Below, piece after piece: positions 1-64,000 of a DNA stretch of 64,000 nucleotides. A program made the translations under genes and the position numbers. The notes beneath the pieces were generated by a model. The model worked only from the letters and a program-made list of their open reading frames with translations. It searched no databases and was not told where the DNA came from. Numbering within the stretch: position 1 is the first letter of the stretch; each line of letters begins with the position of its first letter. Source of the DNA: Bryoerythrophyllum caledonicum (lineage: Eukaryota; Streptophyta; Bryopsida; Pottiales; Pottiaceae); the NCBI GenBank assembly GCA_963971425.1, contig OZ020518.1:7791989-7855988 (forward strand), given 5' to 3'.

Positions 1-1457
1 AGCAAATAAACACTCTCTGCTTATGATCGACCAAATGTGTAAAATGAAATCTCCCAATTTAAAAAACAATAAAACCTAAGAAATAGGACCTGAGAAGAGA
101 AGTGCGTCTTCTTGGAATTCTTAGATTTGGGATTTTTTGAAGGTAGAAAATTGAGGTTAAAAATTTTAGGTTGGATATTTGGTGCAATCTTACTCTCACT
201 TCAATTGGAATTTAAATTGTGGTAGGGTTTCGTGTTTGATACATTGCGCTTGTTTTAGGTTTCGATTGCTTTCTATGTGTATGTGAGATCTAGGTATGTG
301 TGTGTGTGATCTAAGTATGCTTGTGTGTGTGTAATCTAAGTATGCTTGTGTGTGTGTAATCTAAGTATGCTTGTGTGTGTCTGTGTAATCTAAGTATGTG
401 TGTGTGTGTATTCTAAGTATGCTTGTGTGTGTATAATCTAAGTATATGTGTATGAAATCTAACACTAAACTTCAACATGTTAAAGGTAACAACAACCAAA
501 ACTTATTGTTATTGACAATCGGTGTTCAAGTTCATATTTAATGTTTGATACATTAGTAGGGTTATTGACAATTAGTGTTCAAGTTCATAATTAGTGTTAC
601 AAACACTAAAAATCAACTTTAGTGTAGTACCATTCAACTCTAAAGTACCCTGCCCAACGTGCCCACCATTCCTAAGAAACTGCTTCAAGCAACATGACTT
701 TTCCATGAAATATCGGATTTAGGAAAAGATTGTAATCCCAAAGACTCAAAGAGCCTTTAGTAAAGTCTATTTACAGTATCCAAAATATCAAAGAGGAATG
801 TTCTACAGTGACACCATAGGCACCTGCCTAAATCTTGAAAAGTCCCCCAAGGGAAGACTCTTGAGAATTTAGGTTATAAGTCTGAGATGTCTAATGATGT
901 AAAAGGGTTGTGATAAATCAGGAAAAAGCTTCCCTAACCCAAGAGGTTTCTCATGAATAAAATGAGCAATGTGCACAAATTACATGAAGAACTCCTTCTG
1001 TGCAAACCATCACGAACATGTGAGCCCTGAATCAAGATATCCTGACAACCAAATTGAAAAATCCACATAACACAACTCTTCCTCCTCAAGATGTAGAGTA
1101 CAAAGAGATTACACCCTGGAGCATCTCATCAACAAGTTGAATCCAACACCAAAAGAGCCAGACAAAGTTCAAACCTGAAGATGAAAATCAAACCTTCATG
1201 ATGCTGTGAGCCTTGAATCACAATATTCTGGCAACCAAATTCAGGAATTCACACAACAAGGCTCTCCTCAAGTTCCAGAGAACAAAGAGATCACAACCTT
1301 GAGCATCCCATGACGCAGATTGAGTACAAAGAGATGGAGTAAAAAAGATGGGATCCTTTAAACCCTCAAGGGAGCATTGATTCTGGATGTACACACGATA
1401 GAAGCCCTGTATGTCAATGAAAGGGAAGGAACAAAGCTCCTCACATCAACACGATGT
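1..1457. other. Intergenic sequence downstream of SLD5
   Basis: No gene is supported here. The stretch is AT-rich with one GT-rich minisatellite (annotated separately). Around 1010-1320 two related segments of about 150 bases repeat the theme of a CTGAATCA-type motif followed by a run ending in CAAAGAGAT, which looks like an old local duplication. The segment next to 1457 would be the 3' UTR of SLD5. Confidence 0.5.
285..462. repeat. GT-rich minisatellite
   Basis: About six imperfect tandem copies of a unit of roughly 28-30 bases built from TAATCTAAGTATGC followed by a (TG)n run. Copies differ in TG-run length, as expected from replication slippage. There are no unique spacers between repeats. 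Confidence 0.85.
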
Positions 1458-2213
1458 TCACACAAGCTCAATGCGGTCGGATTCTATGAGGTCCCTCACA
1501 GGCCTGTACCTCAAGATGTAGAGATCGTTCGGCATCATGTCCACAGTCTCATCGCCTCTGCACGCACCATCGTTTGCCAATTCAGTATCATCAAACTATG
1601 GTTTGGAATTTGCGGACTATCGATTGTGAAGGTGATTTGTGGAGACGAGAGCTTACTTATCATCGAGCTGAAACGATCCCAACGCCGTCTTGCTCCTGCA
1701 GAACACGTAGGTATCAAGGTTAGGCTCCACGATCATGTCGTTCTCGTCGCTGGACGCGGCCTGCTTCACCATGGAGTCGTACGCCTTCTCCATCTTCCCC
1801 AGCACCGAGTCGTGCATGTGCTTGGACAGCACGTCCACGAACCGGTGCGCGTACTCCTGCTCCTGCGGCGACAGGCGGTCCCAGAGCTCCGCGGTCCGCA
1901 TGATGTGCAGCGCGAACCGCTCGATCTTGGACAAGCGCACGCGGAGGTACGCGCGCAGCAGGAACATGAGGCGGTTCACGTCCATCTCGAAGATGGACAG
2001 CATCATGTCGTCCAAGCTCTCGGCGTAGGCGATGAGATTCTCCTCCATGAGCGCGATCTGCTCCTGCACGCGTTCCACGAGGAGGGACTCGTGCGCGAGA
2101 ATCTCCGGGGCAGACTTCTCGTTGCGCCAGACCCGCTTCAGAACCTCGACGTCGTTGGGAATCACGGCGGTGTCGTCCCACGGCGCGCCATCGTCGTTGC
2201 CGCTGCTGGCCAT
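1458..2213 (-). CDS. SLD5: GINS complex subunit SLD5, two exons
   Basis: Likely the SLD5 (GINS4/PSF4) subunit of the GINS tetramer, which joins CDC45 and MCM2-7 to form the replicative helicase in the nucleus. Coding exons are 2213-1657 and 1557-1458, 218 residues in all, normal for the family. The N-terminal part carries the helical GINS A domain (NDVEVLKRVWRNEK near residue 20, then ILAHESLLVERVQEQI). The C-terminal B domain has EPNLDTYVFCR and SFQLDD at the exon 1 end, and exon 2 supplies LYILRYRPVRDLI and the family-typical end ESDRIELV. The 99-base intron has GTAAGC and GTGCAG borders and keeps the frame. I chose the ATG at 2213 (MASSGND) because upstream residues look like translated leader. 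Exon 1 is GC-rich compared with its flanks. Identification is by recognised motifs, not a search. Confidence 0.9.
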
Positions 2214-3599
2214 CAGACACGTAACCCTAACGCTACTTAAACGCGATCTCTCCTCAAACGAACAATCTATCCACTCAAAACTCACATTCTCTCCTCAAAC
2301 TCACACAACCAGCCTCCAAACTCAAGCATCCTTGCCGCTGTCCAGCAAACACTAAACCCTAATGCTCCTCTCACACAATCTCACAACAATCTCCTCATCA
2401 AAACACTCCTTCTCCAGACACCCATTTCCTCGAAGGCAACCCTTGATCAACCAAACATCTCACAGACAACAATTAGTAAACAATGTAAGTTGTTAGTCTT
2501 CACTCACGACTCCCACGATCAGCTCGCTACTTCGGATCACTAATTAAGAGAAGAAATTCGGACAATTCAATGAGGTTTAGGTCGTTTTATTTTAGTCGAA
2601 AAAGTAAAAAAGTTCCAGAAGGTTTTGGCAGAGGTTTTGATGAAGTGAGGACAGTTGGGTTTGATAGAAGAGTGAAGATTTATGAAAGTCCGAGATGTGG
2701 GAGTCGTCATCTGCAGCGAGAGGGGTGGCAATATCTCTAGTCTCTCGTTTGTTTCGTTCTGGGAGATTGCAGGTGTGATGTTAAGAGTCTGTAGTTTCTA
2801 GTTTGATTGTGATGACGGGAGCGTTTCTTGTCTTCTGCTGTGTGTGTGTGTTAGGGTTTAGGGTCTGCGATAACAGATTTGTGGATGCGGATTTTCTTTT
2901 CGATGGAATGCTGTGAGTATTCATTAAGAATCGTGTGAGCATTCGTAGGCGCAAATTTGTGATTGCGGAGCTGTGATGATATTGCTTCTTAGAACAGGAT
3001 GTACACCAATTGCGTTAGGTTAGGCTCTGCTTGTTGGGCTTCTGCCGCCTGATTTTTATGGCACCTGTGAATTTGCAAATTGTTTCGATGGAGCGACCCT
3101 TGTTTTTGGACTGTTTTTAGGGTTTCGAGTCGGTGTGTGTAGGTCGATTTTGGCTTGGGTTTGGGTGGTCTTTGGAAGTGTCTTCTGTTGGTAATATTCT
3201 AGCAAGTGTGCTGACATATTATTATGAGTACGCTTCTGATCATGTCCATGACGCGTTTATTTTGTGTTAGGGTTCTCGTTTTATTTGGTCTTTTTCCTGA
3301 GTTTCTTCTCTCTGATTGAAGTAGTGCTCGAATACGCAACGAAACTGGAACCCCTAATTTAATTGCAACTATGATCATGTCGTCTTGTGAGTTTACGAAA
3401 TATTATCGATGGGAGGAGATATGAAAACCATTAGCAGAGTAGAAGGGATATTATCGGAGATACATAGCTCCTCACGTTAGTTGTATGTGATCTTTGTTGT
3501 GCTAATGAAGTTCTTCCTGCTCCTTTGACAGAGACGATATGATTTGAGCATGCATTGGACTGTCCCCTGATCCTTCTTCACACCTGAGAATTCTTCATC
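2214..3599. promoter_or_regulatory. Divergent SLD5-TAF11 intergenic/promoter region
   Basis: SLD5 reads leftward from 2213 and TAF11 rightward from 3600, so these 1.4 kb must hold both promoters and 5' UTRs. I see no long open frame with coding character. Shape: pyrimidine/CA-rich sequence next to SLD5 (2230-2480), then T/G-rich sequence toward TAF11 with several GGGTTTAGGGTC-like plant telobox motifs (2850-2870, 3118-3128). Teloboxes are common in promoters of plant housekeeping genes. Functional assignment is inference from position. Confidence 0.55.
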
Positions 3600-4876
3600 A
3601 TGGGTAGCGATGCAGATATGACCGATTCGGATTCAGGTATGGTTCCCTTGAATGAAGTTTTTGAGTAAATATTTTTAGCTCTGATTGATAGTTTTTGTTC
3701 ACCTGGTTTTTGTTCGCCTGGTTTTTGTTTACATGATGTTTTGCATGCCAGGGTCAGAAGGAGGATACGTGCAACCGGAAGCCACCACACCCGTACCAGG
3801 CCCTTCCCCATCTGTAAAGGGCAAAGCTCCGGCCAAGCCCACTGGGAACAAGAGCGCAAAGAAGGCCATCTTGAAAGACACATCCCCTGCTAACAGCGAC
3901 GATGAGGGTGACCCCAAGGCCAACGACGGACAGGGGCCCTCAAGCAAAGGAGGTGCCCGAGGCAAGGACGACGATGAGGACGAAGAGGAGAACATGGACC
4001 ATGAAGAGCTTGGGAAGTATAACACGGTGGACCCCGACAAGATGCGGTGAGTTCAGTGTGGTTGACATCCACATAACTAATCTATCATTTCATGTAAGAT
4101 GGCTTCTTTTTTACTCATATCGTTTTCATATAACGAATCTCACGGTTTTTGGACTTGTGAATCTTGTGTTTAGAGCTGTGCTCGCAACCTTCACTTCTGA
4201 GCAGATGAGTCGATATGAATGCTACCGACGATCCGGGTTCCAGCGTGCCAATATGCGTCGTGTAAGTTGCTCCCAACTTTTGGTCATGTTGTGTACCTGC
4301 AAAGTTGTACTGAAGTGAAGTACTATGTGCAACTTTGGTCACTGATTGTTACATGTAGATGAGTTACGTCTTGATCTTATCTGTACTGATGAGGCCATTT
4401 TGTGTATTGGATGATGGTCGCAGTTGCTGCAGAGCGTGTCAGGTGCGCCAGTCTCGGTTCCAATGACCATAGTTATCTCTGGAATAGCGAAAATGTTCGT
4501 TGGGGAGCTCGTGGAGATAGGTATGCATGTTTTATCACAAATGTAGAATGATGGGATTTTACATCATTTCTGAGTTTTTCTCGCTTCTTATGTCGAGTTC
4601 GTTGGTATCTTTACTTAGCATGAGAGTGTTTCTCAAGCTTGTACTTCGTAGTCATGAAAAAAATTCGATTGTTCTTTCAGTGTGTTTAGAAGTGGGCTCT
4701 TGACTCTCTCATCGACACAATATACTTATCCGTTTGCTTTGGTGACAGGGCGGATAGTGATGACTGAGAGAAATGAAACGGGGCCGATTCGTCCGACGCA
4801 CATCCGCGAAGCATATCGGCGGCTGAAGCTGGAGGGCAAAGTTCCTCAACGCAGCAGGCCTCGCCTGTTTCGGTGA
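3600..4876 (+). CDS. TAF11: TFIID subunit TAF11, five exons
   Basis: Transcription initiation factor TFIID subunit 11, a histone-fold protein that pairs with TAF13 in the general transcription machinery. Exons 3600-3636, 3752-4046, 4174-4261, 4424-4520 and 4749-4876 join in frame to 214 residues. Borders are canonical (GTATGG, GTGAGT, GTAAGT, GTATGC donors; ATGCCAG, TTTAG, CGCAG, GACAG acceptors). The first half is an acidic, low-complexity tail (runs such as DDDEDEEENMD). The C-terminal half is the conserved TAFII28 domain: FTSEQMSRYECYRRSGF (alpha-1), VPMTIVISGIAKMFVGELVE (alpha-2) and GPIRPTHIREAYRRLKLEGK (C-terminal helix). Start ATG sits at MGSDADMTDSDS. All introns are about 90-230 bases. 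A second, rearranged copy lies at 7464-8873. Confidence 0.9.
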
Positions 4877-5362
4877 TTCTTTTACTGCTGTCAACAAGTG
4901 TACAGCAACACATTCCTTGTCCAACCTCCTGAACTAGAAACCTAGATGTGATACTTCACAAACCGCAACAGAGGCTGAACTTACCCTAAACCCTCAACCC
5001 TGAACGTAACGTGAACCGTTAATCTGGGCTCTTGGCTCACCCCCTTGGCCTGGTTAGCATACCCACCAAAACAATATCTCTTGAGGCTTTGTAGCAAAGT
5101 CTAGTGAGGAAGTTGATCATGCTGGATCATACCTTTGATCAGCATAGCATCTGAGAAATTCTTGAACCCAACGATGTGAGAGGGGAGCGTTTGCTTGGCA
5201 TATTCACTTCTGGAAAAAAGGAGCGACTCTATTTTGATTGAATGTAGCTTTGTACTACTATTTCCGGTGGATTTCCCGTATGTTTTTACAAAACAATCTC
5301 CTGTTCTAGAATGTGATATAAGTTAGTCAAAGAAAGCACTATCCGTCCCTTCTTGTGATACT
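4877..5362. other. TAF11-kinase A intergenic segment
   Basis: No gene. The segment recurs beside kinase B (8876-9300) and kinase C (16740-17166), and a shorter piece beside kinase D (31920-32020). Each recurrence includes a CCCTAAACCCT-type block followed by GAACGTAACGTGAACC, so it belongs to the duplicated unit. Since TAF11 and kinase A converge here, it carries both 3' ends. Confidence 0.6.
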
Positions 5363-7028
5363 TCACCTCTTGCGATACTTTACAGCGCTATCACTTCTAG
5401 ATGTGAAATTCGAAGATTTAAATACATGAACCGTCTCCAGTTCCTCATGCTCTCCATCACTAATGACACTTGACCTCTGACCCACTCTGCAATTCTCATC
5501 CACACCTCGGATTGCCATCAGCTCCTCCACAACCTCCTTCATGCCTGGCCTGTGTTGCCGCCTCTCTGCCAGGCACTTGCACGCTAATTCACCCACTCTC
5601 TGCATCTGATGGGCAACAATGCCATACGCGCTCTCGTCAAACAGCCGTGGGTCTGCAATTGCCTTCACGTCCCAAATTCGGATGAAGGGTAACGCCTTGT
5701 TCGCCAGATTCACGTCCTCTTCCTTGCGCTCGAAGTCCACCGGCTTCAGCGACGTCACGAGCTCCAAGAGCACCATTCCGAAGCTGTACACATCGCTCTT
5801 GTCTGTGAGTTGGAAGGTTCTGAAGTACTCGGGGTCTAAGTATCCCGGAGTTCCCTTTACCGCAGTCGAAACGTGGGTGGCGTCGGGCTTCACAAGCTTA
5901 GAAATGCCGAAGTCGGCAACCTTGACGTTGAACGTGTCGTCCAAGAGTATGTTGGAGGTTTTCACATCCCGGTGAAAGATGGGCGGAAATGCAGCCGACT
6001 GCAGATACCTGCAAGAATTCATGACATGGTGCAAAGGTTTGGAGCGTGGCCCAGAAAAACAGATTCTGGTGTTCAAACATGAAAATGACTGTTCCTGTAC
6101 ACAGAGTCTAAACTATCTTCCAATCAATGGATCACTAACCTAAGAGCTTCGGCCGTGTCGATGGCAATCGCTAACCAAGAATGATGTATCGTGTCGATTT
6201 CCTGGCTTTGACTTCATCTATTCTCGCATCAGAATCCCCTGCAGTTGGTGCAGGACTTGGAGACGGCATTGGCTGAGAGGTGAAATGTGTGAATGATAGA
6301 CCTGCACACGTACGTAACAAGGCCCAAGTCAATTCTAGTTGCACCAAACAGACACAAACCCTAACAAGTCTCGTGTGCTCCAGTGAACGTACGTCTGTCG
6401 CCTTCAAATTGAAGCACCAAAAAAAATACGTCGAGTTCAGAATATTCGGAGGGTCGGGAGGGGGCGTCTCGAACAGCTCGCAGCTGCTGAACGCCGGATC
6501 CCTGAAGTTGTCCAGCGTCATAGGACAAGCCCACCGAGGTATAACAGCCACGCCCGAGCCAGAGCTGTCACAGGGGTTGCTGAAATTCGAGAGCGCAGTG
6601 TACTATACTGTCACCTGATCGGGGCAACTCAGAAGGAGGGTGGTCGTGTTCGTGATGTTCACTCCTCCGCACCTGTTCGCGTCAAAGGCGCGCCAGGTCG
6701 CCTTCTCTCCCTGCGGCACCAGCGAAAGTGTCTGGTTCCAGTAATCTATCTTGGTCACGTTGTAGACGTAATCCAGGGAATACGTGATGTTCTCCGTGAT
6801 GTTGAGGTACAACGTCTCCTCCAGGCCCTCGAACAGGAACTTCGGGTACTTGGAGTCGCACGAGAGGCTGTACCTATCCGCGTCCAGGCGAAATGGATAC
6901 CTGAACGACGCAGCATCGTTCGCACTGCACGCCCTCCAGGGACAGTACCCACTTTGCGCCTCAGATACGCTAATCACCATGCTCAACATCACCAATGCAC
7001 ACGCCAGCTTCACCCGCAACATCGCCAT
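5363..7028 (-). pseudogene. Receptor-like kinase copy A (GUB_WAK ectodomain, LRK10L-like), broken
   Basis: Decayed copy of the four-exon kinase seen intact at 17167-19619. Exon 4 (6008-5363) is open and keeps the C-lobe: HRDVKTSNILLDD, DFGISK, GTPGYLDPEY, DKSDVYSFGMVL. Exon 1 (start 7028, MAMLRVKLACALVM signal peptide) has the ectodomain with CPWRAC and YPFRL. Damage: a TAG at 6605-6603 in the middle of the ectodomain; an A-run near 6420-6427 that shifts the frame; and a deletion whose join lies at 6168-6171, where the last 30-odd bases of exon 3 run straight into the 3' end of exon 2. The membrane span, glycine loop and catalytic lysine are gone. Judged by copy C, about 790 bases were lost. 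The C-lobe exon alone could not be an active kinase. Confidence 0.85.
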
Positions 7029-7149
7029 GTCTCCACCTCCTTGACTTTCAATCCCTCAAACCAACTCGCATTGCCTCAAAATAGGTTCCCGGCTTCAGTC
7101 CACATCAATCTCCCATCAGAGAGTCATCCCAAACCAGCCACTCACCTGG

Positions 7150-7262
7150 CGTTTAAGGTTTAAGAGTAAGGAAAGAGCAATACTACCATTGATTTGAGTG
7201 TGTTTTAGTCATCGAGGTTCGAGAGTTTGTGGTGTGACATGTTGTAGAGTGTGGATTAATTA
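7150..7262. repeat. Short dispersed repeat bordering the kinase A block
   Basis: A segment beginning near TTTAAGAGTAAGGAAAGAGC recurs at 36785-36885 with similar sequence (AAGGAAAGAGCAATA, then GAGTCATCAAGG and GTGTGACA). It begins exactly where kinase A loses similarity to the 5' flanks of the other copies, so it may be an element inserted at, or used in, a rearrangement breakpoint. Type unknown. Confidence 0.5.
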
Positions 7263-7463
7263 GTGTCTGGACAAACTTCTGTAGGAGTGTTTCTTTTGCA
7301 GTTCAAAGTCCGAGCTGATTGCTAAATAGTTTGTTTGTGAGTTACAAATACGAGGTGAGTTCCTTATCCCTTAAACGTCAGAACGGCCCACTGGTGCTCA
7401 CAATATTCTACATGTATGGTGTCATATTTGAACATCATAAGGTTTAGATATAGATGTTAGTTG

Positions 7464-8873
7464 AAGTTCACATGATGTTTTGCATGCCAAGTTCAGAAGA
7501 AGGATACGTGCAACAGGAAGCCACCACACCCGTAACGGTCTGAGGCGTGCGGCTTGGACGTTTCCGACTTGCTCACAGCTCGTCAAATACTAAAAATAGA
7601 AGACACATTGCCGATTAGCGACTCTTTCTCACTTTCAGATGTGATAGTCTGTGGCTTGCCTGCCTTTCTTTCTAGTTTTGAAGTGTGTGTATCGTTCTTG
7701 CGCCAGACTGTTGACCTGGAAGAAGTTGTCAGCAATACAGTGCTGAGAATGACAGAGGAGGAGCAGGGCAAGTTTTGATGGCTAAGGCTGGAAATGATAC
7801 ATCTAAAGAAAATCCTCACTTTACATGCGCTACACTTGGCAGAATCTGCTGAATTCGACATGCATAAGCCTGGATAACAAACTCCTTGGTTCATGCTTGA
7901 TAGTAGACTGAGGATGTAAGGTCGGGATTAGGGACGTCGCTTCTGGTAAGCTCGTACAGCTCTTTTCACCGAACGACTTCTCTGTAGATGAGACTCGTAA
8001 TTAACTTTGAACTGCACTCTCAACATAGCCGACTGCAATTTGACTTCAACGTTGTGCCAAGCGATGTATACATTGTAGATTCAAACTTCGAACTCGTTCA
8101 CTTCACCATCGGTGTGGAGCTGCAAATTCACATAAAAGTTTCGGATCTCGACCAATATGAACAATTTACTGGCGCCGTTAAACGCCATAGCGGGGCTCGC
8201 CCAGAGTCCGTAGCAGGCCCTTCCCCATCTGCAAAGGGCAAACCCAGGCCAAGCCCACTGGGAACAAGAGCGCAAAGAAGGTCATCTTGAAAGTCACATC
8301 GCTGTAAGTACAGATAAGACTAAGACGTAAGTCATCTACATACGGCAATCGCTTCAGTACATCTTTGCAGGTACTCAACATGACCAAAAGATGGAAGCAA
8401 CTTACACGACGCATATTGGCACGTTGGAACCCGGATCGTTGGTAGCATTCGTTTCGGCTCATCTGCTCAGAAGTGAAGGTTGCAAGCACAGCTCTAGACA
8501 CAAGATTCACAAGCCCAAAAGACGTAACATTCGTTATATGAAAACGATATCAGTACAAATGAAGCTTTCATATATGAAATGATAGATTGCTATATGGATG
8601 TCAACCATACTGAACTCACCGCATCTTGTCGGGGTCCACCGTGTTATACTTCCCAAGCTTTTCATGGTCCATGTTCACCTCTTCGTCCTTGCCTCGGCCA
8701 CCTCCTTTGCTTGGGGGTCCCTGCCCGTTTGCTTCCGTCACAGGGCGGATAGTGAAACGAAACGAAACGGGGCCGATTCGTCCGACGCACATCCGCGAAG
8801 CGTATCGGCGGCTGAAGCTGGAGGACAAAGTTCCTCAACGCAGCAGGCCTCGCCTGTTTCGGTAATCTACAAC
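7464..8873. pseudogene. Rearranged TAF11 pseudogene
   Basis: Pieces of TAF11 (3600-4876) out of order. 7464-7532 (+) matches the exon 2 start. 8211-8297 (+) matches the next part of exon 2. 8298-8735 is inverted and matches intron 3, exon 3, intron 2 and the end of exon 2; on the minus strand it reads TFTSEQMSRNECY and NMDHEKLGKYNTVDPDKMR. 8745-8873 (+) matches exon 5, ending KVPQRSRPRLFR. Exon 4 is absent, and about 680 bases of unrelated sequence (7533-8210) separate the first two pieces. The exon 5 part is nearly identical to the parent, so the duplication is not very old. No continuous product is possible. Confidence 0.85.
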
Positions 8874-8875
8874 TG

Positions 8876-9301
8876 CCGTCAACAACTGTACAGCAACATA
8901 ATCCTTGTTCAACCTCCTGAACCAGAAACCTAGAAAATGTGATAGTTCACAAACCGCAACAACGGCTGAACCAGCCCTCAAACCCTAATCTCTGAACGTA
9001 ACGTGAACCGTTAATCTGGTCTCTTGGCTCAGCCACTTGGCCAAGTTATCATACCCCCACCAAAACAGTTTTTATTGAGGATAAATGGCAATTGGTAGCG
9101 AGGGAGTGGATCATACTGGATTATGCTCTTGATCAGCTTAGCTTCTGAGATATTCACGCCTGGAAACGAATCCATTTCAACTGCATGCAGCTTTGTCCTG
9201 TTGCAAACTTCGGTGGAGTCCCTGTATGTCCTGACGAAAAAAAACTCCTGTTCTAAGATACAAGTCAAAGAATGCACTATCCGTAATCCCATGTGATACT
9301 T
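8876..9301. other. Second copy of the TAF11-kinase intergenic segment
   Basis: Matches 4880-5362 with small differences, including the ACGTAACGTGAACCGTTAATCTGG block near 8995. It links the TAF11 pseudogene to kinase B exactly as the parent segment links TAF11 to kinase A. No gene seen. Confidence 0.6.
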
Positions 9302-11717
9302 TCATGAGCTATCACTACCGGTATTGATATTTGAAGAATTAAACATATTATCCGTCTCCACTTTCTCATGCTCCCCATCACTAATGTCACTTGACCCCTG
9401 ACCCACTTTGCAATTCTCATCCACACCCCGGATTGCCAACAGCTCCTCCACAACCTCCTTCATGCCTGGCCTGTGGTGCCGCCTCTCTGCCAGGCACTTG
9501 CACGCCACTTCACCCACTCTCTGCATTTGCTGGACAACAGTGTCAAACCCGCTCTCATTAATTAACCGTGGGTCAGCTATGGCCTTCACGTCCCCAATTC
9601 GAATGGAAGGTAACGCCATGGTGATCAGATTCACGTCCTCTGCCTTGCGCTGGAAGTCCACCGGCTTCAGCGACGTCACGAGCTCCAAGAGCACCATTCC
9701 GAAGCTGTACACATCGCTCTTGTCTGTGAGTTGGAAGGTTCTGAAGTACTCGGGGTCTAAGTATCCCGGAGTTCCCTTCACCACAGTCGAAACGTGGGTG
9801 GCGTCGGGCTTCACAAGCTTTGAAATGCCGAAGTCGGCAACCTTGACGTCGAACTTGTCGTCCAAGAGTATGTTGGAGGTCTTCATGTCCCGGTGATAGA
9901 TGGGCGGACTCGCAGCCGAGTGCAAGTACCTGCAAGGATTAAAAACATGGTCCAAAGGTTTGTAGTGTGGTCCAGAAATGGAGATGCTAGTGTTCAAACA
10001 TGAAAATAACTCCGCATGTACACGTAGAAACGAACGTCCAATGAATAGACTAACCTAAGTGCTTCCGCCGTGTCGATGGCAATCTGCAATCTTCTATCCC
10101 AACTCAAATAGTGGATCCCAGGCCGTGCACTTCGCAAATGTTGGAACAGGTCCCCGTTTGACACATACTCGTACACAAGCATGGGGACCTCAACCTCCAG
10201 GCAGCACCCATGCAGCCTCACCAGGTTCCGATGATTCACTTGCGACAACAGAGAAACCTCATTTATAAATTGCTCCGACATATCCTTCATGTTCACAGTC
10301 CTATCATTGATCTTCTTGATGGCGACTTGCACGCCGTTGTCAAGTGTGCCCTTGAACACTGTGCCAAAACCTCCGGATCCTAATTTGCAGTCATCTGAGA
10401 AGTTCTTGGTGGCTCTCTGAAGCTCTTTGAGGGTGTAAAAGGTTGTCGAGTAGGCCGTTTTGAGTGAGTGTGGTGAATTGAAGTATTGCAGCTTCCCAAT
10501 AGCCTCTATATTTTTTCGTGTAAAGTCCGCTCTTTCCCTTCTTGGGCAACTTTTTGGTATCCAACCACACCAAATCAGGCATAACAGGAAAATCATAATT
10601 GCGGCAATAAAACCGAACGAAACACCTGCAGGTCAAAGTATGAATGTCAAGAGGGATGGTTAGTACGATAACGCTTATGATTTACTGGTTCTCTTTAACC
10701 CCTATTTGCCCTAGCTGAAAAGACTTATAGACTCTCATGCCAGCTCTTGGTTCATTTTGTGTGGAATGTCCATGACTAATCAAGTCCAATACATTCTCAA
10801 AAACAGATACATCCAGTTTCAGAATCATGTGACTTTCCCGACATAAATAAGAGATTGACAGGGGCCAACGCTAACCAAGAATGATGTATAGTCTCGTTTT
10901 CTTGGCTTTGGCTTCATCTAATTTCGTACTTGAATCCCGTGCAGTTGGTGCCGGCTGGGAGGTGAAATTCATGAATGACAGACCTGCGCGCATACGTAAC
11001 AAGGCTCAAGTCAATAACTCTAGTTGCAACAAACCGAAACAATCTCTAACAACTCTAGTGTGCTCCAGTGAACGTACTTCTGTTGCTTTCAAATTGAAGC
11101 TCCAACGAATACGTCGAGTTCAGAATATTCATGATAGCAGGGTCCCTAAAGGACGTCTCGAACAGCGTGCAGGAGCCGAACGCGATATCCGAGTAATTGT
11201 CCAGCGTCACAGAACAAAGCCACCGAGGAACAGCCACGCCCGAGCCAGATTCGTCACAGGGGCTGGAGAAATTCGGGAGCGAAGTGCACTCTTCCGTCAC
11301 CTGAGAGGGGCAATTCAGAGGCAGGGTGGTCGTGTTCGTGATGTTCAGTCCTCCGAACCTTGTGTTCGGCTCGAAGTAGACGCAGGTCGTGTCCAATCCC
11401 TGCGGCACCAGCGAAAGCGTCTGGTTCCAGTAATCTATCTTGGTCGCCTTGTAGACGTAGTCCGGGGAATACGTGATGTTCCCCGTGATCATGAGGAACA
11501 GCTCCTCCCCCAGGCACTCGAACAGGAACTTCGGGTACTTGGAGTCGCACGAGAGGCTGTACACTTCCGCGTCCAGGCGAAATGGATACCTGATCGACGC
11601 AGCGTCGTTCGCACCGCACGCCCTCCAGGGACAGTACCCGCTTTGCGCCTCAGATACGCCAATCACCATGCTCATCATCACCAATGCACACGCCAACTTC
11701 ACCCGCAACATCGCCAT
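9302..11717 (-). CDS. Receptor-like kinase copy B (GUB_WAK ectodomain, LRK10L-like)
   Basis: Plasma-membrane receptor-like Ser/Thr kinase, ligand unknown. Exons 11717-11078, about 10960-10880, 10625-10055 and 9929-9302. Exon 1: signal peptide (LACALVMMSMVIGVSEA), then a Cys-rich GUB_WAK-type wall-binding domain (YCPWRACG, IRYPFRL, several NxT/S sites). Exon 3: membrane span (IAAIMIFLLCLIW), glycine loop GSGGFGTVFKG, VAIKKI lysine, FINEVSLLSQ helix C. Exon 4: HRDMKTSNI, DFGISK, GTPGYLDPEY. Junction exon 3 to 4 restores AEALRYLHSAA. Weak point: exon 2 is shorter than in copies C and D, its proline-rich start is lost, and the acceptor AG used there is not obvious, so splicing to exon 1 may be faulty. 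I call it a gene with doubt; it could be a recent pseudogene. Confidence 0.65.
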
Positions 11718-12110
11718 GTCTCCACCTCCTTGACTTTCAATCCCTCAAACCAACTCGCATTGCCTCAAAATAGGTTCCCGGCTTCAGTCCACATAAATCT
11801 CCCATCAGCTCGTCATCCCAAACCAGCCACTCACCGGTGTCGGTAACGCAACATCAACATCTAACGCAGGGACAGTGACCGCCTCACAAGCCCTAATTGC
11901 GAAGAGAGCTGTCACCAGAATGAGCACATTGACCTTGAACGCCAGACCCCAGGGACCAGTCTAGAACTTCCAGACTGAGGGCTGACATATGAGAAAGTCT
12001 ACCCTGCTCTTGATCAAAGAATCTAGATTGGAGCTTGCTTCCGCTCTTGCAGCCACTGAAAACATTATCTTACAGCAAGTGCTCAATCTGCCTACTTGCT
12101 GAGGTAGCCT
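11718..12110 (+). pseudogene. 5' flank of kinase B with relic of block X
   Basis: After the 5' flank of kinase B, positions about 11925-12105 are similar to the plus-strand coding-like block X at 34842-35288, including AATCTAGATTGGAGCTTGCT. In B the X frame has stops (for example TGA in GACATATGAGAA near 11986). The block is a degraded duplicate of an unidentified gene that lay upstream of the ancestral kinase. Confidence 0.5.
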
Positions 12111-12295
12111 CAGTTCCGCCGTCGACGACGGCCCAAAAAGTTAACGCCGTGCCGGAAAAGCTTCGAATCAGATGCTCATGAGTACATTTGTCTCCAGAGC
12201 TCGAAGCAAGTGTCGAAAACTTTTTTACCTGGATATCTAACTACTACGTTTACCCGTGATCGCTTTCAACACCTCTTTTCGACAGAATTATTCTA

Positions 12296-12400
12296 CTGAT
12301 TCGGACACAATGGGTATCACCTAAGTATTTCATGGGTATCACCTATGCATTACATGGGTAGCACCTTGATATCACATGGGTAATCACCTAGACCAAAAAA
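12296..12400. repeat. Copy of a GGGTATCACC dispersed repeat
   Basis: Starts GATTCGGACACAATGGGTATC and has three ATGGGTATCACCTA-like units. A related copy is at 37215-37345 (GATTTGGACACAAGG, GGTATCACCTAGG). Family not recognised. Confidence 0.5.
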
Positions 12401-12471
12401 TGTTGTTTACCAAAATTTCGGACAGCTCTCCATTTTGAATTAATAATGTACGAAAGCGACCACGGCATAGG

Positions 12472-12761
12472 GTACATATAATTAAAGAGGAAGGGTCAAT
12501 ACCCGGCGATTACACATGCAATCTGTTGCGCCATGTGGCGACACCTAGCCTACTCCGGTATTGGCCTTCCTTGACACGTGGCAATAGCTAGGTAGAAGAA
12601 GAAGGGACATACCCGGCGATGGAAACCATGGATACCTAGGTGATACCCGCCATAGGAGACAATGACATCTGGCATTTACTATTTTTACTTTTATTTTTAC
12701 TATTTTAGTTCACTTCCCTAAACGTTCATTACCCGTTGGAGACAATGGATTGGTAAACTAG
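12472..12761 (+). mobile_element. Helitron-like terminus, first of three in tandem
   Basis: The 3' end has the Helitron layout: a hairpin ACCCGTTG-GAGA-CAATGGAT (12731-12750) followed seven bases later by CTAG at 12758-12761. The likely decayed 5' end is near 12472 (TACATATAATTAAAGAGG resembles plant Helitron starts). Only about 290 bases long, so non-autonomous. Calling it a Helitron rests on the end structure; no Rep/helicase sequence is present. Confidence 0.5.
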
Positions 12762-12944
12762 TCTCTTTATTTATAAAAGGTCTATGAGTATCATGTGATA
12801 CGTGGGTGATGTCCGCTACAGGAGGCAATGACATGTGCATCCATTTTTATTAATTTTACTTTTGTTTTTTACTTTGACAATTTTAGTCAACTAACCTAAG
12901 CTTTCATTATCCGTTGGGGACAATGGGTAAATATACTACCGTAG
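12762..12944 (+). mobile_element. Helitron-like terminus, second in tandem
   Basis: Begins TCTCTTTATTTATAAAAGG directly after the CTAG of the first unit, and repeats its final 130 bases or so. Its hairpin is ATCCGTTG-GGGA-CAATGGGT (12910-12929), followed by AAATATACTACCGTAG, a decayed CTAG end. Head-to-tail arrangement without spacer. Confidence 0.45.
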
Positions 12945-12989
12945 TCTCTACATCTCTTATAATAATTAGAGATGGGCGTGGGAGGCGTG

Positions 12990-13255
12990 GACAGGATATC
13001 CCCCAAGCTCGGACTTACCCAAGGTGGGCCCCCATCTTAATTGCATGGGCTCATTTTTCTTGACCTCCCATTTTGGAGGGTCAGAGGCTTTTTTTGGCTT
13101 TTTTTTTACAAAATTGGGGCCTACGGCTTCATTTTAATTAGAGGGAGCCCCTAGCCAAATTTAGGGCCCTCATTCAAAAACAAAATAGGAGCTAGGTTTT
13201 GGCCCCACCACCTCGTCCCCCACCCGGTAAGTCCGAGCGTGGGGGATGTCCTGTC
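12990..13255. mobile_element. MITE with 30-base terminal inverted repeats, copy 1
   Basis: Left end GACAGGATATCCCCCAAGCT and on through CGGACTTACC mirrors the right end GGTAAGTCCGAGCGTGGGGG to GTCCTGTC with two or three mismatches. The core is GC/purine variable with a T-run. A second copy is at 23535-23787, similar over the whole length. No convincing target duplication is visible, so the superfamily is open. Confidence 0.7.
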
Positions 13256-13849
13256 AAATCGGGCATGGGAGGTGGTTCCAACTCAGCCTTGACGGGTGAC
13301 GAGGAGAAGACACGTCAACGGAGAGAGGGAAGGAAGACCCTTAGTGGGCATGGAGGCAAACGCCACGAGTTATCCGGTGGCCGTGGGAGGAAGGAAGGGT
13401 TTGAAGCGGAAGCACGCTGCGGTCAGAGGGAATCAACCTGAGCAGGGTCGTACGTACAAGGAAAACTCTTGTTCACAGCATCGGCTTTCTAATGTCACAA
13501 AATTTGCAGTCTCTTAACCCCCAAACGCCGAAGCAGCCAGAAATTGGCTTCTCGGATGACATTGCTAGATGATAATCAGCGAAAACAATTGGTATCCGTC
13601 AAATAATAACTCCACTTATATTTGATGAGAAAATAGAGCATACAGTTGATTTGAAAATTTAGATTGACCACGGTCATAGGCTCCGCCCTTTCAGGGTTAA
13701 AAGATTCTAAACAAAACTTCCTCATCAAAACCTCTACGAAAACCTCAACAGCAAAAATTAAGCAAGAAAAATAAAAAAATACTCCATTGAACCAATGGCG
13801 ACCAAATGTTGAGGTTGATGAACAGCATAAACGCGTCAGCAACAATCTC

Positions 13850-13997
13850 TTATATTGGCAACAGGCCCATGATGTTCTGACCGTCGCGCGTCATGGCCAG
13901 CATGCGCGCCACCAAGTCCTCCAAGCTGCACCGGATCTTCACCACGCCTTCTCCATACTGTACTGCCCGCCACGAGGAATCCGAGCCTTCTCAGAGC
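13850..13997 (-). pseudogene. Unidentified exon-like fragment
   Basis: A GC-rich island in AT-rich DNA reads on the minus strand as an open frame of 48 codons, GSDSSWRAVQYGEGVVKIRC then SLEDLVARMLAMTRDGQ, and ends at a TAA. Composition and sequence look like real protein, but I do not recognise the family. It sits inside the Helitron candidate, which fits gene-fragment capture. Confidence 0.3.
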
Positions 13998-14529
13998 ATT
14001 CGCCTCAATGTTATCTTCCACTCGCCATTGCTAACACCTTTTCTCTCATATCCTAAAAACCACTCTCCCTCTTTTATTCTTTTAGTGGTGGGTAAGTTCA
14101 ATGGTTTGTAATTTTTCTGCTGAGTAGCATATGCTCTTTACGGTAGGGTTTCTCAAGAGATAGATGATTATAAGGGCGCTGGGGCCCTTTTATATTCATG
14201 ATCACAAATGGTTCGACTCCTATCCGAATTTCCCACAATGTCTCTAACATAAATAGTTTACGCTCTTGAGGATTTTGGATTCTCGAAAAAGATGATGCAC
14301 CTTTGATGAGCACACTTTTCAATGTCAAACCTGCTTCTCTCAAAATTCATGCAAGTCCGGCCTCTTGAGATGTTGGAATTTTGAGAAGCATGCTTTTTGA
14401 TAGGCGGCTGTTTTTTGGGGTTAGAATATAATGGTGTCTGTTGGTCTAATGTTCCACGTTGAGATTGCAATTGAAGAAGAAAGGAGACTAAAGCGCAAAA
14501 AATATCCGTCAAAAACTTCAGCCTCTTTC

Positions 14530-14820
14530 ATCTTACGGTCCAAATCTTGTTAGATTTTGATTATTTTATTAAAAAAGTCGACAGATTCTCGAAGGAAGTT
14601 TGGGTCGACTAAAAACGGCGACCGAAGTTTTGCTCAAGAGTTCGTTGTCTTGGCGCCAAAACTCTCCAAAAGTACTGCCATGTAGGCACAGTGGAAGACA
14701 ACGGCTTTTGGACCTTGGCCTTTGGTGTGAAGGCCAAGAGGCCGGACTTTGGCCAATCAAGCAATCTCATTGATGGAAACCGACGGACTCTCGGCTCGGG
14801 CATTAGGTGTGAAGCATCCC
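14530..14820. mobile_element. Relic of a PIF/Harbinger-like MITE
   Basis: Right half of the element found complete at 60360-60911. Shared segments include CTCTTTCATCTTACGGTC, GTTTGGGTCGAC, TTGGCGCCAAAAC and the end GTGTGAAGCATCCC, which corresponds to the GTGTGAAGCGGCCC terminus. The left inverted repeat is not recognisable. Confidence 0.65.
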
Positions 14821-15051
14821 TCATTGTGCAGATTAAAAAGCTAACAAGACCTTCAAATGATGATCCCTGATCTGCATACTAGCATTTGCACCTGCAATGC
14901 CGTCATGCAAACCTCTTTAGCAATTGTGCATCAAGCGCTTTTGTACTTGCATTGCAAGTCAAATTTAATCAAACCTTGTGTATTCTTCTATTTTGTTTAG
15001 TAAGTCAAGTTATGCCTCTTTCCCATTGGAGACGAGGGGTGAATATACTAG

Positions 15052-15448
15052 TGTTAAGATAAAAAGCTAACACCCCGTCTAGCTCCGCTCATCTTGTGTC
15101 ACTTCCACATCCTACATTAATGTCTTTAGACTAGTATACAACAATTGGAATTTCATTATAGAACCTTGTAAATCATGCATTCAAAAACACTACTCTAAAT
15201 TTGATGTTTCGTGTAGGCACACTATATGATTTATAAGTGCTATAAGTTTTTAATCTTGATGAATTTTTTTACCAACCATTTTGACAATGATCACCTTCTT
15301 GAAGTAGTATAGATAGCTGTACTCTCAGTAAAAATCATCATTGAAAGCAAAAAGTTATAGCGCTTTTAAATCATAAAGTAGCACAACACTTAACACCAAA
15401 TTCAGTGTAGTGTTTGAAAACACACAACATTACCTCTAGAGCTTATAA
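15052..15448. other. AT-rich intergenic DNA
   Basis: No open frame with coding character and no repeat that I can match elsewhere in the window. Confidence 0.4.
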
Positions 15449-15578
15449 CCCCTAAAGGACCAAGTGTCCCTTGGTGGGACAATTTTGATTTTGGGCAGGT
15501 TTCTAAAATTTTATTTTTGAATTTATTTTTGGAAGTTTTATACTAGATTGTTCCCAATAAGAGATTTGTAGAGGTTTA

Positions 15579-15634
<56 letters not shown>

Positions 15635-15757
15635 CATCATTATTATTTTTTGGATTCATGGTTTGAAAGTTAGTACCACTCAAAGTCAATAATGGGGACG
15701 GCGGGCAACCTTGGCACCTCTGTAAACCAATAAAATACAAGTGTCAAAGAGGGGTTG
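15449..15757. mobile_element. Possible TTAA-type element with TTA microsatellite
   Basis: Left end CCCCTAAAGGACCAAGTG is the terminus of the TTAA family (compare 30929 and 61566). The interior GTTTGAAAGTTAGTACC matches 31087-31103. A degraded right end, GTCAAAGAGGGGTTG, lies near 15742-15756. The flanking TTAA is altered to ATAA on the left. A run of about 20 TTA triplets lies at 15578-15640. Confidence 0.45.
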
Positions 15758-15764
15758 TAAACAG

Positions 15765-15822
15765 GGAAGAAGAAGAAGAAGAAGAAGAAGAAAAGAAGAA
15801 GAAGAAGAAGAAGAAGAAGAAC
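15765..15822. repeat. AAG microsatellite
   Basis: About 18 AAG triplets with one interruption (AGAAAAGAAG). Simple sequence, no coding role inferred. Confidence 0.9.
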
Positions 15823-15829
15823 GCCAGTC

Positions 15830-16485
15830 CCCGTAGGAGGCCGGCGTGAGCTGTAAACAGGGATACAAAAGGTGGAGGAAAGATGGGGCACTTCAAATCA
15901 TGAAAGAAAAAAGCGCAAGGGGAGACCCGACCAAGTCCACGAAGTATGGACTAATTATAAATAGATTAAAAAATGTTCTTGATTTGAAGTCCAATCTTAG
16001 AAGACTCTCATTTCTAGGAGGTGGTGGTGAATGAAGTGGCCCTCTATGTCATGAAGGGTCCTCGATTTCAAGCCTTGCCCTCCCCCATAATTCCTGAAAA
16101 TTAGAGATTTAATTATTTTGAGAAAATAAAATTTCTAAACTTAGTAGATATGGACATGGCACACACGAGCCTATATTAAGTTCTCATTTTATATTATGAA
16201 AATTGGCACTATAGTGTCATTATATATTGCCATTATCTAGTGTCATTATATACACTTTGTTGTGTCTCAACCAAAATGCCTATTAAATATGAACAAGGTT
16301 GTTGGTCTTCAGTTAGAAATAGTTTTAGCTACCTTTAAGAATGAAGGAGAAGAGGACATATTGTATCATGAATCATAGTTGTCTTTTACCTCTTTGACTT
16401 AATTACAGGTATTTAAAGTATCAAATTTATAATGTCACATATAGTGCCACTATAAAATGTCACCAGGAGATAGGTTTTCGCGAGC
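15830..16485. other. AT-rich intergenic DNA
   Basis: No gene seen. Several AGTGTCATTATATA/AGTGCCACTATA-like short motifs recur at 16210-16260 and 16440-16460, an unidentified local repeat. Confidence 0.4.
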
Positions 16486-16760
16486 TCGTGTCATTTTCAC
16501 AAATGTCGAATGATGGGGTTGCACATCGTTCTTTTGTCTTTCTCGCTTGCACATGAAAGTCGAATTCGTTGGTTTCTTTACTTACCATGAGAGTGTTTCT
16601 AAAGCTTGCACTTTGTCTTCACCTCAAAAAGAGTCGGTGAGCAGTATAAGAAAGTACCACTTCTTTCAGTTTGTACTTTCAGTCGGTGATTCTTATTCTG
16701 CTCTCAACAAGCGTACCGCTACACATCAAGGTCCAACCTCCTGAACCCGAAACCTAGAGA
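16486..16760 (+). pseudogene. TAF11 intron 4 and 3' tail relic
   Basis: 16490-16690 matches TAF11 intron 4 (4530-4680): CACAAATGTCGAATGATGGG, TCGTTGGTTTCTTTACTTAC and CATGAGAGTGTTTCT. 16683-16760 matches the sequence just past the TAF11 stop (CGGTGATTCTT, then CAACCTCCTGAACCCGAAACC). The exons themselves are lost. It marks the third copy of the TAF11-kinase duplication unit. Confidence 0.7.
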
Positions 16761-16797
16761 ATGTGATAGTTCACAAACCTCAACAAAATCTGGACTT

Positions 16798-16823
16798 ACC
16801 CTAAACCCTAAACCCTAAACCCC
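16798..16823. repeat. Short interstitial telomere-like repeat
   Basis: Three and a half copies of CCCTAAA followed by CCCCGAACGAAACGTGAACC. Equivalent but worn blocks lie at 4983-5000, 8973-8990 and 31937-31953, all in the same place of the duplication unit. This is an inherited part of the unit, not a chromosome end. Confidence 0.75.
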
Positions 16824-17166
16824 GAACGAAACGTGAACCGTAAATCTGGTCTCTTGGCCCAGCCACTTGGCTCAGTTGGGATACCCACCAAAACAATCTC
16901 TAGATGGAGGCTTTGTAGCAAAGTCTAATGAGGAAGTGGATCATGCTGGATCATACTTTTGAATAGCATAGCTTCTGAGGAATTCTTGAACCCAACGATG
17001 TGAAAAGCGGAGAGTTAGCTTCGCATAATCACTTTTGGAAATAAGAAGCGACTCTATTTTCATTCAATGAAATTTTCTTCAGTTGCCTTTGGTCGATTCT
17101 TCATATGTTCTTAGAACACACCTCCTGTTCTAGAGTGTGATATAAATTAGTCAAAGAAAGCATCCG

Positions 17167-19619
17167 TCATCTCATGTGATACATGAAATACCTATCACTA
17201 CTAGAAATAGAATTCGAAGATTGAAACACATGCACAGTCTCCGAATCAATGTTCTCACTTGACCTCTGACCCACTCTGCAATTCTCATCCACACCTCGGA
17301 TTGCCACCAGCTCCTCCACAACCTCTTTCATGCCTGGCCTGTGTTGCTGCCTCTCTGCCAGGCACTTGCACGCTAATTCACCCACTCTCTGCATCTGATG
17401 GGCAACAATGCCATACGCGCTCTCGTCAAACACCCGTGGGTCTGCAATTGCCTTCACGTCCCCAATTCGGATGAAGGGTAACGCCATGTTTGACAGATTC
17501 ACATCCTCTGCCTCGCGCTGGAAGTCCACCGGCTTCAGCGACGTCACGAGCTCCAATAGCACCATTCCGAAGCTGTACACATCGCTCTTGTCTGTGAGTT
17601 GGAAGGTTCTGAAGTACTCGGGGTCTAAGTATCCCGGAGTTCCCTTTACCGCAGTCGAAACGTGGGTGGCGTCGGGCTTCACAAGCTTAGAAATGCCGAA
17701 GTCGGCAACCTTGACGTTGAACGTGTCGTCCAAGAGTATGTTGGAGGTTTTCACATCCCGGTGAAAGATGGGCGGAAACGCAGCCGAGTGCAGGTACCTG
17801 CAAGGATTCATAACATGGTGCAAACGTTTCAAGCGTGGCCCAGAAAAAGAGATGCTGGTGTTCAAACATGAAAATGACAACTCAAGTGCACATAGAAACG
17901 AACGTCCAATGAATAGACTAACCTGAGAGCTTCGGCCGTGTCGATGGCAATCTGCAATCTTCTATCCCAACTCAAATGTTGGATCCCAGGTCGCTCACCT
18001 TGCAAATGTTGGAACAGGTCCCCGTTTGACACGTACTCATACACAAGCATGGGGACCTCAACCTCGAGACAGCACCCATGCAACCTCACCAAGTTGCGGT
18101 GGTTCAGTTGCGACAACAAAGAAACCTCATTTATAAACTGCTCTGACAGACCCTTCATGATCACAGTCTTATCATTGATCTTCTTGATGGCGACTTGCAC
18201 GCCGTTGTCAAGTGTGCCCTTGTACACTGTGCCAAAACCTCCGGATCCTAATTTGCAGTCATCTGAGAAGTTCTTGGTGGCTCTCTGAAGCTCTTTGAGG
18301 GTGTAAAAGGTTGTCGAGTAGGCCGTTTTGAGTGAGTGTGGTGAATTGAAGTGTTGCAGCTTCCCAATAGCTTCTATATTTTTTCGTGTAAAGTCCTCTC
18401 TTTCCCTTCTTTGGCGCATGTGTGGTAACCAACCACACCAAATCAGACCTAACAGGAAAATCATAATTGCGGCTATGAACCCGAACAAAAGACCTGCAGG
18501 TCAAAGGATATATGTCAAGATGAATGGTTAGTACCATAACGCTTATGATTTACTGGTTCCAATTAATCATTGGTGCCGAAGCTAAAAATTTATAGAAGGC
18601 ATATAGATGCTCATGACAATTTGTTGCCTCGTTTTGTGTGGAATGTCCATGACACATCAATTCCAGTTATTAAAAACAAAGACATTCAGTTTCAAATTTA
18701 TGTGTCGTTCCTGACATCGTAAAGAGATTGATAGGGAGCCAACGCTAACCAAGAATGATGTACAGCTTCCTTTTCTTGGCTTTTGCTTCATCTCTTTCCG
18801 CATCTGAATCCCCTGCAGTTGGTGCAGGCCCTGGAGATGGAGACGGCACTAGCTGAGAGGTAACATTTGTGAATGACATATCTGCACGCTTACGAAACAA
18901 GGGTCAAGTCAGTTCTAGTTGAAACAAACAGAAACAACCCCCTAACAGCTCTCGTGTGCTCCAGTAGACGTACTTCTGTCGCCTTCAAATTGAAGCACCA
19001 ACGAGTAGGTCGAGTTCGGAATATTCGGAGGGTCGGGAGGGGGCATCTCGAACAGCTTGCAGCTGCTGAACGCCGGATCCCTGAAGTTGTCCAGCGTCAT
19101 AGGACAAGCCCACCGAGGTTCAGTCCGATTGACCACGCCCGAGCCAGAGCGGTCGCAGGGGCTGCTGAAATTCTGGAGCGCAGTGCACTCTCCGATCATC
19201 CGATCGGGGCAATCCAGAAGCAGGGTGGTCGTGTTGGTGATGTTCATTCCTCCGAACCTGTTCGGGTCGAAGTCGCGGCAGGTCGCGTTCGATCCCTGCG
19301 GCACCAGCGAAAGCGTCTGGTTCCAGTAATCTATCTTGGTCACCTTGTACTGGTCCTGCGAGAACGTGTTATTCTCCGTGTTGTTGACGTACAGCGTCTC
19401 CCCGTGGCACTCAAACATAAACTCCGTGTACGTGGAGTAGCACTTGTTGCTGAGCGCATCCGCCCCCAGGCGAAATGGAAACCTGATCGACGCATCAATG
19501 TGCGAACCGCATGTCCTCCAGGGACAGTACCCGCTGGCGCTTGCCGCCTCAGATACGCTTGTGATCACCATGCTCAACATCACCAATGCACACGCCAACT
19601 TCACCCGCGGCATCGCCAT
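17167..19619 (-). CDS. Receptor-like kinase copy C (GUB_WAK ectodomain, LRK10L-like)
   Basis: Best-preserved kinase of the cluster, about 640-650 residues. Exons 19619-18974, about 18852-18750, 18493-17923 and 17797-17167. Exon 1 starts at MAMPRVKLACALVM (an ATG eight codons upstream is not shared by the other copies) and gives a signal peptide plus the Cys-rich ectodomain (YCPWRTCGS, IRFPFRL, DYWNQTLSLVPQG, many N-glycosylation sites). Exon 2 is a Pro-rich then Lys-rich stalk. Exon 3 has the span IAAIMIFLLGLIWCGWL, GSGGFGTVYKG, VAIKKI and FINEVSLLSQ. Exon 4 has HRDVKTSNI, DFGISK, GTPGYLDPEY and DVYSFGMVLLELV. All catalytic residues are present. The acceptor of exon 2 is ambiguous: the first AG (CTCAG) gives a stop, while CTAG, CCAG and TGCAG further in keep the frame. 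Family role (wall or pathogen sensing) is known only for homologues; the ligand is unknown. Confidence 0.85.
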
Positions 19620-20180
19620 TTCTCCACCTCCTTGACTTCTCATCCGTCAAACCAACTCGCCTTGCCTCAAAACATGTACCCGGCTTCTGTCCACATCAAT
19701 CTCCCATCATACACTCATCTCAGAGCAGCCACATACCGGTATCGGTAACGCAGGGACATCAACACATCAACATCTAACATCTCACGCAGGGACAGTAACC
19801 GCCTCACCAGGCCTAACTGCTAAGAGAGCTGTCACTGGGATGAGCACATAAACCTTGAACGCCAGACCCCAAGGACCTGTCTACTACTCCCAGATAGAGG
19901 TTTGACACATCTGAAAGTCTCTCCCCTTTTTGATCAAAGGATCTAGATTGGAGCTTGCTCACGCTCTTGCAGTCATTGAAATCAAATATCTCACAGCAAG
20001 TGCTCGATTTTCTCCCAGCTCGCTCTCCTTGCTGATGGTACAGTTTCTCGGTCGATGCCTGCCGAAAAAGTAAACAGACGCGGAGCAAGTGGTTTGACTC
20101 TCAGAAGCATGCTCCCAATTTCGCTCCCTGTGGTCACAGTTGATGATGCTTTGCTGTCCCTTTCACAGCTTTTAACTTTG
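19620..20180 (+). pseudogene. 5' flank of kinase C with relic of block X
   Basis: The promoter side of kinase C. Positions about 19850-20050 match block X at 34842-35040 (TCTAGATTGGAGCTTGCT, CTCACAGCAAGTGCTCGAT). The plus-strand X frame reads SKDLDWSLLTLLQSLKSN with a TAG and a TGA on either side, so it is broken. 20155-20280 contains a short direct duplication of CTTTCACAGCTTTTNACTT with TTGTCCATTCAGGA. Confidence 0.5.
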
Positions 20181-20489
20181 TCTTGTTTTGTCCATTCAGG
20201 AAGCGCCGTACATCTGACATATTTCATATACCATCTCCCTTTCACAGCTTTTTACTTCGTCTTGTATTGTCCATTCAGGAGTTGCCATGTTTCATACCAT
20301 GGCTTCATTTGCGATTACCATTGTCGACGTTGTCGATGTGTTCACTATTGGCCAACAGATTTTTGCGTTTCGTAAATATTCTTTTTGCAGAATTTATCCA
20401 GTCAGATTTACAAAGGTGGAGGGCCATGTATTCTAAAGATGGTGTAGCCCAAAAATTCCACTCTCCAAAAACACCCGAGAATCACTCTT

Positions 20490-22239
20490 GATCCAAGTTC
20501 TTCGTCCCAGGATGGTCTAGCGTCAACCGTTAAGTAGTTTGTCTTTAATTGTAGGTCAAAAGTTATCTTTTAGTGGATTACTTAAGTTTATGCATTTGTT
20601 TTTAGGGAATTAAGCCTTGTAATGCCTCATACTTAGCATTTCACTTTTAAGGTATTAATCCCAAGGATTTATATGCTTAGGTAGAGCCTTGCTTCTCTAA
20701 AGAGCATTGCTCTTGAATTAACTATGAATGTGCTTGTTGGTTAGTTTCTTAGTATTTGCCATCTTCGGCTTATGGATCCTATCCATTGCACTCATTGTTT
20801 GTTCCTTAATTAATTCCATTTAAATTTATAAAATTACCTCATACAATTTGTTTTACTTTTCACATGCGTCCAATCCGCTCACGCATTCATCACAAGTATT
20901 AAGTTCAAACAACCTACAAGTTATATTAAGTTCCTAAATAATCCTACTCTAAGTTCCGACTTAAGTCTAACTATCTATTAGTCCTTAACACTTGAGTGCC
21001 AAAAGAGTATCTTCACTCTTATATTTGTATGACTTAAATTTTCTAACTCAAACTTAAGTTCTATCAGTAAAACTTAAGTTTTCCCTCACTATAGACTTAA
21101 GTGCTAACACTTAGACTTAAGTCCTATCGTTTATACTTAAGTTTTCTCTCACTATATACTTAAGTCCTATCACTCTAGACTTAAGTTCTATCATTTAAAC
21201 TTAAGTTCTATCATTTAAACTTAAGTTCTATTCCACTTTAGACTTAAGTTTACTTATTTACACATGCATAAGACTCATGTCTTATGACTTAATACTTAAG
21301 TTTCCACACTCAAACTTAAGCCTAACATTAATTACTTATGCATTTCTCACATAAATGCATTAAGTTTCTTACTTCAAATTAATTTCTAAATGCCTTACAT
21401 ACACTTAGATTTATTAGATTAATATTCACAATGTCACTTTGACATAGTTAGGATCTTCCCTAACTTTATCTCTTGAAGTTTTAATAGTATTAAGTATTCA
21501 TATTTCACTCATATACAATACATTAATTTAATTTATCAACACACACGCAATTTCATGTCACATAATTAATTAGGATAATTTCCTAATTTTAACAATGAAG
21601 ATCTAAAATAAATAATGCATTTATGCATAAGAATTTATTCACAATTAATACCTCATGCATATGATTGCATTTACAAACACAATATCAAATTTGTTCTATG
21701 AAGTTCAAATATTATTGTAATTATACATATTAATTAAGTCACACACAAGACTTTACATATGCAAATTCAATAATAATTATGTATTAATAATTTCACACAT
21801 CACATAATACTCTTACAACATAAGAAATTTCTTCAATTGCTAGCTTTTCCACCTAAGCTAGGGCTCTTTCCAATCTTCCTCCAAGGAATGTTTATGGAAA
21901 TGGCCAAGAATGCTAAAAATTCAAGCTATTCATTCTACCCAAAGCCTAGAGGCACACCTCTTGGGAAAACGGTTTTTCCAACAACTAACCGTTAAAACTA
22001 ACTTCACTTGAGCCTCACACCCATTCATATCTACTTATGAAAAGGCACACCCCTTCGAAAGGATGTGAGTTCACCCCTTTTCCCATTATCTCTTATTTCC
22101 TAGATATGAAGAGACACTTTTTGATTAATTAACTATTTAATGTAAACTTAATCATTAATTATTTATTTCTTCATATATCTACAACCCTTTTTACATTAAA
22201 TTTTCTGAAAAAAGCAAAAAACAGGATTTAGGCTCTACA
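20490..22239. repeat. Dispersed repeat R2, copy 1
   Basis: A 1.75 kb unit starting about TGATCCAAGTTCTTCG and ending GGATTTAGGCTCTACA, with a full-length relative in the same orientation at 46563-48391. Shared landmarks: GGTCTAGCGTCAACCGTTAA near the start, the ACTTAAGT array, GACATAGTTAGGATCTTCCC, and AACCCTTTTTACA at the end. TG...CA ends and a size near 1.8 kb would fit a long terminal repeat or solo LTR. I find no primer-binding site and no target duplication, so the class is open. Confidence 0.7.
20980..21330. repeat. ACTTAAGT palindromic minisatellite in R2 copy 1
   Basis: About 15 degenerate units of GACTTAAGTYCTATCAYTY, each centred on the palindrome ACTTAAGT. Unit length varies around 17-24 bases. 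The same array with different unit number is in R2 copy 2 at 47030-47410. Confidence 0.8.
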
Positions 22240-23200
22240 GATGGCCTAGTACTTCTACTTGAGTAATAATCTTGCGAAAAGCTCCTTGAAAGCGGTTGCT
22301 AATGCTTGAGAGATTGTCTGCACAAATTATGTTTCGGAGTTTGACTCCAACACTCACAAACTCGTAATGCGAAACAAATCTCCACAAATCTGGAAGTGCA
22401 AATGCTAGAAGTATAAGAGGAGAGATCTAACAATACCTGTTCAGGTTCAACTCCCGAATCGGCATTGGCACCGCAACTCTCCAAGCGATAGTGATGGCGT
22501 CCGACTCCAATATGACACAAAATGTTGCATATCACACATCCATTAGATCCAAACCCAAAATAAATGGATGCACGATGCATACGTGCAGAAGCGCATATAA
22601 CATGTTGTAGCTTGTTTACTCAAATCACCTATACAGGTTGACATCCGAAATTGAGTACAATTTTCACGTCAAAATCCATTGCACTATTTGTACATAAATG
22701 TATGTTAATGTCATCCAGCGATGAATGATGCACTAAGTCCAGAAGTAATACCAGATCTCCAGAGCGAAACGAGCTCCAGGTTTTCCAGCACATTCTTCAC
22801 CTCGGCGTTGATTCTGCAGCACAGCACATCAGACTACATTCTGCCAGACATCAGATTGTTCCAATAAAACAAGACCACAGTAAGCTAAAGTAAAATCTAA
22901 ACAGCCCAATGAATCAAGAGCATCATACATAGAAGATGAAGGAACAAAGTTCACCAAATCTGAGATTGTACAAACCTGAGAAACGACTGAGCTTCGCCTT
23001 CAAGCGGCCATGATTGCAATTGTGGAGCACAGCATAAACCTTGGTCTTCACATTTAGTGGATCTTGCCGTTGAGTGGGATAGATTGGTCACGGTAACGAG
23101 CCAGCTCCTGCATTCACAAAGCAAGTAATTAGATCATTGAAAAAGATCTAACCCTGATAAGAAGGTAGTTTACAAGTTTGGTGAAGGATTCTCACATGTG
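22240..23200 (-). pseudogene. Exon-like fragments of an unidentified gene
   Basis: Three short minus-strand blocks have splice-like borders: 23118-23050 (after AATGCAG: ELARYRDQSIPLNGKIH then stop), 23050-22977 (VLHNCNHGRLKAKLSRF, then a GTTTGT donor) and 22815-22757 (after GCTGCAG: INAEVKNVLENLELVSLWR, then GTATTA). They may be the worn 3' part of one gene. I do not recognise it, and the stop after the first block shows that it is not read straight through. Confidence 0.25.
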
Positions 23201-23534
23201 TGAACCGTGAGAATCAAAGCCGGAGCCCAAAGCCAGTGTAGAGCCTGAACATGATGTGCATCTCAATTGGGGGGCCCGCACAGCTGAGTTCGGAGCGCAA
23301 TGTTTGATTGGCTTAGCCCACGACGTACACGTACCCGATTTATTTGCAAGGAAGACGAAAAGTGGCGTTGCAGAAAGTAACGCGTAGCGTTTCTTTTCGG
23401 AAGTGGAAGGTGCTGAATACTCCGATAGTCCATCTTGAAGCGCGTTCCTCTCTTGACAACACGTCCTCATTTAACCCCAGAGGACCAAGGCATTTTAGAA
23501 GGAAAAATCAGTCCAGAACTGCTGCTGTCATAAA

Positions 23535-23787
23535 GGACATCCCGTTACCCGAGGTGGGCCCCATCTTAATTGCATGGGCTCATTTTTCTGGGCCTCCCAT
23601 TTTGGGGGGGTCAGAGGTTTTTTTTTTGCTTTTTTTATACTAAATTTGGGCCTACGGACCCAATTTAGTAAGTAGGTCTTCCTTTGGCTAAATTTAGGGC
23701 GTCATTCAAAAACAAAATTGGGGCCAGGTTTTGGCCCCACCACCTCATGCCCCACCCGGTAAGTCTAAGTATGGGGGGTGTCCTGTC
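23535..23787. mobile_element. MITE with terminal inverted repeats, copy 2
   Basis: Matches 12990-13255 over most of its length (GTGGGCCCCATCTTAATTGC, CTCATTTTTCTGG, GTAAGTCTAAGTATGG, TGTCCTGTC). It lies inside a segment that begins TTAACCCCAGAGGACC at 23471, itself like the TTAA-family terminus, so it may be nested in a TTAA element. Confidence 0.65.
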
Positions 23788-23799
23788 AAATCGGTCATA

Positions 23800-24200
23800 A
23801 AGAGGCATGAAAATCACATTTTTGAGTATAATTTTGGACTTTGAACCATAAGATCTTAAAATAGACTTTTATATGAAATTACCATAGTTTTTAGGTTGCA
23901 ACCCAGTGCACGGATTTGAAGAGAATAGCGTTTGAAGTGCAAGAAAAAGTTTAGTTTCCCCCTTGCCTAACAATGTGCGAAAATGTTTGACTTGGGTTAG
24001 AATGTTGTTTTTCACTAAAGACAAGAATTCTTTTTTGACACTATGAAAGGAAATAATATTACTTGCGAGTATTGAAAATCTCACATTCAATACAGTGTCC
24101 TAGCAAAAGTATTTGAAGGTGCTTGACGTGTCTGCTCTCCCTGATTGAAATTCAAAACTTTTTTTTTTTTCATTGAATGTTGAGTTTAGGGGAAAAAATG
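23800..24200. repeat. Interior segment of a dispersed repeat
   Basis: GGACTTTGAACCATAAGATC, GGTTGCAACCC and GCGTTTGAAGTGCAAGAA correspond to 35430-35580 (GGACTTCTGACTGTGATATC, GGTTGCTATCC, GCATTTGAAATGCAAGAA). The start of both copies resembles TTAA-family ends, and a shorter match is at 24940-24980. Confidence 0.5.
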
Positions 24201-25625
24201 TTCTTCCACTGAGGTTTTAGTAATGCCCTTCTACACTGATTTGGCTTACGCGGCAGAAGGTTGTTATAACGCGCAGGTTAGGGTCATCACACAAGACGGG
24301 CGGATGGGTCGATGATCCGGACGGCTTTTCTCAAGTAGGCCTTGTAATTTGTCCAAGGTTAGAACATTTGGCTGTAAATGACAGGTCACTTTCTGAGGTG
24401 TCATTCCACGCTCGAACCACGGCGTAACTAGGTGGCTTGGCAGAAACAGAAGGTTGTGGCGAGGACGTCAATGTTAGGGCGCAGACGTTGACGCTACAAC
24501 ACTAGCCTTCAGGAGTTCTTGAACAGTGGTCGTTGGGGCACCGATGGAGGGGTACGGCGCGGACGGATGGACAAGGCGCGGCCAAAAGTATAGGGTGCAA
24601 ACTTAGGGCGCGAATGAAATGGAGGCCGCGGATGTCTAGGTGCGGACGAAAGTGCAAGGTGCAGACTTGGAGAGTGGACATTAGGCTAGGGCAGGAACGG
24701 ATGGCCCTACAATGGACGTCCTGTAGTGGCGCAAACTTAACCCACTCAAAAAAGCAGGCGAGTGGGGCTGGGCGGGCCTTTGAAATGCACTTGGACCTTT
24801 GCCATGGCATTCCTCCTTTCCATGGAATGGAGAAACCATTAAATGCAAGGATCTCCTATTTTTAGTTCCGAGAAGATCGTGACATACCTAAAAAACACAT
24901 TGATTTTGTCTTTGCCAAGAAGAGGGAAGGAAAACTATATTTTAAGTATAACTTTGGACCTCTGAGCGTAAGCTGTTGGAAAAAAACGTCTCTGTTATCT
25001 CCCTATATTTTTCTGGGCCATATAAGTCCAATGTTATCAAGGAAAATAGGAAGTAAAATGAAAAGGTTCAATTTTTTTTAAAGTATGGCATGTGTTATAA
25101 AACTAAGAATAAAATGGAAACCATTTAACATCGGGGTAAAATAACTTTTTAATGTTTCAATTAAACTACATATACAAAGACCAATAAAAAGGGAATGTAA
25201 AAGTTTCCAATTCCACGTAAAGAAATAGACTTTTCCATTTTATATATACAAAATATATGAATAGTACAAAACGCATTCAAAAATATTTTTATTTAGAAAA
25301 ATAACTAATACAAACCATATAAAGCTCTCATGTTATTCTACATAGAAATCAAATGAAGAAAGAAGTTAATAATTGTCTTTTATATTGCTAGAAATTTTGT
25401 TAGAAGTTTCTAGTGACATTTAGATTTTTTACACATGTAGAGAATATTACCTTCTTTGAAGATGTCAAAAAATAATTCTTGCCTATAGTGTAAAGAAACA
25501 CCCCTTTACTACTTCAAAAAATTGATGTGTACGGAACAAACATCATGATTAACGCAATGGTAAAAAATTTGGACAAAAATTTGATACCAAGTGCAATCCC
25601 TTACTGCCCCAACCCCTTACTGTCC
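24200..25625. other. Intergenic: GC-rich patch then AT-rich DNA
   Basis: 24240-24810 is a GC-rich patch with repeated GGCGCGGACG/GGCGCAGACG motifs and no recognisable protein. 24820-25625 is AT-rich without coding frames. Confidence 0.4.
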
Positions 25626-26087
25626 CTCTCCCTCTCCTTTTCACTTGATTTTTTAGTTTTCATTTTACTCTTCCCTCCTTCTCCCTTTCTATCTCTCTTT
25701 TTAGTTTTGGTTAAAAAAAAATTGATTGCCCTTGATTTCAATAATAATCTACTGTAAAAATAAATCCCTTACTCTCCCTCTCTTCTTTACTCTCCCTCTC
25801 CCTTGCTCTCCCTCTCCCTCACTTTATTAATTTATTTATTTTTAAAAAAAATTACTCTTCCCTCTTTTTCCTTTCCCTTTTCAAAAATAAAACTTTGATT
25901 TAAATTTTTTGGATTTCCCATGATTTCAATAATGATCTACTATTTATCAATATAAAATAACTCTTTCTCTTGGATTCCTTGTAGGATTCCTTCTTTGCTT
26001 TTATGATTTGTCCCTTGCTCCTTCCCTCCCTCCCTCCTCCTTTTATCATAATTGAAAAAATTATTTTTCATTGCACTACTTTCCCCC

Positions 26088-26182
26088 CTTCAAACCTTCT
26101 TTATTTCCCCCCTCCAAACCTTCTTTATTTCCCCCTCCAAACCTTCTTTCTTTCCCCCCTCCAAATCTTCTCCAAACCTTCT
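26088..26182. repeat. CCAAACCTTCTTT tandem repeat in R1 copy 1
   Basis: Four copies of a 21-23 base unit, CCCCCTCCAAACCTTCTTTAT. R1 copy 2 has only one unit at about 59915-59935, so the expansion is specific to this copy. Confidence 0.8.
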
Positions 26183-26405
26183 TTACGAACAAACACTTTA
26201 TTTACTGTGTTCTCCCCTAATGTGGACCGGAATTCTTCTTTTTTTGGTCCCACTATTCCTCATTTCTCCCTCTTTGTCTCTTTTAAATTTTAAATTTTTG
26301 ATTGTCCATCTCTTCCTTCTTCTCCCTCTACATCTATTCTAAGTAATAATTTATTTTTTTGATTGTCCCTCTCTCCCTTTGATCCCTTCTATTTTAATAT
26401 AGATT

Positions 26406-29080
26406 TGTAAGTGTCGTAATCTCATCAGCCTTTCTCAAGTGAATAGGGGTCTCAGGTTACACATTCATAAGTTTGCAATCTCATTAGCCTTTCTCAAGTG
26501 AAATAGATTCACATGTGACAGATTCATTAGCCTCCTAACCTGTGTGCATCCTGTAACATGTGAGCCTTCTGTATCTTTGTCTTGATATCAAATTTTAATG
26601 GTGCGTAGTTAAGTGGAATGGTTTTTGGCAGGTGAAAGAGATTCGGCTTGAGGTAGAGGCGGAGATTGAGAGAATTGAGGCGTTGGTAGATGGTGAGAGG
26701 TAGCATCCTCAATCGAGTCCAATCCATCTCTTCTAGCAATGACCAACAGGTGTTTCTTGACCTGCCACATTTGTGTTTGATCAACGCATTTCCACATCAT
26801 CAGAAAAGATGTACCGTTATAACATGTAGAGATGACAATCATCAACTCGGGAATCTAAAGCAAGTTTAGAGTGCGAACATTATTATTAAATCCATGTTAA
26901 TATCAGTACGAACTCGAGTCGTCTCAAGAAACAAACTACTTCCAAAATTCCATTACTTTTGACTTCTCGCAAAGACAAATGCTGAAGGAGCTTGGAATTG
27001 TCTCCATGTAAACCTCTCTGGAATAATGTAAGCTGTGGTACAATCCAAAAAACAGAAAGGTTAATTGAAGAAAAAAACCAGTAGTTTATACCTTTGCATA
27101 CTTATCAAGAATAACAACAGCTTCGTTTGTGGTCTGTAGAGCAGCAGGAGAAAGCTTAATTTAATTGAGAAAATTGAGAGAAATGAGGCGTTGGATATGG
27201 AGAAGCAAAAGGTAGCTGCGAGGCTTGCTGAACGACTGCGTGAGCTCAAGCTCGGCAGCAATCAATCTTCTACACAGGGTTTGTTCTTGCTTGCATGTGT
27301 TGTGATGGTCGGAGGTTTTTGATTTGCATGTGTTGTGATGGTCAGAGGTAAGAACTCTGACTTGACCCTAAGCACAAAAGCTCAGATTTTAATGGTGCAT
27401 AGTTTACTAGAATGTTTTTTGACTTGCGATGAATTGTTTCATGCCGGGCTTTGGAGCGGCTGTTGAGTTGAATTCGGGTGGATCTGTAGTCAGTGCGTAT
27501 CTGTAAGTGGCTGAAGAAATCAAGCACCCGGCCTCGACGGTGAAGAGAAGATGTAAGTGGCTGAAGAAATCAAATTTCGTGCATGTATGTGGGATACAAC
27601 TTACAAATGCTCCAATACATTATGTTTTTGTAATCTGAACTGCAGCTTGATCACTTTCTGCATCATTTGTCCTATGTACGATCAACATTGCATCTGGATG
27701 CGGCGCCGAGCAAGGAAGAGATTCAGCACATTGAGGAGAGCAATCGGCTCCGGCCCGAGTTGCTTCCCACTCTCTTGATTGAAAGGGCGAGAGGAAAGAC
27801 GCATTAGACACCAGCAAAATCCTCTGGAAGCAACTAAATAGGCTAGCATAAAGCAATTTTGGTAACAACCTGACTTCTACGATGACGTTTGTTTTGGCTA
27901 CTAGCTAGAAGCTTCATCTGAATTCAGATACCTTACGCACAGAACGTGACAAAGATAATACGCTCCACAGAAACTAGTGATGAATTAGTCGGGGTCATGA
28001 ACCAACTTGGAAAACTGTGAAAGGCCTCCCATGAATACGCTTCCGGCCTCCTGAGAATGCCATGTGCTCCATGATTAAATCGTTTAAAGACAACTAGCGA
28101 CCACAACCTCCAGAACTAGGGCCTCAATAGGGCGAGGTATTCTTCGAACAAATTTCTTGAATTAGGTTCATCAATTTTTATTCTCAGGACCAATATTAGG
28201 TGATAGTGTGTATAATAATTTCTACTCTTTTTTGAGTGTGTAGAACACTTGTTAATGAATTCATCCATTTTCCTGTAGGTCGGGATTCGTTCGTGATGTG
28301 AACATCGACCTTGCCATCCAGGTGAACACAACTTACACCATCCACGCTCTACCATTTGGCGGTGGGCAAGCTGCTGCGCGGAATTGCTAAGAGTCAAATA
28401 AAGAAATTGATATTGTTTGGTAGACATGCAAGTCTACATTTTGTAGTCTTTTTTCCATGAGACGAACTCTACAAAGTCCATGTGAGCTGATTGTTCTTTA
28501 TGAGATTTAGAAGCTGGACATGGTGCTTGAAAAGCAGACAACTCTGAAATTTCAGGGTTTTTTTGTCATGATCTGATTTCCTGCTCTGGATTTTTGGATT
28601 ACACAATCTTGAGGCTTGGCATACTCCTATAATTGAAGGCATTTGTTGAACTACCTCACCTCCAACGCCTGTGACCGGGTCTCTTATTATAACATTTAAT
28701 ACCAAAAGGATCTCCATAGTAAGCTTTAAAATTAAAGCATACAACTTATGGTGCCTTCCGGGCGGGTGGTGCAGGATCGTTGCACTCGGCGAACATAGGG
28801 TGGGGACAGTGCGTGGCAGGGGGTGGCTCCAGCGTTTTGCAAACGGAAGCACCGTGAGGGGGCACTATGTGTTGTGTGTAATGCTAGATAAATGCACAAA
28901 CCTCAACCCGTCGGAACGACGGGTACGTTCATGAAAGTATGCCTAAAATATTCATGAAAGTATGCTTGAAATACAAGGGATGCAAATTGCAATCTAAAAT
29001 ATATTCCGTCAAACAAATTTTATTCTGAGGAGCACTAATAAAAAACCTTCCCCGGTCGGAACAACAGGTGCCGATACTAG
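26406..29080 (+). mobile_element. Helitron-like insertion in R1 copy 1, with exon-like fragments
   Basis: R1 copy 2 runs across this point without the 2.7 kb (GATTTGTATAAAAATAAATC at about 60970). The right end has CCGGTCGGAACAACAGGTG hairpin-like sequence, then CCGATACTAG ending at 29080 before a T. A perfect version of the hairpin, ACCCGTCG-GAA-CGACGGGT, lies at 28907-28925. The left side has TCTCATCAGCCTTTCTCAAG (26420), repeated at 26481. Inside are plus-strand exon-like pieces: VKEIRLEVEAEIERIEALV after TTTTGGCAG (26631-26695), NEALDMEKQKVAARLAERLR (27180-27245) and PSKEEIQHIEESNRLRPELL (27700-27765). I cannot name the source gene. Confidence 0.5.
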
Positions 29081-29502
29081 TATATTAAAATAAAAATAAA
29101 AATAAATCTTCTTGGATTCCTCGAAGTCCTAAGATTCCTTCATTAGTTTTATGATTTGTCTTCCCCTCCATTAATTGGTCTGACCTTTGATAAAATTAGA
29201 TTTTTCTTCTAAAAATGGGAATGAAAATGAAATTAGAATGCACATCTATCCTACATGGCATAGGACACGTAGTTAAAAAATTTGGTTTCCCTTCTATTCA
29301 TTTGATTTGAACTAAAAATAAAATAAAATAAGATTTTTTTCCCCAAGATACCTCCTAGGATTCCTTTTCCAAATATATAATTAGTCTTGTTGATCGAACT
29401 CTGAATCAAGCTGAATCTGAATTGTGGGACTTGGATTTTTTTGGACATGTGTTTATTTGGGACTTGGATTTTTTTGGACATGTATTTTTTTGGGACTTGT
29501 AG

Positions 29503-29524
29503 CCTTGGTATGACTGCATTGCAT
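29503..29524 (-). pseudogene. 5S rRNA-like remnant in R1 copy 1
   Basis: TAGCCTTGGTATGACTGCAT corresponds to the first 25 bases or so of the 5S-like sequence at 61378-61494. The rest is missing in this copy: GGGACTTG is joined directly to TAGCC. Confidence 0.7.
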
Positions 29525-30317
29525 TCATTGATCGGAGCTGAAGTCAATTAAACAAACGTTGACGGGGTCTACGTCGGAGCTGGGAGGTTAAGTGAACCAG
29601 GTCGTCATGTCATTCAAGTGAATTGAAGAAATGAGCTCAAGTAAAATCGGGACAAGAAGTTGATTGAGCTCGAGAAATTCAAATGAACGTCCGCGGGACA
29701 TTCACATCATTAGGACTCCCTCTCCACGTCACCGGGACAATTGGGACTCCTTGGTGTCAGGACACCTACTCTCCCAGTGACGTCATCGGGACAATAGTGA
29801 TGCCATCGGGACAATTATGCTCTAATATCGTAGCATCGAGGCTTAGGGACAAGGAATTCATTGCGGGCAGGGCAGGGTCTAGACATTATAGGGCAGGGCA
29901 GGGCATGTCTTCATGGCATTTGTACTGCTTGTGTCCGCGCCCAAGTGATTGTCCACTCCTAGCTCGAATAAAGTCATCACCTTGTCTTCGTCCACGCCTA
30001 GACATTCTGTCTGTGCCCCGCTACTGACATCCGCGCTTAGTCATCTGTCCGCGCCCTGACACACGTCCCCACCCAACATCCTACCTAGTAGCCAGGTGGC
30101 GCCAACGTGGCAGCCACGTCGCCATTTTTTACCTTATCAAAGAGTCAACTACGTCTTGACTACATCGGAGAGGCATGACCTCTATTGGACGGGCGAATCG
30201 GACGTCCGCCTAGTTTGACAACCCTGATCCAACCATAATGGATTAAAACCTAGACGCCTTGCACAATAGACCCAATTAGGCTTCCGGGCCGAAAAACACT
30301 ACATCTTTAAGACTCTA

Positions 30318-30458
30318 GAGCATAGGAATGCCTGTGGACAGCTGAAGCTCAATCACCTCCTTTGGCGTGAGGCTATCCAAGTACATGATGAAGGTATGTA
30401 GGGAGTTTCCTTGTGCGGCAATCATAATGTTCTTCTTGGACTTTAGCTCAGGCATCAC
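30318..30458 (-). pseudogene. Exon fragment of 2,3-bisphosphoglycerate-dependent phosphoglycerate mutase
   Basis: 47 codons on the minus strand read VMPELKSKKNIMIAAQGNSL, then HTFIMYLDSLTPKEVIELQL and STGIPML. This is the conserved C-terminal part of dPGM, which interconverts 3- and 2-phosphoglycerate in glycolysis. The family has AAHGNSLR with an active-site His; here it is AAQGNSLH, so the catalytic His is lost. An acceptor-like CGACAG precedes it and a TAG ends it. No other dPGM exon is visible nearby. It lies directly outside the end of R1. A captured or dying fragment, not a working gene. Confidence 0.75.
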
Positions 30459-30928
30459 CTGTCGGAGTGCAAAAAACTCTAAAATCTAAGTTTTGAAATC
30501 GTGAATTGTGTACCTCAAGGTATAAGCACACTATGGTATCCCACTTTTGATGTCATGGTGTCCCATATTTGGATCAAATTTATTCTAAGAGTACATAAAT
30601 ATTCTAAGGAAAATTACATTATTAAATTTGATGGAATGATTGACATTACTAATGGATCCTAAGGTGCAAGAGTAATCTTCCATTTGTAATCAATATTTTA
30701 GTTATATTCAATAAAATCACTAAAAATGGGATTCAATCAAAAAATGTTTTTTAAAAAACTTTTGTTGGTTGATAGAGAAAGCTATCAAGATTCTCTAGGT
30801 AGGTCTAATTGTTGTTTAATTAGTTTGTTTTGGTAATAACTCTAAACTCAAAATTAAAAAATATTAGTGTTACAATGTACCTTCTCTGAAATTTAGCGTT
30901 CCAAGGAAGTCCTTGTAGAAGGGATTAA

Positions 30929-31143
30929 CCCCTAAAGGACCAGAGTCTCCTTCGGGGGGATTCCTTGATTTTTGGGCAGGTTCCTAAAATTCGAAAAAAA
31001 ATCAATTTTCTCTGAAATTTTTATTCTAGATTGCCTTTGATAAGAGCTTCGTGGACATATTTTTATTTTATTTTTTGGATTTGTGGTTTGAAAGTTAGTA
31101 CCCCTTATAGTTTTTGAGGGAAATTGTCGAGGAACTTTAGGGG
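30929..31143. mobile_element. Short TTAA-flanked element (piggyBac-like MITE)
   Basis: Left end CCCCTAAAGGACC, right end GGAACTTTAGGGG, flanked on both sides by TTAA (30925-30928 and 31144-31147). 215 bases. The left part continues like 15449 and 63262. TTAA duplication and CCCNTA-type ends are the signature of piggyBac-superfamily transposition; no transposase is encoded. Confidence 0.75.
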
Positions 31144-31149
31144 TTAAAT

Positions 31150-32170
31150 AACAAAAAAATTAGGCCTACATGAAGAATCAAGTTAACTTCCATCACCAAC
31201 CAAGCAAAATGAAAAATAACTTTTTTTTCAATTTTATGTTGAATTCTGTGTTTTTGCCAAATTTGTATAGGGCATAGTGTGCTTCACCCCAAGTGATTTT
31301 ATATGTTTGCAAGAAGATGTAACTTAGTTATGAATTTTCAAAGTGGCTAGCGATGTTTAGCTAATTTCCGCCACTAGGTAACCCCCACTAGTGCCAACCA
31401 AAAGTTAAGAGTCTTCACCAATATTAACCCTTAATTTGGAGCTGACAAAGAGTGAATGGGTGGATATGGGGCAAATATATATGGCATGGTATTGGGACCA
31501 AATAGAGAGTAGTAGTGATAGGAAGGTGGAGGTCATGGGGGGATATACCTTAGTTCACATTTTCTACCCTCCCTCCATTTCGGAAAATTTAAGGCCCCTC
31601 ATTGGTTCCCTTGACTATGAATTTTGGGAGTTGAGGCTTTTGGGGGTTCATCCCCCAAAAGTCAAGACCACCACTTCCCCAAATTCATGGTTTGTTCCAG
31701 TGCAATATATATAAATAGCTTTGAATCATAAACTATTGTAGTGTTGATGATTCTTCTGCACTGTTCATTGAATATAGTGTGGACAAGACCAATTCAAGTT
31801 TCTACACTAGTTGGAAATTGACAGGCAATCGTCGGCTAACACACACTTGCTTGTATACATACACTGGATCAGAATTGACATGCATGTGTTTGATGTAAAT
31901 AAGTATATTAGGTGATCAGCGGAGGATCAACATATCCCAAACCCTAAACTCTAAACGTAACGTGAACCATAAAGCTGGTCTGTTCGCTCACCCACTTGGC
32001 TCACCCACAAAAAACAATATTTACAGAAAAATTTAGCAAGGATATGGATCATACTGGATCAAGCACCTCTTTGCACGCAGGTTTGTGCTATTCTTTTGGG
32101 TGTGTTCTAACGAAATACACTTCTGTACTAGAATGTAAGTCAAAGAATGCACTATCCGTCATCTCATGTG
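31150..32170. other. Intergenic DNA before kinase D
   Basis: No convincing gene. A 92-codon open stretch at 31436-31714 has no recognisable similarity. 31920-32020 matches the intergenic part of the duplication unit (CCCTAAACTCTAAACGTAAC). Confidence 0.4.
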
Positions 32171-34591
32171 CTACTTTAAAGAGCTGTCACTACCCGTAGT
32201 GACATTCGAAGAATCGAACACATGAACCGTGTCCAGTCCCTCATGCACCCTCGCATCACTAAACTCACTTGACCTCCGACGCACTCTGCAAATCCCATCC
32301 ACACCTCGGATTGCCACCAGCTCCTCCACAACCTCCTTCATGCCTGGCCTGTGGTGCCGCCTCTCTGCCAGGCACTTGCACGCCACTTCACCCACTCTCT
32401 GCATCTGATGGGCAACAATGCCATACGCGCTCTCGTCAAACAGCCGTGGGTCAGCTATGGCCTTCACGTCCCTTCTTCTGATGAAGGGTAACGCCATGGT
32501 GGCCAGATTCACGTCCTCCTCCCTCCGCTGGAAGTCCACCGGCTTCAGCGACGTCACGAGCTCCAACAGCACCATTCCGAAGCTGTACACATCGCTCTTG
32601 TCTGTGAGTTGGAAGGTTCTGAAGTACTCGGGGTCTAAGTATCCCGGAGTTCCCTTTACCGCAGTCGAAACGTGGGTGGCGTCGGGCTTCACAAGCTTTG
32701 AAATGCCGAAGTCGGCAACCTTGACGTCGAACTTGTCGTCCAAGAGTATGTTGGAGGTCTTCATGTCCCGGTGATAGATGGGCGGAAACGCAGCCGAGTG
32801 CAGGTACCTGCAAGCAATGTAATCGACGTCTAAAGGTTTCGCATGTGTTTCAGAAAAAGAGATGCTGGTTTGGAGTGTGTTCCAATGAACAGACTAACCT
32901 GAGAGCTTCGGCCGTGTCGATGGCAATCTGCAATCTCTTACCCCAACTCAAATGTTGGATCCCAGGTCGTTCACCTTGCAAGTGTTGGAACAGGTCCCCA
33001 TTCGACACGTACTCATACACAAGCATGGGGACCTCAACCTCGAGGCAGCACCCATGCAGCCTCACCAAGTTTCGATGATTCACTTGCGACAACAGAAATA
33101 CCTCATTTATAAACTGCTCTGACAGACCCTTCATGTTCACAGTCTTATCATTGATCTTCTTGATGGCGACTTGCACGCCGTTGTCAAGTGTGCCCTTGTA
33201 CACTGTGCCAAAACCTCCGGATCCTAATTTGCAGTCATCTGAGAAGTTCTTGGTGGCTCTCTGAAGCGCTTTGAGGGTGTAAAAGGTTGTCGGGTAGGCT
33301 GTTTGGTGGGAGTGTGGTGCATTGAAGTGTTGCAGCTTCCCAATAGCCTCTATGTTCTTACTCGTGAAGTCCCCTGTTTGCCTTCCTGGGCGTATGTTTG
33401 GAAGCCAGCCACAACAATTGAAACATAACAGGAAACATATTATTGCGGCTAGACACCCGCACGCAACACCTGCAGGTCAAAGTATGAATGTTAAAATGGG
33501 TAGTACGATAACGCTTATGATTTCGATATTCTATTTCAGCCCATGTGCCCAAGCTAATAGAATTGTGAAATGCATATAGACTCTCATGACAAGTTCTTCG
33601 CTCATTTCGGGTGGGATGTCCATGACACATCAGATACTTTCTCAAAAAACAAAGACATCCATTTCCAAAGTTGAGAGGCGTTCCTGACATCATAAAGAGA
33701 TTGATAGGGAGACAACGCTAACCAAGAATGGTGTATAGCTTCCTTTTCTTGGCTCTGGAATCATCTATTTTTGCTTCTGAATCCCCTGCAGTTGGTGCAG
33801 GCCCTGGAGTTGGATACGACACTAGCTGAGAGGTAAAATTTGTGAATGACCGATCTGCACGCATTTGTAACAAAGCCCAAGTCAGTTCTAGTTGAAACAA
33901 ACAGAAACAACCCCTATAAACTCTTGCGTGCTCTCGTAGACGTACTTCTGTCGCCTTCAAATTGAAGCACCAACGAATAGGTCGTGTTCGGAATATTTGG
34001 AAGGCCGGGAGGGGGCACCTCGAACAGCCTGCAGGTGTTGAACGCCGGATCCCTGAAGTTGTCCAGCGTCATAGGACAAGCCCACCGAGGTATAGTCGAA
34101 TTGAACACGCTCGAGCCAGAGCGGTCACAGGGGCTGCTAAAATTCGAAAACTGGGTGCACCCTCCGATCACCCGATCGGGGCAATCCAGAAGCAGGGTGG
34201 TCGTGTTGGTGATGTTCATTCCTCTGAACCTGTTCGGGTCGAAGTCGCGGCAGGTCGCGTTCGGTCCCTGCGGCACCAGCGAAAGCGTCTGGTTCCAGTA
34301 ATCTATCTTGGTCACGTTGTACTCGTCCAGGGAAAACGTGATATTCTCCGTAATGTTGAGGTACAGCGTCTCCCCCTGGCACTCGAACACGAACGTCGGA
34401 TAGTCGGAGTAGCACCCGTTGCTGAGCGCCTCCGGCCCCAGGCGAAATGGAAACCTGATCGACGCATCATTGTTCGATTCGCATGTCCTCCAGGGACAGT
34501 ACCCGCTGGCGCTTGCCGCCTCAGATACGCTTATGATCATCATGCTCAACATCACCAATGCACACGCCGACTTCACCCGCGGCATCGTCAT
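32171..34591 (-). CDS. Receptor-like kinase copy D (GUB_WAK ectodomain, LRK10L-like)
   Basis: Exons 34591-33946, about 33825-33723, 33469-32899 and 32807-32171, all with canonical borders and about 640-650 residues. Exon 1: signal peptide (MTMPRVKSACALVMLSMM) and ectodomain (YCPWRTCES, IRFPFRL). The usual CG after CPWR-T is CE here. Exon 2 is the TPGPAPTAGDS stalk, with the same acceptor ambiguity as copy C. Exon 3: span (LAAIICFLLCFNCCGWL), richer in Cys than in the other copies, then GSGGFGTVYKG and VAIKKI. Exon 4: HRDMKTSNI, DFGISK, GTPGYLDPEY. No stop or frameshift found. Its exon 4 is closer to copy B around the HRD motif (YHRDMK, DDKFDVKVAD) and to copy C around the LVTSLKPVD stretch, which suggests gene conversion. 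Ligand and role unknown. Confidence 0.85.
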
Positions 34592-34841
34592 AGTTTCTCC
34601 ACCTCCCTGACTTCTGATCCCTCAAGCCAACTCTCCTCGCCTAAAAACTTGTCGCTGGCTTCAATCCACATCAATCTCCCATCAGAGACTCATCTCAAAC
34701 CAGCCATTCACCGGTGTCGGTAACGCAACATCAACGTCTGATGCACGGACAGTAGCCGCCTCACATGCCCCATAACTTGCTTAGCGAGGTGTCAGTGTAA
34801 TAATGAACACGACCTTGACCCCTAGATTCCCAGGAACTGTC

Positions 34842-35288
34842 TACAACTCCCAGACAGAGGTTCGACATATCAGAAAGTCTACCCTGTTCTCGATCAAAGA
34901 ATCTAGATTGGAGCTTGCTTACGTTCTTGAAGCCATCGGAAGGAATTATCTCACAGCAAGTGCTCGATCTGCTCCCCAGCTCTCCCTGCTGGCAGATGGT
35001 CCATTTGTCGGTGAACAGTCCTGTGGCGGCCGAAAATGTCAAAGAGTGTCTGAAAACCTCCAAGTCGTGGACAAGGCTTTGTATAGCTTCGATCATTTCG
35101 TCACTTCCTCACCCTGCATCACTGTCTCCAGGCTATCATGCATCACCTGATGTTTTGTTCCACAACCCTGTAAATCTTGCCCACATACTTCAGTTCAAAG
35201 ACGCTCAACATTACCTCCAGAGCTCTTTCAAGCTCTCTCAGGGCGACTCTTCCTCGAGGTATACTCGGGATTCTTCAGTCAAAGACAG
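34842..35288 (+). pseudogene. Block X: coding-like piece of an unidentified gene
   Basis: Open on the plus strand from about RFDISESLPCSRSKNLDW through DLLPSSPCWQMVHLSVNSP and HASPDVLFHNPVNLAHIL to RYTRDSSVKDS, followed by a consensus donor GTGAGT at 35289. Similar sequence lies upstream of kinase C (19850-20050) and kinase B (11925-12105) with stops, and the reading frame shows conserved residues (SK-LDWSLLT, ISQQVLD-LP). That suggests a genuine exon carried along in the duplications. I do not recognise the family. The upstream frame has stops (TGA near 34817), so a start or splice acceptor near 34840 would be needed. Confidence 0.4.
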
Positions 35289-35299
35289 CGTGAGTTTTG

Positions 35300-36350
35300 G
35301 CCTCATCTTCTCATTTTTTATTCTAGGAATTGGCCCCAAATATCTCTTTACCCCTACAGGCCCAAGGCATTTTCCCTCAAGAAACACTCCAAAACTGCCA
35401 CTATCAAGAAGTGGCAAGAAAACATAGACCTTACAGTAAGACTTTGGACTTCTGACTGTGATATCTTAGAATAGAATTATATATGAACATTTCACTTTTT
35501 TGGTTGCTATCCACAACACAAATATAAAGATTGTAGCATTTGAAATGCAAGAATAAAATTTCTTTCCGCTTGCCAAAGGGTGAAAATGTTTGGCTTGAGT
35601 CAAGATGCTTTTTTATACTAAAGACATTAAAAAAATTGGCACCTTCAAAGAGGGTAATATTCTTTACAGGTATGAAAAATCTTCAAGCCGATAGAAACCT
35701 TAGTAAAAATTTTGGAGCTGCCGAGAGTTCTAGTTATGCACTTAGAAAAGCATAACTTTATTTTTGGAAGGTCTAATGAGAAAAATAATATATTACCACA
35801 TCTTCATTGAAAATTCTAGGAATTCATGATCAAAATTGAGACCATAGAAACGTGTCCATAATGGAACACATCCTTTCCGATTAAATAGGCCTTTAGAAGG
35901 TTAATACTTGTAAACAAGCCACGAAAGGAGAAGGCAACTAAGATTCATGGTACATGATGACCTCTCCTTCATTATTTCTGAAGGTAGCAAAAACTGTATC
36001 TAACTTGAGTTTAGAGACTGCCAAGTTCAAATGAAGAAGAACTCCCGTCTCCAAAGGACTCCAGCGTGAATATAGTGTTTGTTCATTCTCTTCTCTAAGC
36101 ATATGGCCGTGGGACATAGGCTAGTGTAATAGAATTACTCCCGCCTCTCGAGGATAAACACTTTTCTACACTAAGTGCTTCCCGACACTAGTTGCCTTAG
36201 AGACAACCGACATGTCATCTCCCCCAAGGGCTTTGTAGGTCCCCATACAACAAGGCCTTGGGACCCCTCACCATAATTGGGTGGACTATGGTGGTAGGCA
36301 CCACGCCGGCAATAGGACTTGAACTCACAACCACCTCACCGGTGTGCCTA
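35300..36350. repeat. Dispersed repeat segment, no gene
   Basis: 35345-35760 is related to 23471-24010 (CCCAAGGCATTTT, then the shared interior motifs). 35780-36350 has no gene. 36100-36200 contains TTACTCCCGCCTCTCGAGG and other sequence not seen elsewhere in the window. Confidence 0.45.
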
Positions 36351-36353
36351 AAT
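36285..36353 (-). other. tRNA-like/B-box segment next to the 5S-like sequence
   Basis: On the minus strand, directly after the 5S-like sequence, GGTGGTTGTGAGTTCAAGTC and CTATTGCCGGCGTGG follow. GAGTTCAAGTCC is a good Pol III B box (T-arm) motif. A full cloverleaf cannot be drawn, so this is not called a tRNA gene. A composite SINE head is the best guess. Confidence 0.35.
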
Positions 36354-36470
36354 GGATGCAGCTTCGGGACTTTCCAGGAGGTCATCCATCAAGTACTATT
36401 CCGGCACAAAGGCGCTTAACTTCAGAGTTATGATGGGATCTGGTGTAGTAGCCTTGGTATGACCGCATTA
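36354..36470 (-). rRNA. 5S rRNA-like sequence (pseudogene or SINE head)
   Basis: Read on the minus strand it follows plant 5S rRNA almost end to end: AATGCGGTCATACC, GATCCCATCATAACTC, AGTTAAGCGCC (box A region), AGTACTTGATGGATGACCTCC (box C region), GGAAAGTCC and a GCATCC end. Length 117, close to the normal 118-120. Changes at otherwise fixed sites (AGGATGGG to TGATGGA, GAACTC to TAACTC) argue against a functional ribosomal copy. It stands alone rather than in a 5S tandem array. Confidence 0.7.
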
Positions 36471-36784
36471 CCCACCAAGTTCATTAATATTTGATAAGGA
36501 TTTTCGTTGAGATAATACCCAGTTCTTCCATTGACTTTACCCCTTAAGGCCTAACAAGCTTACGAGGCCTAGGAGAATCTACAAGGGTACTAGATTCTGC
36601 AAAACATCATCTACACAATAGATTTGTTTTATCGTGACCCCACTTCATGGAAATAACTAAAATTTGCCAATGCGTGCTTCAATTTTGGTGGTGCATGACT
36701 TGATAGATGCTCATCATGCTCCGCCACTAAGTTGCAATTCAAACTTAAATCCATGGAAGTGGCTTGTATATGGTTATTAGGCCT

Positions 36785-36885
36785 TGAAAAGTTAATAGCT
36801 TTTAAGAGCAAGGAAAGAGCAATATTATAAATAATGTGAGTGTGGTTGAGTCATCAAGGTTTGAGACTTTGTTGTGTGACACAAC
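36785..36885. repeat. Second copy of the 7150-7262 repeat
   Basis: TTTTAAGAGCAAGGAAAGAG, GAGTGTGGTTGAGTCATCAA and TTGTGTGACAC correspond to the segment beside kinase A. Confidence 0.5.
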
Positions 36886-37987
36886 GACGCTATCTTGTAA
36901 GCAGCGAGCGGCGAGCTTACAAAACTCTAAAAAATGAAAATAAATAAAAATAAATAAATCATAGTTTTTTTTAAAATGTGAAATTGTAAGCAATTTGGGC
37001 AAAATTTTGAATTTTGGAGCATTTTTTAAAACTACTAAATTAAGTAAGTAGCCTATAATCGTGGTCACTTGTGGAACAAATTTTTTGGACTATTGGGCCT
37101 TCTTCTCCTCCCGTGCTTTGATTATAATGTACATCTAATATTTTTAAATTTAGAATGATCACATTCAAATCTTTTACAACATGTTTAATATTTTGGTCTA
37201 GGCACAAACAAATTTATTATTTATAAATATCCATTGATTTGGACACAAGGTATAGTACAGGGTATCACCTAGGTATCAGAAGGGCATTGCCTAGGTTTAG
37301 AACAGGTATCATCCATGTATTACAAGGTCATCACATGGGCAGTAAATGGAATCACTTACACAAATCCAAAGGAATTTCCTGAAAAGCTTGATAGTCTTCA
37401 CTTTGAATTCAACTAGTACAAAACCTTCCATTGCCAATCAAGAGATCATTGCCAATCAACAGATCATAACAAACTCAATAGATACATGAACTAAATTCAC
37501 GTCCACGTCTACGACTTTGCAACTCTATATCTGAGCAATCTAATATCGTAGATCTTTCTGAGAAGTACAACATCATTGCCTTTCTCACTCATGTTCAACA
37601 TTATTTGTAAGCTCTAGAATCCGCATCACTTCGTTGAAGCTGTAGCTTCGAGCATGAATGAATAAGTTCTCTTTGGAATCCATTTTACAACGGTAAGGTA
37701 AGATGTAATACACATGCTTGCAATACTTCCATTCTTTCCCAATGCCTCCAATTGCAACTTCAAAAATTAGGGCATGAACACCCCAAAAGGTCCATATAGG
37801 TAATGCAATAGGACTTGTTCTTCTCTATGTCAAGAGTGATAACGCATCCCCATCTTAGATACGGTATGGCATAGAGGTTGGAGACGTAACAATTATTCAT
37901 AAGAGCGGCACTTGACCACTTGATGCGTTGCTTAGTCGTTGGAACATCTATTGTTCTACAAATTGCATAGCTATTTTGGAAGGTGTG
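36886..37987. other. AT-rich intergenic DNA
   Basis: Contains a copy of the GGGTATCACC repeat at 37215-37345 (compare 12296-12400). Otherwise nothing recognised. Confidence 0.4.
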
Positions 37988-40099
37988 TTAGGAAATCCGG
38001 TTTGCCGAAATATGGAAGTGCGACTGCGGAAAGGGCATGTCCATAGACACTTGGAATTGTCTTTGTAGTGAAAGAACTCCATGCTGCTGCAACTGGAAAT
38101 CTGCTTCTTTCAATGCTAGTACCTCCTGCACTGTTAAATTAGTGCCAAGCTTCACAGGCCAAGTCATTGAAATTGTTGGCCAATCAAATACAAACGGTTT
38201 TTGTGACCCCTTCACACAACGACTAATGTCATCGGGACAAAACCATAATTCAGCTAAGACATTCCATGGCGATCTATAATCTTTCTTCATATCCGCATGT
38301 CTAGGGCTAGAGTCCCCTGACTGCCACGCCCAACCTTAGTGTTGCTTAAGCAATGTGCCACTTAAATGGATCACAATCTGATTCCAAAACGGATGTTGTA
38401 TGCTGAACTCCGAAGTCTTGTCCAGTGAGGGCCTCTTCAATAGGTGCTCGAGTCATCCTTCGACCATCATAGGCAATGAAATAGTTTACCATATCGGGTT
38501 TGTGGGAATCATGAGCAGACCCAGGTGGCATGTCAAACTTGCGCTTGGTGGAACCAAAAATTTATGCTCCTTCTAAGCCGGCCGTCCTAGTTAGTAAATC
38601 CTCGGCCTCATGAAAGTTCCTAATAGTCTCAGCAATGAGTTTAGGATCACCTAAGCATCCCTTGGGCTTGCATACGCTTAATAAGGTCAACACTACTACC
38701 TGGACAATCAACGGACATCTTAAAAATAAAACTTTACCTTTAGATTGATCCAGAAACCTATTTTTGTGGATAACCTCAAATTTGGAGGATTCCTTCAAGT
38801 CCATGATGTTATCCATCACACCTTTTCCTCCGCTGTAGAACCTCTTGCATGTCGACAAAAGATTTATGATGTTTAGAGAAGAAAGAGTTTTGAATTGATC
38901 AAGGACAACATCCATAGATGCTCCATCTAGGTCTGTCGATCCAGAGCCCGGACGAATCAATTAGTCGGAGAAGAATGTCTTTCTTGCAGCCATGATGATA
39001 GCGGAATTAGTACCCTTTGGTGTGCGCTGGACTTCCTTTGCAATGCAATTGTGCATGATGTCCATTGCGGTTTGATCAACGCCTTTTTAAATGGGATGAT
39101 GATGATGCATGAGGTGGATGGCAGCACGCGTGCGTTTTGGATCACTAGACAAAATGTAATAAATTTGAACATCACAAAGGGCGAGAGAAATTGGAGGGAT
39201 TTGACACAGCTTACCAGCCAGCATTGATTTGTCGGATGGTGCTCCGTTCAATGGAAATGCGGTGAAGGCAAACCCGCTCTACTCGGTTTGATTCATGCAA
39301 CCATCAGTCCTGCACTTGTAGTAACAATGCAAATTGGGGCATTGAAAATGTCTGGTACATGTCGACTTCTGATACGTGAGGCCGAAATCATTTTTGGTAT
39401 TTGTCCTCATAGTCTAGCACCATGTGTGACCATCATGTTGTTTACTCATCCCATTGAGACCTCCTCCGAACTGTGGAGGAATACCTTCTAGAAGAGATGG
39501 CAATTCAAATATCACATCTCCATCATATTTTGGAGGCAAATACTTCACTGGCTGTAAATTGAGGCTATGTAAATCAAGACGTGACAGTTCAGATCTGGAT
39601 CCCTTTCTAACATTGGTTGTATGGACATGCAGAAGGATAATCGTACGTTTCTAGACATAGGATGGACAGGGGTCCTATCTAAGGATATAGATCAAGACAT
39701 TTTTGACTTGGAAGGAAGTGCAGTAGACAAATGAAGAGGAGTTGATCTTTGGGAACGGAACGGGTTGCTTGACTTACCTATGTTCAGGCAAGAAATATCG
39801 TCATTCTTAGTATCGTTCAGAATGTGGACGCTTGGGTTTGTCATCGTGACCAAACCAGACACGAGTAGAGTATCACCGGAGTCGGCTGGAGGAGTCATAA
39901 CGACTGTGGATGCGTGACCGGACATTTGAGCATCTGAGATTCTATGTACTCTGAATGAACCACGACATAAATTCCACACAAATTCTTCGGCATCAGAGTC
40001 CTTCACTTGGTAAATGGACTGGACTAGATCAAAATGGACATAACAAACAGAACGCCCCCTTGATAAGAAGTTGGTGAAGCCATAAACCTCAACTCTCAA
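37988..40099 (-). pseudogene. Decayed transposase-like gene (MULE type suspected)
   Basis: A long minus-strand coding relic. One frame (about 39640-38560) reads through a Cys/His region: STCTRHFQCPNLHCYYKC, then GKLCQIPPISLALCDVQIYY, then RAAIHLMHHHHPI, then AMDIMHNCIAKEVQRTP and SAIIMAARKTFFSD, with TAG at 39281-39279 and further stops. The C-x4-C ... H-x-H spacing is like the WRKY-GCM1/FLYWCH zinc fingers at the start of MULE transposases. The pattern recalls transposase-like hypothetical proteins of mosses, but that is memory, not a search. Upstream (40099-39692) is a 135-codon Ser/Thr-rich stretch. Downstream pieces (38531-38346, 38290-37988) are in other frames. The catalytic DDE domain is not visible. 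Confidence 0.45.
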
Positions 40100-43000
40100 T
40101 GATTGATTCCTGAGCTATGGACAATGACTTAGGAATGCGCAAATATTGAGAGGCTTTCTTAGCGTCCTTGTTGAAGTGAAGAGGTTCATAAAGTGTGAGT
40201 ACAGCGGAAACATGTATTCATAGAGATGACTATTGTCATGCAGTCTTTCAAAAGCCTCATGAATGAATATGACAAAAGGCACATGATAACAAACTTAGAT
40301 TAGCGAAGCAATGAAATTAAATATAGAACAACTTTGCATATGCCTCTTTGAAGGTGTAGGAGTAATGCGTCATTATTCTAAAATTGTTTTGGTAGAAGTT
40401 AAATATAATTTTATACGACGGCTGATCCATAAAATAGTAAAGGCATGCCATGTGGGATATAAATTCAGTTCAAAATAAAGGCTGATAACATCGTTTAACA
40501 TAACCAAAGCACTTGCGCTTGCACATGTGAAGGTTGCGATAAGGATTTATTGAACGAGACAATCTTTTGAAGGAAAAGTGTCAATATGCTTAGGGTTGTG
40601 ATAACATGGTGGGGATGTTTCTGTAGAGAAGACTTGACAGTTTGAGATTTAGTGTGGAGGATGACTAGGAATGTTAGACGACGGATACTAACTACACATT
40701 ATTCAAATTCCAACCACAAAAAAAACACTGCACAAGAAAAACGTAGAGTGTAGAAGCCATTATTGGAATCTCAAAATAGAGAAGTAGAGAAACTTGTTTG
40801 GGCTGAGCAATTCAGAGAGTTGAATAGTATCCACAAGGAAGCGCATCAAGTACCGTCAAGGGTTCAAGTATGTTTCGATTTAACTTTCCAGTTGTGTTCT
40901 TCTTATGTAGAATTGAAACGTTAGGGTTTGCTTCAATCATCCTTTAATCTTTGACTTTGGTGCTTCACATGTTGTGTAGGTGACAACTAGTTTTGTGCAT
41001 TCTCTTGAGAAAAAGACTCTTTACATACAAATCTGATGAGCGAGATAGAGAGATCAATGGCATCAAAGAGCTCGCATCAAGGATGTAGGGATGAAAATGA
41101 ACAAGTAGAAGACTCTGAAATTCAAAGCACGGGCACGGTTGAAGCTCTCGTTAGCGTTGAAAATTCCTTACGGTCTACAAGTGTTGTAATCTAGTAGTTC
41201 ATAATTCTCAAAGTTAACCAAAATTAACCTTAAGCGAGCCTACCTAACCAGCTCGTTTCCAGGGATTTTTATCATGTGTCAAACTTTCTAAATCTAAAGA
41301 CAATCCTCACTTAATACCTCAGCACATCCCGGAGGATGGCTTCCCCGGTACCTCAATGACCGGTAAGAAGTAACCACAATTGTTAAATTAATACTCTGTT
41401 GAGCATCAGAGTAGTATTCCAATAAGTTTTTATAGTGCCCGGTAAGTCACTGCCCTCCGTTCTCAGAGTCCAGAGGCTACAATATCCACAAACTAACTCT
41501 ACACTATGAAAGAGTTAAAAGGTTGTAGCTAGTTTAGCGGCTTCAGAGTCTACCGAAAAATAATGCTGGTGAACCGGTCACGCAAAGCTGGAATCAAACT
41601 ACAACCACACCCACTGAATCAAACAAATTAGATACAAGAGTTACAACAAATCGAATGCTAAGTAATTCACATAAGCAAGACAACCTTCCACGAGAATCAA
41701 TGAACCTCATCCACTATAAGGGTAGGAATACTCTGGATTCAGGCTTAGCCGGGATCTCTCTCGGTGTACCAAGAGGGGGGATGTCACTCTGTGAGCCAAA
41801 TAAACCCCCCTTAGCGGGTGGCTTATCTTGAACACAAGACCTTAAATCAAGAATACAGCCCTTTACACAACCCCCATTGAGACTAGCCATACATACCACA
41901 CACAAAGCATAGTGACTGATGTTGTGGTTACTTGGGATTTAGAAAACAATTGGTGTTGTTATGGCCGAATTCAGCATTAACTTATGTCCAAATTTCAAAC
42001 ATGCATAAGTTTTGCCTTAAGGCTCCGTTTTCAACGTTTTTTTTGGCTTAGATGGGTTTAGCTCAGCCTTATGAACTTGATTAGACTCTTCAAGACCAGG
42101 TTTAGACCCAGGTGCGACCCTGACAGCAATGGACAGCAGACAGACCCAATTCTTGGTTCCAGAACTTATGTCCTCCTTATCTCCTTGATTACAACTTCGT
42201 TTTTTGTATTTTCTTTTTCTATCCTCACTGGTTTTTTGTGCTTAATCCAATGGCAATGTTCAATTATCCAAATGAATTAAATTTGGACTCACAGCCATGT
42301 GATCAACAATGCAATATCCAACACAAACAATTACTTAAGTCATGCACCATACACAACATGCATGCATCGTATACATTCACATTCAGGAATCTTACTCATG
42401 CACCTTGCCATACATCCTGCCCAGCTGCGTTTAACTCCTTGTATTTATTCAAGACCGGTGTTTAGATTTATGAAGCCCTAATTCTCTTAAAAATTGGGCA
42501 ACGCTTCCACGCGATGTTGTAGACAATAAAATTATGGTTCCTTCCTACCACATGCAACAAGGGAATAGTGAATAAGTTCGAGAGAGGAAGGGGCTCCCTG
42601 ATCCCACTAAATTCACCCTCTATAATTAAATAATTTTGTGCCACCCTTGCAATAACTAAATGGGTGTCATCACTAATCAAGGAATACTTCTACCTAATAT
42701 TTTAACCTTATGCCACATGATGTGCGCATGATCAACAATAAGTGAGCCATCTAACCAATTCAAGGGTGCTAAATCTATCTACTGCACCTAACTTGAATTC
42801 CCCTTGTGTGAGGTTCTGCCTAATTTACTTAGTGATTGGTGAGGGTTTTGCCCAAGCCTTTTTTACCCTCTTTTGACTAATTTTTTATGGGCTTTTTTAA
42901 GCCTCATTCTTTTTCTTCCTCCTCACCATCATTCTTCCATCTTCTCCTATTTTTATCATGGTTTAATTACCGTGACTTCTTCGCGGGTTCCGAATTGGTA

Positions 43001-43850
43001 GGAGGTAAATTCCTCTCCATCCTTTCTCCTTCTAACTTTTCTATTGTTTTTATTTTTTAGCCTCTTATTTATTATTTTTTTCTCTTTCTATTTATTTTTT
43101 GTTAACCACAAAAACTCTTGGTTGCCCTAATGTGGCTCCCCATTTAAGAATTAGTGGATGAGAAAGGCCAATTGACCATTTTGATCAAAAATCATGGGCT
43201 AATCCAATTGGATAACCCATTTCTACAAAATTCTACTACTTGTTGACCTTAACGCACACGATGCGTGATCCATTTGTTAGCGTGAGCCATATTTGCAGCT
43301 CACACACCCCTCCTCCTCACCAATTCAAACACTTCTCACTTAAGGGATGCTATCATAAATAGTTGTGGGCTTCCCGGATCCCATTTGATAAGCAGCTCTT
43401 CCGAATCCAACCGGTCTAGGATTTTAAGTAGATCCCGGATCTTACTCCACCATCTAGCCTAGATATCCTACTCCCTCTGGAAGCCTTAACTCACATTCAA
43501 CCACATAACATTCAACAAGCCACAACTTTGCATATCCTAGCAAAGATCCACTAGGACTCAACCCTCTCTCTCTCTACTCACACAAGCTCAACAAAAACTC
43601 TAGACACAAGCAATGAAGGCAAGAAACAAGCAAATCAACAAAAAGAAGAGTATTTAAACCTAGTGTCCAAGTCTCCTTCAGTACACAAAGGTCCGAGACA
43701 AAAATAGCGAGAGAAATCACTCAAGTGGTAGAGACTGGGTGTACAATGGAGCCCCATCGACATCACTACCCTCTCCCTTGTGTTAATCTAGCAACTTAAC
43801 AACATTACATCAACCGATAGGATGAATCCACAATAACATATGACATAGGC
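40100..43850. other. Intergenic, no gene recognised
   Basis: AT-rich sequence with short open stretches only. 41330-41460 has repeated CCGGTA motifs (TTCCCCGGTACC, GACCGGTAAG, GCCCGGTAAG). 43560-43580 has a short CT run. Nothing else stands out. Confidence 0.4.
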
Positions 43851-45170
43851 TCAACCAGAAGACTCATCCGGGTGAGTAGAATTATCTCCCGATTGATCCA
43901 TAGGAGGATTGATTGGAAGATTGGAAGTATTCACGGATACATGGTCAAGAAAATCCACCGGAAGGTTGGAAGTCTCAACCGGGAGGTCTAGCAGTGGATT
44001 AGGAGTATCCACCGGTATATTAGGAGTATCCATCGATACATGAGAAGTCTCCACCAGATCAACAAGCAGAGCTACCAGAGATTCAACCAACGAATCTGTT
44101 TGTAACAAAGAAAGATCAACTGGTTCCTTACTAGGAGGTTTGCCAGAGAGACCTTATTGTCTCTAATAGGCTTTCACACTCCACTCCTTGGAAATTGGAG
44201 AATCCGCTCTACTCACTGGACATTGAGTGGGTGGTTTATCATCTTTTGAAGAAAGAGAGCTGGTATAGACAAACCTTCACTTCTTCCGGGTTGGGCTCCG
44301 GTCTTGCCTTAATATGGAGGTATTCGTTTGTCCAGCAAGTAACTTGTCAGTGCCACCATAGTCTCTTGTGCCTTGACCTTTGTGTCAAGATGCTCCTTCT
44401 GAGATGTCCAGAGATCCTTCTTCACCTTGGACAATTGTTCCTGATCCTCCTAGACTGCAGCCAAAATGTCTCCGGTGTTTTCTACTACAATCACCTTTGA
44501 GAGAGCCTTCTGAAGACTCTATGCCTCCAGAAACTTTATCTCCAACTGGTGGATATCCCGGGTCTCATCCTAGGAGAACTTGGCTATATTCTTCACCAGT
44601 GTGAGATTCTTGGATTGCCAGGGTGGCGATGGTGGTTTTTCCTGGTGTGACCGGGATAACCTACCCCCGTTTGGAAGTACCTGAGATGATGAGGCCTCCC
44701 GTGGGATTGCCAACCGTAGCTCAGTATGTTGCAGAAAGGCCCGGGGAGCATGGTCCTGGGAAGCCATTCCTTCCATCTAAACTTTCTTCTCTTCCGATTT
44801 TAGACAGTCATAATACTCATACAAGTGCATGAAGTATGGAGTCAAAAAGGTCTTGGAACATCCACCTTGTTGAATTGCCCGGAGTTGTGGCAAAATTGCT
44901 TCTTCCACCAAAAACCTCCAATCCGAAAAGGAATTGTCAAAGAATGTCTATATGTAGGTGGTGGCCAGCCACGCTGTGATTCTTTCACGTCGATTGGGGT
45001 AGAAGATTGGGTTTAAAAACTCAACCACCCTCCTCAACCGGTTGTTCGTGAATTGATCACTCCGATAGCACTTCAATACATCGTAGGAATCCGATAAGTG
45101 CTTATCCATCAATTCTCGGTTGACCCCAAGTGTCCATCCCTCCTCTCGCTGAAAGGAATACATCTCACGC
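43851..45170 (-). pseudogene. Unidentified coding relic on the minus strand
   Basis: Minus-strand pieces in more than one frame: RRVVEFLNPIFYPNRRER and ITAWLATTY (45060-44955), then SDWRFLVEEAILPQLRAIQ and GGCSKTFLTPYFMHLYEYYD (44940-44820), then a Pro/Ser/Thr-rich tail with PVDTPN and PVETSNLPVD repeats (44108-43851). The helical part looks like a gag- or transposon-associated protein, but I cannot name the family. Broken by at least one frameshift near 44945. Confidence 0.35.
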
Positions 45171-45959
45171 TATACTTTTGTGGTCCATGTCCGGGAATTA
45201 TTCCGGTAGACTCCCCGAGGTGTCTCGGGAGGTAACAACTCCACAGCCGCATATCCCTTTTAGAAGACCCTTGGTTTCTCGTATAATCGCATGCAGTCCA
45301 TGTGAGTGAGATCTTCCTCTAATTCTCCTCCTTGCTCTGTCCCCTCCCGCTTGTTAGGATCAATCTTGGAAAGCTAAGAGCTTCAACGTCCCTGGTGGAA
45401 TCATGTTGTCCGGAATGGACTAACTCCGAGATGTGCCTGTACTTCCACCAATTACCCTATTAACTTATCACAAAAAATAGAGGAACAAGTAACAAGAACT
45501 CAAGATCTAGGACGTATGAGGTCTAAGTAGAATCTACTGGGAGACTTTCCTCTAGAACGGGCAAAAAACAATCAGAATTTACCCCGTGAAAAGGAAAATG
45601 ATAAGAGATCTAACAAACGACGAAGCTGTACAACCAAGAAAAATCCATCAATCGACAAGAATAACCTTGTTCACAATTCTTACCACCTCCTTGTTGCACC
45701 CGCAACCTCCTTGAAATTGTAGTTTAGTCTCTGAATCTTCTTGCCGCGGTTGTGAATCTCCATGCATCGCCTCCATGCCTAGGAATATCCACCTCCGTTG
45801 TATCAAAAACCTCCTCCACCACAATCTTCTCACAAATCCTAGGTTTGAAGATTCAAACCCTCAGTGCTACAACTCTCCTTCAAAGCCCTAGCTCCACAAA
45901 CCCTAGGTAGTTGCACTTAAAAAACCCTCATCTTGCTCTTGCTTCTCTTGCTCTTGTTC

Positions 45960-46262
45960 TTACTCTTCATGTATAATGTCTTCCTTCTCCTCACAGTCTT
46001 CCACCTCCTCACGGTCTTCCTCCTCCTCATGGTCTTCCTCCTCCTTACAGTCTTCCTTCTCCTCTCGGTGTTCCCTCTTCTTCACAGTTTGTGAGGCAAT
46101 GGCCTCCCTCTCTCTTTGTGACGCAATGGCCTCCCTCATGGTTGGTACCCGCTGTTCTTGTTTGTGGTTGGTACCCACTGTTCTTGCCCCCGGTTGGTAC
46201 CCGGTACTGGCCTTGTGCCTGGTTGGTACCCTCCAGTACCCGGTACCCAATTGATACCCGAT
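45960..46262. repeat. Low-complexity tandem repeats
   Basis: 45975-46085 is built of CCTCCTCAYGGTCTTCCTCC units. 46139-46262 holds four to five copies of GGTTGGTACCCRCTGTTCTT-like units of about 28 bases. The open frames they create are low-complexity and not accepted as genes. Confidence 0.75.
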
Positions 46263-46562
46263 ACTCGCCGGCTACTAACCAATGTTTTATTTATTTCATT
46301 TTCTACTTTCTTATCTTTTTTAATTTGTAATTTTTATATTAAATCAAATTCTTAATCATATGAATTCAATGAATAAAGTAGAAAAAAAGCCTAAACAACT
46401 AAACTAAAAAGAAACACTAATAAATAGTCTATCTACTTGATAAAGACTTTGATTAGATAAATTAATTTTAAGTGGTGATTTGGACTTTTGTCCTGGAGAT
46501 CCTTCCTGTAATCGTGAAATTTCACCTTCGCAAAACACCCAAGACTCACACAAGTCTATCCT

Positions 46563-48391
46563 TGATTCTAAATTCTTCCCGGGATGGTCTAGCGTCAACC
46601 GTTAAGTAGTTTGTCTTTAATTAGAGGTCAAAAAGCTATCTTTCCATTGAAATACTTAAGTTTATGCACTCGTTTTTAGGGAATTAAACCTTAAAACATA
46701 TCACCCTTAACATTCCACTCTTAAGGTATTAATCCCAAGGATTTAAGTGCTTAGGTAGAGCCTTGCTCCTCCAAAGAGCCTTGCTCTTGAGTTAACTATG
46801 AATATGCACGTTTGTTAGTTTCCTATACTTTTGCCATCTTCGGCATTTGGATACTATCCATTGCACTCATGGTTGATTCCTTAATTAATTCCATTTAGAA
46901 TTCACAAACTTACCTCGTGTAATTCGCTCCACTTTTCACGTACATCCCACGGTTCACGTACTCACGTACTTATCACAAGTGTTAGTCTCGAACAACACAT
47001 AAGTTAGATTAAGCCTCTAAATATTTCTACTCTAAGTCCGGACTTAAGTCTAACCTATCTATTAGTCTTTAACACTTAAATGCAAAAAGAGTATCTTCAC
47101 TCTTACACTTGCATGACTTAAGTTCTGTAACTCAGGCTTAAGTTTTACCATTCAGACTTAAGTCCTTACTCACTGTAGACTTAAGTCCTAACACTCAGAC
47201 TTAAGTCCTATCGTCTATACTTAAGTTCTTTCTCACTCTGGACTTAAGTCCTGTCACTTATACTTAAGTCCCTCTTCACTCTAGACTTAAGTTTTATCAT
47301 TCAGACTTAAGTTCTATTCCACTGTAGACTTAAGTTCTTCCACTTAGACTTAAGTCCTGTCATTCATACTTAAGTCCTTCCTAACTCTAGACTTAAGTTT
47401 TGTTGTTTACACATGCACGAGACTCCCGTCTTATGTCTTAATACTTAAGTTTCCACACCTGAACTTAAGTATTTCATCAATTACTTATGCATTCCTCACA
47501 TTAATGCATTAAGTTTCTTACTCCAAATTAATTTCTAAATGCCTTACATACACTTAGAATTATTACATTAATATTCACAATGTCACTTTGACATAGTTAG
47601 GATCTTCCCTAACTTTATCTCTTGAAGTTTTAACATTATTAAGTATTCATATTTCACTCATATGTAATACATTAAATTTAATTCATCACACACACAATTT
47701 CATGTCACATAATTAATTAGGATAGTATCCTAATTTTTACAATGAAGATCTAAATAAATATATAATGCATTTATGCATAGGAATTTATTCACAATTAATA
47801 CCTCATGCATATATTGCATTCACAAAACACAATATTAAATTTATTCAATGAAGTTCAAATATTATTGTAATTATACATATGATTCAAGTCACACACAAGA
47901 CTCTACACACGCAAATTCAATAATAATTATATATTAATAATTTCACACACAACATAATACTCTTACAACATAAGAGATTTCTTCAATTACTAGCTTTTTT
48001 CACCTAAGCTAGGGCTCACTCCAACCTTCCTCCAAGGAATTTCTATGGTAATGGCCAAGAATGCTAAAAATTCAAGCTAGTCATTCTACTCAAACCCAAG
48101 AGGCACACCTCTTGGAAAAACGGTTTTGCCTATAATTAACCATTGAGATTAATTCCACTAAATCCTCACATCTATTCATATCTAGATATGAAAGGGTACA
48201 CCCTTCCCAAAGGGTGCGAGTTCAACCCTTTTCCCATTAATCCTTCTATCTTAGATACGAAGAGGTACTTTTCAATTAATTAAGTACTTAATGTAAACTT
48301 AATCATTAATTATTTAATTCTCCATATATCTACAACCCTTTTTACACTTAATTTTCTGAAAAAATCTATTTTAAGGATTTAGGCTCTACAC
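46563..48391. repeat. Dispersed repeat R2, copy 2
   Basis: Same orientation and same landmarks as 20490-22239: GGGATGGTCTAGCGTCAACC at the start, ACTTAAGT array at 47030-47410, GGATTTAGGCTCTACA at the end. Slightly longer (1.83 kb), mostly in the array. The sequence 30-60 bases upstream of the start (CACCCAAGACTCACACAAG) is only loosely like that before copy 1. Confidence 0.7.
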
Positions 48392-49020
48392 TTCCCGGGC
48401 ATTCTTTTTAGTTTTAACCGGGCATAACCTTGGTGGTTTTAAGGCCCAATTATATCACCACTATAACACTAATTAACTAGTTAAGAATTCACCTACTTTC
48501 ACTAATTATTATACAAGCTAAGTATTACTAACTACTTTGCCAGTTATCTAAGCTAATAATCACAATTAGATAGTTTTTGGGTAGGGGCAACCAAGTGGGA
48601 GTTTCATACTCCTACAACAAGGATTAGAAACGGTTCCTCTTAGAAGATGATGATGTCTCGAGGACAGTGTCGTCATGGAAGCGCGGACAACCTCACAATG
48701 GTATGGCAAGAGTCAAGGCAAGTCCCACCGATTTAGATACCCCTTTGTACAAATGTTTTTAAAATGCATGAATATGATTACAAATTGCACTGCTAAGAGC
48801 AAGGTGTAGGTATTCTAGTTATTGTATTTGGATTCATGGTTTGAAAGTAGTACGACTGTAAGTAAAAATTTAGAAATATGGGAGCATCAATCTTATAATA
48901 AAACCTTCCATTGACATTCATTCGGTTCTTTCATATGAAGAATTTCTCTTTCTTTGAAGATGTTAAACAAATTTTTTTCTAGAATGTAGAAATTATTTGA
49001 CTAAAGTCAACCATTTCTAC
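48392..49020. other. Intergenic DNA
   Basis: No gene seen. 48835-48860 carries GGTTTGAAAGTAGTAC, a short match to the TTAA-element interior. Confidence 0.4.
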
Positions 49021-49023
49021 ATA

Positions 49024-49140
49024 ATTTGGGCGCAGGTAAATTGGCGGTCGCCCAATTTACCCGCGGTCGGAGCCTAGTCGGCGCTCGATCGCTCGGCTAC
49101 CACCCCAATCAAAGCCGGCTTGGTGTGCCTGCGCCCAATG
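49024..49140. repeat. GC-rich fold-back sequence
   Basis: Outer inverted repeat TTGGGCGCAGG (49026-49036) and CCTGCGCCCAA (about 49129-49139). Just inside is a tight hairpin GTAAATTGG-CGGTCGC-CCAATTTAC. The block is far more GC-rich than its surroundings. It may be a small fold-back element; no target duplication is clear. Confidence 0.5.
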
Positions 49141-49199
49141 ACCGCCCGATCACCACCCTAGACCCCGAGCCACTGGCCCGGTCGTCCGAAATTACTAGG

Positions 49200-50900
49200 T
49201 TTGGCCCTTGACTTCTATGTGGCTATTTACTGATGTAAGGGTTGTCCGGAGGAAAAAAAAATGAACACTGAGTAGAGCTCCACATTTCTTGGTGAGGGGA
49301 GGAGAGGGACTTAGTTGCAAAACCCTAGAACACGCACAACAGGAGGTGGTTGGCCCTGTTGTTGAGCCTGCGTGAGTCTAGGTTGTTGGAAAAGTGGTTA
49401 GGTGTGGAAAGCTGAGCATGTATGTAGGCAAGGCTCAAAATTTTTAGATCTAGGATTAGAAGATTGATGTATGAGAGTTGGTGACAAGATCTTGTTGTGA
49501 GAGATCTGAAGCAAGGGGCACTTGTGTTGGAGCACAGAATTGGTTGTTTTCAATCTCACCCACAAGGTCACTCTACCCCAGATCTGAGAATAGATAGACT
49601 GAATCTGCTACCTCCCATATAATCCCTCCCCCTCCGCAATCCAGGTGCTCAAGCAAACAAGATTGAAGACAAGACCTACCCACCATCGCTGGAAGGCGTC
49701 AGCATCGCGCCACATCAGGCTACATCTCCCCCCACTACTTTTTGTTACTCCTTTCTAGCACAAACTTTGCTTTGCATTAACATTATTTTTGTTTCCTTTA
49801 ACACACCCACACTAGGATCCTCACTTACATTATGTTTGTGTGAAAAAAACTCCAATAGATGCTTAACACCAGATCTAGTACACCACACACCCACATACAC
49901 GGAAACCACATTCCGCCTCACTTATGCTTGTGATCTAGATCTAAGGAGCACTAACTCCATCGCAGTAAGCACGAGTACACTGCGTACACAGATACAAGCT
50001 ATCAGTAAAAACCAGCTGGTGCCGAAGATTACACAACCACGAAACCAACACGCAAGATCGGCGAGCAACTCATGGAAATCGCCCGCGGAGGACGTGAAGA
50101 ATAATCAGCTCCTCGCTCCAGTGCCGACTCAACACATCGCCCACAGCTGTACACCAAAGGAAATCAGTACACGCGAATCAAGTGTACAATGCGGAAACCA
50201 ACACCAATAGAATCCAGGTAAGCTCCCTTATAACCTTTCTCCTCTCTATTTTTACGACACACATTTCTCACAGAGCCCCCCATACACATTGCACATATCT
50301 CTCCACTCAACTAGCAATAGCACTAACACCACAATCCACTCTAGAACCCCCGACGCACTAAACCCTAGCTACTTGCATCCCAACAAACGCACATACAAGA
50401 TTACTAGGTTAGGTTGTACCTCAAAAATTTGTTGTCTATGCTGCTATAGATACATCCAGAGGCCAACCACAGCCGAAAGCAACCTACACCGGAAACAATA
50501 CAACCAGATCAGTACATACAAACAAGACAAACACATAGAACAGCGTCAACATTCGAGGGCAGACAAACCTCTCCCCAGCTTCCAAACCACCTCTAGTCCC
50601 TCTCACCCTCTCGCCAATCCCCCATCCTTCATTACCAGCCCACTCCCCCCCACCCAACCTTCTCTAAAACCCTCTCAGCCTTCCACAACGCACCTACGGC
50701 CTCCCCTCTCACCTCCACTCTCCCTATCCAAATTCCTAACCCTTCTCCTCACTCCTAGACCACTCACAAGTACATTTACACAACAATCCCCACCTCTTGA
50801 ACCCGAATAATCCAAAGAAATAGAGGCCTGAGACTTACCAAAGTAGAGCCCCAAAATCGGAGACCATGAATTCAACATCACCGTCGACCCACACATCAGG
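49200..50900 (+). other. AC-rich leader region of the LINE, or flanking DNA
   Basis: From about 49800 the plus strand becomes poor in G and rich in A and C, like the LINE further on. Splice-donor-like AATCCAGGTAAGC (50213) and ACTAAGGTAAGT (51700) occur. No protein is recognised. GGCCCTTGACTTCTATG (49202) recurs at 52310, inside the ORF1 region, as a short duplicated piece. Confidence 0.35.
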
Positions 50901-50904
50901 ACAA

Positions 50905-51640
50905 ACATCAAGGAGTGCCTCTACACAGCGAACTTCACCACCACCAAAACAGAGAGAAGAAGGTGCCAAAACAGGATGATTATCAAGGCGCGCCCTTGCG
51001 CAGAAGACTACACCACCTGCACCAAGGTACGCCCTCGCACGGCGAACGCCACCTTCACCAAAATCGCAAGCAGCAGGGGCGAAAATTTGACAATCACCAA
51101 GGCGCGCCATCACGACACAAACACCCCGAGTTCTGTAGACTAGAGCAACAAGCCTCAACACAAGAGAGACAACAAGGCGAGCTCTCGCAGAACGAGCGCC
51201 ACCTCTATCAAAGACAGGTACAGAAGAGGAATAACCAAGACAAACCCCGCTACTCGCCTTCGTGCAACGGTCGACTCCAACACTGCAGGTCCGAGCAACA
51301 AGCCCTAGAACAAGACAGGCTCCAAGGCGCGCCCTCGCGCGAAGAGCGCCACCTCTACAGCAGCCGGGCGGAGCCAATACCGAATCAAGACAAGCTCCAG
51401 GAGCTGCCATCGAGCCACGAATGCCTCTAGCATTGTAAGGTCGACCAGACCCCAATTGGGACAGTCATCAAAGCGCACCCCTGCGTAAAGCACGCCGCCT
51501 GCACCAAAGACATGAACAGGTCATCCCGAAGCGAGCTCAGCCCCAAGACGTGCCCCTGCCCAACGGACACCCCCTGCTTAGCAAGCCAGAACAACAGGCA
51601 CCGTACCAAGGCGAACAGCACCGAGTTCAAGCCAAGCGAC
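50905..51640 (+). repeat. Tandem array of about ten 75-base units
   Basis: Degenerate units with a core AAGGCGCGCCCTCGCGC, then GAGCGCCACCTCTACC. Unit cores start near 50985, 51099, 51174, 51324, 51471 and 51545, with weaker ones between, that is at multiples of about 73-76. 75 bases is 25 codons. In one frame the array gives QGAPSREERHLYSSR-type repeats, in others different repeats, so the coding frame is not settled. It is GC-rich inside AC-rich DNA and sits just ahead of ORF1. Confidence 0.6.
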
Positions 51641-53467
51641 AACTGGCCAAACGCGAGGTACTCGTTAGCAGCTGCCCCCAACCAACAATACCCGTATTCA
51701 CTAAGGTAAGTACTCTCCCTCTCTGCATTTGTTCATTGAACTCGAACACTAAAAAAAAAATTAACAACCTCTCTAAAGTAGACTCTCTCCCCCCTTACAT
51801 TGACCCATTAAAACCCAGCACTAAAAATAATACTAAGAATTCTAGCTCTGAAAACATGTCCAGAAGTAAAAGGAACCTTTGCTATGAGGAAATGATGGAT
51901 ATAGATGAAGGAACCTCACACAGAATATTGGCTTCTAAAGAAAAAATTGGTAGAAAAAACATGGAGGAGATTGGCAGCAGCAAAAAGAGCAAAGGCACCA
52001 GCGACGAAGAAGGTACGTCCCCTCTTCTTGACCCCATAACCACGACGTTCAAATTTTGGCTAGGGTATGAAGCCATGGAATGCCTCGCAATCGAAGAGGG
52101 ACTTGAGGAACTCCCACGTGATGAGAAAGTGGAGGATATGATGACAAGAGGATTTCAAGAACACGAAGCGAAGGAGTTCAAAACCGCAAGGATGCATTTT
52201 CAAGGATCCCACAACTCTACTACCCACTTTCAAGACCGGGGAGTGATGAACAACACTACAATATCACTCAACTTCCCAAAGGCACGAAGATCACCAGTGC
52301 CACAAGTTTGGCCCTTGACTTCCATGTTGCTATTTACTTTGAGCCATCCTCCTCTCTCTTATTGCATGATGATGTCCACAAGATGATAACACATAGACTA
52401 GTGGTCATGGAAATCAAATAAGGGTCAAAAGTTATGGATCCCATTCACATTCAATGCCATAGTGTCAAGAGAGGGGGACAAAAAGGTGTTTGGACCGGTA
52501 TGTTTAAGCTACACTTACTCAACCCCGAAATGGATGCCCTTATGTTGCTAAAAGGAATAAGGCATTTTATTCTCACCTTTGACAATCAAAACATCATTGG
52601 AAAGGTGTGTAAATCTTTTCCCCTAACCACTAACTCTTCTAACCTCTCCGTGCAAGTGAGAAGTGACACATTCATAGGTACATCTTCCCATCAACTATTC
52701 AAGGACATCCTCTACAATAGCTTCAAACATGGCCAAGATTATGAGATCACGGGAGTGACTAAGGGAGAAGGAGACTCACTAGCCTTTATTGCTGTGACCA
52801 CCCCCCTCCAAGCCTCCAAGATACAACACATCACCACCCACCATGAGATCATAAAGCAAGGAAGACCTACATTGGAGGGCGAGTGACACCCGAAGTCAAG
52901 GCCAAGAAGGATGCCATCTCTCTCACCCTCTCCCCCTTACCCCTTCTCATGAGTGTGCATGATACTACTAGTAATGCTATTCATAAGATTATGGGAGAGA
53001 ATAACATTAACTCCATTTGGTTCCACAAGGAAATCGAGGGTAGACACAATGGTAAGGTTAATGTTGAATGCACTAACCCCATTGTGTATAAGCAATTTAG
53101 CATAGGTGACAACTTCGTGGACTTTACTCCGCATTGGAAGAGCTTAGAAAGTAAACAACCTCCTACCGAAGAACAAATCAAGGCCTTTGGATTCAACAAC
53201 ATCAACACCGCAATGGTTAACACCATTGCAACCTTCAAGATTCAAGACGCCCCCATCAACATTACCAAGAAGGAATTAAAGGAAGCTTCGGAGGAAAACA
53301 ACAAAAAGATGCTAGAAGAAAGTAAAAAATACACCGATGCACTACATAGCGAGTTGGTGGATCAAATGGACAAGGTGGAGAATGCCATGAATGCCACATT
53401 TCTTGCACTCCAAACCATGAAGGGAAGAATGCCACAAAGACTTGAAGACAAGCGGCCAAACATGTGA
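51550..53467 (+). pseudogene. LINE ORF1-like region in three frames
   Basis: Consecutive open pieces 51550-52386, 52434-52886 and 52883-53467 overlap or abut in different frames, as expected of one ORF with small indels. Piece 1 has a charged start (MSRSKRNLCYEEMMDIDEG, then KSKGTSDEE). Piece 2 includes VWTGMFKLHLLNPEMDALML and a KHGQDYEITGV stretch. Piece 3 ends in a Lys/Glu-rich helix (TKKELKEASEENNKKMLEES, then MDKVENAMN) that could be a coiled coil, as in many ORF1 proteins. No zinc knuckle or RRM was recognised. Pieces 2 and 3 overlap at GTGA (52883-52886). The role of RNA binding is only inferred from position. Confidence 0.5.
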
Positions 53468-54071
53468 AGACCAATGACCACACGATAATCCATACTTACC
53501 ATCCATATAGTTATATACAATACATATGGTACTTTACAATATACATATCCTCTCATTATACTAACACTATACACATCATTGTAGATACGTACTTAGATAG
53601 TACATACAAACATTGTACTACCCTCCATTTTAATACCAATACAATTACTATACACGGTACGTATACACACATGACCATCCAATGTACCATCCACCAAATA
53701 AAATACCTTGTATACTACACAAAATACTCTATCAAATACCACACCAAGTACAACTACCAAATACCAAAGAGAAAAACACATACATATACACATACTAGTA
53801 AACATATAACAAAAAACTCACATAACAATATAATGTGCAATACACATAACAATACACCAACAAATACACAAATATACACACACACAAACACACCACCTTG
53901 CACAAATACAAAAAATTACACATACATAAAAACCATACAAAATAACACACAAAGAAACACACAAAAAAACTCACAAACCATGAAAACAAATTGGTACAAA
54001 ATAGCACCAAATATCACAAAACCACACACACCATACATATGAAAAAATAGAACTAAAAACATACAAACTAA
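53468..54071 (+). other. A/C-rich spacer between ORF1 and ORF2
   Basis: Almost free of G on the plus strand, with runs of ACACA, TACAT and ACAAA. An open stretch of 192 codons (53464-54042) exists, but its composition (Thr, His, Asn, Tyr, Ile) simply follows the base bias, and I do not accept it as a gene. Confidence 0.5.
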
Positions 54072-57000
54072 TACACACAAACCCACCCTAAACACAAAAC
54101 AACTAGCAACCATACTTCTAGTACAACAAAAGAAAAAACAATAACACACCCAAACAGAAACTCATACTCACTACAGAACAAGCACAAAAAAAAACTTCAT
54201 AAAGTTACACAAAAGACAAGAATTCTAAAACACAACACCAAACCAAAACACATAAAACTCCTATTACTTTTAGGAGGAGACATTGAAATTAACCCGGGCC
54301 CAATGCCTAATATACTAAAAAGACACCCTACATCACATAAGAAAAATGCCAAAATATACTTCATACCTAATATCATAAAATTCCAACCGGGATATAGACA
54401 CATTGCAAAATCCTTCGCACCTTTCTTAAAAAACACACATACACTACAACACACACATAATGCTACACACCCAAACATTGCCCAATACATACAACAAAAA
54501 AATACGCATCCACCACCCTACATTCTATATGCCCTAGTAGTCACTATTCACCCACACATAGATGAATGGAACCATCTCCTAAATCCACAAAATTTGAATA
54601 CAATTACATGGACCAATACACTTCTACAAACTTTACTAAACTTACAAAACCCACCAGAACGACACATTCACACTAAGCACCCTTATATAAAGTTTCTTGA
54701 AGACAACCAAAATATTATAAACCATGAGAACTCAATACATAAGGAACTATACGACTTTTTACATAGTCAAACCATACCTCCCTCAAATGAAACAATAAAA
54801 CTAAAATTCCCTTACCTCCCTAACAATCTCATCAATGAATCACTAAAATGTTTAGACCCTATACCAGAATACACCCACCCACCTCCACCACTTCCCTACA
54901 TCCCTCCACAAAATCAAAACATTAGATCAAATCAAGAAAATACATACATAATCACATGGAATGCCTCCTCTCTAAACATTGCCCTTTCTAGCTTACAAAC
55001 TTTGGTCACGCACACAGACACACCACCAGCCCTCATAGTTATACAAGAAACAAAATTATCCGCCACAAAATCTACAAATTATATACAAAATATATTTCAA
55101 GACTATAAACTCATCTTTAACAATACACATGCACTTACAAGATGCATCCAACAACGAAGACCTTACACACCGGGCCGCGGGGACCTCCTTACACTAATAC
55201 ACAAAAATATGCCTTCCCGGGCAACATCAACAAAATTCCTACCCCAATGCACATATCACCATACATTCAAATAATCAAAATTACTAATCACCCACTACAA
55301 CCATGGTTAATCTTTCACATGTATATGCCATCTCATCCCGAAGATACTAGATTTATCATAGACATATAAAACACTATTACATCTCAAATTAATAATAACC
55401 TCAATCACACATACCTATTATGTGGAGACTTCAACAGAGACATAGCATTAATGGGTCGCCAAAATGGAAATCATAACACCCCCCTTCAAACCATTGATTA
55501 CCAATGGCGCAGCTTCACAGAAAACTTAAACTTCGTCTACATCAATACCGATACACAATTCTCTAGACAAGGTGGCTATAATTATAGTGATTGGAGTCTA
55601 ATAGATGGATTCTATATAAATACAAACAACAATACACAATACACCTCTACAACAAACAAGGATGATATTCTCAACTCAGACCACTTACCTATACGAATGC
55701 ACATCCCAAATAACACATTAATTAATAGAACTCCCACAACTCTAAACAATGACACTATACGCATACTCAACTCCATCTCAAAAGACAATATAAAAAAATT
55801 CAACACAAAATTCTTTGAAGAAAACTCCATACGAATAGACTCCCTCATAAACACTATTGAAAATAATAGTCAACTATCACAAATACAATGGCAAGAAGCA
55901 TGCCACACCCTAGACAAACTCATCAATAAAATCTCTGACACACTAGAACAAACTTGTAGAGCCCACCCAATACCTCAAATGACAAACAGAACTTCTCAAC
56001 AAGGTAGTTATTTATCCCCCAAACTTTTAAAAACTTGGAAACAACACCTAACTACATACCATGTTATACGAAAAACCATTAGAATTGTAAAAAACAACCC
56101 TCAATGGCGTAACCACCCCATATGCAATGAACTACTAACTGTAGAACACACCCAAATCCCTACCCCACCGCCTCCGGATCTACCCCACGATACATGGATA
56201 AAAGATATCGCACTAATTGCAAAAAATGCCAACATACAAGCCCGAAAAGTAACCTCAAAATACGCCAAAGATAACATTAAGAAAGCCATCTCAAAATACA
56301 GACAATTATTTGAAATTAGCCCAAAAAAATAAACAAAAAAGTCTTTAAAAACCTTGAAATCCCGCCGATGGATTGTATCACAGATCAATATAATAATATT
56401 CTGACTAGCCCCGAAGACATTGCGAATGAAATATTCAACCAACAAACATGGTCATTCCTCCCATTCGGTTTATACTTAGTGAGAGGCCCAAGGGCTTTAA
56501 AAATGACATTTTTATGAAGTGTGACCATGGAAGTGTGACCATGAAGTATGACCATGGAATTAATCCATTTTCCTTGGTCACAGCTCTTGGTCTGTAGTGT
56601 AAACCGCCCCTAATTACCAACCACAACATCCAATTGAATGTACATGTGCAGTACGCCAATATCCATGGCATGACCTTGATGGATTTACCCTCGACAAACG
56701 AGGCGAACCATAAATTCCACTTCGTAAATACTTCAACAAAGCCACATACGACACATGCCTTCAAAATCTTGGTAACAACAAAGCCCCAGGCCCAGATCGC
56801 ATACCAAATTCAACACTCAAAAACATGCCTCCAAGATTTCATAAATTATTATTCCTATTCTTCTCTCACTGCTATAAACAAAAATAAATACCGACCTCAT
56901 GGAAATCAAGTGCAACAATTTTACTATACAAAAATGGTGACCCGTCCATACTACCCAACTATAGGCCAATTGCACTAGCTAATACAATATATAAACTCTT

Positions 57001-57936
57001 CACTAGTACACTCACCTCTATACTATCCTCATACCGTGAAAATTTTAAAATCCTACATGATAGTCAAGAGGGATTTAGAGCAGAGAGAAGTACCGCTCGA
57101 CAAATACAAACTATAATAGCCGCACTAGAAGACGCAGGATTTACAAACCAAGATATATACATATTATATGTTGACTTTAAAAATGCCTTTGGCACAATAG
57201 ACCATGCTAGCAATAACTAGCAATAATGATGGCTCTTGGTTACCCAAAAGATGCAACCACACTTGTTGGAAACATCTACTCCCAATCATCCACTTACTAT
57301 ATAAGTGAACACTTTGGGAAAACAAAACCTATACCCATTCAAAGAGGAACTATACAAGGGGACACCCTTAGCCCATACCTATTAATTATATTCTTAGAAC
57401 CACTATTCAGATGGCTAGAACGAGGCAACAATGGATACACTTTTGGCACATCACAAGCCACAATAAACTCTGCCGCAGACGCGGATGACCTCGCCACCAT
57501 AACTAACAAAATTAAATCTATCCAAATACAACTCAATAAAATTAATAGATATTGCAAATGGACTGGTATGGACGTAGGTGTCCCAAAGTGTGCCGCTACC
57601 GGATGCCCAAACAAATCCAAATTGAACCCTAGCACTTTCAATGCCCTAATGCAAGCTTCTAACATCAATTACCGCAATCAACCAATCCCTATACTACATC
57701 AAAATGAACCATACATATACCTAGGTACAAATCTTGTTCCCTCACGAAAATGGAAAATCCAAATTCATACTACAACCACGAAACTCATCAAACAATGCAA
57801 AGAACTAACAACATGTCCGGCCACCATGAAACAAAAAATTAAAATGGTTGATACCGTACTACGCCCATGTGTGGCATACAGTTTCTACGGCGTACCATAC
57901 TCTATGCCAGCTATCAAAAAACTTGATAAAAAATAA
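54072..57936 (+). pseudogene. LINE ORF2: 2A, endonuclease and reverse transcriptase
   Basis: The frame is open from the TAA at 54069-54071 to 55274 and is the 2A frame; no ATG precedes 2A in it. Endonuclease: ITWNASSL (about 54951), IVIQETKLS (about 55035), CGDFNRD (55420), SLIDGFY (55597) and SDHLPI (about 55676), the last with the catalytic His. Reverse transcriptase: NKAPGPDRIPN (about 56776), NGDPSILPNYRPIALAN (about 56934), SQEGFRAERSTARQIQT (about 57063), ILYVDFKNAFGTIDHA (about 57160), RGTIQGDTLSPYLL (57343) and ADADDLATI (57475), where the usual Tyr/Phe of the Y/FADD box is Asp. Downstream: YLGTNL (57719) and GVPYSMPAI (57889). Several shifts and stops make it non-functional as it stands. 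Confidence 0.8.
54255..54302 (+). other. 2A ribosome-skipping peptide motif
   Basis: Codons read KLLLLLGGDIEINPGP, followed by Met. This matches the 2A signature D-[VI]-E-x-N-P-G-P with the usual hydrophobic, Leu-rich stretch before it. At such sites the ribosome fails to form the Gly-Pro bond and releases the upstream chain. Similar 2A peptides are known at the N-terminus of ORF2 in several APE-type LINEs, ahead of the endonuclease, which is exactly the position here. Confidence 0.85.
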
Positions 57937-58250
57937 TAGCCATACAAAAAACTATATGTGGATTACCAAAATGTATGTCAAATGTAATAACCCAACTCCC
58001 ACATAACCTATTTGGGCAAGAAGCTTTCTCCCTCAAAAATGCATATCTCTGATGTATATGTGAACAACTACAAAATGCTTTAAACGATATAGGTAGACTT
58101 GGAAAAATATATAATGGATTAACTCATTATGTCCTTGCCCAATACGGTGGTGCCAAAAACATACCCAGAATTTAAAAAAAGTGACTGCATAAGATCACCA
58201 ACAACACATTCTTCTTATTAAAACACATAGCTAAAGTCCACCTTAAAAGT

Positions 58251-59315
58251 ATGCTTCCAAACTTCCTCATTAATCCTACATCACTAGAAACACTATGGCG
58301 CCAAGAAACACTAAATCACAACACACTCAATGCCCAACTATCCCAAAAGCTTCTACAAAAACTCCTCTCAAAGAATATTTTTGAACTAAACCAAATTACT
58401 TTACCTAACAGCACATACATCATGAACAATGAGGACTTCAAAGCCTACCACTTCACCCCATCCAAATTATTAAAAAATGCTCTAAATGTTGCTAAACAAC
58501 TATTTTGCCACCCAACATGCCCCACCATATGTCATGCCCCTTGTAACATACACTCATACTCCTATATACTTCAAGATTCATTCATCACCATCAACAATAG
58601 CATCACCCCAAGAAATATTCCCCCATCAATCAATCCCCCTAATCCCACACATCCATACCACCCCGGTCCCCCAACATACATCTCCAAAAACCCTACCACA
58701 TATCCCATTAATACCATCTCACACCACAAACATATACAACACACAGATGCAAATAATATACAAAATACCTACACAAAATACTTATGCCAATGGCAACACA
58801 ACGAAAATACATACAATAAATGGCTTCCCCAAAGAAACCTTTTCCTACGTCACGACACCAATATCTCCACACATAACATCAAAAAATTAAAACAATACTA
58901 CCAAAAAATTCAAAACATAACTTACTCAGATATCATCCAAAACCACCACCCCCAAGAACAATTCTCAGGCTCAAGATCCGTAACACCACCCATAATTATT
59001 CCACTCTTTAATATCTATACAATAGAATGCAATCCCAAAAATGATATCCTTACACTATCAAACACAATAAAAATAAATAACAATCAAACACATCTATATG
59101 AAGAAAATGGCCGACACTTACACACTATCCCCATTACTCGACTCCAATGGCTATGGAATCAATACAATACAAAACTACAAACCCCTACAAACATCGAACC
59201 AACGACCCAACCCTTTAAAACCAAATTAATTTGGCTATACCAAAGATATAAATACGGAATACCGAAAAATGACCCCCTCAAAAATGCGCAATACACAATA
59301 CCCACACCCATTTAA
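58251..59315 (+). pseudogene. C-terminal part of LINE ORF2
   Basis: 354 open codons after the reverse transcriptase, same base bias as the rest. Features: HPTCPTICHAPCNIHS (a Cys/His cluster, about 58507-58556), a Pro/Thr-rich linker, then QWQHNENTYNKWLPQRNLF and TRLQWLWNQYNTKL. The Cys/His cluster could be the zinc finger that many LINEs carry after RT, but spacing is not a classic CCHC. Function not known. Confidence 0.5.
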
Positions 59316-60359
59316 GACTCACAAATTTCATCCTTTAACATAGAACAATCATACTTTTCTTCCCCGGTCACATGTTCTACCAAACAAAAAAAATTCTACT
59401 CACCTTATGAAAGAGACAAATATTCGGATCCTTGGGAAAGGCCTTTGACTGCAAATGGATCGGTTTGCGGGGGTGACCTTCTCCCTCTCCTTCTTACTTA
59501 GTTTTTTAATTTTAATTTTACTCTCCCCTCTTTCTCCCTCTCTATCTCTTCTTTTTAGTATTGATCAAAAAAATTAGATTGCCCCTAATTTCAATAATAA
59601 TCTACTCTAAAAATAAATCCCTTACTCTCCCTCTCCCTTGCTCTCTCTCTCCCTCACTTCATTTATTTATTTATTTATTATATTACTCTTCCCTCCTTTT
59701 CCCTCTCTCATTTTTTAATAAAATTCTGATTTTGTTTCTTTGGATTGCCCATGATTTCAATAATGATCTACTATTTATAAATATAAAAAAACTCTTTTTC
59801 TTGGATTCCATGTAGAATTCCTTCTTTGCTTTTATGATTTGTCCCTTGCTCCTTACCTGCCACCCTCCTCCTTTTATCATAATTGTGAAAAAAAAAATCA
59901 TCGTACTTCTTCCCCCCTTCCAAACCTTTTTTTAAAAATTGAGATTGTCCCTCACCTACTCTCCCTCTCCTACTAATTAAATAGAGAGCATCCTTTTAAT
60001 TTCGTTGACATTGTCCATTACTCCCTCTTCCTCTTCTTCTATACTAATTGAGATTGTCCCTCACCACCTCTTTGTCTCTATTGTAAATTTGGTTCTAGTT
60101 TGTTACATAGTGTCTACCCTCGAGAGGGGGGAGTAGTTCCATACTACTAACCCTTTGTCTGGTGGACATTGGTTCTGTGGTGGAACAAACAGACACTTTA
60201 TTCGCTCCGGTCACCCCTAACGTGGACCGGAGTTCTTCTTTTTTGGTTCTAGTTTTTTTTTGGTCCCACTATTCCTCATTTCTCCCTCTTTGTCTCTTTT
60301 TAATTTTTAATTTTTTGATTGTCCCTCTCTCCTTCCTTCTCCCTCTACATCTATTCTAA

Positions 60360-60911
60360 GGGCTGCTTCACACTATGCCCAAGTCGAGAGGCCGACCGTC
60401 AAAATGAGTGGCCAAACTATGGCGAGAGGCCAAACTTTTTTGCCAAAAAAATACATTAAATAATATAGATTGAAGGTTTGGCCGGTCGTGGTGTGAAGCT
60501 CCAAAGGCCAAGTCCACAGTCCGAACCCCATATCATTACGCCAAAAAAAATCAGCCAATAAAAATCAGCCAAAAAAATCAGCCAAAAGAAATCAGCCAAA
60601 AAAAATCAGCCCAAAAATTCGGTCTCTTTCATCTAACGGTCTAGATCTTGTCACTTTTTGATTATGTAAATAAAAAAAATCGACGGACTCTCGATTGTAG
60701 TTTGGGTCGACCAAAATGAGCGACCCAAGTTTTCCTCGAGAGGCCGTCGCTTTGACGCCAAAACAACCCAAAAGTGTTGCCGTGTAGGACGACGACCTTT
60801 GGAGTTTGGGCACAAGTGTGAAGGCCCAAAGTCCGGACTTTGGCCATTCTAGCAATCTCACTGGTGGAAATCGACAGCCTCTCGACTTGGCCACCAAGTG
60901 TGAAGCGGCCC
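60360..60911. mobile_element. PIF/Harbinger-like MITE, complete
   Basis: Ends GGGCTGCTTCACACT and AGTGTGAAGCGGCCC are inverted repeats, and similarity continues inward (AAGTCGAGAGGCCGACC against the complement of TCTCGACTTGGCC). Flanked by TAA on both sides (60357-60359 and 60912-60914). R1 copy 1 shows the empty site with a single TAA (26340-26342). 552 bases, no coding capacity. A 3-base TAA duplication is typical of PIF/Harbinger. An internal tract of five AAATCAGCCAA-type units lies at 60545-60612. A worn relative is at 14530-14820. Confidence 0.85.
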
Positions 60912-61377
60912 TAATTGATAATTTATTTTTTTGATTGTCCTTCTCTCCCTTTTATCCCTTCTATTTTGATTTGTATAAAAATAAATCCTCTTGGATTCCT
61001 CCTAAAATTCCTTGATTAGTTTAATGATTTGTCTTCCCCCTTCGTTAATTGGTCTGACCTTTGTTAAAGTTAGATTTTTCTTCTAAAAATGGGAATGAAA
61101 ATAAAATTAGAATGCACATCTATCCTACATGGCATAGGACACATAGTTTAAAAAATTGGTTTCCCTTTTGTTCATTCGGTTTGAACTAAAAAAAAAAAAA
61201 ACTTTTTTCTTAGGATACCTCCTAGGATTCCTTTTCCAAATTTATAATTAGTCTTGTTGATCCAACTCAGAATCGAGCTGAATCTGAATTGTGGGACTTG
61301 GATTTTTTGAACATGTATTTTTTTGGGACTTGGATGAACGTAGATTTGGAAAAATGATTTCCTTAAAAGATCAAAAT

Positions 61378-61494
61378 GGATACAGCTCCGGGACTTCCCG
61401 GGAGGTCACCCATCCTAGTACTATTCCGGCCCAAAAGCGCTTGTTTTAGAGTTCTGATGGGATCTAGTGTAGTAGCCTTGGTATGACTGCATCA
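61378..61494 (-). rRNA. 5S rRNA-like sequence inside repeat R1
   Basis: Minus strand: GATGCAGTCATACC, GATCCCATCAGAACTC, AAGCGCTTTTGGGC, AGTACTAGGATGGGTGACC, CTCCCGGGAAGTCC, then GTATCC; 117 bases. The central and 3' control regions are those of plant 5S. The AGTTAAGCG box A core is changed to AAACAAGCG. TTTT follows four bases after the end, a possible Pol III stop. Since it is part of a dispersed repeat it is more likely a mobile or captured 5S copy than a ribosomal gene. Confidence 0.75.
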
Positions 61495-61565
61495 CATTCA
61501 ATTGATCGGAGCTGAATTCAATTAAACAAACGTTGACGGGGTCTACTTCGGAGCAGGGAAATTAA

Positions 61566-62509
61566 CCCCTAAATTTCCAAGAGTCCCTCAGGGGACTCTA
61601 GAAGGTTTGGGCAGGTACTTCCTGCATCAATTTATAACATTAGTTTTTTGAAAATTTTAATGTAGATGGACATTACTAGAAGCTTTGTGTGAGTCCAACT
61701 TTTTCCTAAGTCCGACATTTTATGAAAAAGTTATAGGGTTTTGAAGTTCAAATGGGGAGAGTGGGCACGTCGGGCAACTCCAAAAACTTTTGCTAGGACA
61801 CTCTATTAAATGTGAGATTTTCAATACAGCTAATAATATTATTTCCTTTAATATTGTCAAAAAAAATCTCTTGTCTTTAGTGAAAAAAAGCATATGAATC
61901 CAAGTCAAACATTTTCACCCATTATTGCACATTCTCGGGCAAGGTACCAAAAAACTTCTTCTTTTTCACATAAAACTTTGAGATCATCATATTTTTTACT
62001 TTTAATTTTTTTGCAGCATTATGTGGTGTGAACATTTTTTATTGACCATTTGGATTCTCATTCTAAAACATACTAAGTTCAGAAAAAAAATATAACGCAA
62101 ATTGACAATTTTTGAACCTTGACTCCTTGCACAATCTTTTTGAATACACTACACCCTTTCTTTACCTCTTAAAATTGGAGTGTAAGGAAATTATATCATG
62201 CTTAACATGATGGAAATGAATCTAGACCTTGTGTAGTGCAAAAATTTGACACCAGGTGAAGTCAAAGTCCGTTGATCCATGAAACGCAGGGAAAAAAATG
62301 GACCCTTTTCTCTACTTTAAACACTATAATATTACAATCCATGGTGTCAAACTTTATGAAATTTGTTATGTAAGTTACTTAATAAGTCTTAATTGAGATC
62401 CTACGGTGAAAACTAGAAGTAAGAGATTTTGGTTTTGTCTTTACTCATTGATGTAAAACGAGCAGTTTTATAATGTTCTTGGTGTGAAATTGTCAAAGAA
62501 ATGTAGGGG
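61566..62509. mobile_element. TTAA-flanked element (piggyBac-like), 944 bases
   Basis: Left end CCCCTAAATTTCC; right end read inward CCCCTACATTTCTTT. TTAA on both sides (61562-61565 and 62510-62513). R1 copy 1 shows the empty site with one TTAA (29588-29591). No transposase frame. The interior includes GGGCACGTCGGGCAACTCC, similar to the element at 15449. Confidence 0.85.
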
Positions 62510-63261
62510 TTAAGTGAATCGGGACTCTATGTCATTGCTAGGAAATCAAGTGAATTGAAGAAATGAGCTCAAGTAAAATTGGGACAAGAAATTGATTGAG
62601 CTCAAGAAATTCAAATGAACGTCCTCGGGACATCCGAGGAGCACAAGTGATTTAGGTGAACGTGGTTGGGACATCCACGTCATTGGGACTCCTTCTCCAC
62701 GTCACCGGGACAATTGGGACTCCTTGGCGTTGGGACACCTACTCTCCCAGTGACGTTAGCGGGACAATAGTGACGTCAGCGGGACAATTATGCTCCAGTT
62801 TCGTAGCATCGGGGCTTAGGGATGGGGACTTTATTGCAGGCAGGGCAAGGCATGGACGTCCTCATGGCAATTGTATTGCTTGTGTCCGCGCCCAACTGGT
62901 TGTCCGTGCTTAGCTTGAATGTAGTGAGCGCCTTGTCTTCATCCGCGCCTAGACATTCTGTCTATGCCCTGCTAATGACATCCACGCTTTGTCATCTGTC
63001 CGGGGCCTGGCACACGTCCCCGTCCAACATCCTACCTTGTAGCCAGGTAGCGCCAACGTGGCAACCACGTTGCCATTTTTACCTTACCAAAGAGTCAACT
63101 ACGTGTCGACTACATTGGACGGGGAGGACCTCTATTGGACGGGCGAACCGGACATTTGCCGGGTTTGACAACCCTAACTCGGCCTTAATTGGTCAAAACC
63201 GAGACGCCTTGCACAATAGACCCTATTAGGCTTCAGGGCCGCAATAACAGTGCATCTTTAA

Positions 63262-64000
63262 TCCCTAAAGGACCAAAGTCCCCTTGAGGGACATTTTGAG
63301 TTTGAGTAAGGTACTACGTTCTCAATTCTAGGCATTATTTTCTGAGATTTGATATTGAATGGACAACTTTTGATTAGCTTTGCGTAGACACAAATTTTGT
63401 AGAATTCCGACTTACGGTTCAAAAGTTACAATTTATTTTCACTTACATATACAAATAGTGCAGCAGTTTAGTGTGACATATCACAAATACTGTCACTAAA
63501 CTTTAATAACTTCTAATTCAATAGAAATTCGAGTTTTTTTCCATTTAAAAGAAAGAAAATGTCGTCTTGGAAAGGAAATTGAGATCTTTGCATCTATCGT
63601 ATGGATTTGTGAATTTAAAAAATTTGAGAAGGATATGATATATGCAAAATATAAAGTGTATTGTTGATTCTCAACACATAGTTGCATTGCAAGATTTTCT
63701 AGGACATCTTCAACACCTCTTCTACTTCTAAAATTTGGTGCGCATGTGCCTAACATGATCCTTTTCAAGTTAACATAATGAATTCACAGCCCGTAGTGCA
63801 AAAAGTTGCCATAGAAGGTGGTCAAAGTTTGTTGAAGGTGTTTAGTATGACCTCAAAAAGAGATTATGTCTCACTTCAAAGGCTGATATCTTTCAATCCG
63901 TGCGGTCAAACTTACCAAAATTTTCACCACACGCTCTCATACAACTTTTGTACAAGATCCTATGGTTTAATTCTCAGAAAAAACATTTTGTAGCATTTTG
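63262..64000. mobile_element. TTAA-type element, left part, runs off the window
   Basis: Begins TCCCTAAAGGACCAAAGTCC directly after TTAA (63258-63261), matching the ends at 30929 and 15449. In R1 copy 1 the same place reads CATCTTTAAGACTC (30304-30314) without insertion. The right end is not reached. 63775-63990 resembles interior sequence of the 23.8 and 35.5 kb repeats in style only. No gene seen. Confidence 0.6.

Follow-up and report, generated by a model that had tools for sequence, protein, structure and literature searches.

The moss locus and its dead LINE copy

The window, i.e., the whole stretch of 64,000 nucleotides that was analysed, contains a dead LINE copy with a 2A (StopGo) signature ahead of its endonuclease and reverse transcriptase regions. 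The SLD5 gene found at 1656–2294 (minus strand) has Ceratodon purpureus as its nearest relative among named records (79% identity); the identity is 65% with Sphagnum, 62% with a lycophyte, 60% with a fern, 58–59% with liverworts, at most 54% with flowering plants, and 77–90% with records lacking a species name. Thus, the host is a moss, and the assignment of the LINE to a land plant in the preliminary description, which was made from the sequence alone, was right. A cluster of similar wall-associated-kinase-like receptor genes is located on the minus strand at about 5363–19748 and 32171–34621, where the PF13947 ectodomain and the kinase exon were confirmed in one piece each. Two isolated 5S rRNA matches are located on the same strand at 36353–36470 and 61377–61494 (75 and 83 bits). 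The features of the LINE copy are as follows (L numbers denote LINE copies):

51594–59464, plus strand: remnant of a dead LINE copy (blastn with L026, L027, and L101; the limits are alignment ends and not proven element ends)
51928–53467, plus strand: ORF1 remnant in three frames (tblastn with the L027 ORF1, ORF list)
53446–54042, plus strand: leader part 1, shifted to -1 with respect to the end of ORF1 and overlapping its stop (ORF list, junction comparison)
54072–54254, plus strand: leader part 2, in the 2A/ORF2 frame, without ATG (ORF list)
54255–54302, plus strand: 2A/StopGo unit of 16 codons, KLLLLLGG followed by DIEINPGP (octamer at 54279–54302)
54303–54305, plus strand: Met of the APE–RT LINE protein, immediately after NPGP
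54951–55501, plus strand: APE endonuclease region with a frameshift near 55202 (L101 residues 217–400 mapped by blastn)
56449–56610, plus strand: 162-bp stretch inside ORF2, unmatched in L026, L027, and L101 (blastn)
56939–57726, plus strand: reverse transcriptase region with a frameshift near 57210 (L101 residues 836–1097 mapped; PF00078)
59181–59464, plus strand: PCIF1-like region, start approximate, cut off at 59464 (L101 residues 1583–1721 mapped)

The ORF1 remnant is composed of three pieces (51928–52200, 52194–52910, and 52814–53464) and ends with the stop codon 53465–53467; no Pfam family matched it. The leader-frame ORF 53446–54042 is followed by a frame change ahead of 54072. The stop-to-stop ORF 54072–55274 (plus strand) contains the 2A unit, KLLLLLGGDIEINPGP. 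A complete 2A signature had been claimed here, and its 15 residues do lie within the 16 codons of 54255–54302; the statement that no in-frame ATG precedes it is also true of this ORF. Downstream of the unit, the ORF2 frame changes near 55202 and at 56323–56341, 57208–57217, and 57915–57930, and ORF2 stops short at 59464, within the PCIF1-like region. The window copy is dead, and it belongs to a large and partly young family. It has no open frame coding on both sides of the 2A; such a frame is present in L101 and in the six copies with open leaders considered below.

In the L101 copy, 2340 residues are intact after the 2A. They include an APE endonuclease (residues 217–400, PF03372, just above the cut-off), a reverse transcriptase (836–1097, PF00078), a PCIF1_WW-like stretch (1583–1721), and RNase H (1853–1994, PF00075). 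The element is an APE-type LINE, since its APE endonuclease is followed by RT within one protein. The endonuclease domain of L101 begins at residue 217 after the Met, in agreement with the distance of about 215 codons estimated for the window copy in the preliminary description. Five solved relatives were found for the L101 RT, all of the R2 type. At the C-terminus of ORF2 (L101 and the database proteins P0005 and P0008), CCHC, RHN, PD, E, and K follow each other in the order of R2-type nucleases. Comparison of the C-terminus with the R2-named P0014 by hhalign gave an E-value of 2.7e-4, yet a probability of 42, and a profile search of the C-terminus against the PDB gave no RLE match. By its motif pattern, ORF2 perhaps holds a second nuclease, a candidate RLE. 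The RNase H, the PCIF1-like stretch, and the possible RLE distinguish the element from an ordinary plant L1. The PCIF1_WW match (PF12237) between RT and RNase H was found in L101 (E 9.8e-12), L027, P0005, and P0010; NPPF, which we take to be the catalytic motif of PCIF1, is absent by eye from the PCIF1-like stretch of the LINE.

Conservation of the 2A unit

A codon-degenerate DIEINPGP pattern has 50 exact matches in the 437-Mb genome of the moss itself, whereas the reversed pattern has none. The matches, all of which were inspected, correspond to 49 loci and the window; L012–L014 are alike over the compared stretch. The next codon is ATG in 50/50 matches, and Met-Pro-Asn follows in 47/50. Because this set had been picked by the octamer, a search with the 215 residues after the 2A was also performed. 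The best 150 of 4032 candidates, i.e., the best-kept copies, were scored, and 39 of these 150 rows were inspected, mostly by rank and none by motif; one of them, L093, falls in the 377.8-bit score class of the young lineage with the 3087-aa frame. The D[IV]ExNPGP octamer is intact in 33 of the 39 copies (34 if G is allowed at the first place), NPGP in 36, and the next Met in all 39. The six altered octamers, as expected for dead copies, are NPSP in L059, NPRP in L065, DIKT in L064 and L067, GIET in L070, and a frameshifted one in L089. A sampled copy of the young lineage reads DIETNPGP.

Differences from the majority base in the 39 copies are distributed unevenly over codon positions. For the octamer, they number 6/4/88 at positions 1/2/3; for codons -8 to -1, 42/9/47, with many first-position changes keeping Leu; and for codons -14 to -9, 40/51/60. 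These position-wise differences indicate that a unit of 16 codons is kept. The onset of constraint is the Lys eight codons upstream of the octamer, and a constrained stretch beginning at codon -8 has the size of a 2A core. In ten copies of one subfamily, pN/pS falls from 0.79 over codons -25 to -9 to 0.43 over codons -8 to -1, and amounts to 0.33 after the octamer; the value of 0.00 for the octamer itself is so by construction, these ten copies having been chosen by it. Selection acts on the 2A octamer at the peptide level. The preliminary description had named random substitutions at the NPGP residues as evidence against a 2A, and no such drift is seen. The coincidental appearance of the motif within a decayed element, as the dead state of the window copy might suggest, has a negligible probability: it is ruled out by the 50 genome matches against none and the third-position pattern in the 39 copies, and the site recurs in database relatives.

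The query with ORF2 including the 2A returned 28 database proteins, four of which (P0002, P0003, P0004, and P0022) contain NPGP in a 2A-like context. DIEPNPGP-Met is located at residues 495 and 621 in P0003 and P0004, respectively, and DIQPNPGP at residue 136 in P0002. The remote LINE-like metagenome protein P0022 carries KLLLLCGDIHPNPGP near its N-terminus (residues 12–31, with the 2A-like NPGP at 28); H at p14, as in this protein, is listed among active variants in the available part of PMC12846837. In P0023, NPGP is in another context, and the remaining 23 proteins lack it. The absence of a 2A-like site from many of these 24 relatives can be explained either by a predicted start past the site (e.g., P0001) or by their remoteness.

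The hexapeptide before D is mostly LLLLGG, with LIILCG and LLILSG in subfamilies. An alternative reading is that the conserved 16 residues form a hydrophobic peptide of different function, related to membranes or signalling of the signal-sequence type, and that the leader and ORF2 stay fused; KLLLLLGG is indeed hydrophobic, and a 2A of sea urchin proteins additionally serves as a signal sequence, according to the accessible text of PMC4981915. However, what stays invariant corresponds precisely to the StopGo core D-I-E-x-N-P-G-P with G at p11, and a signal would be expected at the N-terminus, whereas the site here follows up to 739 open codons. We consider such a role quite improbable.

The leader and the possible entry of ribosomes

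The end of ORF1 was recognised by peptide search in 26 of the 50 octamer-bearing copies, and its stop always occupies one position within a junction common to these copies. There, the leader opens in the -1 frame in all 26, and in 22 of them a stop of the leader frame itself is located two to four codons ahead of that of ORF1. From there, the leader is unbroken to the 2A over 282 codons in L043, 229 in each of L018 and L030, and 192 in L047. Open leaders are also present in L033 (393 codons read) and the young copy L058 (739 codons), in which ORF1 was not detected. These six leaders of 192–739 codons, selected as the best copies and hence no random sample, have no in-frame stops, compared to means of 13.1–35.9 expected from 300 dinucleotide shuffles each; none of the 300 shuffles was stop-free for any of them. 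The frame upstream of the 2A is thus open in better copies, contrary to what the preliminary description had set down as a possible refutation. Its suggestion that a translated upstream part was lost in the window copy stands with regard to the frame break, as the frame is continuous in better copies; the lack of ATG is in part a defect of the window copy, but in-frame ATGs are few even in the better ones. The idea that the leader once continued from ORF1 does not hold, given the -1 offset between ORF1 and the leader in the 26 copies with a recognised ORF1 end and the young lineage, in which ORF1 was not detected. Likewise, a single continuous ORF1–2A–ORF2 frame was ruled out, as the frame of ORF1 relative to the 2A varies among copies.

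Comparison of the leaders of L018 and L030 showed 127 substitutions, no gaps, no stops, and a dN/dS of 0.47; random placement of these substitutions left the frame stop-free in 22 of 2000 trials. Differences by codon position are nearly flat in the leader: among five sets, the largest gives 479/593/566 and the second largest 86/138/136, compared to 140/76/197 and 29/24/83 in ORF1, with the reservation that two of the five set references carry a frame break. The open frames and the flat counts indicate that an uninterrupted frame is preserved in the leader, whose sequence is of little importance. No Pfam family matched the 739-residue leader of L058.

Long runs of Asn/Gln codons (AAC/CAA repeats) are located directly before the 2A in the L011, L016, and L042 leaders. 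The scan of 91 leaders, 39 of them just 216 nt long, showed a second, broken 2A tail further upstream and in frame in eight (L035, L057, L058, L099, L068, L074, L076, and L088). These tails are of four kinds, with the break located either within the octamer or ahead of it (L058 and L099, for instance, have GGDINTRPN), and give the impression that leaders were fused one behind another.

An in-frame ATG is present in the open stretch within 1.2 kb before the 2A in 18 of the 50 copies. The open frame of L058 extends over 2217 nt before the 2A, its first 476 codons being free of in-frame AUG, and the first in-frame ATG, at -789, lies behind ATGs in other frames; the leader contains 10 ATGs in all frames versus 28 expected. 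ORF1-bearing leaders are not ATG-depleted (12, 6, 5, and 7 observed versus 9.6, 5.5, 5.6, and 5.2 expected). Visual inspection of the ORF1 stop revealed no canonical slippery heptamer of the -1 type. An Rfam scan of four loci found no element such as an HDV-like ribozyme, with two sub-threshold MIR6149 matches (E 0.19).

An open frame of exactly 3087 aa, that of the young lineage, was found in 33 of the best 150 of 4032 rows; by hand count, 11 of these 150 rows outside the 3087-aa score class exceed 2349 aa. Among the four copies in which DNA identity within the young lineage was compared (L058, L098, L099, and L100), zero to one mismatch was noted as far as a point some 2600 nt ahead of the 2A, which was taken as the 5' end. 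ORF1 was not detected in this lineage, the match in L099 falling in its flank. The lineage represents a very recent LINE burst without detectable ORF1.

Alternatively, ORF2 might normally start at the Met after NPGP, with the leader mostly untranslated and the 2A rarely used or a relic. This would agree with the preservation of that ATG in every copy inspected, with the small number of upstream in-frame ATGs, and with the weak constraint on the leader amino acids. Nevertheless, an untranslated stretch would keep neither an octamer peptide with free third positions nor an open leader, and we regard this explanation as improbable.

A proposed role of the 2A in ORF2 expression

Very probably, judging by the sequences, the moss LINE family uses its StopGo site to release the leader from the large ORF2 protein. 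This reading builds on the motif, its codon-level conservation, the leaders held open, and the intact downstream frame of 2340 aa. Ribosomes would translate the low-complexity, AUG-poor leader in the ORF2 frame; between G and P at the end of KLLLLLGGDIExNPGP, the leader would be released although no stop codon is present, and translation by that ribosome would go on with Pro-Met-Pro-Asn. The skipping itself we infer from sequence, as we do entry into the leader, which may take place after ORF1 termination in ORF1-bearing copies or at a non-AUG start in the young lineage. With release at this point, ORF2 would always begin at the same residue. The small number of in-frame ATGs, the slight constraint on the leader amino acids, and the missing slippery heptamer speak against this reading, of which the mode of entry is the least secure part.

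Possibly, the 2A serves as a trimming device indifferent to the mode of entry, although we put this forward tentatively and hold it to be somewhat doubtful. The leader would be entered without a fixed AUG: in copies with ORF1, this would occur through reinitiation or a change of frame at its stop, and in the young lineage, through initiation at a non-AUG codon. Any resulting leader would be cut off, leaving a constant ORF2 start. If so, this would be a natural land-plant StopGo system that frees a retroelement from its own start codon.

StopGo is mainly known from viruses and is used as a tool in plants. Work attributed to Heras in 2006 and Odon in 2013 is said to have described 2A sequences in APE-type non-LTR retrotransposons, namely trypanosome L1Tc and animal elements. 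The position of the 2A ahead of the EN–RT protein is common to those elements and the present one, whereas the moss host, the long AUG-poor leader, RNase H, the PCIF1-like stretch, and the possible RLE after RT are distinctive. A literature search of partial coverage, with a plant entry in Odon 2013 being possible, gave no report of a plant LINE with a 2A. A moss LINE that was amplified recently and has a conserved 2A would provide a natural land-plant case, widening the kinds of LINEs with a 2A, and would make it testable how ORF2 is expressed without a clear start codon.

As far as the available sections of PMC12846837 go, the StopGo core is D(V/I)ExNPGP, with G, C, or N also admitted at the first place; p15 favours several residues, including T; an LLLLSG-like upstream class exists in viruses; and almost no StopGo motifs are found in plant viruses. 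With G at p11, the upstream context of the moss site fits the class described there. Both have an L-rich hexapeptide with xG at its end, then D, I, and E at p12, p13, and p14, respectively, and NPGP; in contrast, the moss site lies in a genomic retroelement and has T or I at p15, where the viral class prefers S. The portions of PMC4981915 at hand indicate that 2A functions in plant cells. The sea urchin 2A described there is, like that of the moss, non-viral and preceded by hydrophobic residues, but it is N-terminal and acts as a signal, whereas the moss 2A is located behind a long leader. With Dualen/RandI LINEs, as presented in the accessible parts of PMC3636483, PMC4640811, and PMC3747384, the moss element shares APE, RT, and RNase H. 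Further points of resemblance are its CCHC-RHN-PD-E-K order as in R2-type nucleases and an RT nearest to R2 among solved structures; the R2-like RLE, which Dualen/RandI LINEs combine with APE, is putative in the moss element, being recognised by pattern alone. The RandI families tabulated in the available part of PMC3747384 are from green algae, whereas the present element is from a moss.
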